A stretch of 64,000 bases of DNA from Diprion similis. Lineage: Eukaryota; Arthropoda; Insecta; Hymenoptera; Diprionidae. The DNA lies in NCBI RefSeq assembly GCF_021155765.1, contig NC_060112.1, positions 8,370,001-8,434,000 on the forward strand. The letters are read 5' to 3'. The notes beneath the pieces were generated by a model that made no database searches, was not told the origin of the DNA, and worked only from the letters and a program-made list of their open reading frames with translations. Shown here in pieces: positions 1-64,000 of this stretch (its first letter is position 1; each line of letters starts with the position of its first letter). The translations under genes and the position numbers were made by a program.

Positions 1-3000
1 ATTACGTCGGGATAGTGCCCTAAAGAATTTATCGCAGCACTTTTCCGAATCGTCGAAATTTTCGCAAAAAATCCAAAGGGGTTAGCCTTACTTTTTTGGT
101 CGTTTTTGGAGCTGGAAACTTTTTGTCTTGGAATCGATTTGTATGACCATTTCTAGAGTGAATCGACCCCCAGGAACTCAGAAAACACAAGAAAAAGAGC
201 GTCAGACCAACAGGGGAGAAATGACGACGAAAATCTTCGGTTTTTCGGCTGTAACTTTTGATCCGTTGCTCGCAGCCTATTGGGACTGCGCTCAATCTAT
301 TCCTCTTGCAAAATTACGTCGGAATAGTGCCCTAAAGAATTTATAGCAGCACTTTTCCGAATCGTCGAAATTTTCGCAAAATATCCAAAGGGGTTAGCCT
401 TACTTTTTTGGTCATTTTTGGAGCTGGAAACTTTTCGTCTTAAAATCGATTTGTATGACCATTTCTAGAGTAAATCGACCCCCAGGAACGTAGAAAACAC
501 AAGAAAAAGAGCGTCAGACCAACAGGGGAGAAATGACGACGAAAATCTTCGGTTTTTCGGCTGTAACTTTTGATCCGTTGCTCGCAGCCTATTGGGACTG
601 CGCTCAATCGATTCCTCTTGCAAAATTACGTCGGAATAGTGCCCTAAAGAATTCATCGCAGCACTTTTCCAAATCGTCGAAATTTTCGCGAAAAAATCCA
701 AAGGGGTTAGCCTTACTTTTTTGGTCATTTTTGGAGCTGGAAACTTTTCGTCTTGGAATCTATTTGTATGACCATTTCTAGAGTAAATCGACCCCCAGGA
801 ACTCGGAAAAAACAAGAAAAAGAGCGTCAGACCAACAGGGGAGAAATGACGACGAAAATCTTCGGTTTTTCGGCTGTAACTTTTGATCCGGTGCTCGCAG
901 CCTATTGGGACTGCGCTCAGTCAATTCCTCTTGCAAAATTACGTCAGAATAGTGCCCTAAAGAAATTATCGCAGCACTTTTCCGAATCGTCGAAATTTTT
1001 GCAAAAAATCCAAAGGGGTTAGCCTTACTTTTTTGGTCATTTTTGGAGCTGGAAACTTTTCATCTTGGAATCCATTTGTATGACCATTTCTAGAGTAAAT
1101 CGACCCCCAGGAACTCGGAAAAAACAAGAAAAAGAGCGTCAGACCAACAGGGGAGAAATGACGACGAAAATCTTCGGTTTTTCGGCCGTAACTTTTGATC
1201 CGGTGCTCGCAGCCTATTGGGACTGCGCTCAGTCAATTCCTCTTGCAAAATTACGTCAGAATAGTGCCCTAAAGAATTTATCGCAGCACTTTTCCGAATC
1301 GTCGAAATTTTCGCAAAAAATCCAAAGGGGTTAGCCTTACTTTTTCGGTCATTTTTGGAGCTGGAAACTTTTCGTCTTGGAATCTATTTGTATGACCATT
1401 TCTAGAGTAAATCGACCCCCAGGAACTCGGAAAACACAAGAAAAAAAGCGTCAGACCAACAGGGGAGAAATGACGACGAAAATCTTCGGTTTTTCGGCTG
1501 TAACTTTTGATCCGTTGCTCGCAGCCTATTGGGACTGCGCTCAATCGATTCCTCTTGCAAAATTACGTCGAAATAGTGCCTTCAAGAATTTATCGCAGCA
1601 CTTTTCCGAATCGTCGAAATTTTCGCAAAAAATCCAAAGGGGTTAGCCTTACTTTTTTGGTCATTTTTGGAGCTGGAAACTTTTCGTCTTGGAATCGATT
1701 TGTATGACCATTCCTAGAGTAAATCGACCCCCAGGAACTCAGAAAACACAAGAAAAAAAGCGTCAGACCAACAGGGGAGAAATGACGACGAAAATCTTCG
1801 GTTTTTCGGCTGTAACTTTTGATCCGTTGCTCGCAGCCTATTGGGACTGCGCTCAATCGATTCCTCTTGCAAAATTACGTCGGGATAGTGCCCTAAAGAA
1901 TTTATCGCAGCACTTTTCGGAATCGTCGAAATTTTCGCAAAAAATCCAAAGGGGTTAGCCTTACTTTTTTGGACATTTTTGGAGCTGGAAACTTTTCGTC
2001 TTGGAATCGATTTGTATGACCATTTCTAGAGTAAATCGACCCTCAGGAACTCAGAAAACACAAGAAAAAGAGCGTCAGATCAACAGGGGAGAAATGACGA
2101 CGAAAATCTTCGGTTTTTCGGCTGTAACTTTTGATCCGTTGCTCGCAGCCTATTGGGACTGCGCTCAATCGATTCCTCTTGCAAAATTACGTCGGAATAG
2201 TGCCCTAAAGAATTTATCGCAGCACTTTTCCGAATCGTCGAAATTTTCGCAAAAAATCCAAAGGGGTTAGCCTTACTTTCTTGGTCATTTTTGGAGCTGG
2301 AAACTTTTCGTCTTGGAATCTATTTGTATGACCATTTCTAGAGTAAATCGACCCCCAGGAACTCAGAAAACACAAGAAAAAAAGCGTCAGACCAACAGGG
2401 GAGAAATGACGACGAAAATCTTCGGTTTTTCGGCTGTAACTTTTGATCCGTTGCTCGCATCCTATTGGGACTGCGCTCAATCGATTCCTCTTGCAAAATT
2501 ACGTCGGGATAGTGCCCTAAAGAATTTATCGCAGCACTTTTCCGAATCGTCGAAATTTTCGCAAAAAAACCAAAGGGGTTAGCCTTACTTTTTTGGTCGT
2601 TTTTGGAGCTGGAAACTTTTTGTCTTGGAATCGATTTGTATGACCATTTCTAGAGTGAATCGACCCCCAGGAACTCAGAAAACACAAGAAAAAGAGCGTC
2701 AGACCAACAGGGGAGAAATGACGACGGATATCTTCGGTTTTTCGGCTGTAACTTTTGATCCGTTGCTCGCAGCCTATTGGGACTGCGCTCAATCGATTCC
2801 TCTTGCAAAATTACGTCGGAATAGTGCCCTAAAGAATTTATCGCAGCACTTTTCCGAATCGTCGAAATTTTCGCAAAAAATCCAAAGGGGTTAGCCTTAC
2901 TTTTTTGGTCATTTTTGGAGCTGGAAACTTTTCGTCTTGGAATCTATTTGTATGACCATTTCTAGAGTTAATCGACCCCCAGGAACTCGAAAAACACAGG

Positions 3001-3433
3001 AAAAAGAGCGTCAGACCAACAGGGGAGAAATGACGACGAATATCTTCGGTTTACCGGCTGTAACTTTTGATCCGTTGCTCGCAGCCTATTGGGACTGCGC
3101 TCAGTCAATTCCTCTTGCAAAATTACGTCAAAATAGTGCCCTAAAGAATTTATCGCAGCACTTTTCCGAATCGTCGAAATTTTCGCAAAAAATCCAAAGG
3201 GGTTAGCCTTACTTTTTTGGTCATTTTTGGAGCTGGAAACTTTTCGTCTTGGAATCTATTTGTATGACCATTTCTAGAGTAAATCGACCCCCAGGAACTC
3301 GGAAAACACAAGAAAAAAAGCGTCAGACCAACAGGGGAGAAATGACGACGAAAATCTTCGGTTTTTCGGCTGTAACTTTTGATCCGTTGCTCGCAGCCTA
3401 TTGGGACTGCGCTCAATCGATTCCTCTTGCAAA
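1..3433. repeat. Satellite higher-order repeat copy 1, internally deleted
   Basis: This stretch reads as a 6242-bp, 20-monomer HOR that lost nine monomers. From 1 to about 2200 it matches the sequence 3433 bp further on (start of copy 2). From about 2280 onward it instead matches the sequence 6242 bp further on (end of copy 2). The two offsets differ by 2809 bp, which is nine monomers plus one base. Diagnostic sites are the A in CGTCGGAATAG near 2196, which fits the first alignment, and the C in CTTTCTTGG at 2280, shared with 8522, which fits the second. The crossover therefore lies within 2197-2279. Confidence 0.85.
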
Positions 3434-6400
3434 ATTACGTCGGGATAGTGCCCTAAAGAATTTATCGCAGCACTTTTCCGAATCGTCGAAATTTTCGCAA
3501 AAAATCCAAAGGGGTTAGCCTTACTTTTTTGGTCGTTTTTGGAGCTGGAAACTTTTTGTCTTGGAATCGATTTGTATGACCATTTCTAGAGTGAATCGAC
3601 CCCCAGGAACTCAGAAAACACAAGAAAAAGAGCGTCAGACCAACAGGGGAGAAATGACGACGAAAATCTTCGGTTTTTCGGCTGTAACTTTTGATCCGTT
3701 GCTCGCAGCCTATTGGGACTGCGCTCAATCTATTCCTCTTGCAAAATTACGTCGGAATAGTGCCCTAAAGAATTTATAGCAGCACTTTTCCGAATCGTCG
3801 AAATTTTCGCAAAATATCCAAAGGGGTTAGCCTTACTTTTTTGGTCATTTTTGGAGCTGGAAACTTTTCGTCTTAAAATCGATTTGTATGACCATTTCTA
3901 GAGTAAATCGACCCCCAGGAACGTAGAAAACACAAGAAAAAGAGCGTCAGACCAACAGGGGAGAAATGACGACGAAAATCTTCGGTTTTTCGGCTGTAAC
4001 TTTTGATCCGTTGCTCGCAGCCTATTGGGACTGCGCTCAATCGATTCCTCTTGCAAAATTACGTCGGAATAGTGCCCTAAAGAATTCATCGCAGCACTTT
4101 TCCAAATCGTCGAAATTTTCGCGAAAAAATCCAAAGGGGTTAGCCTTACTTTTTTGGTCATTTTTGGAGCTGGAAACTTTTCGTCTTGGAATCTATTTGT
4201 ATGACCATTTCTAGAGTAAATCGACCCCCAGGAACTCGGAAAAAACAAGAAAAAGAGCGTCAGACCAACAGGGGAGAAATGACGACGAAAATCTTCGGTT
4301 TTTCGGCTGTAACTTTTGATCCGGTGCTCGCAGCCTATTGGGACTGCGCTCAGTCAATTCCTCTTGCAAAATTACGTCAGAATAGTGCCCTAAAGAAATT
4401 ATCGCAGCACTTTTCCGAATCGTCGAAATTTTTGCAAAAAATCCAAAGGGGTTAGCCTTACTTTTTTGGTCATTTTTGGAGCTGGAAACTTTTCATCTTG
4501 GAATCCATTTGTATGACCATTTCTAGAGTAAATCGACCCCCAGGAACTCGGAAAAAACAAGAAAAAGAGCGTCAGACCAACAGGGGAGAAATGACGACGA
4601 AAATCTTCGGTTTTTCGGCCGTAACTTTTGATCCGGTGCTCGCAGCCTATTGGGACTGCGCTCAGTCAATTCCTCTTGCAAAATTACGTCAGAATAGTGC
4701 CCTAAAGAATTTATCGCAGCACTTTTCCGAATCGTCGAAATTTTCGCAAAAAATCCAAAGGGGTTAGCCTTACTTTTTCGGTCATTTTTGGAGCTGGAAA
4801 CTTTTCGTCTTGGAATCTATTTGTATGACCATTTCTAGAGTAAATCGACCCCCAGGAACTCGGAAAACACAAGAAAAAAAGCGTCAGACCAACAGGGGAG
4901 AAATGACGACGAAAATCTTCGGTTTTTCGGCTGTAACTTTTGATCCGTTGCTCGCAGCCTATTGGGACTGCGCTCAATCGATTCCTCTTGCAAAATTACG
5001 TCGAAATAGTGCCTTCAAGAATTTATCGCAGCACTTTTCCGAATCGTCGAAATTTTCGCAAAAAATCCAAAGGGGTTAGCCTTACTTTTTTGGTCATTTT
5101 TGGAGCTGGAAACTTTTCGTCTTGGAATCGATTTGTATGACCATTCCTAGAGTAAATCGACCCCCAGGAACTCAGAAAACACAAGAAAAAAAGCGTCAGA
5201 CCAACAGGGGAGAAATGACGACGAAAATCTTCGGTTTTTCGGCTGTAACTTTTGATCCGTTGCTCGCAGCCTATTGGGACTGCGCTCAATCGATTCCTCT
5301 TGCAAAATTACGTCGGGATAGTGCCCTAAAGAATTTATCGCAGCACTTTTCGGAATCGTCGAAATTTTCGCAAAAAATCCAAAGGGGTTAGCCTTACTTT
5401 TTTGGACATTTTTGGAGCTGGAAACTTTTCGTCTTGGAATCGATTTGTATGACCATTTCTAGAGTAAATCGACCCTCAGGAACTCAGAAAACACAAGAAA
5501 AAGAGCGTCAGATCAACAGGGGAGAAATGACGACGAAAATCTTCGGTTTTTCGGCTGTAACTTTTGATCCGTTGCTCGCAGCCTATTGGGACTGCGCTCA
5601 ATCGATTCCTCTTGCAAAATTACGTCGGAATAGTGCCCTAAAGAATTTATCGCAGCACTTTTCCGAATCGTCGAAATTTTCGCAAAAAATCCAAAGGGGT
5701 TAGCCTTACTTTTTTGGTCATTTTTGGAGCTGGAAACTTTTCGTCTTGGAATCGATTTGTATGACCATTTCTAGAGTAAATCGACCCCCAGGAACTCAGA
5801 AAACCCAAGAAAAAGAGCGTCAGACCAACAGGGGAGAAATGACGACGAAAATCTTCGGTTTTTCGGCTGTAACTTTTGATCCGTTGCTCGCAGCCTATTG
5901 GGACTGCGCTCAATCGATTCCTCTTGCAAAATTACGTCGAAATAGTGCCTTCAAGAATTTATCGCAGCACTTTTCCGAATCGTCGAAATTTTCGCAAAAA
6001 ATCCAAAGGGGTTAGCCTTACTTTTTTGGTCATTTTTGGAGCTGGAAACTTTTCGTCTTGGAATCGATTTGTATGACCATTCCCAGAGTGAATCGACCCC
6101 CAGGAACTCAGAAAACACAAGAAAAAAAGCGTCAGACCAACAGGGGAGAAATGACGACGAAAATCTTCGGTTTTTCGGCTGTAACTTTTGATCCGTTGCT
6201 CGCAGCCTATTGGGACTGCGCTCAATCGATTCCTCTTGCAAAATTACGTCGGGATAGTGCCCTAAAGAATTTATCGCAGCACTTTTCGGAATCGTCGAAA
6301 TTTTCGCAAAAAATCCAAAGGGGTTAGCCTTACTTTTTTGGACATTTTTGGAGCTGGAAACTTTTCGTCTTGGAATCGATTTGTATGACCATTTCTAGAG

Positions 6401-9400
6401 TGAATCGACCCTCAGGAACTCAGAAAACACAAGAAAAAGAGCGTCAGATCAACAGGGGAGAAATGACGACGAAAATCTTCGGTTTTTCGGCTGTAACTTT
6501 TGATCCGTTGCTCGCAGCCTATTGGGACTGCGCTCAATCGATTCCTCTTGCAAAATTACGTCGGAATAGTGCCCTAAAGAATTCATCGCAGCACTTTTCC
6601 AAATCGTCGAAATTTTCGCGAAAAAATCCAAAGGGGTTAGCCTTACTTTTTTGGTCATTTTTGGAGCTGGAAACTTTTCGTCTTGGAATCTATTTGTATG
6701 ACCATTTCTAGAGTAAATCGACCCCCAGGAACTCGGAAAAAACAAGAAAAAGAGCGTCAGACCAACAGGGGAGAAATGACGACGAAAATCTTCGGTTTTT
6801 CGGCTGTAACTTTTGATCCGGTGCTCGCAGCCTATTGGGACTGCGCTCAGTCAATTCCTCTTGCAAAATTACGTCAGAATAGTGCCCTAAAGAAATTATC
6901 GCAGCACTTTTCCGAATCGTCGAAATTTTCGCAAAAAATCCAAAGGGGTTAGCCTTACTTTTTTGGTCATTTTTGGAGCTGGAAACTTTTCATCTTGGAA
7001 TCCATTTGTATGACCATTTCTAGAGTAAATCGACCCCCAGGAACTCGGAAAAAACAAGAAAAAGAGCGTCAGACCAACAGGGGAGAAATGACGACGAAAA
7101 TCTTCGGTTTTTCGGCCGTAACTTTTGATCCGGTGCTCGCAGCCTATTGGGACTGCGCTCAGTCAATTCCTCTTGCAAAATTACGTCAGAATAGTGCCCT
7201 AAAGAATTTATCGCAGCACTTTTCCGAATCGTCGAAATTTTCGCAAAAAATCCAAAGGGGTTAGCCTTACTTTTTCGGTCATTTTTGGAGCTGGAAACTT
7301 TTCGTCTTGGAATCTATTTGTATGACCATTTCTAGAGTAAATCGACCCCCAGGAACTCGGAAAACACAAGAAAAAAAGCGTCAGACCAACAGGGGAGAAA
7401 TGACGACGAAAATCTTCGGTTTTTCGGCTGTAACTTTTGATCCGTTGCTCGCAGCCTATTGGGACTGCGCTCAATCGATTCCTCTTGCAAAATTACGTCG
7501 GGATAGTGCCCTAAAGAATTTATCGCAGCACTTTTCGGAATCGTCGAAATTTTCGCAAAAAATCCAAAGGGGTTAGCCTTACTTTTTTGGTCATTTTTGG
7601 AGCTGGAAACTTTTCGTCTTGGAATCTATTTGTATGACCATTTCTAGAGTAAATCGACCCCCAGGAACTCGGAAAACACAAGAAAAAAAGCGTCAGACCA
7701 ACAGGGGAGAAATGACGACGAAAATCTTCGGTTTTTCGGCTGTAACTTTTGATCCGTTGCTCGCAGCCTATTGGGACTGCGCTCAATCGATTCCTCTTGC
7801 AAAATTACGTCGGGATAGTGCCCTAAAGAATTTATCGCAGCACTTTTCCGAATCGTCGAAATTTTCGCAAAAAATCCAAAGGGGTTAGCCTTACTTTTTT
7901 GGTCATTTTTGGAGCTGGAAATTTTTCGTCTTGGAATCTATTTGTATGACCATTTCTAGAGTAAATCGACCCCCAGGAACTCGGAAAACACAAGAAAAAG
8001 AGCGTCAGACCAACAGGGGAGAAATGACGACGAATATCTTCGGTTTACCGGCTGTAACTTTTGATCCGTTGCTCGCAGCCTATTGGGACTGCGCTCAGTC
8101 AATTCCTTTTGCAAAATTACGTCAAAATAGTGCCCTAAAGAATTTATCGCAGCACTTTTCCGAATCGTCGAAATTTTCGCAAAAAATCCAAAGGGGTTAG
8201 CCTTACTTTTTTGGTCATTTTTGGAGCTGGAAACTTTTCGTCTTGGAATCTATTTGTATGACCATTTCTAGAGTAAATCGACCCCCAGGAACTCGGAAAA
8301 CACAAGAAAAAAAGCGTCAGACCAACAGGGGAGAAATGACGACGAAAATCTTCGGTTTTTCGGCTGTAACTTTTGATCCGTTGCTCGCAGCCTATTGGGA
8401 CTGCGCTCAATCGATTCCTCTTGCAAAATTACGTCGGGATAGTGCCCTAAAGAATTTATCGCAGCACTTTTCCGAATCGTCGAAATTTTCGCAAAAAATC
8501 CAAAGGGGTTAGCCTTACTTTCTTGGTCATTTTTGGAGCTGGAAACTTTTCGTCTTGGAATCTATTTGTATGACCATTTCTAGAGTAAATCGACCCCCAG
8601 GAACTCAGAAAACACAAGAAAAAAAGCGTCAGACCAACAGGGGAGAAATGACGACGAAAATCTTCGGTTTTTCGGCTGTAACTTTTGATCCGTTGCTCGC
8701 ATCCTATTGGGACTGCGCTCAATCGATTCCTCTTGCAAAATTACGTCGGGATAGTGCCCTAAAGAATTTATCGCAGCACTTTTCCGAATCGTCGAAATTT
8801 TCGCAAAAAAACCAAAGGGGTTAGCCTTACTTTTTTGGTCGTTTTTGGAGCTGGAAACTTTTTGTCTTGGAATCGATTTGTATGACCATTTCTAGAGTGA
8901 ATCGACCCCCAGGAACTCAGAAAACACAAGAAAAAGAGCGTCAGACCAACAGGGGAGAAATGACGACGGATATCTTCGGTTTTTCGGCTGTAACTTTTGA
9001 TCCGTTGCTCGCAGCCTATTGGGACTGCGCTCAATCGATTCCTCTTGCAAAATTACGTCGGAATAGTGCCCTAAAGAATTTATCGCAGCACTTTTCCGAA
9101 TCGTCGAAATTTTCGCAAAAAATCCAAAGGGGTTAGCCTTACTTTTTTGGTCATTTTTGGAGCTGGAAACTTTTCGTCTTGGAATCTATTTGTATGACCA
9201 TTTCTAGAGTTAATCGACCCCCAGGAACTCGAAAAACACAGGAAAAAGAGCGTCAGACCAACAGGGGAGAAATGACGACGAATATCTTCGGTTTACCGGC
9301 TGTAACTTTTGATCCGTTGCTCGCAGCCTATTGGGACTGCGCTCAGTCAATTCCTCTTGCAAAATTACGTCAAAATAGTGCCCTAAAGAATTTATCGCAG

Positions 9401-9675
9401 CACTTTTCCGAATCGTCGAAATTTTCGCAAAAAATCCAAAGGGGTTAGCCTTACTTTTTTGGTCATTTTTGGAGCTGGAAACTTTTCGTCTTGGAATCTA
9501 TTTGTATGACCATTTCTAGAGTAAATCGACCCCCAGGAACTCGGAAAACACAAGAAAAAAAGCGTCAGACCAACAGGGGAGAAATGACGACGAAAATCTT
9601 CGGTTTTTCGGCTGTAACTTTTGATCCGTTGCTCGCAGCCTATTGGGACTGCGCTCAATCGATTCCTCTTGCAAA
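3434..9675. repeat. Satellite higher-order repeat copy 2, complete (20 monomers, 6242 bp)
   Basis: Position 3434 is equivalent to positions 1 and 9676; all start ATTACGTCGGGATAG. The unit holds 18 monomers of 312 bp and two of 313 bp, giving 6242. It carries an ordered set of marked monomers: one with TTTATAG in place of TTTATCG (3774-3780), one with TCTTAAAATCG, three with GATCCGGTGCTCG, two with GTGCCTTCAAG, two with TTACCGGC in place of TTTTCGGC, and one with GACGGATATC. Internal duplication is visible: monomers at 4810-5745 resemble those at 5746-6681 (shift of 936 bp, three monomers), and 4186-5100 resembles 6683-7590 (shift of 2497 bp, eight monomers). Confidence 0.9.
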
Positions 9676-12600
9676 ATTACGTCGGGATAGTGCCCTAAAG
9701 AATTTATCGCAGCACTTTTCCGAATCGTCGAAATTTTCGCAAAAAATCCAAAGGGGTTAGCCTTACTTTTTTGGTCGTTTTTGGAGCTGGAAACTTTTTG
9801 TCTTGGAATCGATTTGTATGACCATTTCTAGAGTGAATCGACCCCCAGGAACTCAGAAAACACAAGAAAAAGAGCGTCAGACCAACAGGGGAGAAATGAC
9901 GACGAAAATCTTCGGTTTTTCGGCTGTAACTTTTGATCCGTTGCTCGCAGCCTATTGGGACTGCGCTCAATCTATTCCTCTTGCAAAATTACGTCGGAAT
10001 AGTGCCCTAAAGAATTTATAGCAGCACTTTTCCGAATCGTCGAAATTTTCGCAAAATATCCAAAGGGGTTAGCCTTACTTTTTTGGTCATTTTTGGAGCT
10101 GGAAACTTTTCGTCTTAAAATCGATTTGTATGACCATTTCTAGAGTAAATCGACCCCCAGGAACGTAGAAAACACAAGAAAAAGAGCGTCAGACCAACAG
10201 GGGAGAAATGACGACGAAAATCTTCGGTTTTTCGGCTGTAACTTTTGATCCGTTGCTCGCAGCCTATTGGGACTGCGCTCAATCGATTCCTCTTGCAAAA
10301 TTACGTCGGAATAGTGCCCTAAAGAATTCATCGCAGCACTTTTCCAAATCGTCGAAATTTTCGCGAAAAAATCCAAAGGGGTTAGCCTTACTTTTTTGGT
10401 CATTTTTGGAGCTGGAAACTTTTCGTCTTGGAATCTATTTGTATGACCATTTCTAGAGTAAATCGACCCCCAGGAACTCGGAAAAAACAAGAAAAAGAGC
10501 GTCAGACCAACAGGGGAGAAATGACGACGAAAATCTTCGGTTTTTCGGCTGTAACTTTTGATCCGGTGCTCGCAGCCTATTGGGACTGCGCTCAGTCAAT
10601 TCCTCTTGCAAAATTACGTCAGAATAGTGCCCTAAAGAAATTATCGCAGCACTTTTCCGAATCGTCGAAATTTTTGCAAAAAATCCAAAGGGGTTAGCCT
10701 TACTTTTTTGGTCATTTTTGGAGCTGGAAACTTTTCATCTTGGAATCCATTTGTATGACCATTTCTAGAGTAAATCGACCCCCAGGAACTCGGAAAAAAC
10801 AAGAAAAAGAGCGTCAGACCAACAGGGGAGAAATGACGACGAAAATCTTCGGTTTTTCGGCCGTAACTTTTGATCCGGTGCTCGCAGCCTATTGGGACTG
10901 CGCTCAGTCAATTCCTCTTGCAAAATTACGTCAGAATAGTGCCCTAAAGAATTTATCGCAGCACTTTTCCGAATCGTCGAAATTTTCGCAAAAAATCCAA
11001 AGGGGTTAGCCTTACTTTTTCGGTCATTTTTGGAGCTGGAAACTTTTCGTCTTGGAATCTATTTGTATGACCATTTCTAGAGTAAATCGACCCCCAGGAA
11101 CTCGGAAAACACAAGAAAAAAAGCGTCAGACCAACAGGGGAGAAATGACGACGAAAATCTTCGGTTTTTCGGCTGTAACTTTTGATCCGTTGCTCGCAGC
11201 CTATTGGGACTGCGCTCAATCGATTCCTCTTGCAAAATTACGTCGAAATAGTGCCTTCAAGAATTTATCGCAGCACTTTTCCGAATCGTCGAAATTTTCG
11301 CAAAAAATCCAAAGGGGTTAGCCTTACTTTTTTGGTCATTTTTGGAGCTGGAAACTTTTCGTCTTGGAATCGATTTGTATGACCATTCCTAGAGTAAATC
11401 GACCCCCAGGAACTCAGAAAACACAAGAAAAAAAGCGTCAGACCAACAGGGGAGAAATGACGACGAAAATCTTCGGTTTTTCGGCTGTAACTTTTGATCC
11501 GTTGCTCGCAGCCTATTGGGACTGCGCTCAATCGATTCCTCTTGCAAAATTACGTCGGGATAGTGCCCTAAAGAATTTATCGCAGCACTTTTCGGAATCG
11601 TCGAAATTTTCGCAAAAAATCCAAAGGGGTTAGCCTTACTTTTTTGGACATTTTTGGAGCTGGAAACTTTTCGTCTTGGAATCGATTTGTATGACCATTT
11701 CTAGAGTAAATCGACCCTCAGGAACTCAGAAAACACAAGAAAAAGAGCGTCAGATCAACAGGGGAGAAATGACGACGAAAATCTTCGGTTTTTCGGCTGT
11801 AACTTTTGATCCGTTGCTCGCAGCCTATTGGGACTGCGCTCAATCGATTCCTCTTGCAAAATTACGTCGGAATAGTGCCCTAAAGAATTTATCGCAGCAC
11901 TTTTCCGAATCGTCGAAATTTTCGCAAAAAATCCAAAGGGGTTAGCCTTACTTTTTTGGTCATTTTTGGAGCTGGAAACTTTTCGTCTTGGAATCGATTT
12001 GTATGACCATTTCTAGAGTAAATCGACCCCCAGGAACTCAGAAAACCCAAGAAAAAGAGCGTCAGACCAACAGGGGAGAAATGACGACGAAAATCTTCGG
12101 TTTTTCGGCTGTAACTTTTGATCCGTTGCTCGCAGCCTATTGGGACTGCGCTCAATCGATTCCTCTTGCAAAATTACGTCGAAATAGTGCCTTCAAGAAT
12201 TTATCGCAGCACTTTTCCGAATCGTCGAAATTTTCGCAAAAAATCCAAAGGGGTTAGCCTTACTTTTTTGGTCATTTTTGGAGCTGGAAACTTTTCGTCT
12301 TGGAATCGATTTGTATGACCATTCCCAGAGTGAATCGACCCCCAGGAACTCAGAAAACACAAGAAAAAAAGCGTCAGACCAACAGGGGAGAAATGACGAC
12401 GAAAATCTTCGGTTTTTCGGCTGTAACTTTTGATCCGTTGCTCGCAGCCTATTGGGACTGCGCTCAATCGATTCCTCTTGCAAAATTACGTCGGGATAGT
12501 GCCCTAAAGAATTTATCGCAGCACTTTTCGGAATCGTCGAAATTTTCGCAAAAAATCCAAAGGGGTTAGCCTTACTTTTTTGGACATTTTTGGAGCTGGA

Positions 12601-14760
12601 AACTTTTCGTCTTGGAATCGATTTGTATGACCATTTCTAGAGTGAATCGACCCTCAGGAACTCAGAAAACACAAGAAAAAGAGCGTCAGATCAACAGGGG
12701 AGAAATGACGACGAAAATCTTCGGTTTTTCGGCTGTAACTTTTGATCCGTTGCTTGCAGCCTATTGGGACTGCGCTCAATCGATTCCTCTTGCAAAATTA
12801 CGTCGGAATAGTGCCCTAAAGAATTCATCGCAGCACTTTTCCAAATCGTCGAAATTTTCGCGAAAAAATCCAAAGGGGTTAGCCTTACTTTTTTGGTCAT
12901 TTTTGGAGCTGGAAACTTTTCGTCTTGGAATCTATTTGTATGACCATTTCTAGAGTAAATCGACCCCCAGGAACTCGGAAAAAACAAGAAAAAGAGCGTC
13001 AGACCAACAGGGGAGAAATGACGACGAAAATCTTCGGTTTTTCGGCTGTAACTTTTGATCCGGTGCTCGCAGCCTATTGGGACTGCGCTCAGTCAATTCC
13101 TCTTGCAAAATTACGTCAGAATAGTGCCCTAAAGAAATTATCGCAGCACTTTTCCGAATCGTCGAAATTTTCGCAAAAAATCCAAAGGGGTTAGCCTTAC
13201 TTTTTTGGTCATTTTTGGAGCTGGAAACTTTTCATCTTGGAATCCATTTGTATGACCATTTCTAGAGTAAATCGACCCCCAGGAACTCGGAAAAAACAAG
13301 AAAAAGAGCGTCAGACCAACAGGGGAGAAATGACGACGAAAATCTTCGGTTTTTCGGCCGTAACTTTTGATCCGGTGCTCGCAGCCTATTGGGACTGCGC
13401 TCAGTCAATTCCTCTTGCAAAATTACGTCAGAATAGTGCCCTAAAGAATTTATCGCAGCACTTTTCCGAATCGTCGAAATTTTCGCAAAAAATCCAAAGG
13501 GGTTAGCCTTACTTTTTCGGTCATTTTTGGAGCTGGAAACTTTTCGTCTTGGAATCTATTTGTATGACCATTTCTAGAGTAAATCGACCCCCAGGAACTC
13601 GGAAAACACAAGAAAAAAAGCGTCAGACCAACAGGGGAGAAATGACGACGAAAATCTTCGGTTTTTCGGCTGTAACTTTTGATCCGTTGCTCGCAGCCTA
13701 TTGGGACTGCGCTCAATCGATTCCTCTTGCAAAATTACGTCGGGATAGTGCTCTAAAGAATTTATCGCAGCACTTTTCGGAATCGTCGAAATTTTCGCAA
13801 AAAATCCAAAGGGGTTAGCCTTACTTTTTTGGTCATTTTTGGAGCTGGAAACTTTTCGTCTTGGAATCTATTTGTATGACCATTTCTAGAGTAAATCGAC
13901 CCCCAGGAACTCGGAAAACACAAGAAAAAAAGCGTCAGACCAACAGGGGAGAAATGACGACGAAAATCTTCGGTTTTTCGGCTGTAACTTTTGATCCGTT
14001 GCTCGCAGCCTATTGGGACTGCGCTCAATCGATTCCTCTTGCAAAATTACGTCGGGATAGTGCCCTAAAGAATTTATCGCAGCACTTTTCCGAATCGTCG
14101 AAATTTTCGCAAAAAATCCAAAGGGGTTAGCCTTACTTTTTTGGTCATTTTTGGAGCTGGAAACTTTTCGTCTTGGAATCTATTTGTATGACCATTTCTA
14201 GAGTAAATCGACCCCCAGGAACTCGGAAAACACAAGAAAAAGAGCGTCAGACCAACAGGGGAGAAATGACGACGAATATCTTCGGTTTACCGGCTGTAAC
14301 TTTTGATCCGTTGCTCGCAGCCTATTGGGACTGCGCTCAGTCAATTCCTTTTGCAAAATTACGTCAAAATAGTGCCCTAAAGAATTTATCGCAGCACTTT
14401 TCCGAATCGTCGAAATTTTCGCAAAAAATCCAAAGGGGTTAGCCTTACTTTTTTGGTCATTTTTGGAGCTGGAAACTTTTCGTCTTGGAATCTATTTGTA
14501 TGACCATTTCTAGAGTAAATCGACCCCCAGGAACTCGGAAAACACAAGAAAAAAAGCGTCAGACCAACAGGGGAGAAATGACGACGAAAATCTTCGGTTT
14601 TTCGGCTGTAACTTTTGATCCGTTGCTCGCAGCCTATTGGGACTGCGCTCAATCGATTCCTCTTGCAAAATTACGTCGGGATAGTGCCCTAAAGAATTTA
14701 TCGCAGCACTTTTCCGAATCGTCGAAATTTTCGCAAAAAATCCAAAGGGGTTAGCCTTAC
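9676..14760. repeat. Satellite higher-order repeat copy 3, truncated (about 16 monomers)
   Basis: This repeats copy 2 at an offset of exactly 6242 bp. I spotted only three differences: T at 12755 for C at 6513, T at 13752 for C at 7510, and C at 14164 for T at 7922. The match ends about 14755-14770, where TTTTTTGGTCGTTTTTGG replaces the expected TTTCTTGGTCATTTTTGG of copy 2. Identity is therefore well above 99% across about 5 kb, which points to very recent amplification or homogenisation, or to an assembly that duplicated one HOR. Confidence 0.9.
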
Positions 14761-17700
14761 TTTTTTGGTCGTTTTTGGAGCTGGAAACTTTTTGTCTTGG
14801 AATCGATTTGTATGACCATTTCTAGAGTGAATCGACCCCCAGGAACTCAGAAAACACAAGAAAAAGAGCGTCAGACCAACAGGGGAGAAATGACGACGAA
14901 AATCTTCGGTTTTTCGGCTGTAACTTTTGATCCGTTGCTCGCAGCCTATTGGGACTGCGCTCAATCGATTCCTCTTGCAAAATTACGTCGGAATAGTGCC
15001 CCAAAGAATTTATCGCAGCACTTTTCCGAATCGTCGAAATTTTCGCAAAAAATCCAAACGGGTTAGCCTTACTTTTTTGGTCATTTTTGGAGCTGGAAAC
15101 TTTTCGTCTTGGAATCTATTTGTATGACCATTTCTAGAGTAAATCGACCCCCAGGAACTCGGAAAACACAAGAAAAAGAGCGTCAGACCAACAGGGGAGA
15201 AATGACGACGAATATCTTCGGTTTACCGGCTGTAACTTTTGATCCGTTGCTCGCAGCCTATTGGGACTGCGCTCAGTCAATTCCTCTTGCAAAATTACGT
15301 CAAAATAGTGCCCTAAAGAATTTATCGCAGCACTTTTCCGAATCGTCGAAATTTTCGCAAAAAATCCAAAGGGGTTAGCCTTACTTTTTTGGTCATTTTT
15401 GGAGCTGGAAACTTTTCGTCTTGGAATCTATTTGTATGACCATTTCTAGAGTAAATCGACCCCCAGGAACTCGGAAAACACAAGAAAAAAAGCGTCAGAC
15501 CAACAGGGGAGAAATGACGACGAAAATCTTCGGTTTTTCGGCTGTAACTTTTGATCCGTTGCTCGCAGCCTATTGGGACTGCGCTCAATCGATTCCTCTT
15601 GCAAAATTACGTCGGGATAGTGCCCTAAAGAATTTATCGCAGCACTTTTCCGAATCGTCGAAATTTTCGCAAAAAATCCAAAGGGGTTAGCCTTACTTTT
15701 TTGGTCATTTTTGGAGCTGGAAACTTTTCGTCTTGGAATCTATTTGTATGACCATTTCTAGAGTAAATCGACCCCCAGGAACTCGGAAAACACAAGAAAA
15801 AGAGCGTCAGACCAACAGGGGAGAAATGACGACGAATATCTTCGGTTTACCGGCTGTAACTTTTGATCCGTTGCTCGCAGCCTATTGGGACTGCGCTCAG
15901 TCAATTCCTTTTGCAAAATTACTTCAAAATAGTGCCTTAAAGAATTTATCGCAGCACTTTTCCGAATCGTCGAAATTTTCGCAAAAAATCCAAAGGGGTT
16001 AGCCTTACTTTTTTGGTCATTTTTGGAGCTGGAAACTTTTCGTCTTGGAATCTATTTGTATGACCATTTCTAGAGTAAATCGACCCCCAGGAACTCGGAA
16101 AACACAAGAAAAAAAGCGTCAGACCAACAGGGGAGAAATGACGACGAAAATCTTCGGTTTTTCGGCTGTAACATTTGATCCGTTGCTCGCAGCCTATTGG
16201 GACTGCGCTCAATCGATTCCTCTTGCAAAATTACGTCGGGATAGTGCCCTAAAGAATTTATCGCAGCACTTTTCCGAATCGTCGAAATTTTCGCAAAAAA
16301 TCCAAAGGGGTTAGCCTTACTTTTTTGGTCGTTTTTGGAGCTGGAAACTTTTTGTCTTGGAATCGATTTGTATGACCATTTCTAGAGTGAATCGACCCCC
16401 AGGAACTCAGAAAACACAAGAAAAAGAGCGTCAGACCAACAGGGGAGAAATGACGACGAAAATCTTCGGTTTTTCGGCTGTAACTTTTGATCCGTTGCTC
16501 GCAGCCTATTGGGACTGCGCTCAATCGATTCCTCTTGCAAAATTACGTCGGAATAGTGCCCCAAAGAATTTATCGCAGCACTTTTCCGAATCGTCGAAAT
16601 TTTCGCAAAAAATCCAAAGGGGTTAGCCTTACTTTTTTGGTCATTTTTTGAGCTGGAAACTTTTCGTCCTAAAATCGATTTGTATGACCATTTCTAGAGT
16701 AAATCGACCTCCAGGAACTCAGAAAACACAAGAAAAAGAGCGTCAGACCAACAGGGGAGAAATGACGACGAAAATCTTCGGTTTTTCGGCTGTAACTTTT
16801 GATCCGTTGCTCGCAGCCTATTGGGACTGCGCTCAATCGATTCCTCTTGCAAAATTACGTCGGGATAGTGCCCTAAAGAATTTATCGCAGCACTTTTCCG
16901 AATCGTCGAAATTTTCGCAAAAAATCCAAAGGGGTTAGCCTTACTTTTTTGGTCATTTTTGGAGCTGGAAACTTTTCGTCTTGGAATCTATTTGTATGAC
17001 CATTTCTAGAGTAAATCGACCCCCAGGAACTCGGAAAACACAAGAAAAAGAGCGTCAGACCAACAGGGGAGAAATGACGACGAAAATCTTCGGTTTTTCG
17101 GCTGTCACTTTTGATCCGTTGCTCGCAGCCTATTGGGACTGCGCTCAATCGATTCCTCTTGCACAATTACGTCGGAATAGTGCCCTGAAGAATTTATCGC
17201 AGCACTTTTCCAAATCGTCGAAATTTTCGAAAAAAATCCAAAGGGGTTAGCCTTACTTTTTTGGTCATTTTTGGAGCTGGAAACTTTTCGTCTTGGAATC
17301 TATTTGTATGACCATTTCTAGAGTAAATCGACCCCCAGGAACTCGGAAAACACAAGAAAAAGAGCGTCAGACCAACAGGGGAGAAATGACGTCGAAAATC
17401 TTCGGTTTTTCGGCTGTAACTTTTGATCCGTTGCTCGCAGCCTATTGGGACTGCGCTCAGTCAATTCCTCTTGCAAAATTACGTCAGAATAGTGCCCTAC
17501 AGAATCTATCGCAGCACTTTTCTGAATCGTCGAAATTTTCGCAAAAAATCCAAAGGGGTTAGCCTTACTTTTTTGGTCATTTTTAGAGCTGGAAACTTTT
17601 CGTCTTGGAATCGATTTGTATGACCATTTCTAGAGTAAATCGACCCCCAGGAACTCAGAAAACACAAGAAAAAGAGCGTCAGACCAACAGGGGAGAAATG

Positions 17701-18602
17701 ACGACGAAAATCTTCGGTTTTTCGGCTGTAACTTTTGATCCGTTGCTCGCAGCCTATTGGGACTGCGCTCAATCGATTCCTCTTGCAAAATTACGTCGGA
17801 ATAGGGCCCTAAAGAATTTACCGCAGCACTTTTCCGAATCGTCGAAATTTTCGCAAAAAATCTAAAGGGGTTAGCCTTACTTTTTCGGTCATTTTTGGAG
17901 CTGGAAACTTTTCGTCTTGGAATCGATTTGTATGACCATTTCTAGAGTAAATCGACCCCCAGGAACTCAGAAAACACAAGAAAAAGAGCGTCAGACCAAC
18001 AGGGGAGAAATGACGACGAAAATCTTTGGTTTTTCGGCTGTAACTTTTGATTTGTTGCTCGCAGCCCATCAGGACTGCGCTTAATCCATTCCTCTTGCAA
18101 AATCACGTCGGAATAGTGCGCGAAAGAATTGATCGCAGCTTTTTTCCGAATCGTCGAAATTTTCGCAAAAAATCCAAAGGGGTTAGCCTTACTTTTTTGG
18201 TCATTTTTGGAGCTGGTAACTTTTCGTCTTGGAATCGATTTTTATGACCATTTCCAGAGTAAATCGACCCTCAGGAACTCAGAAAACACAAGAAAAAGAG
18301 CGTCAGACCAACAGGGGAGAAATGACGACGACAATCTTCGGATTGTCGGCTGTAACTTTTGATCCGTTGCTCGCAGCCTATTGGGACTGCGCTCAATCGA
18401 TTCCTTTTGCAAAATTACGTCGGAATAGTGCCCTAAAGAATTTATCGCAGCACTTTTCCGAATCGTCGAAATTTTCGCAAAAAATCCAAAGGGGTTAGCC
18501 TCACTTTTTTGGTCATTTTTCTAGCTGGAAACTTTTCGTCTTGGAATCGATTTGTATGACCATTTCTAGAGTAAATCGACCCCCAGGAACTCAGAAAACA
18601 CA
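14761..18602. repeat. Irregular edge of the satellite array
   Basis: After HOR copy 3 breaks off, monomers no longer follow the 20-mer order. A shorter five-monomer block (1560 bp) is visible: monomers at 14173, 14485 and 14797 resemble those at 15733, 16045 and 16357, including the shared GTGCCCCAAAG variant. From about 17100 single-monomer changes accumulate. They are densest at 18000-18240, with TTTGATTTGTTGC, CCCATCAGGACTGCGC and GCGCGAAAGAATTG. Rising divergence towards the end of an array is the usual pattern, because homogenisation weakens there. Confidence 0.85.
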
Positions 18603-20590
18603 GTAAATAGTGCATAGGACCATCGGCAGAGATACTTCGAACAAAAGACCAGTACTAGTGAAATCACAATGCAAAGTGCCTCGGTTTCCGCCTGTCACTT
18701 CTTCCTTTGTAGAACGCACTAAATGGGGACTGCGGCTCATTGATTTAACTTAATTCATCATCCCGGAAAGGTGCAATCAAGAATCGTTCGCTGCTCAGCT
18801 ACACTGTACCGTAGTCGCTTATTTTCTTTTCATATCCTATTCAATATATGTTTAAGAAATCATTACTGAATTGATATCATATCTGAACGTCATCATCTGT
18901 CTTGTTCTGCTATCTCATTACTTTAATTTTTTCAAGATATTCGAATCACACAACATATAGTTTCAACCTAATGCTTCGAGAATTACTACTGCTTTGGGCA
19001 TTCGTTTTCTCGCTCCGTTCGTCAATTATCATTGTAGTAAGTAATTTCCACCTGATGGTAAAATTGAGCTAAATAATAAAAAATCAAGCGCACTATAGCC
19101 TGAGTGTTACAGTAACTCAACATATGGTCCTAATTTCTTATGTATATTAACATAAAAATTCTTCGATTTTGTGTATAAATATAATTTACAGCATAAACAG
19201 ATCCTTCATAATAATAAATCAATGAAATAATTTATTACTGCTACAAACAATCAGCCTTAAAATTATTCAAAACAAAAACATACAAGTCGAAAGATTCTAC
19301 AAGTCCATCTATATTCAATTCACACATAAATATAGTCACTAATAAAATGTGACGTCTTCTCCTTACTTCTGCCAAGAAACTTTGGCTTAACGCGATCAGA
19401 TGCATATCAAAATAGCAGGTCAATTCACTATTTCCAGAATTATATGACTAAGGCCAGACGATACGGAGATTCAACAAAATAAAAGTTTTACAAGTTGAAT
19501 AAAAATTTGACATCATCCATCGATAACTTGGAGGCACTTGTCTCAACTTCGGTTGCTGTTTCGATTTTTTGGTCTTGCAATGCATTGATTCGTTACTCCA
19601 CTGTGTCTAGATACATAAATCTGAAACAATCACGTTCCTTGACTCGCTTGTTAGTTTGCATAACACATTTTCCAGAAATATTTCGTATGTATTACTTGTT
19701 AATGTAGACTCGTTTCCTTTGCTCGACTCTGTGAATTGCATCCTGGATTCATGCTTCCTTTTGGCGGATTCCAATGAATATCAAGCAAAAGTGAATAATT
19801 GGCACCGACCAAATTTAAGCTTACGCCGTCTACAGTAAGCGATAGTCATAAAAGTTGAGGTGCTGAGCCAACTTCCTTGAAAAACTTCACTATGTGCTAC
19901 AAAAATTAAGTAAGATTTTAATCGCACTTCAGAAGTAATAAGAATTCTGTGTGTTTGAATAAATACGTAATTTTGTATCATACATCCTGACTACAGTATT
20001 AGAAATAGAAATAAGTAGACCAAGATAGTTGGTAAGATACTCATAAAAATAAATACAAATTTAAAATATATGAAAAAACGAAGAATATTATCGTTGCCAA
20101 AAAATTGCTATAGGATATAAAACCAAGAAGTTTTTTTTAGACGTATAAACAAAAACTCTTCAATCATAATTGCCAATTTTTTACCGAAATTTTTTCAGGC
20201 AGGATATATGTTTAAATAACACTAAAGGATACTTTATTCAAGAAAGATACAAAACGATACGATTCGTATCGCAAGAGAGCGGAACGACAACTGAGGTTTG
20301 ACACAATCGAGAGAATACGTGGATGATCTACAGATATGATTTTGAAATATTAGACAATACATGAAATACACGGAAGATCTGTTTTGAGGCGCAATACGGG
20401 CCAGCGGCAAGATTTGAGGTAGAGACAAAGAGATCAACATTGCACGCGAATGTGAGTACATGTGTGACACTGATCTCTATACTAACGAGATCAGTGATGC
20501 GTGAAGACGATTTTAAATAGTGAGTGAAATGATAAGACCGAATCCATTTCAAATAGGGCAGGCAGGAAATCGTGATGTCACGGAATTCTT

Positions 20591-21244
20591 TCAAATTGAA
20601 ATATCTTGTTTTTCAACGAAAAAAAGTGACCCGTATTATTTTGTTTTTGAAAAAAAAATGCGCAACAAAATTACCGCCATTTGAACGTTTAATCGCGCCC
20701 CATCAAAAAACGAAGCTTTGGAACGAATCGTCGCAATTACTTGATCTCGGTGTAATTTTGTAGGGGTTTTTGCATTCTTTTGAAATATCGAGAAAGTTTC
20801 AAAATTTGCGAAATTCTACGAAATGAAGTTCATTTTCCGAAAATTAGGCTAAAAACTGCAAATTTTTTAGCCCAAACAATATTACTCAAACTTGATACAT
20901 ACATACTTGAGGTATGTAATGACCAAACATCGTACTAGGATGATATTAATGACCATATATCGATCTACTGGTAAAGATTAACAACAAAAACCACAAAATA
21001 CCGGTCAACTTTCCAATCAGAGATTTATTGTAGTAGCATTACTATAATAACAATAGAATAAATACTATTTTATAAATATAAAATAAATCTCTGATCGGAA
21101 AGTTGACCGGTATTTTGTGTTTCGGCAATTTGGTCCAAGGATATAGAATGTTCAAATGGCCGTAACTTCGTAGCATATTTTTTTCGAGAATAAAAAAATA
21201 TGGGTCACTTCTTTTCGTTCAAAAACAACATATTTCAATTTGGA
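20591..21244. repeat. Foldback element with long imperfect inverted repeats
   Basis: The left arm at about 20591-20690 (CAAATTGAAATATCTTG, AGTGACCCGTATT, CCATTTGAACG) is the reverse complement, with mismatches, of the right arm at about 21150-21244. The arms are about 95-100 bp and flank roughly 450 bp that contains a second, smaller inverted repeat. No transposase-like frame is present, so this looks like a non-autonomous foldback or MITE-like element, possibly hit by a second insertion. I could not identify a target-site duplication. Confidence 0.7.
20992..21119. repeat. 128-bp MITE-like inverted repeat
   Basis: Arms of 38 bp (20992-21029 and 21082-21119), beginning CACAAAATACCGGTCAACTT, are reverse complements with about one mismatch (CCAATCAG versus CCGATCAG) around an AT-rich 52-bp centre. 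It is nested inside the larger foldback element. Confidence 0.85.
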
Positions 21245-21422
21245 AAAATAGTATCTCATACGCGTTTTTGACTGAAATAGTGTTCGCCAAAAAGTAGGAA
21301 ATAGTGGTTCAACAAGTCACCAGAATAGCGCTCATAAGCAATAAGGAAAACAATCTTCGTGACCTTAGAACTCATTTTTCTCAACATGTCCTTAGACGAG
21401 GTGCACGGAGCACCGATGAACG

Positions 21423-21484
21423 GTAACCAATTAAAATGCCTAATACATAGTATTCACTAGATGTCATGCACTTTGATTGGTTAC
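21423..21484. promoter_or_regulatory. Inverted CCAAT-box pair upstream of SNRNP27
   Basis: GTAACCAATTAAAATGC (21423-21439) is repeated in inverse, with two mismatches, at 21468-21484. This places CCAAT and ATTGG boxes in opposite orientation 330-400 bp upstream of the SNRNP27 ATG. CCAAT boxes are common promoter elements, but a role here is inferred. It may simply be another small inverted repeat. Confidence 0.3.
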
Positions 21485-21815
21485 TGCCGTTACTGCTCAA
21501 CCGCACTCCGCGCTACTGCGCCGCTGTGAACCTAGCCTTCGAGTGTCGTGGCTGATTAATACCATTTCTTTCCGCAAGCGCTAGTATCAGGAAACCGTGA
21601 ATGACAAGGATACAGCGAGGGAGGCCGGGTGCGACAAAGACACGACCAGAATACGACTTTCTCGATACTGACGGTCACTCGCGTCCGTGAACTAAATAAT
21701 CTACCTCACTGTCATGTATCGAAAGTACAACACTATAACCTCAAATTGATAAAGTTTCCTACTAAAACGTAACGATTGCGCCCAGTGCATTGAAGGGTAT
21801 CTCCGAGCTCTTCAA

Positions 21816-23166
21816 ATGGGACGCAGTCGGACTCCATCTCCAGGTAGACGGAGAGATCGGTCACGCGAAAGGGATAGGGAGCGCGACCGACGGAGAAGAC
21901 GATCCAGGGAGAGAAGGCGGAGGTAAATATTTCGGTTAATTTTCAAGAGATTTACCATTACAACATTAGTGCGAGTATTCAAAGTTTGCGAATGGAAAAT
22001 AATGCAAACTACTGTGCAAATAACGAATTGAGTACTCTTTTTTTCCCCATTTCGAAAAGAAGTTAATGGTGTGGTGGCTGAATTTTTTGCCCATGTATCT
22101 CATTCCATTTGGATAGATTACAGATTGTTCTACCAGAAGTTGTAAGTCGTGTGTAAAATATATGCTCTGTATTATAGATCTGGCGACCGGGATAGAGTCA
22201 AGTCACGAGAACGTGATAGAGAGCGTGACAGGGAGCGAGACAGACATAGGAGGTCTTATAGCAGATCCAGATCCAGAGATCGAGAAAGACCTAAGCCAAA
22301 ATTCAAGCCTCCTACTGCCGAACGTCCCGTTATTACAGGTTGGTTGTTAGTCCAACAAATTGTAATGACAATTTCAGTTAGTAGTTAACCTGGAAGATCC
22401 AGTGTGATCTACTTGTCAAATCAACCATTGTTTAGCTACTATGACACCTTACAAGCTAAATGTTCAGGAACGAATGATTTTCTCAGTTATATGTTTTTAC
22501 GTTAAGAAATTAACGGATAGGTTTAATAGTAACATAGACCACGAACTTTGAGGTGGAGACTTTGGGAAGATTTTAGAGATTTTAACTTGAAGGATTATAC
22601 TTACAACTTGGAAGAATAATTACTGTTCTTTTTTTTCAAGTTGACTGCAAAACGTAGTTGAGTTCTAGAAATCTAAATAAAGTTTTGGACAATATTTTGA
22701 GTATATTACAAATGGTGGAACTATAACAAGTGTGAATTGTTCGTAACTCAAAGATGGTAATAAAGAAATAAAAAAATGAAAGGTCTTAGAGGTGCTATGA
22801 CCTGATAAAGGTTCCACCGATTTGAAAATGATGCAATCACAATCCCTTTAAACTTTATCCATCTTATGCTGCCATAGTCAGTGAGATGAATATAGGAATC
22901 AAAAATGCTCATGCAATTAAAGTGTGCTCTAACGACGTATAATAATTGATCATCATTTGTTATTTACAGAGGCTGATCTCCAAGGAAAAACTCCTGAAGA
23001 ACAGGATATGATGCGTTTAATGGGATTCTGTGGATTCGACACAACAAAAGGGAAGAAAGTCGAAGGCAATGACATTGGAGCAGTCCATGTTATTCTTAAA
23101 CGAAAATATAGACAATATATGAACCGCAAAGGTGGTTTTAATAGACCACTCGATTTTGTTGCATAA
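21816..23166 (+). CDS. SNRNP27: U4/U6.U5 tri-snRNP 27 kDa protein (SNRNP27), 3 exons
   Basis: Exons are 21816-21922, 22178-22338 and 22970-23166, all with GT-AG introns and matching phases, giving 154 aa; the human protein is about 155. Residues 1 to about 75 are an RS/RD/RE-rich tail (start [20 protein letters not shown]) like that of SR splicing factors. The last 65 or so residues form the conserved SNRNP27 domain, with [20 protein letters not shown] and the hallmark C-terminus [20 protein letters not shown] followed by VA. The family protein belongs to the spliceosomal U4/U6.U5 tri-snRNP and influences 5' splice-site choice. The first ATG follows an untranslated leader and starts the conserved MGRSR. 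The gene converges on FANCI; the two stop codons are 283 bp apart. Confidence 0.96.
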
Positions 23167-23449
23167 ACGGCAATTTATTTATGACCATTAAAAGTGTTGG
23201 TATTCCAGAGAATGAAGAATTGTTTTTTTTTGATTTTTTTTGTCTACATACCGGATAAAATGTATTGTAACTAGACAAAGAAATCAAATGTTTATTTCAG
23301 CAAAACAGCATTTATCGTAACCTCATTAAAAACTTGTTATTTATAATACAAAAATATAAAAATTTGTATTGATTAAAGCCTGATGCCCAGCATCTATTTA
23401 ACAATATAACATTGAAACAATCCTTACATCATATTTTTTCCTTGACTTC
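23167..23449. other. Convergent intergenic spacer with FANCI poly(A) signal
   Basis: Only 283 bp separate the SNRNP27 and FANCI stop codons, so the 3' UTRs probably overlap or nearly so. On the minus strand AATAAA lies at 23291-23296, about 155 bp past the FANCI stop. A weaker GATAAAA near 23254 could serve SNRNP27. T-rich runs fill the rest. Confidence 0.5.
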
Positions 23450-26400
23450 TTACAACTTCTGCGATTGAAGAGTTGTCTTGGATTTTTTTAATGGTGGTTC
23501 AGACGTGTTAGCCTCTGCATCTGAATTTTCAGGGGATTGTCCTGAGTTGGAAGCACTGGCACTTGTGCCCTGAGTGGTTAGCTAATGACAATGTAAACAG
23601 CAGAAGATAATTTAAATATGTCGTTACTGGTGGATTAGTAGAATTATACAACTAGTTGAGTTTCCAATCAAGTGTTTTAATTTATATTCATGATATGAGT
23701 TTACGCTCAATGTCTGTAAGTAAAGCTGCTTAGATGCTAAGGATTAAAAACTGCAAGAAAGTGATTACTTTTATAAAGTAATTGAATGTAATACTCAGAC
23801 TTTTTTTTAGTTAACTCAAATAAAATACATCAAAATACAGCAAAAGTAGGACTCAAATTATTTATGTTAACCTCAACCCCCTTAACTAATAATGAGGTCG
23901 TAATTAGTCGACTAGTATTATTGTCGTGTTTAAGATGAAATATATCGCGTTCAAGGATTTGCAAGGGCTGTTAATAAATGGTTGAATGGAATAATTGGAA
24001 TCATTCTATTTCAACCATTCAAGCCATCGAATATAAATTCTAAAAATTTGGACTCTTCAAAAATTCTGAATTATTGAAATATTCGAATACTTGACTGGAC
24101 TTTTAACTTGAATTTCGTTATTCAATTTGATTCGATTCAACCACATTTCGCATACCCCTGATTCAAATAGTACCCATAGTTCATGCAACAAAGTGGACTA
24201 TTTTGTTTCCAGTAGGTCCGACTTTTTTCGTCTACCTGATGGTACCACCTGATTTTAATAGTACGAAAATTTTCAACTTTTCCTCAAACAACTTTATAGC
24301 AAATTTTGTGCATGGACGGTTTCACACGTTCTTTGAAAAAGAATTGGATGTGTCGAGAAAAATACCACTTAAAAATGTAGATTACATGGACGTAACAAAT
24401 TTGTAATGTAAGAGGATGTTGTGAAACCAGTATATGTATTTGTATCAATAGTTGCGTATTGAATAACGAAATTTAAAGTACCCAATCTTTGCATAAAAGC
24501 TGGAACTCACCATACTAACGTCCAATTCCTCCAGACCTTTCATCAGAACTGGATTTTTTATTCTAAAATCTCGTGTAATACTGTAATTAACGTATTCTTC
24601 CAATCCTGCCTGCAAGAATGAAAATGAAAATTTATTTTTAGTAGGCTATTTTATCGAATCACTTTTTACTTAAACTTTTCACTGTGCATCATTACCAGTT
24701 GTAATCTTACCTTAGTTTTTTTACTTAGCAGTAATACATTCTTTCCAAATTGCTCGATCTCGTATATTACTTTAGGTATAAGTTTGGTTTCCTTCAATAC
24801 TTTGCTTCTCTGTGCGTATGAGTCTACTATTTTTGACTTGGATTTGATTCTTTGATTTTCCTTTTAATAAAATAAGATGAATGTTAAAAATATGTCTCAT
24901 TTCAAGTCCAACAATTACAATTTCACTCACCTCAATGTGAGTTATAAGACTGTATAATGTCTTGGCAAGGGGCTTTCCAGCTAGTTTTACCAGTGGCACA
25001 AACCTAGAAAAATGTATCATTGTTCCATTTGAAATAGTCAAAGATTAGATGTCCATGTCATTCTCGACTGGTTGGTGTAAACATACAGTGCCTACAATTT
25101 CAGTTTATGGTTGAGCATTTGATTTTTATGAAATTAATTATATTTTTTAGTAGTCGATTAGAAAAATTCAAGGCACAAGCAGTAATGTGATTTTTCAAGC
25201 TTACTTGAGAAAGTCGAGCGAATAGTTTGGCTCTTCGCATACACTGTAGATACAGAAATGCATACACATAGAAAAAACTAGTGCAAAACTTGCCTTGTTA
25301 CCAAGAAATACCTTCTTTTCCAGAGTCTATTTTTACTGTTCGTGCCGTATACTTCACTTTTTAGTTCAATAAATATGGAGCAATGTTCAAGAGTGAAGTC
25401 AGAATTTATAAAAAAAAAAAAATCGGAACTAGTGATTGGTACTTCTTTGTAAAGATTCCTACTCTTACATAGTTTAACTACTAGAGCTGAGGATTTAAGT
25501 GGCCAAGAGACTGAGAAAGATTTTCAACATCTTCATTCTTCATGCTTATCATCGTTATTCTCAATTTTGAGATTATGGTTTTTACTCTTGTTCGAATTGT
25601 TTTTGACATCTTTATACGATACATTTCCAAATTTGCCGAAGCATTGACAGGAGATTTGTATTTTGTTCCTTTCAATGCTAGACAGCAGTTTGAGGGAAAG
25701 CATTCTGTCACTTTTCTCATCAGAACTCAGGCACCTGTGTAATACCATATTGTTTTTCTTCTGGACTCTATCCAAATTTCTAGCAGAAAATGCTTTGAAA
25801 ATATGTTTTACCGCTTGCACATTGAAAAGTTCAATCACCTGAATGTTCGATTCTTCCATTCTGAGCAGAATTAGTCGAAAATACTATTATATTTTACACG
25901 TAATATCGAGCCTCACCTAACGGCTTGGAAGACGGGATTTTGGGCTGTTGATTTGCTGTGAAAGTATTTCGTAAACATGCTGAGTGTACTGAATAGATTT
26001 TGCAAGTTCTTGAATACTGCATCCGCGTTCACTCCAGGCGATATTGAAACATTAGACAACGTCTTTACTGTTTGGACGATGAGGCACAGCTGAGAGCTTA
26101 GTTTACGTTCTTTATCTCTAAGTGGATTTCGACCTATTATATCATGGAAACAAAAGTTATAAATATTAATTATGAGTTACAGGGCATTGGACTATGTCTC
26201 AAAAACATTTTAATCCATGTTCGGGTACATACGTTCCTCTACTCCTATTTCAGGCATTGCCGTGAGGATTTGCTCAGCTCTTAATCTACTTAAAAACCAC
26301 GTAGTGTTATCCAGCTTCTGCTTAAGTACATTACAAATAAGGGAATGTACTTGAAGCACAGACTGTTCGTTGATAATTTTGAACTGATCTTCTTCCTGCA

Positions 26401-29400
26401 TTTGACTTTCGTCCTGTTGAATAATAATACGCAATCATTGATTATGCATTAAACTTTGCTTGAAGATGCGTAATCTAATCGAAATAGCAGCTTTAAGAAA
26501 ACTCAATAGTGCAATTACCCAATCATTAAAATCACCTTACCTCGTCTACAGTCCCCAGTATCTGGCAAAGTTGACTGACTATCTTGTCAATACTATTTCC
26601 ATAGTCTGTTATGTAATCTTCAATCTTCAGTATCAATTCAATTACAGCAACAGCCATACTTTGCTCCATTTCTTTTTCCATAGCAACTTCATGAAGCCAT
26701 TTGAGCATATTTACAACTTTTTCCCCATGATAGGGTAACTTCAATGTCAAGAGTGAGAGGATTTTCATTAGAATTGGAGGAATTCTTTTTGCGATTAATT
26801 CCTGTTCATCTTCTTCCTCAAGAACATTTGTCAAAAGGTTTTTAACTGGTGATATGACGCTCATCAATTGCAACTCCAATTCGGCGTTTGTATCAACTTT
26901 TCCTGAGACAGTGTATAGTATACATTGAGAATTTGATGTATTAACTATTTATACGTATTTATTCATATTTGAATGGTAATGACGAGTTTAAGAATCATTT
27001 ACATGACGAAGTTTTTACCGGATATCCTTAAAAAGTTCAGCAAATCTGATTGTGAGGATAGAGTTGTGCATGCTAGGTTACACAGTTCTTTAAAACACTC
27101 CAACCCAAGTACTGCAGTTTGCTGGTCAAAGTTACGGACATCATCCAATTGTAATAAAATTTTCGTGTATATGATTCTGAAAGAAATGAATTATCGTACC
27201 ATGTATCCATTCTATACTACTTTAAATTTTTCTGGTATATAGAATATAATGATCCTTACTCTCCAATTTCAAAACATTTCAATACATCATGCTTCTTATG
27301 CTTCTGCAGGTCGTTGTTTTTCAACTGCTTCGTACGCTGTATAAGCTGAATGCAGGTCTGCAGTATATAGCGATGGAACAATTCCTTTTCTTGCAATTTT
27401 CGGGATTCGATTCGAGATGACCAGGGCACAGCATCGCTACAATACACCGAATCGATTACATACTCAAGAGGTTTTATAAATGAATGTGCGAAATAATTGT
27501 TTACGTCAATATTTGAAGGTGTTTGTTTCCCAATATCCTCTCTCTTTATATCAAGTCGGGAATTCGTAGACCATTTTAGACCTATTTTCATACAATCTAA
27601 ATAATATTTGATGAACCCAAATTCAGAAGATATTTGCTCAAATAACTCATATGCTTCTATTCCTTTACGATATTGATGTGAATTTATACGCAAGTGTGTT
27701 ACATAAACATACTTACGAATATAGAAGAGTAACTATTTTCAGTACAGTTTCCAGATCAAGAATAGTTGGTGGTAGTTTAATGACTGCATTGCGCCCAGGT
27801 TTCTTGAAGGAGGCATCCGTAACATCCTTGTCTTTTTTCTTCTTTCCCTCACCTTTCTTTACTTTGGGTGCAGGCTGAATTTTTTAGCGTTATGAGATCA
27901 AGATATTCAGCACATAGGTTTAGGCTAGTATATTGAGAATAATTCTTACCTTTGTGCGGGTGATGAGTCGATTGTAGCCATCAAATAACGTGTAAACCTT
28001 GTGGGCGGGATTTATAGAATCTTGTGACCAAGTAACAATTCTGTATGCAATGAGAGCTTCATAAACTGTTATCATTTCTTTCAAGGTATGAAGCTTTTCT
28101 TGACACTCTGGTATATTGTCCAATAGATCAATATCATGATCCTGAAAATTACGGGATTGAAGCTAGTACTGTCAATGTAGGAAATTTTTTCTTTTTTAAA
28201 TCACCATTTTTTAACTTAATAATGACTTTGGCCTAGTTGATTTAACAAAATATCAGTATTTTGTAGCGTATTACAGTTCAATGAACCTCAGACAATACCA
28301 AATATAATGAATAAAAAAGAACTGCAGCGTAACATTAATGTTACGAACTTTAATCTCTCTATAAATGTGACTATTCTACTTACCACTTGAAAATGCTCAA
28401 GTTCAGACTTGGACATTCTGTTGCAGAGGGATTCTAGTATGAATCCGAGCTTTTCAATTTCATTAGTCTCTTCTGAAGCTGCCTTAACGTATATTCGTTG
28501 CATCACTAAAACCAAGTTCCCAATTGGTTCTTGTAAAACTGATTCTGCACCACGAATTGACGTACATTTATCAAGCTTAAATGGTGGTAGAATATTGGTA
28601 TTCGACTCGTAGTATTGTTCAAAATGTTCAAGTAACATTTCCACCAGGTATTTTGACAATTCAGGATTCATCAGAATCGCATCAGATAATCCTGCAAAAA
28701 TATATATTTTACAATTTAATAAGGTGATACCAAAATAGTTATCGATATAAGAAACTGTCACGAATTTCGTTTAGTGAGCAGTACTTTTTCTATCCTACAA
28801 CTGAGCTTTTCTGTATCTGAACTGTAATCAGACATTTCTTTCAAAGGCGATAGAGAAATCGACATTTAAGGTTTGAATGAAAATCATTTAGACTTCACAT
28901 GGTTCCATCAGTTCCTAGGATAAAGTACATCCCTATAGTGGCTAATCCTATCAGAACTTTGAGCTACGTTACAATATCCTGAAAAAGGTTACTCGTTTCA
29001 CTGTAGTACCCTCATGAATTTCCAAAAATTTTGATAGCATGTTTGAAAACTCATATTATATCACGAAGTGAACGTCAGAAATAAAATTCCAAAAATACTC
29101 CTTTTGGAAGAAACACTTTTCTTTTTTAATAAGAAATACAGAAAAAAAATTGATATTCAAAAAACTCAAAGAATCGATTCTAAATCAGTTACAGAAAAAA
29201 AAGGTATCATATTACAGTGGCGTTGCCTTATTTTCTAGAGCGACACTACTTTTCGCCGGAGAAATTGGACTTTTAAAAAGAAAACCTTCTTTTCAGCTTC
29301 TTGATTGCTGCTTTTAAAACTCAGACTCAAAAATGTCGAAAATCCTTCTGAAGCAGAAATACGTTTTTCAGTAGCGTAACCAATTTTCGCAACGATGAAT

Positions 29401-32400
29401 ATATATATATATATTCCAGCCACTTATATGTGGTATACCTTTTCCTCAGCATTGTTGGGACTACAAGTATAAAATAGGCTGGTCATTAATTGTAGATAAA
29501 AAAAAATTTCTATAGTATCCAAAACCCTTTCGCAAATAATTGAAACAAAATGTGTAAAAAGGTTCAAGTCGATAATTCGATACGTATAGCGTACACTTAG
29601 ATATGAAAATCCTCCAATTTTCAGATCTCCAGACATGACCTTTTACGAGAAATATGTTGACCATTTTTATCGGCTTTTTGAATCGGACTTTAGACTCTAG
29701 ATTTTTAGCACTTCCGGTAACCAATAAAAAAATGTGAGCTCACATGTTTTCTGTGTGGAAAGGTCTGTGCGTTCCGAATCTGAAGCCCATTACAAAAAAC
29801 AAAAAAATAGTAATAGGAATAAGAAATAAGCATTATTCTCCAATGGGTAGCAATTGTTAGCATAACATAAAACTAAACACTAATCTTGATTGCATATTTC
29901 CTATTCCTAGTATTCACAAAAAAAAAAGGTAGATAACAAATTTTTGTGTTTGTAATGGTTTCGAAGTGCTACTATTTCTATTTTACAAGTAGTCATCATA
30001 CCTTCATATAAGCATGATTTGACCTCTGCTTGTTGGGTAAAACATCTTTTGAGAATGCCCAGTACCTCGTAGCATAACAGCGTGTTGAGTCGAGGGTTCT
30101 CTTCTACTTTTTTGGTGTGAACCTCCAGACTTGCCTAGAAAATTGGTAAGAATGATTATGCAGTGTTGTGATGTAGCATAAATGAGCAATGGGTGCATTT
30201 TGCAGACCTCAGGCTCCTACGCAGTATGTCAATGCACTCAAGGCTTTTACTTGAGCCAGCTGATAGAATCAAATTTAACCGCCCACATCTACCAGGGATC
30301 ATTTTATGTGCCTAGTAGAACAGATCAAGTTGTTCTGTGTTCTACACCACAATCCAGCAGCACTGTTTTTGGCCACTCTACTATCTGTAGTGTTCAAATC
30401 TTTTATTTGCTTCTAATACTAAAAATCTATTCAATTACTGAATTAATTACTAGAAATATATTAAACGAAACTTTTTCATACTCAGTTATTTGAAAATAAA
30501 ATTTTACAGTGATCAAACCAGACATTCTGTACGCTCTGTTACCAGGCCTTTATTTATATTTCATGGTAGTGTAGTCCGTAACTTGGGTTTTATTAAAATT
30601 TTGACCACACGAAAAATACAAGCTTTTGCCAAAGTAACATGAATTGGTAAATGACGATCAAACTTCAATGGCATGGAAATTTGTTTAGTGGAAGTATTTC
30701 GAAATTCAGATTGAAAATATGGTTGGTTGCTCAGAGAACAATCATCGTCAGTGGAAGTCGTAATTGCCTGAGTAGGTAATTTTAACCTGAACTAGTGGCT
30801 ATGAGGACAGAGATTAGTGCAGTATAAAGAAATGGAATGTTACAGGTCTACTCAGTCAAAGGTTGTCTCCAAAATTTAAATATAATTATATCTGTCGAGC
30901 GAATTAGGAATATGGATTTTGCATTACTTCTGTAACGCTATTGGCTTCTGCTTATGGGAGCGTTATATATTCCAATAAACATTTGCAAAACAACAGAAGA
31001 TTGATTTTGCTAATGAATTGTGTACGTTATTATACCAATTTTTTGAGATTTCTCAAATCAGTATTTGGGACAAGGGGTATTCCTTAACCCAATTGATAGG
31101 CTCGACATGTGTCTCAAAAATGCAGTTAGTCACTGTAATAGAGAAGTAAGAACCCAATTATTTATAGTATAATAATACTTGAGTGTAAGTTGATGTGCTG
31201 GAACCATTCGAAGTGCCGCGGCTTGTTGACTGGCTGAGTGCGCCCAGAGTGTGTAGTTTCAAGTTTTTCAGTAGTTGTAGAAATCCAGTCACAGCCATTT
31301 TACGAATTTGGGTTTCCCTGGAGTACAATGCTTTGCGCAATACCATGCTTAACGTGTCTCGTATTTCAGATTGTAACCGCACAATGGGCAGAACTGCGAA
31401 AATCACCTGCGTCGCAGCAGCTGCATTCATTATCAGCAAATTCTCAAGCAATGTGATAATCCATACACGACACTCAAACACAACTATAGGTACGTTTTTG
31501 CATATATTTGCGAGGCAATCTGGAATAAAATTAATTTACAAGGTTTATAAATTAATTTTATTGTACTACAAGGGCATTCTACATCAGCTCCGCCACTCTT
31601 ATTCAGACCTCCTCAGATATCATTTTAATACCATGTAAGAGTAGTCGCTGTAAATTTTTAAAAGTGTCGAATTGAGTGGAAAGAATTTATTTAAGATTTT
31701 TTATGCTTAAAATAGCCCTTATAATAAAAATAAAATGATAAAACCAATTGTAGTACAAAATTAACTGGAAAACAAAATTTCATTGTGTCAACAACTGTTT
31801 TCCTACACTTACGCGATGAAATTGTGAGCTTTCCAAATTAGAAAAATAAAAGTATATTGTGTGACAAGAAAAGTTGGCGATTGCACCAAATGTGAAGTTC
31901 GCACCTGAGCAAAGTGAATGTGATATAAAATAATTTGATCCCTTAAAATGGTTAAATTAACAATCTGAACAAATGTGCAGACTACTTCTAAGTAGTACTA
32001 GAATGTGGCCAATTACGAGTAATATCTGAGATGGTCCTAAAAAAGATATCGAGCTGATGGAGAATGCCCTTTACCGTCGAATTAAAGCACCTCTCCATCT
32101 CAGGAGATCAACTTACACGTGTATTGGGTAACACAAGCACCCCCACACATTATTTTATCGTTTAGTGTTTGCAGTACAGTTGGGCCAATTTCTTGTCGTT
32201 TTTTGATAAGCTTTTGGACTATTTTATTGCCTATTTCCCATAACACTACAGTGTGGGCTTCCTCACCCAACTTTACTCCCATTGCCATTAACACAAACGC
32301 TATGTCGACTAACCCTTTGACTACCACATGTCGGTCTTTGATGCTGTAACAACAAAGAAACAGTTTCAAATGCTCTTGAAACTAATGTAAAACATAAAAC

Positions 32401-34959
32401 CTCTGCACTGTGAAAAGTATTGTACCTGTTTCCTATCACAGTGTGTAATGTCGATGAAATGCTACAATCATTGTCCAGAACTTCCCTGAGCCAAGAACTG
32501 TGCTTTTGTCGCTCGTTATCACGGATTATACGGCTTAGTGCTTGTCTCAAAATGTCCAGAGTCTATGAAAAGTTATGCAAAGTAGCAAAGAGTCAGTAAA
32601 TTTATACCTGAATGTTATTAGTAATTCTGAGCATATTTTTAGAAATCCAAAATAAGCATGCATTTTGAGTGAAGCACGAATTATAAAGAAAAATTACGAA
32701 GCGTCACGTCAACTTCTTGGGTATTTCAAGGTTTGTTTATGAGTTTAACTAAATTCATGGAAAACTTCATAGTTTAACAATTGTTATGACTGAATAGCGT
32801 AATTTCTCTAATACTTACCTCGTTTTCATATATGTCGGACACGTTCAACAGCAATGTCATGATGAATGGATCAAGTACATATTCAGGAATATTTGTTGCA
32901 TTGCGGACTGATTTTATGAAGTCTTTCAAACTATTCTGGTTCACCTCTGTAGCGTGGAATATGTGATAAAGAATTGTACTTTCCGCCTCTTGAATTTCTT
33001 TGAAAGTCAACACACCTGCAATTATGTGAAACTGAAAGAGTAAGTAACTATTTTTGTCATGGTTAGAGTACCGAATGGTTGCTTAATGTTTACCAATGTT
33101 TTCAGAAAACTCTTGTGAGTCTTCTTCCACTGCATTTGCATACTGCGTTTGAAAGTATTTACAGAGAGCCATAATGACACACTCCGCGTCTTGCTGACGG
33201 CAAAAAGTTAGTAATTGATGCACCAAAGGAGGCAGCTCATTAGGCTGCATGTTTGACAGCCTGTTACAAAGAATCCCAACCACCTTTCGGTGCTCTTCTT
33301 TGGACATTGACATTTCTCTAAAAAATTAAAAAACCATCGTTGATGTTGTGCAGTTGGACAAACTATCAATAATAATAGTATTTTCTTCTTCAAATCAGCC
33401 ACCTAAACATTGTTGTGACAGATGGCAAAATTGCTGTGTCCCATTGGCCAGAGTATAAAGATTTTATGATAGTTTCTTTGTACTCTTTTCCTGACATCTC
33501 AGAACCATTATTGATTACAACTTTCCTGTCTTCCAGAACTTCTAATACTCGTGGAAGGATGTCTTTCCAACTGCAAGAATCAGAGCAGTTTATATGAAGA
33601 CACATTGCATTCACGTCTATGCTGTAATAGTTCTCTGGGCAGATAACTTGTCTAACAGGGGTAACGGAACCATAAAATTTTTTACTAAAATTTGTAAAGT
33701 CTATAGATTATAAATTGATGATTTTATCAATATAGAAGATTTCTAGAATTTATTAATTATGAAAGTAATAATTTAGAGCATCATCAATCTGCTATAAATT
33801 TTTAACATTAACATGTTGCAGCTCAGATAAATGAAATACTGGTCTATCAATTTAACAGTTTGAAATAGTCCGTCTTTCATATTTGTAAAATCTGTTGTGA
33901 ATTATTGTAAAATTATATTCGTTTACTGGAGGAAAAGGATTACAAATAATCATCGTCTGATGAGATATTCAATTTCATGAAGTATTTGTAATGCGTTTGA
34001 TCTAGCTGACAGTGCTATGCCAAGTGCATGCAAAAAATTATTCAACTTGACGGTACTTTTGCAATTATTATGTTGATTTTACTACTGATATTTGCAATTC
34101 TAAATTGATTAACATTGGGAAAAAATCACTGTTTCGTAACCTTGAGATTGGTTTATGTGTTACGTCCTCAAAATAAATTTCTGCCTCTTCAATAGCACTG
34201 TGATTTATGATTTACTGTGTTTTTAATCAGTTTAAAATTGCAAAATGACAAGGTTCTTGAGAACCATTTCTCTCAGTTGCATCGAAAAACTATAATCTCA
34301 GATCTCTGTTCTGTTTTCAGAAACGTGACAAGACTATTAAAAAATTTAAAATAGATTGGTGTGACAAATTGAAATGGGAAAATAATGATTTTAATTCAAA
34401 ATGAAGAAAAAAAATTTTTCATTTTAAATTGCCTATGAAAATAATTCAGCTCTCATTGTTTTTGCATGTAATTCTCAGGGTTATTCTGACCTCATAAATT
34501 CATCATCATTTTTTCTGATCCGTTCCTGACAAAACTCGACTAGTTTGACCAGATACGTAGACGAGTATTGAGGAAAGTCCATAATGATCCTACACACTAT
34601 TGTGTTGGCTTGGCTGTTGGTGATTTTTGCTGTTTGAAGTGCTGACAAAGTTGCTTCAACAACTTTAAGCCTTTTAGATTGGGATGAAGCAGTGTCGTTG
34701 AAGCTCTCCAAAATTGTGTTCAGCAGTTTTGGAAACTCCACATGACAAATTTTGTTTTGGATCATCTCGCAAAGCTATAATAACAAAAAAAAGGACAATT
34801 CATTGTTTTGTCCATTTTCTACGGTTTGAGACTAAAACTGGTACGTACAGAAAATGAAAAACAAAAAATACTTACATCTTTCAAATCAACATTTTGTATG
34901 AACTTGGTAAGCTGGATTGGATTTTTTTTTCTAGCTAGGTCTTTGATCTTATCGTCCAT
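23450..34959 (-). CDS. FANCI: Fanconi anaemia group I protein homologue (FANCI), about 21 exons
   Basis: Exons, 5' to 3': 34876-34959, 34491-34774, 33403-33570, 33094-33317, 32819-33015, 32426-32562, 32117-32343, 31179-31519, 30002-30134, 28384-28691, 27950-28141, 27717-27874, about 27260-27662, 27019-27176, 26541-26902, 26233-26413, 25917-26133, 24931-25003, 24711-24860, 24511-24609, 23450-23569. The product is about 1400 aa (human 1328), an all-helical solenoid. Colinear family landmarks are [27 protein letters not shown] with [65 protein letters not shown] and [13 protein letters not shown]. The C-terminal tail is Ser/Glu-rich and then basic. The lysine of VLRKAL (residue about 503, codon 31332-31334) aligns with human K523, the monoubiquitination site. 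FANCI pairs with FANCD2 on DNA in interstrand crosslink repair. Exon 3 might instead start 51 nt upstream, in frame. The exon 12/13 junction has a one-base phase conflict. Confidence 0.93.
25533..25860 (-). other. Possible alternative terminal exon inside a FANCI intron
   Basis: In the intron between 25917 and 25003, the sequence TTCTGCTCAG gives an acceptor whose phase fits exon 17 exactly. Splicing there would add [12 protein letters not shown] and continue for 108 codons to a stop at 25533. That product would lack the conserved FANCI C-terminus encoded from 25003 downwards. The peptide is Lys/Asn/Ser-rich and matches nothing I recognise. It is more likely a chance open frame in AT-rich intron DNA. 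Confidence 0.2.
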
Positions 34960-35412
34960 TTCTGATGTTTCTACGAATATTTCTCCACGTCAGTTTTCGT
35001 TTCATTAGAAATCATAAAATTAAGCGTAAGAGAACTGTTCAACAAATTGTTTTCGTTTAAAACCTGTTGCAGCATGGACAAGTCACGCGTTAAGTGTCGA
35101 AACGTTCGAAACACACTGACCTGTCAGCGCTTTCGACGGCCAAAGTGTGAACGACAAAACCAGGCGGCGAGGAAAGCTTGATACAGTGAGCTTGATAGAT
35201 AGGGCCCACCACTCTACTGATGTGTTTCGTATCCTCGACTTTTTAGCTAAAATAGGTTTTCAAACTAATTTTCAAGGTGCATGTTGGGTAAACCCACTGG
35301 TAAACCTAAGCCGGTAACCGACAGATACTCTGCCATATTTAACACGATGAAAGCAGTGAATGATACAGAACACCTTTCTTCTTCTCCTTCTTCCGTGTGG
35401 CTATACCCCTTT

Positions 35413-35775
35413 TAAGGGGGTGCCCTGGTCGATTTTAACGTTGTGGTACATATCTTCAGATATCGAAGTTCACGTATTTTAAACGTAAAATAGGGCTTAA
35501 CAGCCTCATTCTGTAAACAATTCTGAACAAAAATTCTCCGAAACATTTTTATTTGATGCAAAAATAAAGAAATGGCACGAAAACTACGAATTTACTATTG
35601 CGATTTCGTAATTTTCGTGCCATTCCTTTATTGTTACTCAAATGAAAATTTTTACAGTATTTTTGTTCAGAATTATGTATAGAATGGGGCTCCTAAGCCG
35701 TTTTTGCATTTTAAAACACGTGAACTCTGGAGATATGTATGTGAACGTCGAAATCCACCGGAGCACCCCCTTAAG
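35413..35775. repeat. Foldback (MITE-like) element of about 360 bp
   Basis: The left arm (about 35413-35592, from AAGGGGGTGCCCTGG) and right arm (about 35608-35775, ending CCGGAGCACCCCCTT) are diverged reverse complements along almost their full length. Matching blocks include AATTCTGAACAAAAAT near 35520 against its complement near 35660, and AATGGCACGAAAA near 35571 against TTTTCGTGCCATT near 35612. The tip is a 15-bp loop. There is no coding capacity. It looks like one whole element that would fold into a single long hairpin. Confidence 0.85.
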
Positions 35776-36827
35776 GATGTGCAAAAAAGAACACCGTAGT
35801 ACAGCAGAGTGCACTTTTACGTCATATAATACTAAAAAGTGATCTTTTCTGTACTCCACTGTAATACTAAAACTTGCGCAAGCGCAATTGCTTTACGTTC
35901 GATATAAAAAGACCGACTGCATTCTTGATGCGAAATCTATGAAAAAAATGAAAAAAACTGTGTGTACGTCAAGGAGTACGTTGGACCGTAATAGCAGCTA
36001 ACTCATGTTTATCCGACTACAGCCTTTTGTAACTTCCAATAATTTTCTTATTAATATTTATAATTATAATAAAATTTTACTTTGCAACATTAAGCTTTTG
36101 AATTGGTGTAAAATTTTATTTTGATAAATACAAAAGTAACCTTGACTGGTTAAGATTAACTGGTAATACATACACGGTCGCGATATCAAAAGCTGAGCAA
36201 GCACGATCGTCTGCCATCTAGTGACTGCTAACGGAGTTGATCATATGAAAATAAAGCTTGACTACTTTCTTCATAAACAATACTCAATAAATTACCAGTG
36301 TACGAAATTTCAGCTTGACCAAATTTTTTTACACATTGACCTAATTTCCACGACACTATATAAATAACGTTACGCATTCTATCATTGTGGCAACAATTTT
36401 TTTAGTTTGTCATTGCATAAATTGTTTGTAGATAAATTTTTAGTTTTTCCAAAAAACTTTAAGGAAACCTGTTTGTTACATCTATCAAAAGCACACCGGT
36501 CCCAACTACCCCATATCTGATTTACTGACTGAATGGTACATTCATGTATAGACTAAATATAACCAACTATTAAAATATCAGCTTTTTTAAAACTCTTGTG
36601 CTTTTCGGCTTTGACCGCAATCTATTGAACCATAAGATTTGATGATTCTCACATCGACAATAATGACTGACGTTGCATTATTATTTACATAGTTTAAAAA
36701 TTTTTAAACATTTCTCCGACCAAAAACACACTTACGTATTTTTAAATATATGTTCCCCTCCGACCGGTGATCTATCAGAACAATAGTGATTTGTTTAACA
36801 AATGAATTAATGCTACCTAAATTAATA

Positions 36828-36833
36828 TTTATT
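36828..36833 (-). promoter_or_regulatory. IFT46 poly(A) signal AATAAA
   Basis: Canonical hexamer on the minus strand, 60 bp downstream of the IFT46 stop codon. Confidence 0.6.
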
Positions 36834-36892
36834 TTTGACATTCTTGTAAAATGTAAACAAAATGTCTTTATCTAATGTCTATTGCAATAGGA

Positions 36893-39800
36893 TCAATATT
36901 GGTGATCTCTAATTTCTAAAAACAGGGTGAACATCGTATGCAACGCTTCCATTCTAGCGTCTGGGTAGACTGGAATATCGACGAGGGTACAGGCGATGTC
37001 GACGAGACGGGGCAAGTCACAATCTAGCTGTGACAATTCAACAGAAGTATTTTCCAACCGTTCGTCTACCTCTGCGGACCATTGTTGCATGAGCGTATCA
37101 ATGTCAACTGTTGGTTTCGAGAGTCGTACTGTCGGCGGGTGCCTATTTGTGTGCAACTGGTTCATATCGTTGATCCACTTTTCAATAGACTTGGAATTTT
37201 TTTCCGGATCGTCGATCCGCTTGATCACTGCCTGTTTGACGGGTCCAGAACTTATACTATAACTTCGCAACTGCAAATGCAGAACGGCCGGCTCCGATTG
37301 ATTGGCGCAGGGCTCATCCAGAACGACTAGCCCTACTTTATCAGCGGTACCATCGGGTTTCGGAACTTTAATAAAAGCGTCAATATCACCGACCGCTGGA
37401 ATGTAGTCGGGCACAAATGGAATGAGTTTGTAGTCGAGGTCGATTTTCTGCGGTGAGAATCTGTGTATAAAGTACAATTAGTTGTTAATAGGTGTTCGGC
37501 ACAATAGTCTCTCGGAAGACAAAAAGTTCAAAATTATACATTCAAGACGTTTTATAGCAGGTTAAGGGTCTGAAGCTTATTTGCTAGACCATACAGGAAG
37601 GACAAAGTACATATTCGTACAGACAGATCTCGTTCATTCTACCACTTCGAAACGAATGTTATTTCAGATATGCTATATATAGAGAATAAATGTCACTACG
37701 CCGCTATTAAAGTTGGCTACGATTTCTCCCTTACGGGAGCACAGCTGCTTTTTCTGATAAATGACTGACAATAAGTGTTTTCCGTCTTTTTTTCATTACT
37801 CGCGGCGGTAGCAAACCTGCCGATGTGCCCAGCATATGCAATGCTCGGTCCATCCTGTATGGCCTAAGGTCTGTAATCTTCGCTGACCAATTTCGCCGTC
37901 CTTGTTCGGATAGTTAAATTGTTGCTAAAGTATGAACTGTAAGCTTCTGTTTCGCCAAAGATATCACGAGTCGAGTGAATATTTCGTGAAAAGTCGCTGA
38001 GCGCTTAGCTATCCTCTCTTCTGAACCTTCCATTCACCAAACGGATACAGATTATTGAAAATATTCAAGTCATGTCAGAAGCAAATAAGTACAGAGACAG
38101 GACCAGTGAGGGCAGATTACATTCCTATTAGCATGTATACGAAAGACACGTGTCACATAGAGATCATACGAACCCGTGTAAGGGATTACGTTACCCTTGA
38201 AATTTTGAAAAAATCAATTTTTCGTTTCCTATATAATTCTATAAGTGCATTATTTTAACAATCAGCGGTCGAAAATATTCTAAATTTTTGAATAATTTCT
38301 ACGTCTATTTCTTACTTCCTTGAAGCGTTCCTAAAGACGTCTGTCTCGTCGATACTTCACGGGAAAACAATGTTTTAACTAAAATAACGCGAGCGCCAAG
38401 TTTTTGCTCCTTTGTTATGGACAACTCTGTATAATCTTGCACCTGTTCTCCGATTCGATAATGACCGTGAGATGACTCGTAGAAGAAATTTAAGCCTTAT
38501 TCCGATCTAGAGAAACTATACTGAAATCGAGATTTTGTATTTATAAGTATATTATATCCAGTTAAATTTTTTTTCCATTGTAAAACAATTATTTCATTAA
38601 TTTTAGTATTTACAGAAAAATATATAATATTGTGTTCGAAGCGAAAATTTTCTACAAAATGCGTCTACAAATTGTTTTTTTTTTTTTTTCAAAGAGCCAA
38701 ACGTTTTGCCTGAGTGTAAGAAACAATTTCATTAGAAATAAAGAAATCATCTTATGAAAATAAGTGAATTTTAATTAAAAAAAATTTCAATCTACTTGAT
38801 GACACTTCCAGTTATTGGATAGGTTTGTATGATGACGGAAAGGGCCGTGAAAAATACTATTTTACGATTTGTTTTCCTTGGAGTATTACGAACGTAGTTA
38901 CGAAACTACTTAATATATGGTATTTTCACATTCAGATAATCAAGTGGCACGTACGTTATTTCCTCGGTTATTTCAGTATAAGGAGATATTTTGCACTTAT
39001 TTTCTTACAGACGCCCACTGAAAAATGGGAAACGCAAGAACCTGAAGAACTCACCTTATGATATTCTCGAAAAGTTCTTTGATTTCAGCTGATACATGAA
39101 GATCTTCGAACTCCTTTGGGTCATAAGTTTCGAAACCTTTAGTTACTCCACCTTGTATATCATCGTCATCCGTCTCTTCACTATCGGAAACATCATTCAT
39201 GAGTGCGCTTGACTTGCCAAATGATGTCGGTTCAACGTGGTCCGTAAGCTTGTTCGAATATCTAGTGGAACAATTTTTTCATATTTCATATATGCTCTCG
39301 TCTACCGAGTAAAAAAATAACGATTCCGGAAAGAGAGTGAAAGATAGGAGACTCCAGAACATCTCAATACCCTTCTTCGCATGTGCTGCGCGCACATAGT
39401 CGTAAAATTTGAAGTTCAAGTGGGAACGCGATATTAAATAATATGCCCGTTACGTAAAAAAATTAATTTTAATTTAATCCTAAAAAAATTAAAGGTATTT
39501 CAAGTTTATCTTCGAAAACGAAAGGAGACTGAACTTAAATTAATTCAAATAACATAAAGCCCGTAAGATTTCCACTCTTGGGACAGGTGATAAGTTCCAT
39601 GGTGACTGTAGGTGGATGTTGCGTTAATTACAGAGGCCCACAGAAATAAGAGTATGGATAGGATTGAAATACCTTGAAGGTTGTGGAGGACTGAGATTGC
39701 CTCGCAGATTTCCAACCCCAATCTTCAGTGAGCTGTGGCTACTGGTACTTTTTGGACTTCGTTTCAATGTCGACATAGCTGTGTTCACAGGACTCTTGAT

Positions 39801-40039
39801 TTCTTCGGCGTTACGTACCTCGATACTCTCATCAAATTGGCTAAATGCTGATATATTTTGTGCTTCATCGTCCTCACTACTATCCTTAATGTCCATCGTT
39901 TGTTTAGTGGGCTGCAAAATAAGTGATACACGATACTGCTGTAGATGTGCGTACTCCAAACCCGGCTGACAGTGGAGGGTAAGGATCAGCCACGGAGCAA
40001 ACATATGTATCGTGGTATGTTGCTTACAAGCGTTGCCAT
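36893..40039 (-). CDS. IFT46: Intraflagellar transport protein 46 (IFT46), 4 exons
   Basis: Exons, 5' to 3', are 40028-40039, 39673-39911, 39055-39261 and 36893-37460, with consistent phases, giving 341 aa; the human protein is about 304. The N-terminal third is acidic and Ser-rich (SSEDDEAQN, DSEETDDDDIQ), as in the family. The conserved IFT46 core follows: YDPKEFEDLHVSAEIKELFE, SPQKIDLDYKLIPFVPDYIP, AVGDIDAFIKVPKPDG, VGLVVLDEP and VDIDTLMQQWSAEVDE, ending in a helical region (LVDIPVYPDARMEALHTMF). IFT46 is a core IFT-B subunit needed for cilium assembly; in insects it should act in ciliated sensory neurons or sperm. The four-codon first exon (ATGGCAACGCTT) is inferred from a good donor. Alternatively translation starts at the Met of MDIKDSSEDDE in exon 2. 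The large intron 37461-39054 shows no other exon. Confidence 0.95.
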
Positions 40040-41435
40040 GGTGTTCTAGTTCTCCGATGCTAGGATTCTAGTTATACGGCATATGCGTTCCTTCGCTCCT
40101 GCGATTTTTATTTATTTTTATAATGACGTTAAAGAACCTTAAATTGTACCCTTTAATAAAATCTTTTATCTTGAAAAATATTAGAATAGCTACCCAAGAA
40201 AATTATTTCGTTGTTTAGAAAACTATCTGAATAAATACTGTTAAAATTATTTCTTCAGGTAAAAAAAACATTTCAATCAATCTTTCATACTGTCAAATAC
40301 ATCATTCAAACGTAACTTAATGTAGAGAGACATCCCTCTTCGTCAAAATATTGAAATAAACGTAGTTATTTATTATGTCCACCCTTTACTATCAACTAGT
40401 CACTCATAAGGCTATTGGACTTCTGTTTTAGCTATTGAGATATTTTATAAAATTTCAGTAAGTACCCAAGTTAATGAAATTTACGTAAATACTTTCTTGT
40501 TTTAGCCTAAATTCATCTATTACCTTAAAATCAACAAATTCTTCGTAAATTAATTGTTCTGTGAACAATCATACCAGTCAACTACATCGAGGCAGATGAA
40601 TGAACAAATAAAATGCTTTACTCCTGAAATCCAAAAAAATGTTTTTCCTCAAATCCCAAAATTGTGTCTTAAATATGATTACGTTTCTACGACGAAATTA
40701 TTGAAATTAGGGACTTCACGGCCGAAAATCTGATATACTCCGTTTACACCGTGATTAGTTAATTTGTAAATTACTATTCCATCAATAAATATATTTCATC
40801 TCAGTTATTGATAATTTTCTTGAAAATATTGAGAACGCCCGCTACTCGAGTAGCCGGCAAAAAAAAAATTAGAAAATGCCCGCTGCTCGACGTAGCGAGT
40901 GTTTTTAATTTTTTTCTTTATCAGTTCGAGCGAAATTGTGCACGCGTTACAAAAATACTCGTGCTATCGCATTTTTGACTCGTACTGCAATCTCCACACT
41001 CGGTTTGAAAAAGCCCGCTTAACGCCCCTGGTAAAAAGAAACAAAGCAAAAGAAACGGAGCAAAGAAACTCCTTGGTTAACGAATGGATTAAGCCATGGA
41101 ATCGCTTATGACATACATTACGTCACGAAGCAAATACCACCACAGGCACTCGTTATCTCCCTTCCCATCGCGTATGAATGTTGAATCACGCGGTAAAGTC
41201 CCCGCAATGACGCAATTTGATTTTGTCGTATCGGGGATAGACAGTCGCACATTGCGACGTTTCTTTTATTTGTCTGTCAATTGCAAGCTGCATCAGATCG
41301 TGCGCTGTCAAATGAAGCGTCACCCACGTGAACAGTTGTACCAATGTTGAATATCGCTATCAATAATGTGTTGCTTCATTGTTGTGGTAATTTGCTAATT
41401 TTTAAACTCGCGGAAAACGGTTTCTAAAGAAAACC
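40040..41435. other. Divergent IFT46/CLCN7 intergenic region
   Basis: The two start codons lie head-to-head 1.4 kb apart. The stretch contains A-runs, two related palindromic motifs at 40841-40896 (see separate entry) and a GC-richer patch at about 41100-41350 near the presumed CLCN7 promoter. Open frames at 40899-41350 resemble no known protein and are not called. Confidence 0.55.
40841..40896. promoter_or_regulatory. Pair of palindromic motifs between IFT46 and CLCN7
   Basis: GCTACTCGAGTAGC (40841-40854) is a perfect 14-bp palindrome preceded by GCCC. A diverged copy, GCTGCTCGACGTAGC, also preceded by GCCC, follows 41 bp later at 40882-40896. Palindromic repeats in a shared upstream region could bind a dimeric factor, but this is inference only. 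Confidence 0.3.
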
Positions 41436-44400
41436 ATGGAGCAAGACGGACCAACAGTCTCAAACATAACCATAAACGACAGCGTTGACTTCGTGTCCGA
41501 CGACTATGATAAACTTTTAAAACCACCTAGGAATAATTTTCATTCTTATTTAAACGAAGATGTCAGTGTCAGATTTCCGGTAAGAATTACGAAATTCTAA
41601 TCCCTGCTGGCATAATTTTCATTCGCCTTTGTTTTCCACAGAGAACGAGGACGAACCATAATGCTACTTTTTCTAGTGCCTCCGAAAGGACAAATCACAT
41701 GTCGTATACAAGGCTTTCGTCCGAGGCAATACCACCTGGAGCTATGAACTACCTTTCGGCCAATTATGAGGTTATATAACATATTAATATTTTCATCTTA
41801 TTCCTCACGTTTGCATTAAACTATATTCTATGCTGTTGCTAGTTAATCATCATACCGACCAACACAATCGTGACTCAGCTAGAGTCACGATAGCCATGCT
41901 TTGCTCTCATACCTAAGGTTAGAATAAGTTCGGCCTGTATCATATTATTGCATAGGTTTTCAAGAATACTACTACTTGCACGGACCCCAGAACATTGCTG
42001 CCTTTGTGGGTTATTGATAGCAGTTTGCAATCATGAAACATTGCTATGCCCAAGTATTTTTTGAGTCACTAGTGTGACAGGCAGCATGATTTCAGTACAG
42101 TGACTTTACCCTGTGAAGACATATAGCATATTTTAATTTTGTTAAATCTATACCATATGCATTATTTATCATTTCCTTGAATGGCCAGTAGAATGATGTA
42201 TTTGTAATTTCTATCAAGCCCTAGGCTGTTTTTATCTATACTCAAGTTATCATAAATTATATAAAAACGAGAGCAGTACATCGTCTTAGGTCATGTATTC
42301 AGTATCTTAGAAATTGAACCACAATTATCGCTATCTCAAACCTAATCGCTTGAGATTAACACCACAACTACAGTGGTTTTCAATTATTTTCTAAGTATAA
42401 GTATTATATTAAAACCTTCTCTTGATCTTTCAGAGTCTTGATTATGACACCTGTGAAAATCAATTAATGTTGGATGAAGAAAGAAAAAAAGGATATAAAT
42501 TTGTGGTCAAAAGAAATGTTGCGCGATGGTTTATTTTCTTGCTCATAGGAATTTTCACCGCTCTTATTGCATGCTTTGTCGACATATCCATTAGTGAATT
42601 GTCGAAACTGAAGTATAACTCATTGAAAAAATGTATCCTTTACTAGAATTTACGATCATCATAATATAATAATAATCTACAAAACATCCTACAATTAAGT
42701 CCTTCATATGATATCTTACTTTTGATCTTTCGTGTCTTAAAAAAAAAAGAAATCACAAATGGGCCGAAATAGAATAAATCTCCTCAAATCATCAAGGCAT
42801 TGACGCCAGACTGCTTGTGTAAGCATGGGATCATGGAGAAAATATCAGTGTTGTTGATGGGACGAGGATGCATGGGTTTTACTAATTAAAATGTACCTTG
42901 AACAACAAGACTAGAATCATTGAAATTAGTGGAAAGATAGCTGCTATAGAAAATCATTACGTACCCTGAGCAATGAGTAATACTTAAGATCAGAAGAGAC
43001 ATTTAACGAGCACTCCACTTATACTGTATTAGTCCTTGTTCAAAATAGCGAACAATTAATATTTACATATATTTTTTTCATATCAAAAGAAATATAAATG
43101 TTTCTATTTAATTTCTTCCTTTTGATCCTGCGGCAATTTTCCAGTAAACACACACTATGTTTTGCTTTCCAGTCACTGCAAGATCCGGAAATCTGTACCA
43201 CTATATAGGCAGTTCCATGTGCATTGTAAAATGAATAGAACGCTCATAAGTGCTAAAAATTTATATTATCATCTTCCAAAGTTATATATTAACCTTAACT
43301 GCATTACAAAGGTGTTGATCAATGCATTTCTGAAAACTGTTTATGGTTGCCATATCTCCTCTGGCTCGTCACGAACTTAGTACCAGTTTTAATAGGTTCT
43401 ATCTTGGTGGCATATGTCGAACCTGTAGCAGCTGGTAGTGGGATTCCACAAATTAAATGCTACTTGAACGGAGTCAAAGTGCCAAGGGTTGTCCGAATCA
43501 AAACCTTAGTTGTAAAAATGATCGGGGTCATTTGCACTGTGGTTGGTGGCCTAGCTGGAGGAAAGGTAAAGTATTTTAATCATATAACTTAAATAAATAC
43601 AATTTTGAAATATAAGAAGAACCACAGAAAATTTTAAAAATTGTCAATTCTGCAATTATTCTGCAGTATGCATTAACTGTCTCAAAATCCACTTTTTTTT
43701 TATCACCGCTCAGCATTCAATTTTATTTATTCTGTAATTCTCAAGTAATCTTGACATATTCTGATAGTTGCAAGAATTTCGTTTCATTGAACCATGTTTT
43801 CAGTAATGCATCGGAGCAGTCAATTCATCAGATTGCATATTGTCTGTTAAATATGTTATTTCAACTTACTTTTGAATTCACTGGTATTATAATTTTTTCG
43901 AAATGTGATGCTTTATTTGAATGCAGAGTTAAAATGTCGAAAACTCACTATTTGATAATCATTTGCAAGAACTCTAGTAAAAGTATTAAATTTTTACACA
44001 TTTGGAAGATTTATCCAAAAAAAGTGAAAACTTTACGGTAAAATACTTGAGAGACGTGTCTTATATTGAATTTCTTGAATTTCACAGTATCTTCGAAAAT
44101 AAAGCCCAGGCAATACCCTAAGTCTGTTAGATTTTAGATAAGATCAATTATTTTTAATAAATTAGGATTATAACGCTTACATTTTACAGGAGGGACCAAT
44201 GATACATTCTGGAGCTGTTGTGGCAGCAGGCATTTCGCAAGGCAAAAGTACAACTTTCAAAAAAGATTTCGGAATTTTTAAGTATTTCCGAGAGGATCAC
44301 GAGAAACGAGATTTTGTATCTGGAGGTGCAGCGTCAGGTGTATCTGCAGCGTTTGGAGCACCAATCGGTTTGTTTATATCTGTCAAACACTTAGAACTCC

Positions 44401-47400
44401 ATTTTGGTATGATACAAAAATTATTGTGACTGAACTCAACTCTATATTAATTTAATTATCTTTTTCACTGTTACAAACTCAAAACTTTAGATGTTACTTT
44501 CGGAAGCCATGTAAAAAACAAATATGTTCAAAATAGGTTTTGTCAAGATGCAAAATTTATACCAAAAGTATCAGACCGTCTCATAAATGTAAATTTATTT
44601 GATGAATCTTTTGAAAAATTAATTTGTCAACCAAACATATTATTATAAGCATGATCATTTACCAACACACTGCTTCACATGATGAAAGTTCATTTTTAAT
44701 GAAGCTATGAAACATGTTCTTAAATAATTGTACTAGACTTCTGCTTTCTGCAGTTGAAGTAACCTACTTCTTGTTTTTTCAGAATAAATTAATTGATTCT
44801 GTTGTGTGTTACTGTAGGTGGCGTGCTGTTTAGTATTGAAGAAGGCACCAGCTTTTTTAAGCAAAGTTTGACCTGGCGAACTTTTTTTGCTAGCATGATA
44901 ACAACTTTTACAATGAACATAATCCTTAGTGCATATCATGGACATCCAGGTGAACTATCCTATCCAGGATTGATAAACTTGGGAAAATTTGATGAGATAC
45001 CGTATCAATTCTATGAAATACCATTGTTCATGGTAATCGGAACATTGGGGGGAATTCTCGGAGCACTTTGGAATCACATCAATTACAAAATCTCATGCTT
45101 TCGACTGCGGTTTATAAAAAAGAATTGGATAAAAGTGCTCGAAGCCTTGTTTGTAGCAGTTCTGAGTGCCACCCTAGGATTCCTAATGATTTATTTTATT
45201 GATGATTGCAAGACTCCAGAAGAGTTCTCCATGGACTTTCCTATTCAAATGTACTGTGAGGATGGAAAGTACAGTGCAGTTGCTGCTCTCTGGTTTCAAA
45301 CTCCTGAAAGTAGCGTTAACTCATTGTTTCATGATTCTAAAGGTAAGCAAAAAACGGTCAAATACTCCTTAAACCCACCTTTAACACTTAGTAATTCATT
45401 GCATGTTGTTCGGGAATATTAAATACTGTGGCTTCTCAACTTCAATTCTCCAAATTCGATCCAATAACTGATAAGGAAGGCATCTCAAGTAAAGTATCAG
45501 GACTATAGAACGAAATATTGCTTTGGGGACATCCCAGATATCAAAATTCTGAATTTTTTATGGCAAGGGCCGTCTACTCCTGCCACTGGCTCCTGCTTTA
45601 TTGAATGCTGGCCTTTGTTTCTGATGAACAGCATTACAGAAAATTAAGTGTCAATATATGATCTCAGTAATTGAGATTGACAGCAAACAGAAGACAGCAA
45701 AATGCTAAGCTAAATAAAAATTACTCTCAGATTGCTGGTACTTTTGTGCTTCAAGATTCCACCTAATTGCAAAGTTGCGGTTTGCCATATGTTACTTCAT
45801 TTTTATTGTCAGCTATTTGTCCTTCAAACTGGTCCACCCAAAGTGCTCGGAATATATCTGCAACGCACAACTAATATTTGATGATCAAGATTTCTATGCT
45901 ATCTGTGGTCATAGAAATACACAGTTTCGAAGATAAGCCATGCTCGGTCTGTGAACAGGCAGCTATTTGTGTTGCGTCTACTTTATCTTACACTTATGTT
46001 GATTGACCAAAATAGGGTTGATGTGCATAACGATAACGGGACGACTTCAGAAAAATTTGTGTGCCAAGAAAAAATCATGAAAACGTCGAAACTTTTCAAA
46101 AAGTAAACGAGTTAATTTTACTGTAAAGGCAATGTGTTTGATCAAAAACTATTGCGTGTAATTGAAAATGAGACTACAATGAATTGCCCGTGGAAAATTG
46201 TTATTCCATTTTTCACGGCAAAACTCTGTATCCGCAATTCCTTATCTCAAACAAAACGTGTTATCAATTTTAGATTGGTTCACTTGGCTATTATCTTTTC
46301 CCTATGAATGATTCATTCAGTACCTTGTAAACTTACAAGATAATTTGAGCTGAGGGACAAAGAGCTGAATTTAGTTTATGTTAGTATCTTAAAAGTGCAT
46401 TCCTTACTTTATTTGTTTGAGCATACATGGAAGATTTTCACTTCTAGACTTAAAACCTAAGCAAGACATGAAATTAAAAATTTGAAATGCATACCAACCC
46501 TATTGAAAAGCCTGCACCCAGCTTGGAAGTTGAACTTGAATCACCATATGGTATTCTTAAAAATTCTAACGAAAATAATTAGAAATATAATGCTCCAACT
46601 GTTCTGTTTTTATGTATACGCGTACTCATTCATATCAGGGCATGTTTCGAACATACTCATGCTACTTATAACAAAAAGAATCTCACAACCTATTGACCTG
46701 ACCTGCCATACTATTATTCAGCCCCCATACAAAATTGCTTTCACACTGATGGAGTATCGGAGTTCAACTTCGATGTTATTTTGGTCGTTACTGGATGTCG
46801 ATTCACTTTAATAGTGATGTGGTAGTGGTCGACAAATAACAGGGTGTTCAGCAGTTCCAAAAATCCTGGAATTCTATTTGTGTCCTGTAAATTCTTATAA
46901 TTTAAAAAATAATAGTGTAACACACATCAGAAAAAAGAAGTCTGATACCATTCAACACAACAATGGAAATTGCAGAAACATAATTTTGATCTAAACGTAA
47001 AAACTTGTAATATTGTTAGAGGTTGTTCAAAATAATTGGAAAATAATTGGAAAATAAAAGGAAATAGAACTTTTGGGGCGGAAAAGTCAGGGGAAGATCA
47101 GTGAATTGAATTACAGCTAATTTATCAGCTTGACTGGGGACCAACGGTTTCACTAACAATCAGATACTACTGGACTTCCGTACTTCACAATGTTGGATAC
47201 TAGGAATTTTTTATGAGAATTAAAACAATGTTAGCACTAATTAGCATTCGATATAAATACCGTCAATTCATCAAATGGTTTCTCACTTTGTTAATTGAAA
47301 GTATAACAATTATTCAGCCATACGATTTATGGTTAAAAATTGATCCATAACAGGTTCCCAAAACGATGAAACACTGGTTATCTTTGTTATCTTGTACTTT

Positions 47401-49862
47401 CTCTTGGCTGCTTGCACCTTCGGTCTTTCTATGTCGAGCGGTCTCTTCATCCCTTCACTTTTGATTGGTGCTGCCTGGGGTAGATTAGTTGGATCCGGCC
47501 TTTCCAAGTTGTGGCCTAACTGTGTAAGAAATTTCACATGATTATACTATATTTACAATTTGAAACTGTTAAGCTCCACATCACTCTCTTTTCAGGACAT
47601 CTTTGATCCCAGAAAATATGCACTATTGGGTGCAGCTGCTCAGCTTGGCGGTGTAGTTAGAATGACAATCAGCTTAACTGTAATTCTTATAGAGGCAACT
47701 GATGGAATATTCTTTGGTCTTCCACTTATCATTGTACTCTTAATGGCAAAATGGGTTGGTGATTTCTTCAATGAGGTATGTACTTGTTAAATTGTAAGTG
47801 TTGAATACTGTGGCAATTGAGTCAATTTCTACTATCAATACTAGTAATTGTAGAGTCCATCTATTGGTAACTGAGTCAGTTGAATTTAACATGTGCGATA
47901 TTGATATACTGAATAACTTTTCATGAATCTCGTAAAACATTGTCACCCAACCATAAGAACAATTCAAATAGTTATCCAGCCATCTCATTTACAATCAGGT
48001 CACCCAACCATAAGAACAATTCAAATAGTTATCCAGCCATCTCATTTACAATCAGATCAACACAGTTTTAAATTGTAATGAAATATTTTAATTAAACCAG
48101 GGTATTTATGAGATTCACATACAAATGACCGGAGTACCCATATTACCATGGGAACCTCCACCGTTATCAAACAATATTTATGCAAGTGAAATAATGAGTC
48201 ATCCTGTGGTTACACTGAAAACTGTTGAAAACGTCGGCCATATAGTCGAGCTTCTAAAATGTGTTTCATTCAATGGATTTCCTGTTGTTGACCCGCCAAC
48301 AAGTGATCAGGTATGAATCAAGGACTTTCAACTAAATTTGTAAACTTCAATCGCTTTCATCAACTTTTTATGATGATAAGTCCCGTTTTTATGAAAGAAA
48401 ATCATGGAATCCCAAGCATATAGTTGATAGTAGTTATAAAGAAGTCTAAGTTACTTAAATGTGTATTTCAGGAAGAAATAAATTGCTACGGGCGGTTCAG
48501 AGGCTTGATTTTGCGATCTCAGTTAATTGTTTTACTACAGAAAAAAATATTCAACGAATACAGCGAATATTGGGATGAATTTCTGAATATCGAAATGTTC
48601 AGAAACGAGTATCCTCGATATTCTACTATTGACCATGTCAATCTTACCGCAGACGAAAAAACTTACAAAATGGATTTGCGACCCTTTATGAATCCATCAC
48701 CATATACAGTTCAACATGTAAGAATATTTTATGATTCTTCGATCTTAATTATTTTTGCATCAAAGTGTATGCTGCAAGTACATACACATGCACACAATGA
48801 TTCTGAAACGACTATTTTTGCACAAGTCATTTCGGTTTTTAGTAGCCAACCTTCTTGAAAAAAAAAAAAAAACTTGATATCAACTTATATCCCAAATTAA
48901 TAGACGATGTAAATGAAAAGTTGTGTTTTCCATTATTTATTTACTTTTGCTACTAGTTCAAAAAATGAGATTGATCTTAAATCAACTACACTTAATCGTT
49001 TGATATTGTCTTTATTATCATTGTTTTTGTCACTTTGAACATTAATTAATTCTTCGATTCTTATGTTTATACATAATGTTTATTGTTTTTGATAATTACA
49101 CCACCGCGTATAACTTGTTTCAAATTCTTAGGCAACTGGTAAACTGCATTGCACAAAATGCAGAGTTTTCGCCGACCACTTTAAACTAAAAAGTGTAAAA
49201 TATAAAAAATTTTCTAGATTGTAAAAGAAATTGAGAACTGTATTAAGTGAAATAGATAACGAGAAAAATGTCCGTCAAGAAAACATTCTAAATACATGGT
49301 ATCGTTTCAGTCTGCCACTTTACCACGGGTATTCAGTCTCTTCAGGGCCTTGGGACTGCGCCACCTACCAGTAGTCAATGATACAAATGAGGTAAGCCCA
49401 CCTACTATGTATATTCTGTAAATTAAACACTCAGTCTTTTAAAACGCTTTACAAAAAACTTTCTGATATTGGTATTGTCACCTATAACTGAAAATCTACA
49501 TCTGGTCAATCAAAAACCACTATGTAAGGGGTATGTGCATGAAACAAATTCAATGACTAGCATTTACAAGTAAATACGAAAAAACAGTAACTTATTTGAA
49601 AACATCGCTGTTATTTACATAGTTCAGTATGTTGAGTTGGACTGAATAAGATATCGAAAAAATTAAAAATTGTCATGAGCGTTAATTCTTGAATGGTCAC
49701 GAGTCTTCACGTCATATAGTAATTGAACATGGAAGTCATACATTGGCACGTTTATTTCAGGTGATTGGAATGGTGACCCGAAAGGACATAGCCAGATTTC
49801 GAATTTGGAGGCATCAGGGGCGAATGGGTTTAGATGAACTTTTGATATCAGATAAACTCTAA
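41436..49862 (+). CDS. CLCN7: H+/Cl- exchange transporter 7 (ClC-7), 12 exons
   Basis: Exons: 41436-41579, 41642-41770, 42434-42632, 43312-43565, 44190-44367, 44818-45342, 47354-47523, 47596-47775, 48101-48310, 48472-48717, 49311-49391, 49761-49862. All are GT-AG with matching phases, and the total is 805 aa, the length I recall for human ClC-7. Landmarks: an acidic dileucine motif DYDKLL (residues 23-28) of lysosomal-sorting type; the ClC-7 signature [17 protein letters not shown]; the anion filter GSGIP (199-203); the gating glutamate in [10 protein letters not shown] (E243); the proton glutamate in GVLFSIEEG (E310); [16 protein letters not shown]; and two C-terminal CBS domains (about 618-680 and 735-795, with MNPSPYTV and GLVTRKD-like GMVTRKD). 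The protein exchanges two Cl- for one H+ across lysosomal membranes, with OSTM1 as partner in animals. All key residues are intact. Confidence 0.97.
47942..48055. repeat. Perfect 57-bp tandem duplication in a CLCN7 intron
   Basis: The 57-bp unit starting GTCACCCAACCATAAG occurs twice with no mismatch (47942-47998 and 47999-48055), ending 45 bp before exon 9. Identity suggests a recent duplication or an assembly artefact. It does not touch the acceptor site. Confidence 0.95.
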
Positions 49863-52800
49863 TATTTTGACGAATATTATTGTGATACTATTGTTCCACT
49901 ATTCTGCTAAATTTTTAGACTGAGTTCACACAAAGTGAGTAGAAGGACCACATTTACGTCAAAAGTTGTAAGCCACTAAACTTAAGCATCCTGAATAATA
50001 CCTTGTTAATAAAGGAATATATATACCAGGCTCAAGAAACATTACGTCGAAGCTAGCAAGCAGAGTTAGACGAACGAATTAGGTGAATGCACTACTGTCC
50101 ATCACAATACGGCAGTGAGGATGAGCAATGCCTAGGAAACATAATACAATCATAAAATGATAGGTGTTCTATCACACTCTATCACATTACCCTCTGTAAC
50201 AAAAGTTCAGCATGTTTGGCTGTTAACTTTGGCTGCTGGTTTCAGCTTTATCGAAGAAAACATGACAATTTTCTTAGATTGTAGATTGGCAGTATGTATA
50301 ATTTTTAATTGATTTGATTATACATTTCAATTTTTGACACAAATTGGCTAATGATGGTTTAGATTCGGACATTAGCTTTTCTATAGCAAACACCATGCTT
50401 TCATGTAATGAAACGTTTCATTGTTTTAAGTTTAAGATACCTGAGAAATGTTTACCTGAATACACATGCCTTCTGCACATCATCAAGAAAAAGCCATAAC
50501 TATTTTGATGCAGGCATACTTAATTGAAACATGAACCGGCTTTCTTGGCTGTAGCAGGTAACATTTCATCAGCGCAAATCATACATATACACAAGTAGGA
50601 AATACTTTTTACGATAAAAACTTTACAAAGAAAATGTCCAACTATCATCATTGGTGGTGGGGTTCTAGATATGAAAGTCAGAACTCAAGGGTAATATTAG
50701 AATAATATATAGAAACGAGCAATTGGTATACAGTTTTATTATTGATTTTTATATGCTACGACATTAATTATTGATAAATAACTCCCACCCTAGCCAAGAC
50801 CAAAGCTTAAAGAATAAGTGTACAGGTACAAGTACCAATAAAAGAAGGAAATAGTATTCAAAAGTTGTAACATACATTTTTCCACTTATTTCACGTTGAT
50901 AGTTTATTATCACATAACTTGTATATATTATATTTTTTACAACTGCAGCACATTGAAGTCCGGATATGGCATGCAATTATTATAGAAAGAATTGATGTAA
51001 GATGCTTAGTTGATATTATCTGTAACAAAGAAAGTCAAAACTTTTATGAAATGTTGTTTAACCATTTAAGTTTAAGTACTCATAGTAAATAAAGTTATAT
51101 TTTCAATTATTAACGTCTCTAAGCTGGTCCTGTACAACTTTAGATAATGAGATTATCTGTACTTATGGTGATCCTTGAACAAACTACCGGATCTTTTCCT
51201 TCCGTCTTATTCTTCCCGATAAGTATTAGAATATGTATCTCACAACTGTTCCAATTCATCAAGCTTGATCGAGAACGCAAGTTTTCATTAACCCTGAGTC
51301 CCGATGATAAATTTTTTAAACATGACCAAACCTAGTCATCTATTTAAGCGTACAAAATGATGAAATTATAGCTTAGTATTGCATTATTACATCTTTTTAT
51401 ATGCCTCACAACAGTTCCATGTGTTATTAGAAATCTTTTAGATCAAGCTTAATTTATGGAAAACTCAGGTACATATTGAAATATATGCTTGAATTGAATA
51501 TTTCTCGGTGAAATGAATTATCAGACGAGTAAGATTCTCACATCAATTTTTCTTAGTACGTGAAATCTTTAAAGAGTATTTTGAATTAGGTAAGAATGAA
51601 TACTGAAACAAAATTCAACACAAAATGTTGGTTTAATTTTTGAGTGTCATGATAGTTTGACCTGTTGCCCACTCTCTTCAATAATTATAGTCCTAGATTT
51701 AGACAGTGGTACTTCAAAATTTTTTTTATGAAAATGAAATTCATTTTCCATAAGTCTATGGATTATAAATCTTTTGTAAAAGCATCTTTTTTGCCATTAA
51801 TTTGGGTAAGTAAAATTCCAATGAAAAATGTATTAAACTTATCTACGTCAAGTCGGTATGAGTTTTTTTTTTTTTATCGAAAATTCATGAAACTCAGAAA
51901 TTGGGTGTAACAAAAATAAATGTAATGTAGTCACATAGATGGAATAGAAAACGAATCAAGGTTGTTCATAGCAATATAAAAAATCTGTACTAGACACAGT
52001 GTTTTGGCTATATTTATAACAATCAGAACTTATAATCCAGATATATGTAGATAACGAAGATGAATATAGAAAGACTGATCATTTTCTGCAAATTAGTAAG
52101 TAACTAAATTCAGTAAAAAGTTAGTGAAATGTGAGTTAATACGTAATTTCAATTTCTTAATAAAACGAAATGTGACAAATTGTAGAATGAATCGGCTTCG
52201 AATACATTGAGTGTCTTGATTAGCGTCAAACTCAAACTCATCAACAGTTTGCAGGAAATAAGCTGCATAATATTACTTGTACGAAAACTTCAAGCAAAAA
52301 GTAACTGCTAAGTATGCCAAAAAAAAAAAAAAATTCGAAGAATATAAAATTGTTAATCATTTATGGTGAATCTGACATCTTAATAAATCTGAGCTAATTG
52401 ATCGTGAAATTCATTTTATTTGTTTGCGATCTATTTTGGATTACAGATACTGTTTAACAATGCGCTGTTATATCTACAGTTACCGATGGCCACAATTAGA
52501 GTCCCAAATTTTCCATGGAAAATAAACACATTTTCTTTGCCATTGAATATTTGAAAACGCGATTGACCAATCACATGCACAAACGGCCGGCCGACACTCT
52601 GACAATGAGTTCTTAGGTATTTTCACGTAAATTTACCCATAAAACCGTTTCCTTAAACCCTCAGTACCTAAACAGCAAGTTATCAGAAATCAATTATAAT
52701 ATTCTTTGACACCATTAAATTACATTAAAAATTGTACGAAATGAATCTGAACTGGGATTACTTTAATTCTGAAATTTTCAGTATCTGCGCAAGAGATTCC

Positions 52801-53294
52801 GAAGTACATTGCCCTAAAATAAATATCACGGGTTGCCTGTACAAAGACGGCGACTATCTCCTTCTAATCTTCAATAAACGCAGCCTATCGAGACCTTATA
52901 ATTTTTCGCGAAAATGTACTAGTAGAAAAAGTGCTGAGTGAAATCTTTACGGCCAGTGGAATGTCTTGCGCATTCATCTGCAAATTAGGTCGGGAAATAA
53001 TTACCAAACCTCGATGAAACTATTCGGTAAATGGGCGTCGAGATTCCCACTTGCTGTGATTCCAATACAAGAAGATAATAGAATAACCTCGTGCAGTAAT
53101 CGCACGTGACTTAATTTCGACTACGTTGCCTATAGCTATCGGCCATTGTTACGATAAACGATTAGCAGGTCAGTTGCTGTCGCTGCCGCAAGCACAATAT
53201 CGACGCTACGCATGCGCTTCGCATAACATAGAACCGGTAGGGTTCAAAATCGAAAATACAATTCAGTATTAGTAAGCACTAAGTTGCGACTGCA
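49863..53294. other. Intergenic region downstream of CLCN7
   Basis: AT-rich DNA, 3.4 kb. AATAAA at 50008-50013 (146 bp past the stop) is the likely CLCN7 poly(A) signal. A possible chloride-channel exon relic lies at 51144-51335 (see findings). From about 52450 base composition is more mixed, ending in the leader of the first DOC-1 domain gene. No gene is supported. Confidence 0.55.
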
Positions 53295-53864
53295 ATGAAC
53301 AGATACCTGAGACGCACAAAAGTACTTAAGACGATGCCAAAGAAGAAAAACCAAAGTTCGAAAGCGAAAAGTGTTAGATCAACTATACAAAGTAACGGTA
53401 AACCAACACCTCGACCTTATGAAACCGAAGAAGAAGCAATAATTCGACGTTTTCACGATGCTCAGCGAATGGCAAGATTTCGAGCTAAACGAAAAAAGGC
53501 TCTGGAACAAAGCGAGACACTAGAATCATCAGAATTTACGAACACGACTGTTGTATCTGAGACAAAGAAGGGAAACGTAATATTACAACTAACTGAACCT
53601 TTTATCATGGTTTCTAATCCAAGAACAATTCAATCTATGTCTGCGCAAAGGTTTGAACAAAGACCGACAATACATATACCTTTAGTTCCTAACCAAAGCA
53701 AGTACTCCCAACTTCTAAGTGTTATTGAAGAACTTGGCAAAGACATTCGACTAACTTATGCTGGAAGCCGCACGTCGGTTGAACGACTCAAAGCGGGCAT
53801 CGTACGTGCCAAATTATTAGTTAGAGATTGCCTTTTAGAGACTGAAGTGAATTCTAAATTATAA
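53295..53864 (+). CDS. CDK2AP/DOC-1 domain protein, short paralogue (intronless)
   Basis: A single open frame of 189 aa. Residues 1-40 are basic and low-complexity. Residues 43-71 form a charged helical motif, [20 protein letters not shown] then RAKRKKALE. Residues 72-134 are a Ser/Thr-rich linker. Residues 136-189 are a CDK2AP (DOC-1) domain: [34 protein letters not shown] and [13 protein letters not shown]-1 family proteins bind CDK2 and are subunits of the NuRD chromatin-remodelling complex; that role is inferred here from the domain. Mammalian CDK2AP1 is shorter (about 115 aa), has several exons and lacks the basic motif. The second gene, 1.9 kb downstream on the same strand, has the same two-part plan. 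An in-frame ATG at codon 14 (MPKKKNQ) is an alternative start. AATAAA lies at 54183-54188. The DNA-binding look of the basic motif (faintly like insect STPR repeats) is only a suggestion. Confidence 0.88.
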
Positions 53865-54690
53865 TAGGTAAAGACTTTTAATTTAGAAAAGTATACATCA
53901 TAATCCCTGTTCCTCATTTTATATAAAACCTCCGAGCATGGATTGATGTTATAGTCATAATTGGTATACAAATAGTTTGAGCTATTGAGATATGCACACT
54001 TATAGAGTAATCAGATCTACCAAATTTTAAATGATTAGACAGCGTTCCGATGTAATGCAAATTTTCAATTATGTAATATTTGAAATGTATTGAAGTTTAA
54101 GTCTGTATTTTGTATACCCTAATTTTTAGAAATGAAAGTTGAAGAAGTAGTGGATATTCAATTAATTTCTTAGGTTGGAGTGAATAAAATCTTACAATTC
54201 ATGTATGTTTCTAGTGATATCACATTCCTTTTTGACACTTCGGAACAGTGACCAAAACGATGGAAGATTATTATTGCCCTTTTGGCCATTAGAGGGAGAC
54301 TCAACAAACCACCTGAATGTTGTTTCAGTGTGTCGTACTAAAAATCCACATACATAAAAAAAATCTTTTCTGTCTGACCGCGTCCGTCAAGACGTCCGAA
54401 CAAAATCGACTTCATAATAGTTCATAATGGGCAGATAGTTACGTCAACCAAAGTGTGTTGTCATTTAGATTGCTGCATGGATGCTTTTTCAAAGTTATTT
54501 CACTACAATCAACGTGAATCCAATTCCAATACATCACGCACTGCATGTGATTCCGTTAGATCCCAATTTCACAGGCTTATAGAGATAAACTACGTGGTCT
54601 AACGGGGCCGCTGGAGCCAAAACCACAGAGTTTACGAAGCATCTCGATGAGCGCTCGCAAGCGTAGCGGCCAATTTCTGGCGAACTGATG

Positions 54691-54840
54691 TTGTGGGAAG
54701 TTTTAAATACGTATAAGTAGGTAGAAACGTTGATGTTATATGATGAACATATAACAATATTGGCTTATAACATGTTTATTTATTAACATCAACGTTTCTA
54801 CCTTATACTTACACGCGTGTGTTTAATAAACTTCCCACAA
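54691..54840. repeat. 150-bp MITE-like hairpin element
   Basis: Ends are inverted copies: TTGTGGGAAGTTT at 54691 and its complement, ending CTTCCCACAA, at 54840. Inside, GTAGAAACGTTGATGTTA (54721-54738) is matched by TAACATCAACGTTTCTAC near 54784-54801. The arms cover most of the element around an AT-rich centre. No coding capacity; no clear target-site duplication. Confidence 0.85.
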
Positions 54841-55060
54841 TTTCGGTTCGTAAAAAAATGGGGGCCAAAGTGGAAGCAATTGACTGGACATCGAAGTCCG
54901 TTTTGTAGGGATTCCAGGTGCGCGTTCCGAAATTGGTTAGGAGCGCTAAAAACTCCCTATAACAGAGATACAGCTACTCACGAACCCGGGAGTACAGAAG
55001 AGATAAAAGATTGTTGACAGCACTGGGAGCTAATTTTGAAATGCACAGTACATTTACACA

Positions 55061-55150
55061 GCACCGTTATTCCGGTTTGACTATGGTCGACGTAGAATCG
55101 ATAAATCTGGTATTACTTCATCAGCCATATAGTAAACCGGAATAACAGCG
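55061..55150. repeat. 90-bp imperfect inverted repeat
   Basis: GTTATTCCGGTTT near 55066 and AAACCGGAATAAC near 55134 are perfect reverse complements within imperfect arms of about 26 bp (55061-55086 and 55125-55150) around a 38-bp loop. Confidence 0.75.
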
Positions 55151-55793
55151 TCTGTACTCATTGGTGGATTTCACATGTGGTCGGCGTTGAGGCTGGTAGC
55201 TAATTTCGGAACACACCCAAGGCCTCTGGTTAAATCGATGCGATATAAACTTGGCTGATAAACGCAGCCATTGATGTAGGAAGCCATTCATGCACGCAGC
55301 CTATCGGTGAACTTGGTTGGCCCCTCGAAGACTGAAGTGCAGAGTCTGTATTAAGATCTTACATGTTGTTCGAACTCGCGACTCAGCGTGTGTTATTCAG
55401 TGATCAGTTCATATTGCGAAGATATTTTACCGTACCTGAGATCCGATTCGGCTCACCGATAGTGCCTGACTTCGGGAAGGTATGCGATGTTGCGGTGAGG
55501 CTAAATTTTCAATGTTCAAGAAATCGGCCGAGTTTTGTCAGCCATTGTTGTGATTAAGGTGAAGACTTGATACACGAAAAGAAAGAGATCATACCAGTAC
55601 TAAATTGTGTTGAGTCCGTACGCATGCGCAGTTTACATTACGCAAAGAGATGTTGATGTTTGAACTGAAAAGATGAAACACTTTTCGGGGAATCGTTGCG
55701 GCATGATGCACCTTGTGTTTTGCTCACTGATAAGCAGAAGTTTTACCTCGCGGAGGTAAGAGGATATTGCGTGCTAATCCAAGAAAATAATTA

Positions 55794-56969
55794 ATGTCAG
55801 AAGCAATTGAGGAGCGGGCACTAAGGTTATACTCAACAGCTGATAGGATGAAGAATGCCAGAGCCAAAGAGACAGAAGAGCAAGCTGCTCTTAGAAGGAT
55901 GCAAGAAGCACAGAGAATGGCCAGGCACCGAGCTAAGAAGAAGAGATGTCTTGACGAAAACTTAGCCAGAGAAATATCGAAAATCGCAGAGCTTTCAAAA
56001 ATCCCGGACGCAGCGACCATTGCTCAGATGTCAGAAATGAATATGAATAAAATTTCGGCAGAGTTGAAGCAAATGATGGAAAGGGGTAAAGTGCCAGAGC
56101 ATATAGTTCAAATGGCTCAGCTTGCTGAATTTAGCAAAATGACAGAATTACATAAGATCTCAACGGACATGGGAAAGCGGTACGAGATGGAGAAGATGGC
56201 AGAGTATGCCAAGACGGCGGAATACATAAAAATGCAGGAAATAGCTAAAATGAGCGAAATGGTGAAGCTATCCGAGATGGCAAAGTACAATGATATATCG
56301 AAAATGAATGAGATAGCTAAGATGAATGAACTGATGAAAATGTCTCAGATGGCTAAAATCAATGAGGTTCAACGGATGAATGAGATAGCAAAGCTAAACG
56401 AAATGGTAAAGATGACTGAGATGGCGAAGTACAACAATGATATTGCCAAACTAACAGAAATAGCTCAGATCAATGAAGTTGCCAAGGAAATTGCCAAAAT
56501 GAATGAGAAGACAAAAATGAATGAGATGATGAAGTTAGCTAATGTTCAGAATGACGTTACGAAAATGCCCGAGTACTCAAAAATGGCAGAAATGGCCAAG
56601 CTCACGGAACTTGCCAAGCTTAACGAAATAACAATTACAAAGTTGAATGACCCTACTCCTCCTAAGATCCATGATATTCCTCGTATTCCGGAGCCTGTAA
56701 TTAATGTACCTAACCCACGTAACCTGCAGAGTGTTCAAACTGTTCAAACCGCTCAAGCCAGCCCGTCGAGCACGATAAACTTTCCGTCGGTGCCTGGGCA
56801 AGGAAAGTACGCCCAACTATTGGTGATAATAGAAGAACTTGGACGAGACATCCGCCTCTCATATGCTGGAAGCCGCAGTGCCGCAGAGCGGCTTAAAATG
56901 GGTATTCAACATGCCCGGATTCTTGTCCGAGAATGCCTCCTTGAAACTGAGCATAACGCTAGGCAATGA
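55794..56969 (+). CDS. CDK2AP/DOC-1 domain protein with long six-residue repeat (intronless)
   Basis: A single open frame of 391 aa starting [13 protein letters not shown], with an in-frame stop just upstream. Residues 26-54 are a basic helical motif, [20 protein letters not shown] then RAKKKRCLD, closely matching the upstream paralogue. Residues about 103-285 are Met/Lys/Glu/Ala-rich, and from about 133 follow a six-residue period ([24 protein letters not shown]). Residues 286-335 are a Pro-rich linker ([15 protein letters not shown]). Residues 338-391 are a CDK2AP/DOC-1 domain: [34 protein letters not shown] and [14 protein letters not shown]. By eye the domain is about two thirds identical to that of the upstream gene. 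DOC-1 proteins bind CDK2 and join the NuRD complex, so a nuclear, chromatin-linked role is inferred. The repeat has no counterpart I know in the family. AATAAA lies at 57643-57648. Confidence 0.9.
56190..56642 (+). repeat. Coding 18-bp-period repeat (about 25 degenerate hexapeptides)
   Basis: This DNA encodes residues 133-283 of the long DOC-1 domain protein. The peptide follows K-[ML]-x-E-[IMLV]-[AV], with hydrophobic residues every third position and Lys and Glu at fixed places. Occasional insertions ([21 protein letters not shown]) break the register. Codons vary between units (AAA/AAG, GAA/GAG, ATA/ATC/ATG), so the repeat is not freshly copied. Confidence 0.85.
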
Positions 56970-59900
56970 TAAATCCACATTTGTGACCGATACCTGGTTC
57001 GTATTACCGTACGATAACCGTACCGTAATGCTTACAACAAATCAATTAAAATTCAGTTTTATATTCTTTGCTGTTTGGGTAAATATTACTTTTGTCAGGG
57101 CCACAAGGGCGTTCCTTCAGCCAGTTGAGGTGGCTCATCTAAATCTGATACACCTGGATATGGTTTTAATTCTGTGGGAACGTACCTTCATGTGAGCTAT
57201 GGAACCAATTGTATACAATTTCACATCTACAGTTAAAATTTTCATTTATTATTCAGGGTGCCTTAGAATTGCGTACTATGAAGTATCATTCTCGAGTCAA
57301 AAACTAGCGAAAGAGGTTCTTACAAACTTAATCTTCAATTGTTCCAGGGTACATTAAGTAGGTTTAATTGCCAAAAGCAAGAAATGATTGTATTCTGTGC
57401 ACTTGCGTAACTACTCACTACAATTTTATGTCGATAAAAAAATGTGTAGTAACAATCCCGAAAAGATGAGCATTTGTGATAAATCGTAATGTCTTTAATC
57501 TCCAAATTTTTACAGTTTCACTTGTAACATTCAGTGCTTGTCAATCTACAAAGATTTCCATTAATAGAGAGTCGGCAAAAAAATTGTGCACACACGTTGC
57601 AAACTTATAATATATATATTACCCTTGGTAATTTTTCCTGTAAATAAAAGGGGGTATTTAATTAGATCTGAGATGTCCAAAAGAAATATGCTGACCAATA
57701 CCCTTCCAATAATACAGTTTAGTGGTGTGTTGAGGTCATAATATTGAATCTTTCTGCCTAAGCTAGTAGCGAAACAGAATGATGGGCAAGCTGAGCCCTG
57801 TACAAGCGACCAAATTGGCTGCTAGCTTCAGTGATGCGTTGAGGCAGAATTGCGTCGAAGTAAAGACTTTTCAGCCACATTGATTCAATTAAGATAGGAA
57901 TATTTAGCGTGTATAATTGGATCAACTACAGTTTGAATTTGAATAATTTTCATCTTTGGTTGATCAGATGAAACGCCATTGCGAGTTGTACACAGATCCT
58001 TCTGACATGCCAAGTTTCACTTAGAAAAAACCACTAGATCAATGACTGAGTGATTTTTGGTGCATCAAAAGTTCTGTTCTCATCTGATCGAACAGTGTTT
58101 TGTAAGCAATATTAGAAATTAATTCTTACATGATTATAGTTTAAGGGACTAACAGATTATGATAATAAAACATTATTATTGCAAAATTGATTCAACGCAC
58201 CTTAATTCATTACAGATATATAACTTTTTCATAGGTAATGGATAATTTTTGTCAAAACTTGAAATAAAATATGGCTTAGTTGTTGCAAATATATTCCCCT
58301 TGAGTCCTTCATGTAGCTTGTAAAGCATATACCATTTTATTTCTCGATGAATTCTGTAGTCTGCTTGTGAATATCTTAGACATTGACTGAATAGTTGCAT
58401 TTACATGAAGAATGCAGTTTGTAACATTAATGTAACGTTGCAATTATAGGAAATCTGCTTATTGCCCAATTTTAGGATTGTGTAAAATTTGGTAAAGTAT
58501 AACGAAGAAAAATACATTCATGATTTGCTAACTCAACTCCATCAAATTAATTTAAGAGTTGAAAAATGCAAATTTTTGCTTTGATCTTTCGTTACATTAA
58601 CATTGCTAACTTCAACTTCGTGCATTTATACGGATTATCTCCAAATGAAACAGTCTGGTGACTATTCGAAACGAACATTTGATAAAGTGCTTGTAATTTT
58701 TTCTATAGCTTGTTCGAATAGGTGAAATTGAACACGCTTCATATTACCATTCGGTACTTTAACCACATAAAATTAAAAAGCATTTTAACGTTCTATTGTA
58801 TTTATTGATGGTATGGGATTAAGTTTGTTTCATATTATTACGTACGGTCGAGGAAATTAAGGTTCGCATTTATGTCTTATTCTTCATGACTCAAAAGTTT
58901 GTAGAAGATTCTGAGCAGAGAATAAACCTGCGATTTTCTGAGTTTGGTACGCACTGTGGTTCTCACGCGTTGAAGAGATTTCGGCTCGTAAGGTGATTGA
59001 ATTACGTCGAAATAGGTTTTTGAAAGGTCAGCTAACGATGAAGTTTCATGTTTCTCATTATTCTTATGAAAAGAACCTAAATTAGCTAACTAAATGGAAC
59101 CATTTCTTTTCTTCTTGAGAGTGAGCAGACGACGAAACTTGATATTTCTCGATACATAATCGAAATGAACTTGATTGGAAACAAAAATTCATTAAACAAT
59201 CGTCATCAGATACTTTACTGGAGAGCGCGAATCTTCTGCTGAAGCGTAATTTGACGTTAACTTTTTTTCTAAGGGTCACAAGTAAAGTAGCCGATGATGA
59301 ACTCGCTGTGCGCTCCAAACTAAAAAAATGCGGGCTTATTTTCTGTTGGGAATCTCCTGCTAACTTTTGATTCATTTATTCTTCACCACAATTGGACGTA
59401 ATTCCCTTCCGACAACTAAGCCATGTTAAATTGCGAGGTTTGCCATGCTCATTTTCTCTACCTTTAACATGGCATTAGAGCATAACAATATTCAATTACT
59501 ACGCCAGGAAAGTTTGTATCTGAAACGAAACATTTGGAAATATCTTGCCTTTTCTGAAATAGGAGGCGGGCGTACAAAGAATGTTTATCTAACAATAAGA
59601 TATTAAAATATACCGATTGCTACTTCAGTTGATAGTAAATTTAATTTTACAATGTTCCTCGTTCTTAAATGCAATAACAGATAGTATGCTACTGTTTGGT
59701 GTTTTTCAGACTACTGAAGTAATCCGTGACTTTTTAATTTTGTGAGCAATCGTTTGTTAATACGGTCTGCCTGATTTCAGGTGTTCGTATATTAATGTAA
59801 TTATTGAAAATGTTAATCCTCACTGTTATTATCTCACGTAAGTATAACACCAGAGAAGAGCAAGATAGCTTTATGGCACAAATACATGCAATTACAGGTA

Positions 59901-62900
59901 AATGAGCCCAACCATGAATCCTGCACTAGCTTTTTAAGGTAAAAACTTCGATTTAGCAGAAATTTGGTTATATTATACGTGGCCGAGGTTTGGAAAAACC
60001 GTGAAATGTCAGTGGAAAAAAAATGAGTCAGGGAATTTCCAACTTTGTCAGAGAAAAAGAGATTACTAAATATCTGACGAATGGCTGGAAAGGAAATTGA
60101 AAAAATCCCATATGGTTAAAAAAAAAAAAGAAATTGGGGCAACCAGACACGACAGAAGAGAATCTTTTCTCACGAATCTAACTACGAGATTTTACGCATT
60201 AGTGCTACTACTGAAAAAATCACATCATCATACCAGGTAGTCTAGGCAAGTAGTACACCCAGTAAGTGTTCTTATGTAATTTTTCGTAACATTGCTAAAT
60301 TTCATCATGAACTTACATTGAAATGAAACGAAGAATTGGAAGTATTTTAATTCGAGATTCGAAATATTAGTCAAGACAATAAGAACTTTGGTCAGGGAAA
60401 ATTGGACAACTAGTTAGGAAAAGTCAGAGCAAAGTCAGGAAATTTTTTTCCGAAAGAAGTGCCTACCATGTGTGTACACTGACAATGAGTTAATTTTATT
60501 GTTTTTTTTTTTTTTAATTAGACCTTTGTCTTCGAGTTTTTAGCCCTTCCTGTCGTCGGAAATAATATTTTCGTGCCATTGTGAAAAGTTCAAAGTAATG
60601 AAAGTTTTAAGATGTACTTAAAAATGTCTACTTTCTGAAACAAAAAATATGAAAATAATTTATTCTTCTGACCTTTGCATATATATGACACAACGTGTCA
60701 AAAAACGTGTTACTTGCCACTTCTTGAGATTTATCTATAAATGGATTTCAGATTTGTAAAGGCCTATACAATACATTACGTCATATCTTTTCTGATGGCA
60801 AGAAACTCGAAGACAAAACTCCAATTTCAAAAAACTGGTAAATTTGATCAACATGTTTTTCATAAGCCGTAGACAAGCAGACCAAAAAATTGCAGGATTT
60901 TCATATTTCATAGTATACTAGGACATATCCAAAATAACAGAAAAATCTAAATTTTGAGCCCAAAAAGCTAGCCGAAGGTTCATGGATCGGTCTAAATATA
61001 ATTACTCAAGACCCCGTCTCTCTATTCTAGGGTTAAAAATATATACTTACACAAGTATAAATGATTCAAAACAACTAAGAACATGTTCATGTAATATGCG
61101 AATGACCCTCACGTTAATCAAGTCCCTATAACAATAATTACTTTATTGATATGGAGTTGTAAGGGAGGTTTTAGAACTTGTCACACTCAATGTTCATTAA
61201 CACAATTGACTCCTGATAAATTACACTCGAATTTTACTCTCTCCACAATACCCACTGACGTTTGGACACCTGTAGAACTATGGCTATTCTCCTACTATTA
61301 CTTTCTGTGACACTTGAAACTATCGTAACTATTTTCCAATGCTCTTCTTCCACGAGTCTGGAGAATAGAAACTATAAGGAGTTTACTGTAACTATAACCC
61401 ATAGTAACCACACCTCAATTGAGCATATATACATACCAACCAGACTAGTGTTATTTGGGATTTGTCTGTCATTTTCAAAGTACTATAACTGGTACAAATA
61501 ATCCAAAAGTATTCAATAATCAATGTTTCTTGAAGTAAAAATTCACCCAAAATCCAATAGTATTGTTGTAATGAAGATGCGTCAAAATCAGAAGAACTAT
61601 ATTCAAAAATAGTTTTTTTACTTTTTTAAAATCACCATTGTTTCCGCTTTTTTTTTAAATTATTATTTTCATAATAAAGTTGAAATGTACTTTGAGGAAA
61701 ATAATATTTTATAAGTAATTTTTTTTTCATCACGAGTCGATTTTTCAAACGCTGCTACCATACTAATTTTAATTTGTGCGTTGTCGCACTTTGTACGCTA
61801 GTTTTAGAACGAATGACACCAGGACACTGCGCAGGGCGTAGTAGAAATTTTAGGTAATCGAAATTTGCACTGGTGTAGTCACTACGGCTAAAAACTTCTC
61901 CGTCAGTGCAACAAGTTAGTTTACGTAATGAAGTTAGCAAACTAGGTCGAAAACAATGTCAAAACCTTCAAAAAATCTCTATCAACTGATTACAGTAATG
62001 AAAAGTTAATACAAATAAAATTTTGTGATATTTAGGAAGTTGTTTTACAAGTCAGTACACTTTGAAACTAGTGTACCGCAATTGAAGAAAGACCTCTTAT
62101 ACACATAGAATACGTGGCGTATATTTAAAACTTCATCATTTCTAAACGAGCTTTCTGAATCCCTTGAAACGTTTGCAATAATTTCATCATGCTGATATTT
62201 AGTACACATTTTTTTTTTTTTTAACTTCTCACGAAATATTAAAACAATAACAGAAAATAGTTATTTATTTCATACCATTGAACTTTTGAGCTCAATTAAT
62301 AGAATTATACAGCCACATTTATTCCTAAAATGATCTGCAAGGAGTGAACTGTTGTAATATACGTTTTAATATACATATTTCATCATGTTGTATGATGCTA
62401 CATGATGAAATAATCATGCCTACAATCTCCACTATTCATATTTCGTATGTAAATTATAAGTTTTTTACTTACACGCAGTTCTGGAACACCCTATCTGGGC
62501 TGATCAATAAATAGACAGCGTCTTGTTGCAGTTATGTACGTAAAGCTCTGTCTGATTGACCGATATTATGTATCCGTATGAAATAGAAGGTTAAGCTATT
62601 CGTAAATAAACTTACCGATTTTCTATTTTCCTCTTATTATTTCACACCCGTCAACATGATTTTTATCAAAACTAAAAGTTGGCTTGTTTAATTTGTTTCA
62701 GAAGTTTTTTTTAATTTTTTTTTCACGTCCGATCGATACACTTACACGAAGATTATCAGACCTCTGGATCACAGATTCTGCGGAAACTTTTATGGAAGAT
62801 TCTTTGGCCCGAATTATAGAGTTGCTGATGTGTAGTTCCATCGGTTCGGCTTTCGTATCGATATACTATACATGAGATTGTTCACAATTTTATAGCGATG

Positions 62901-64000
62901 TAGCATTAAAATTAGGCCACTTTTCTACCCCCGAACAATTCTAGTACATCTGGTTCTCAAAATTTCGCAGTTTATAATTCAGTATGGTTCTGAAATACAG
63001 TATATCTATTTACACTTGAATTCAAGAAAGGATAATGAAAACTCATATTTCGAGCATAAAATACACAACAGATCTCTTTTATTAAAGCATTCCACACATT
63101 AAGCTGCCAACATAATCAAATTTAATCAAGAATGAAGAATGGCCCAATGGATGAAACTACACATCAGAAGCTCTATACATATACTTGTAAAAAGCAAATA
63201 GACACCCTTAGAAGTTTCAACAGCCCTGCGTGATCCGGAGGTCAGAACTCTCCAAATTAACAAATTAGTGTGTGTGTGTGCCAGTATTATTCAGTAATAT
63301 TTCGTTACCGAACCGTTCCACCGTACTGACTGATGACCGGCGATCGCTATTTTATACTCGTAGATAACATTCACTTAATGAATTATAGTAATTTCTGGTA
63401 ATTGTAAATTTTTGAGGTCCTAATTATGAGGAAGAAACGCCAAATAAATTATTCTGAAATAAGGAGTGTTTCAGCTCAAAAGAGCGGAAAAAACTACGGC
63501 AAATCAATTTTGATTTCTACAAAACATTGAGTGTGACTATGAAAAATGATAGAATAGGCTGGTACCGATCGCGCTCCAACAGCTGTGCCGAAACACATCT
63601 TTCTACCATAAACGTAAACCCACGTTAGTTTGGAGTGTCTTTTTCCTTAAAATATCATAATTTTAATTAATGAAGAAAGAATCATTTGATTGAATTCTCG
63701 TTGACCCCCGTTATTGTAGCAAACGCAATTGAGTTTTCGAAGAAGCGCCGAACTGTATTGCCATCAATGGTACTGCCGAATCCAGGCTTTGGATAATTGA
63801 CGATTAGTCCTGATTCCGTACGGAAGCCTTTTTTAACAACCCTTTTTTGTGACGTACATAGGGACTAACGTTTTTTTTTTTTTAACCATTATGTATAGGC
63901 CGGGGCTAACGTTTTTTTTTTTTTAAACCATTAGGTAAGGCCGGGACTAACGTTATTCCGATTTTGTGGAGACGAACACATCCGGTCAGCCGTCTTATTC
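56970..64000. other. Seven-kilobase gene-poor region
   Basis: After the 3' UTR and AATAAA (57643-57648) of the long DOC-1 domain gene I see no exon I can support. Features are a weak inverted repeat (60526-60539 with 60803-60816, TTGTCTTCGAGTTT), scattered GTCAGGGAA-like motifs near 60030 and 60395-60445, a short (TG)6 tract at 63269-63280 and the tandem repeat at 63861-63952. A frame near 61280 encodes a hydrophobic stretch (MAILLLLLSVTLET) but ends after about 70 codons without family resemblance. Confidence 0.5.
63861..63952. repeat. 41-bp tandem repeat with T-runs (about 2.2 copies)
   Basis: GGGACTAACG plus a T12-14 run and AACCATTA recurs at 63861, 63902 and 63943 (period 41). The second copy has GGGGCTAACG and the third is cut short. 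It may continue past related sequence beyond the window, but the last 50 bases do not. Confidence 0.8.

What the first reader, a model, noticed from the sequence alone, without database searches (positions are those of the whole stretch)
53295..56969. Tandem intronless DOC-1 proteins with a new N-terminal basic module
Both genes pair the same basic motif (ETEE..A..RR...AQRMARxRAK) with a C-terminal CDK2AP/DOC-1 domain about two thirds identical between them. Known CDK2AP1 is short, multi-exon and lacks the motif. Loss of introns suggests origin from a retrocopy, followed by gain of the module and local duplication. A NuRD-linked DOC-1 domain tied to a possible DNA- or RNA-binding helix would be a new architecture, perhaps lineage-specific.
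Basis: partly seen in the sequence, partly recalled or inferred. Interest (0 to 1): 0.8.

Follow-up and report, generated by a model that had tools for sequence, protein, structure and literature searches.

The report
Insect DOC-1 pair with STPR-like repeats
Two neighbouring intronless genes in this insect look like its own versions of DOC-1, a chromatin-complex subunit, and each carries a short 23-residue helix of a kind already known from DNA-binding proteins and mobile elements; the pairing, not the helix, is the interesting part.

Summary
In detail: two intact intronless coding frames (A 53295-53864, 189 aa; B 55794-56969, 391 aa) end in a DOC-1/CDK2AP domain (Pfam E 1.9e-15 and 9.8e-15), 38 of 57 residues identical, and share a 23-residue basic motif, 16 of 23 identical.

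The motif is not new but STPR-like: B has two in-register 23-mers, 11 of 23 identical (0 of 20000 shuffles), with the E4 and R9 positions described for STPR. It is below Pfam's STPR cut-off, and most tests on A's single copy failed. Its nearest relatives found here are repeats of Helitron-type elements (profile score 31.1; best of 200 permutations 17.2).

No third DOC-1 domain was found in the 269 Mb genome, so these are probably the organism's own CDK2AP genes. Synonymous sites are saturated: the duplication is old. A retrocopy is neither shown nor excluded.

Most likely (inferred): NuRD subunits with their own DNA-touching helix. B also has a 184-residue linker with Lys and Glu alternating at spacing three.

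The parts
53295..53864 (+). Gene A: intact frame, 189 aa, one STPR-like 23-mer plus C-terminal DOC-1 domain
53421..53489 (+). A residues 43-65, single STPR-like 23-residue repeat (E1, E4 and R9 positions kept)
   Evidence: sequence; 16 of 23 identical to B's; predicted helix 45-76 in a low-confidence single-sequence model; not recognised on its own by Pfam, HMM or PSSM
53691..53858 (+). DOC-1/CDK2AP domain of A (residues 133-188)
55794..56969 (+). Gene B: intact frame, 391 aa, two STPR-like 23-mers, K/E-periodic linker, DOC-1 domain
55800..55868 (+). B residues 3-25, first STPR-like 23-mer
   Evidence: 11 of 23 identities with the next copy; 0 of 20000 shuffles at lag 23; Pfam STPRs match 3-47, sub-threshold
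55869..55937 (+).
56097..56648 (+). B residues 102-285: hexad-type linker, Lys and Glu alternating at spacing 3; predicted long helix 102-255
   Evidence: 39 K/E pairs at spacing 3, shuffle mean 7.3, maximum 16 in 2000 shuffles; DNA repeats of 18/36/72 nt
56799..56963 (+). DOC-1/CDK2AP domain of B (residues 336-390)
   Evidence: predicted helices 336-357 and 361-390
54669..54868 (+). Dispersed palindromic repeat (MITE-like) in the spacer between the genes
   Evidence: inverted arms; copies elsewhere at 67-81% identity, on both strands
54922..55046 (+). Second dispersed repeat of about 125 bp in the spacer
   Evidence: copies elsewhere at 74-85% identity (40 of 351 candidates were scored)

Best explanation
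A and B are very probably the insect's own CDK2AP/DOC-1 genes, an old tandem pair whose coding frames carry no introns. Each protein joins a STPR-like basic helix (one repeat in A, two in B) to a DOC-1 domain, which in human CDK2AP1 forms a dimeric four-helix bundle. The likely working is that the DOC-1 end dimerises (A-A, B-B or A-B) and docks on the Mi-2/NuRD remodeller, while the basic helix touches DNA, so that a peripheral NuRD subunit brings its own DNA contact; in B a long charged helix spaces the two ends. Shown: frames, domains, copy number found in the assembly, 23-residue periodicity of B, key residues, presence of two NuRD partner domains in the genome. Inferred: NuRD membership, dimerisation, DNA contact, spacer role.
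For: DOC-1 domain far over threshold in both. No third DOC-1 domain with three different queries over the 269 Mb assembly. Tyr63, Cys105, Thr109 and Glu110 of human CDK2AP1 are kept in both (alignment; roles from passages of PMC11875312). Drosophila CG18292, the DOC1 homologue, co-purifies with NuRD (passages of PMC4942838 and PMC4139204). Two NuRD partner domains are in this genome: P66_CC and CHDCT2 (that these mark p66/GATAD2 and CHD3/4-type proteins is recalled). Tandem 23-residue period in B with E4 and R9 in each copy (sequence), the period and salt bridge reported for STPR (passages of PMC4821344). Profile of the A/B module against Helitron-borne repeats: 91%, score 31.1, best of 200 column permutations 17.2; those element repeats match the host STPR repeats (86%), and the L004 copy passes Pfam's STPR cut-off (29 against 27 bits). 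Synonymous sites saturated with dN 0.28 (domain) and 0.24 (motif).
Against: The module is below Pfam's STPR cut-off: B1-55 14.3 against 27 bits, A's 41-aa piece not listed at E up to 10; STPRs was not listed for the whole proteins at E up to 1. A narrow HMM from the host STPR protein did not find it. With a PSSM from canonical repeats, shuffles of the same composition did as well in 578 of 5000 (A) and 704 of 5000 (B) cases. The element repeats are uneven as STPR: L005's frame scores 15.5 bits, below the cut-off, and STPRs is not listed for L020's 502-aa piece at E up to 0.1. Elements compared were partly chosen as best matches of B, which the permutations do not correct. A has only one repeat; FMBP-1 has four. 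Structure models are single-sequence and weak (pTM 0.24 and 0.34). No transcript, binding or pull-down data.
Confidence: 0.6

Rival explanations
1. The N-terminal segment is just a basic helix or nuclear localisation signal, and the likeness to STPR is a matter of composition.
For: A's segment best matches a nuclear-localisation model, weakly (E 0.044, below its cut-off); the three PSSM tests on A are not significant and four of five local alignments of A36-75 give z 0.3-1.4.
Against: Exact 23-residue tandem period in B (0 of 20000 shuffles); profile match of the A/B module to element repeats above all 200 permutations; B against L015 and L019 z 8.2 and 8.3, 0 of 2000 shuffles each; A against L019 z 3.3, 9 of 2000.
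Confidence: 0.2
2. Retrocopy origin: an ancient processed CDK2AP copy replaced the intron-bearing parent and was then duplicated locally.
For: Both coding frames lack introns; no other DOC-1 domain found. The human gene being multi-exon is recalled.
Against: No parent found. Synonymous sites are saturated, so poly-A tracts or target-site duplications would be gone; I saw none by eye but ran no search for them. Simple intron loss or an intron-poor insect ancestor explains it equally.
Confidence: 0.2
3. The module came from a Helitron-type mobile element: a DNA-binding repeat of an element was fused to DOC-1.
For: Outside the window, 6 of the 7 matches of B1-55 in the genome are repeats of one Helitron-type family (E 0.08 to 0.64; the seventh is gag-like, E 4.2), identified by PF14214 E 1.9e-8 on L020. 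Closer to them (z up to 8.3) than to the host STPR protein (z 0.6; profiles 91% against 8.6%).
Against: None of the single genome-wide matches is significant alone; 40 residues are too short for a tree; capture in the other direction or shared descent from an unsampled host STPR protein fits too. The dispersed repeats in the spacer were not identified as this element.
Confidence: 0.25
4. The proteins act mainly as CDK2-binding inhibitors (the p12 role of human CDK2AP1), not in chromatin.
For: Same domain family; Cys105, Thr109 and Glu110 kept.
Against: Arg111 of the proposed CDK2 site Thr109-Glu110-Arg111 is His in B and Val in A; the basic N-terminus (pI 10.0-10.8) suggests a nuclear role.
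Confidence: 0.08

Closest known systems
CDK2AP1/CDK2AP2 (DOC-1), human; CG18292 of Drosophila
   Same: C-terminal DOC-1 domain: B's is 73% identical to human CDK2AP1 and 66% to CDK2AP2, with Tyr63 and Cys105 kept
   Different: In human CDK2AP1 the structured part is residues 61-115 with a disordered 60-residue N-terminus; here the N-terminus carries STPR-like repeats, and B a K/E-periodic linker; Arg111 not kept. The sequence of CG18292 was not seen.
FMBP-1 / STPR domain (Pfam PF21107)
   Same: 23-residue period (B), E1, E4 and R9 positions, basic, predicted helix
   Different: One or two repeats instead of four; below Pfam's cut-off; attached to DOC-1
STPR-bearing Helitron-type elements of the same genome (L004, L015, L019, L020 and others)
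   Same: Closest sequence matches of the module found here (ADRMKN.RAKE core, then E[ST]EE)
   Different: In L020 the repeats precede a Helitron_like_N domain; here a DOC-1 domain
Host STPR protein at C1:5839211-5839471 (L006)
   Same: Same kind of repeat, six listed copies
   Different: Multi-repeat protein in which no DOC-1 domain was found; the module is not specially close to it (z 0.6)

Membership tests
CDK2AP/DOC-1 (PF09806) | C-terminal DOC-1 domain over the curated cut-off | tested here: met
   58.1 and 55.8 bits against 26.2
CDK2AP/DOC-1 (PF09806) | Tyr63 and Cys105 (human numbering) | tested here: met
   Invariant columns Y7 and C49 of four sequences; roles
CDK2AP/DOC-1 (PF09806) | Dimeric four-helix bundle | not testable with these tools
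   Single-sequence monomer models show the two helices only
NuRD subunit | Physical association with the Mi-2/CHD4 complex | not testable with these tools
   Partner domains P66_CC and CHDCT2 exist in the genome; the MBD_C search did not complete
CDK2-binding p12 function | Thr109-Glu110-Arg111 site | tested here: not met
   T and E kept, Arg111 is His (B) or Val (A)
STPR domain (PF21107) | Tandem 23-residue repeats | tested here: met
   B only: 11 of 23 at lag 23, 0 of 20000 shuffles. A has a single copy and so does not meet it
STPR domain (PF21107) | Glu at 4 and Arg at 9 of each repeat | tested here: met
   B E6/R11 and E29/R34; A E46/R51 (sequence; rule)
STPR domain (PF21107) | Pfam curated cut-off (27 bits) | tested here: not met
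   B1-55 14.3 bits, E 0.058; A's piece not listed. Hence called STPR-like, not filed under PF21107
STPR domain (PF21107) | DNA binding | not testable with these tools
   -
Retrocopy | Intron-bearing parent gene elsewhere | tested here: not met
   Only two DOC-1 domains found; a parent lost later, or cut into very short exons, cannot be excluded

The most novel reading that the evidence does not exclude
A DNA-binding repeat of a Helitron-type mobile element was fused to DOC-1 before an old duplication, giving an insect lineage whose every DOC-1 subunit carries a transposon-derived DNA contact that could steer the Mi-2/NuRD remodeller, perhaps to element DNA; B adds an unusual long helix with Lys and Glu alternating at every third residue as a spacer.
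Probability: 0.18. Interest if true: 0.75.

Novelty: new variant of a known kind. Interest (0 to 1): 0.45.

Why it matters
DOC-1 is a small, loosely bound NuRD subunit whose part in targeting is, to my knowledge, unclear. A lineage in which every DOC-1 found carries its own candidate DNA-touching module would let the question 'does DOC-1 tie Mi-2 to DNA?' be tested directly, and would be a case of a repeat known from transcription factors and mobile elements joined to a chromatin-complex subunit. In the library searched, no listed paper joins STPR and CDK2AP.

Tried and rejected
Narrow HMM from five repeats of the host STPR protein: no significant score (A 0.2, B -2.9 bits; shuffles reach 9.8 and 8.8), too specific to be useful. 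A pattern E[TS].E....R....A.R fits both and only 17 and 43 of 100000 shuffles, but it was drawn up after seeing the sequences and is not used as evidence. PSSM tests against 5000 shuffles each: canonical repeats only, A 578 and B 704 as good; element repeats only, A 937 and B 31; both, A 1835 and B 267. Against 242 other open stretches of the window, B tops every one with each PSSM, A only with the canonical one. The Pfam STPRs search of the genome did not list A or B among its 6 scored candidates, and one of its 14 control genomes gave a sub-threshold match. Relatives of the DOC-1 domain in viral contigs and genome contigs: 161 and 70 pattern matches, none confirmed (viral and prokaryote collections, so little is learnt). 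Pfam NOP5NT (just under its cut-off) and PDB internalin/Rab-family matches in B's linker are taken as low-complexity matches. A 45-bp intron-like stretch over the start of B (donor-like 55756, acceptor-like 55800) was considered and set aside: too short, and stops lie upstream in its frame (read by eye).

Literature: passages only were seen of PMC4821344, PMC6849634, PMC4942838, PMC4139204 and PMC11875312; PMC12518275 holds none of the terms CDK2AP, DOC1, DOC-1; PMC548367 and PMC8246863 are not held. Search listings only. In one search two papers hold both CDK2AP and Helitron and one holds CDK2AP and 'score and three'; from their titles these look incidental and were not opened. No paper holds CDK2AP1 with 'TER motif'.

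Organism: the COX1 frame (L024) looks hymenopteran to me; that is recalled, not tested.
Full report
What is there. Both end in a CDK2AP/DOC-1 domain: Pfam PF09806 58.1 and 55.8 bits, cut-off 26.2, and human CDK2AP1 and CDK2AP2 structures at E 4e-18 to 6e-17. The domains are identical at 38 of 57 residues, the shared basic motif at 16 of 23.

Copy number. Three six-frame searches of the window's own 269 Mb, 60-contig genome found DOC-1 domains only in these two genes: B as query at E up to 0.001, the Pfam model at E up to 10 (a third match, E 1.36, lies at profile positions 7-50, outside the part that matches the DOC-1 domain, with a stop inside) and A's domain alone at E up to 10. The tool scores only its best candidates, and a DOC-1 domain cut into very short exons could be missed; but the same tool found the 44-position P66_CC domain and CHDCT2 split over two places. 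These are therefore probably the organism's own CDK2AP genes, and no intron-bearing relative was found.

The motif. It is 23 residues long, begins with E and has E at 4 and R at 9. STPR repeats of the silkworm protein FMBP-1 are 23 residues long, four in tandem, with a salt bridge between E4 and R9 of each repeat (passages of PMC4821344). Pfam's STPRs model is the best match of B1-55, but at E 0.058 and 14.3 bits, below its cut-off of 27, and it is not listed for the whole protein at E up to 1. A's single copy is not recognised on its own by Pfam, by a narrow HMM or by PSSMs against shuffles. I therefore call the module STPR-like and do not file it under PF21107.

Nearest relatives of the module. 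B1-55 searched over the whole genome found, outside the window, seven places: six belong to one Helitron-type family (E 0.08 to 0.64) and one is gag-like by eye (E 4.2). A 251-residue piece of one element (L020) has 38 matched stretches in the genome, several per copy, and a 502-residue piece of it carries Helitron_like_N at E 1.9e-8. The L004 copy passes Pfam's STPR cut-off with 29 bits; the L005 frame, 15.5 bits, does not, and STPRs was not listed for L020's piece at E up to 0.1. Local alignment of B1-55 with five frames: L015 z 8.2 and L019 z 8.3 (0 of 2000 shuffles each), L020 z 6.0 (0 of 2000), L004 z 3.8 (5 of 2000), host STPR protein on C1 z 0.6 (586 of 2000); for A36-75 the values in the same order are 1.4, 3.3, 1.1, 0.3 and 1.1. 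Targets were partly chosen as best genome matches of B, which inflates z. Profile against profile: the two-sequence A/B module with seven element repeats 91%, score 31.1 over 29 columns, against a best of 17.2 in 200 column permutations; module with six host STPR repeats 8.6%, score 16.0, reached by 1 of 200; element repeats with host repeats 86%. The chain module - element repeats - STPR is thus reasonable, and the module is nearer to the elements than to the host protein. Direction of transfer is open.

Age and selection. Between A and B the domain has dN 0.28 and dS 3.2, the motif dN 0.24 with dS beyond calculation. The duplication is old, and the motif has been kept about as well as the domain. 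The spacer holds two dispersed repeats, 54669-54868 (palindromic) and 54922-55046.

Function. In human CDK2AP1 residues 61-115 form a homodimeric four-helix bundle; Cys105 and Tyr63 interact, Thr109-Glu110-Arg111 is a proposed CDK2 site, and C-termini of CHD3 and CHD4 are named as reported partners (passages of PMC11875312). A and B keep Tyr63, Cys105, Thr109 and Glu110, not Arg111. The Drosophila homologue CG18292 co-purifies with NuRD as a loosely bound subunit (passages of PMC4942838 and PMC4139204). With two NuRD partner domains present here, a NuRD role is the best guess. The N-terminal parts are basic (pI 10.0 to 10.8) and are predicted as helices (A 45-76, B 2-67; single-sequence models of low overall confidence, pTM 0.34 and 0.24). 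That they touch DNA is inference from STPR.

The linker of B. In residues 102-285, Lys and Glu alternate at spacing three: 39 opposite-charge pairs at spacing 3 (and 32 at spacing 9), none at spacings 2, 4, 6 and 8, against a shuffle mean of 7.3 and maximum of 16 at spacing 3 (2000 shuffles). Net charge of residues 60-285 is near zero. A continuous helix 102-255 is predicted. A has a short linker instead. At DNA level this shows as degenerate 18/36/72-nt repeats.

Verdict. Known parts in an unusual combination: new variant of a known kind. The word 'new' in the title of the finding should move from the module to the pairing. No listed paper in the library searched joins STPR and CDK2AP, but insect proteomes could not be searched, so the architecture may be common in the order and simply unremarked.

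Noticed in passing
1-18602: Satellite array of a 312-bp unit, 59.6 copies, 96% matches, filling the first 18.6 kb of the window.
   Followed up: no
56097-56648: B's linker: Lys and Glu alternate at spacing three over 184 residues (39 pairs against a shuffle mean of 7.3), an unusual helix-forming pattern.
   Followed up: partly
54669-54868 and 54922-55046: Two dispersed repeats between the genes, the first palindromic (MITE-like), with copies on many contigs.
   Followed up: partly
L020 (match at G000:C14:844581-844706): A 770-aa open frame joining a weak Ulp1-protease-like stretch (PF02902 E 0.0018, below cut-off), STPR-like repeats and Helitron_like_N.
   Followed up: partly
L006 (G000:C1:5839211-5839471, minus): Host protein with six listed 23-residue STPR repeats in a 484-aa frame.
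   Followed up: partly
G000:C7:8182164-8182700: COX1-like stretch on another contig besides C45, the 25-kb contig with the long COX1 frame; probably a nuclear copy of mitochondrial DNA.
   Followed up: no
about 22900-48900: Neighbouring exons look like SNRNP27, FANCI, IFT46 and a ClC chloride channel (names recalled from reading translations, not tested).
   Followed up: no
47942-48059 and 63861-63954: Short tandem duplications, 57-bp unit (2.1 copies, 98%) and 41-bp unit (2.3 copies, 90%).
   Followed up: no
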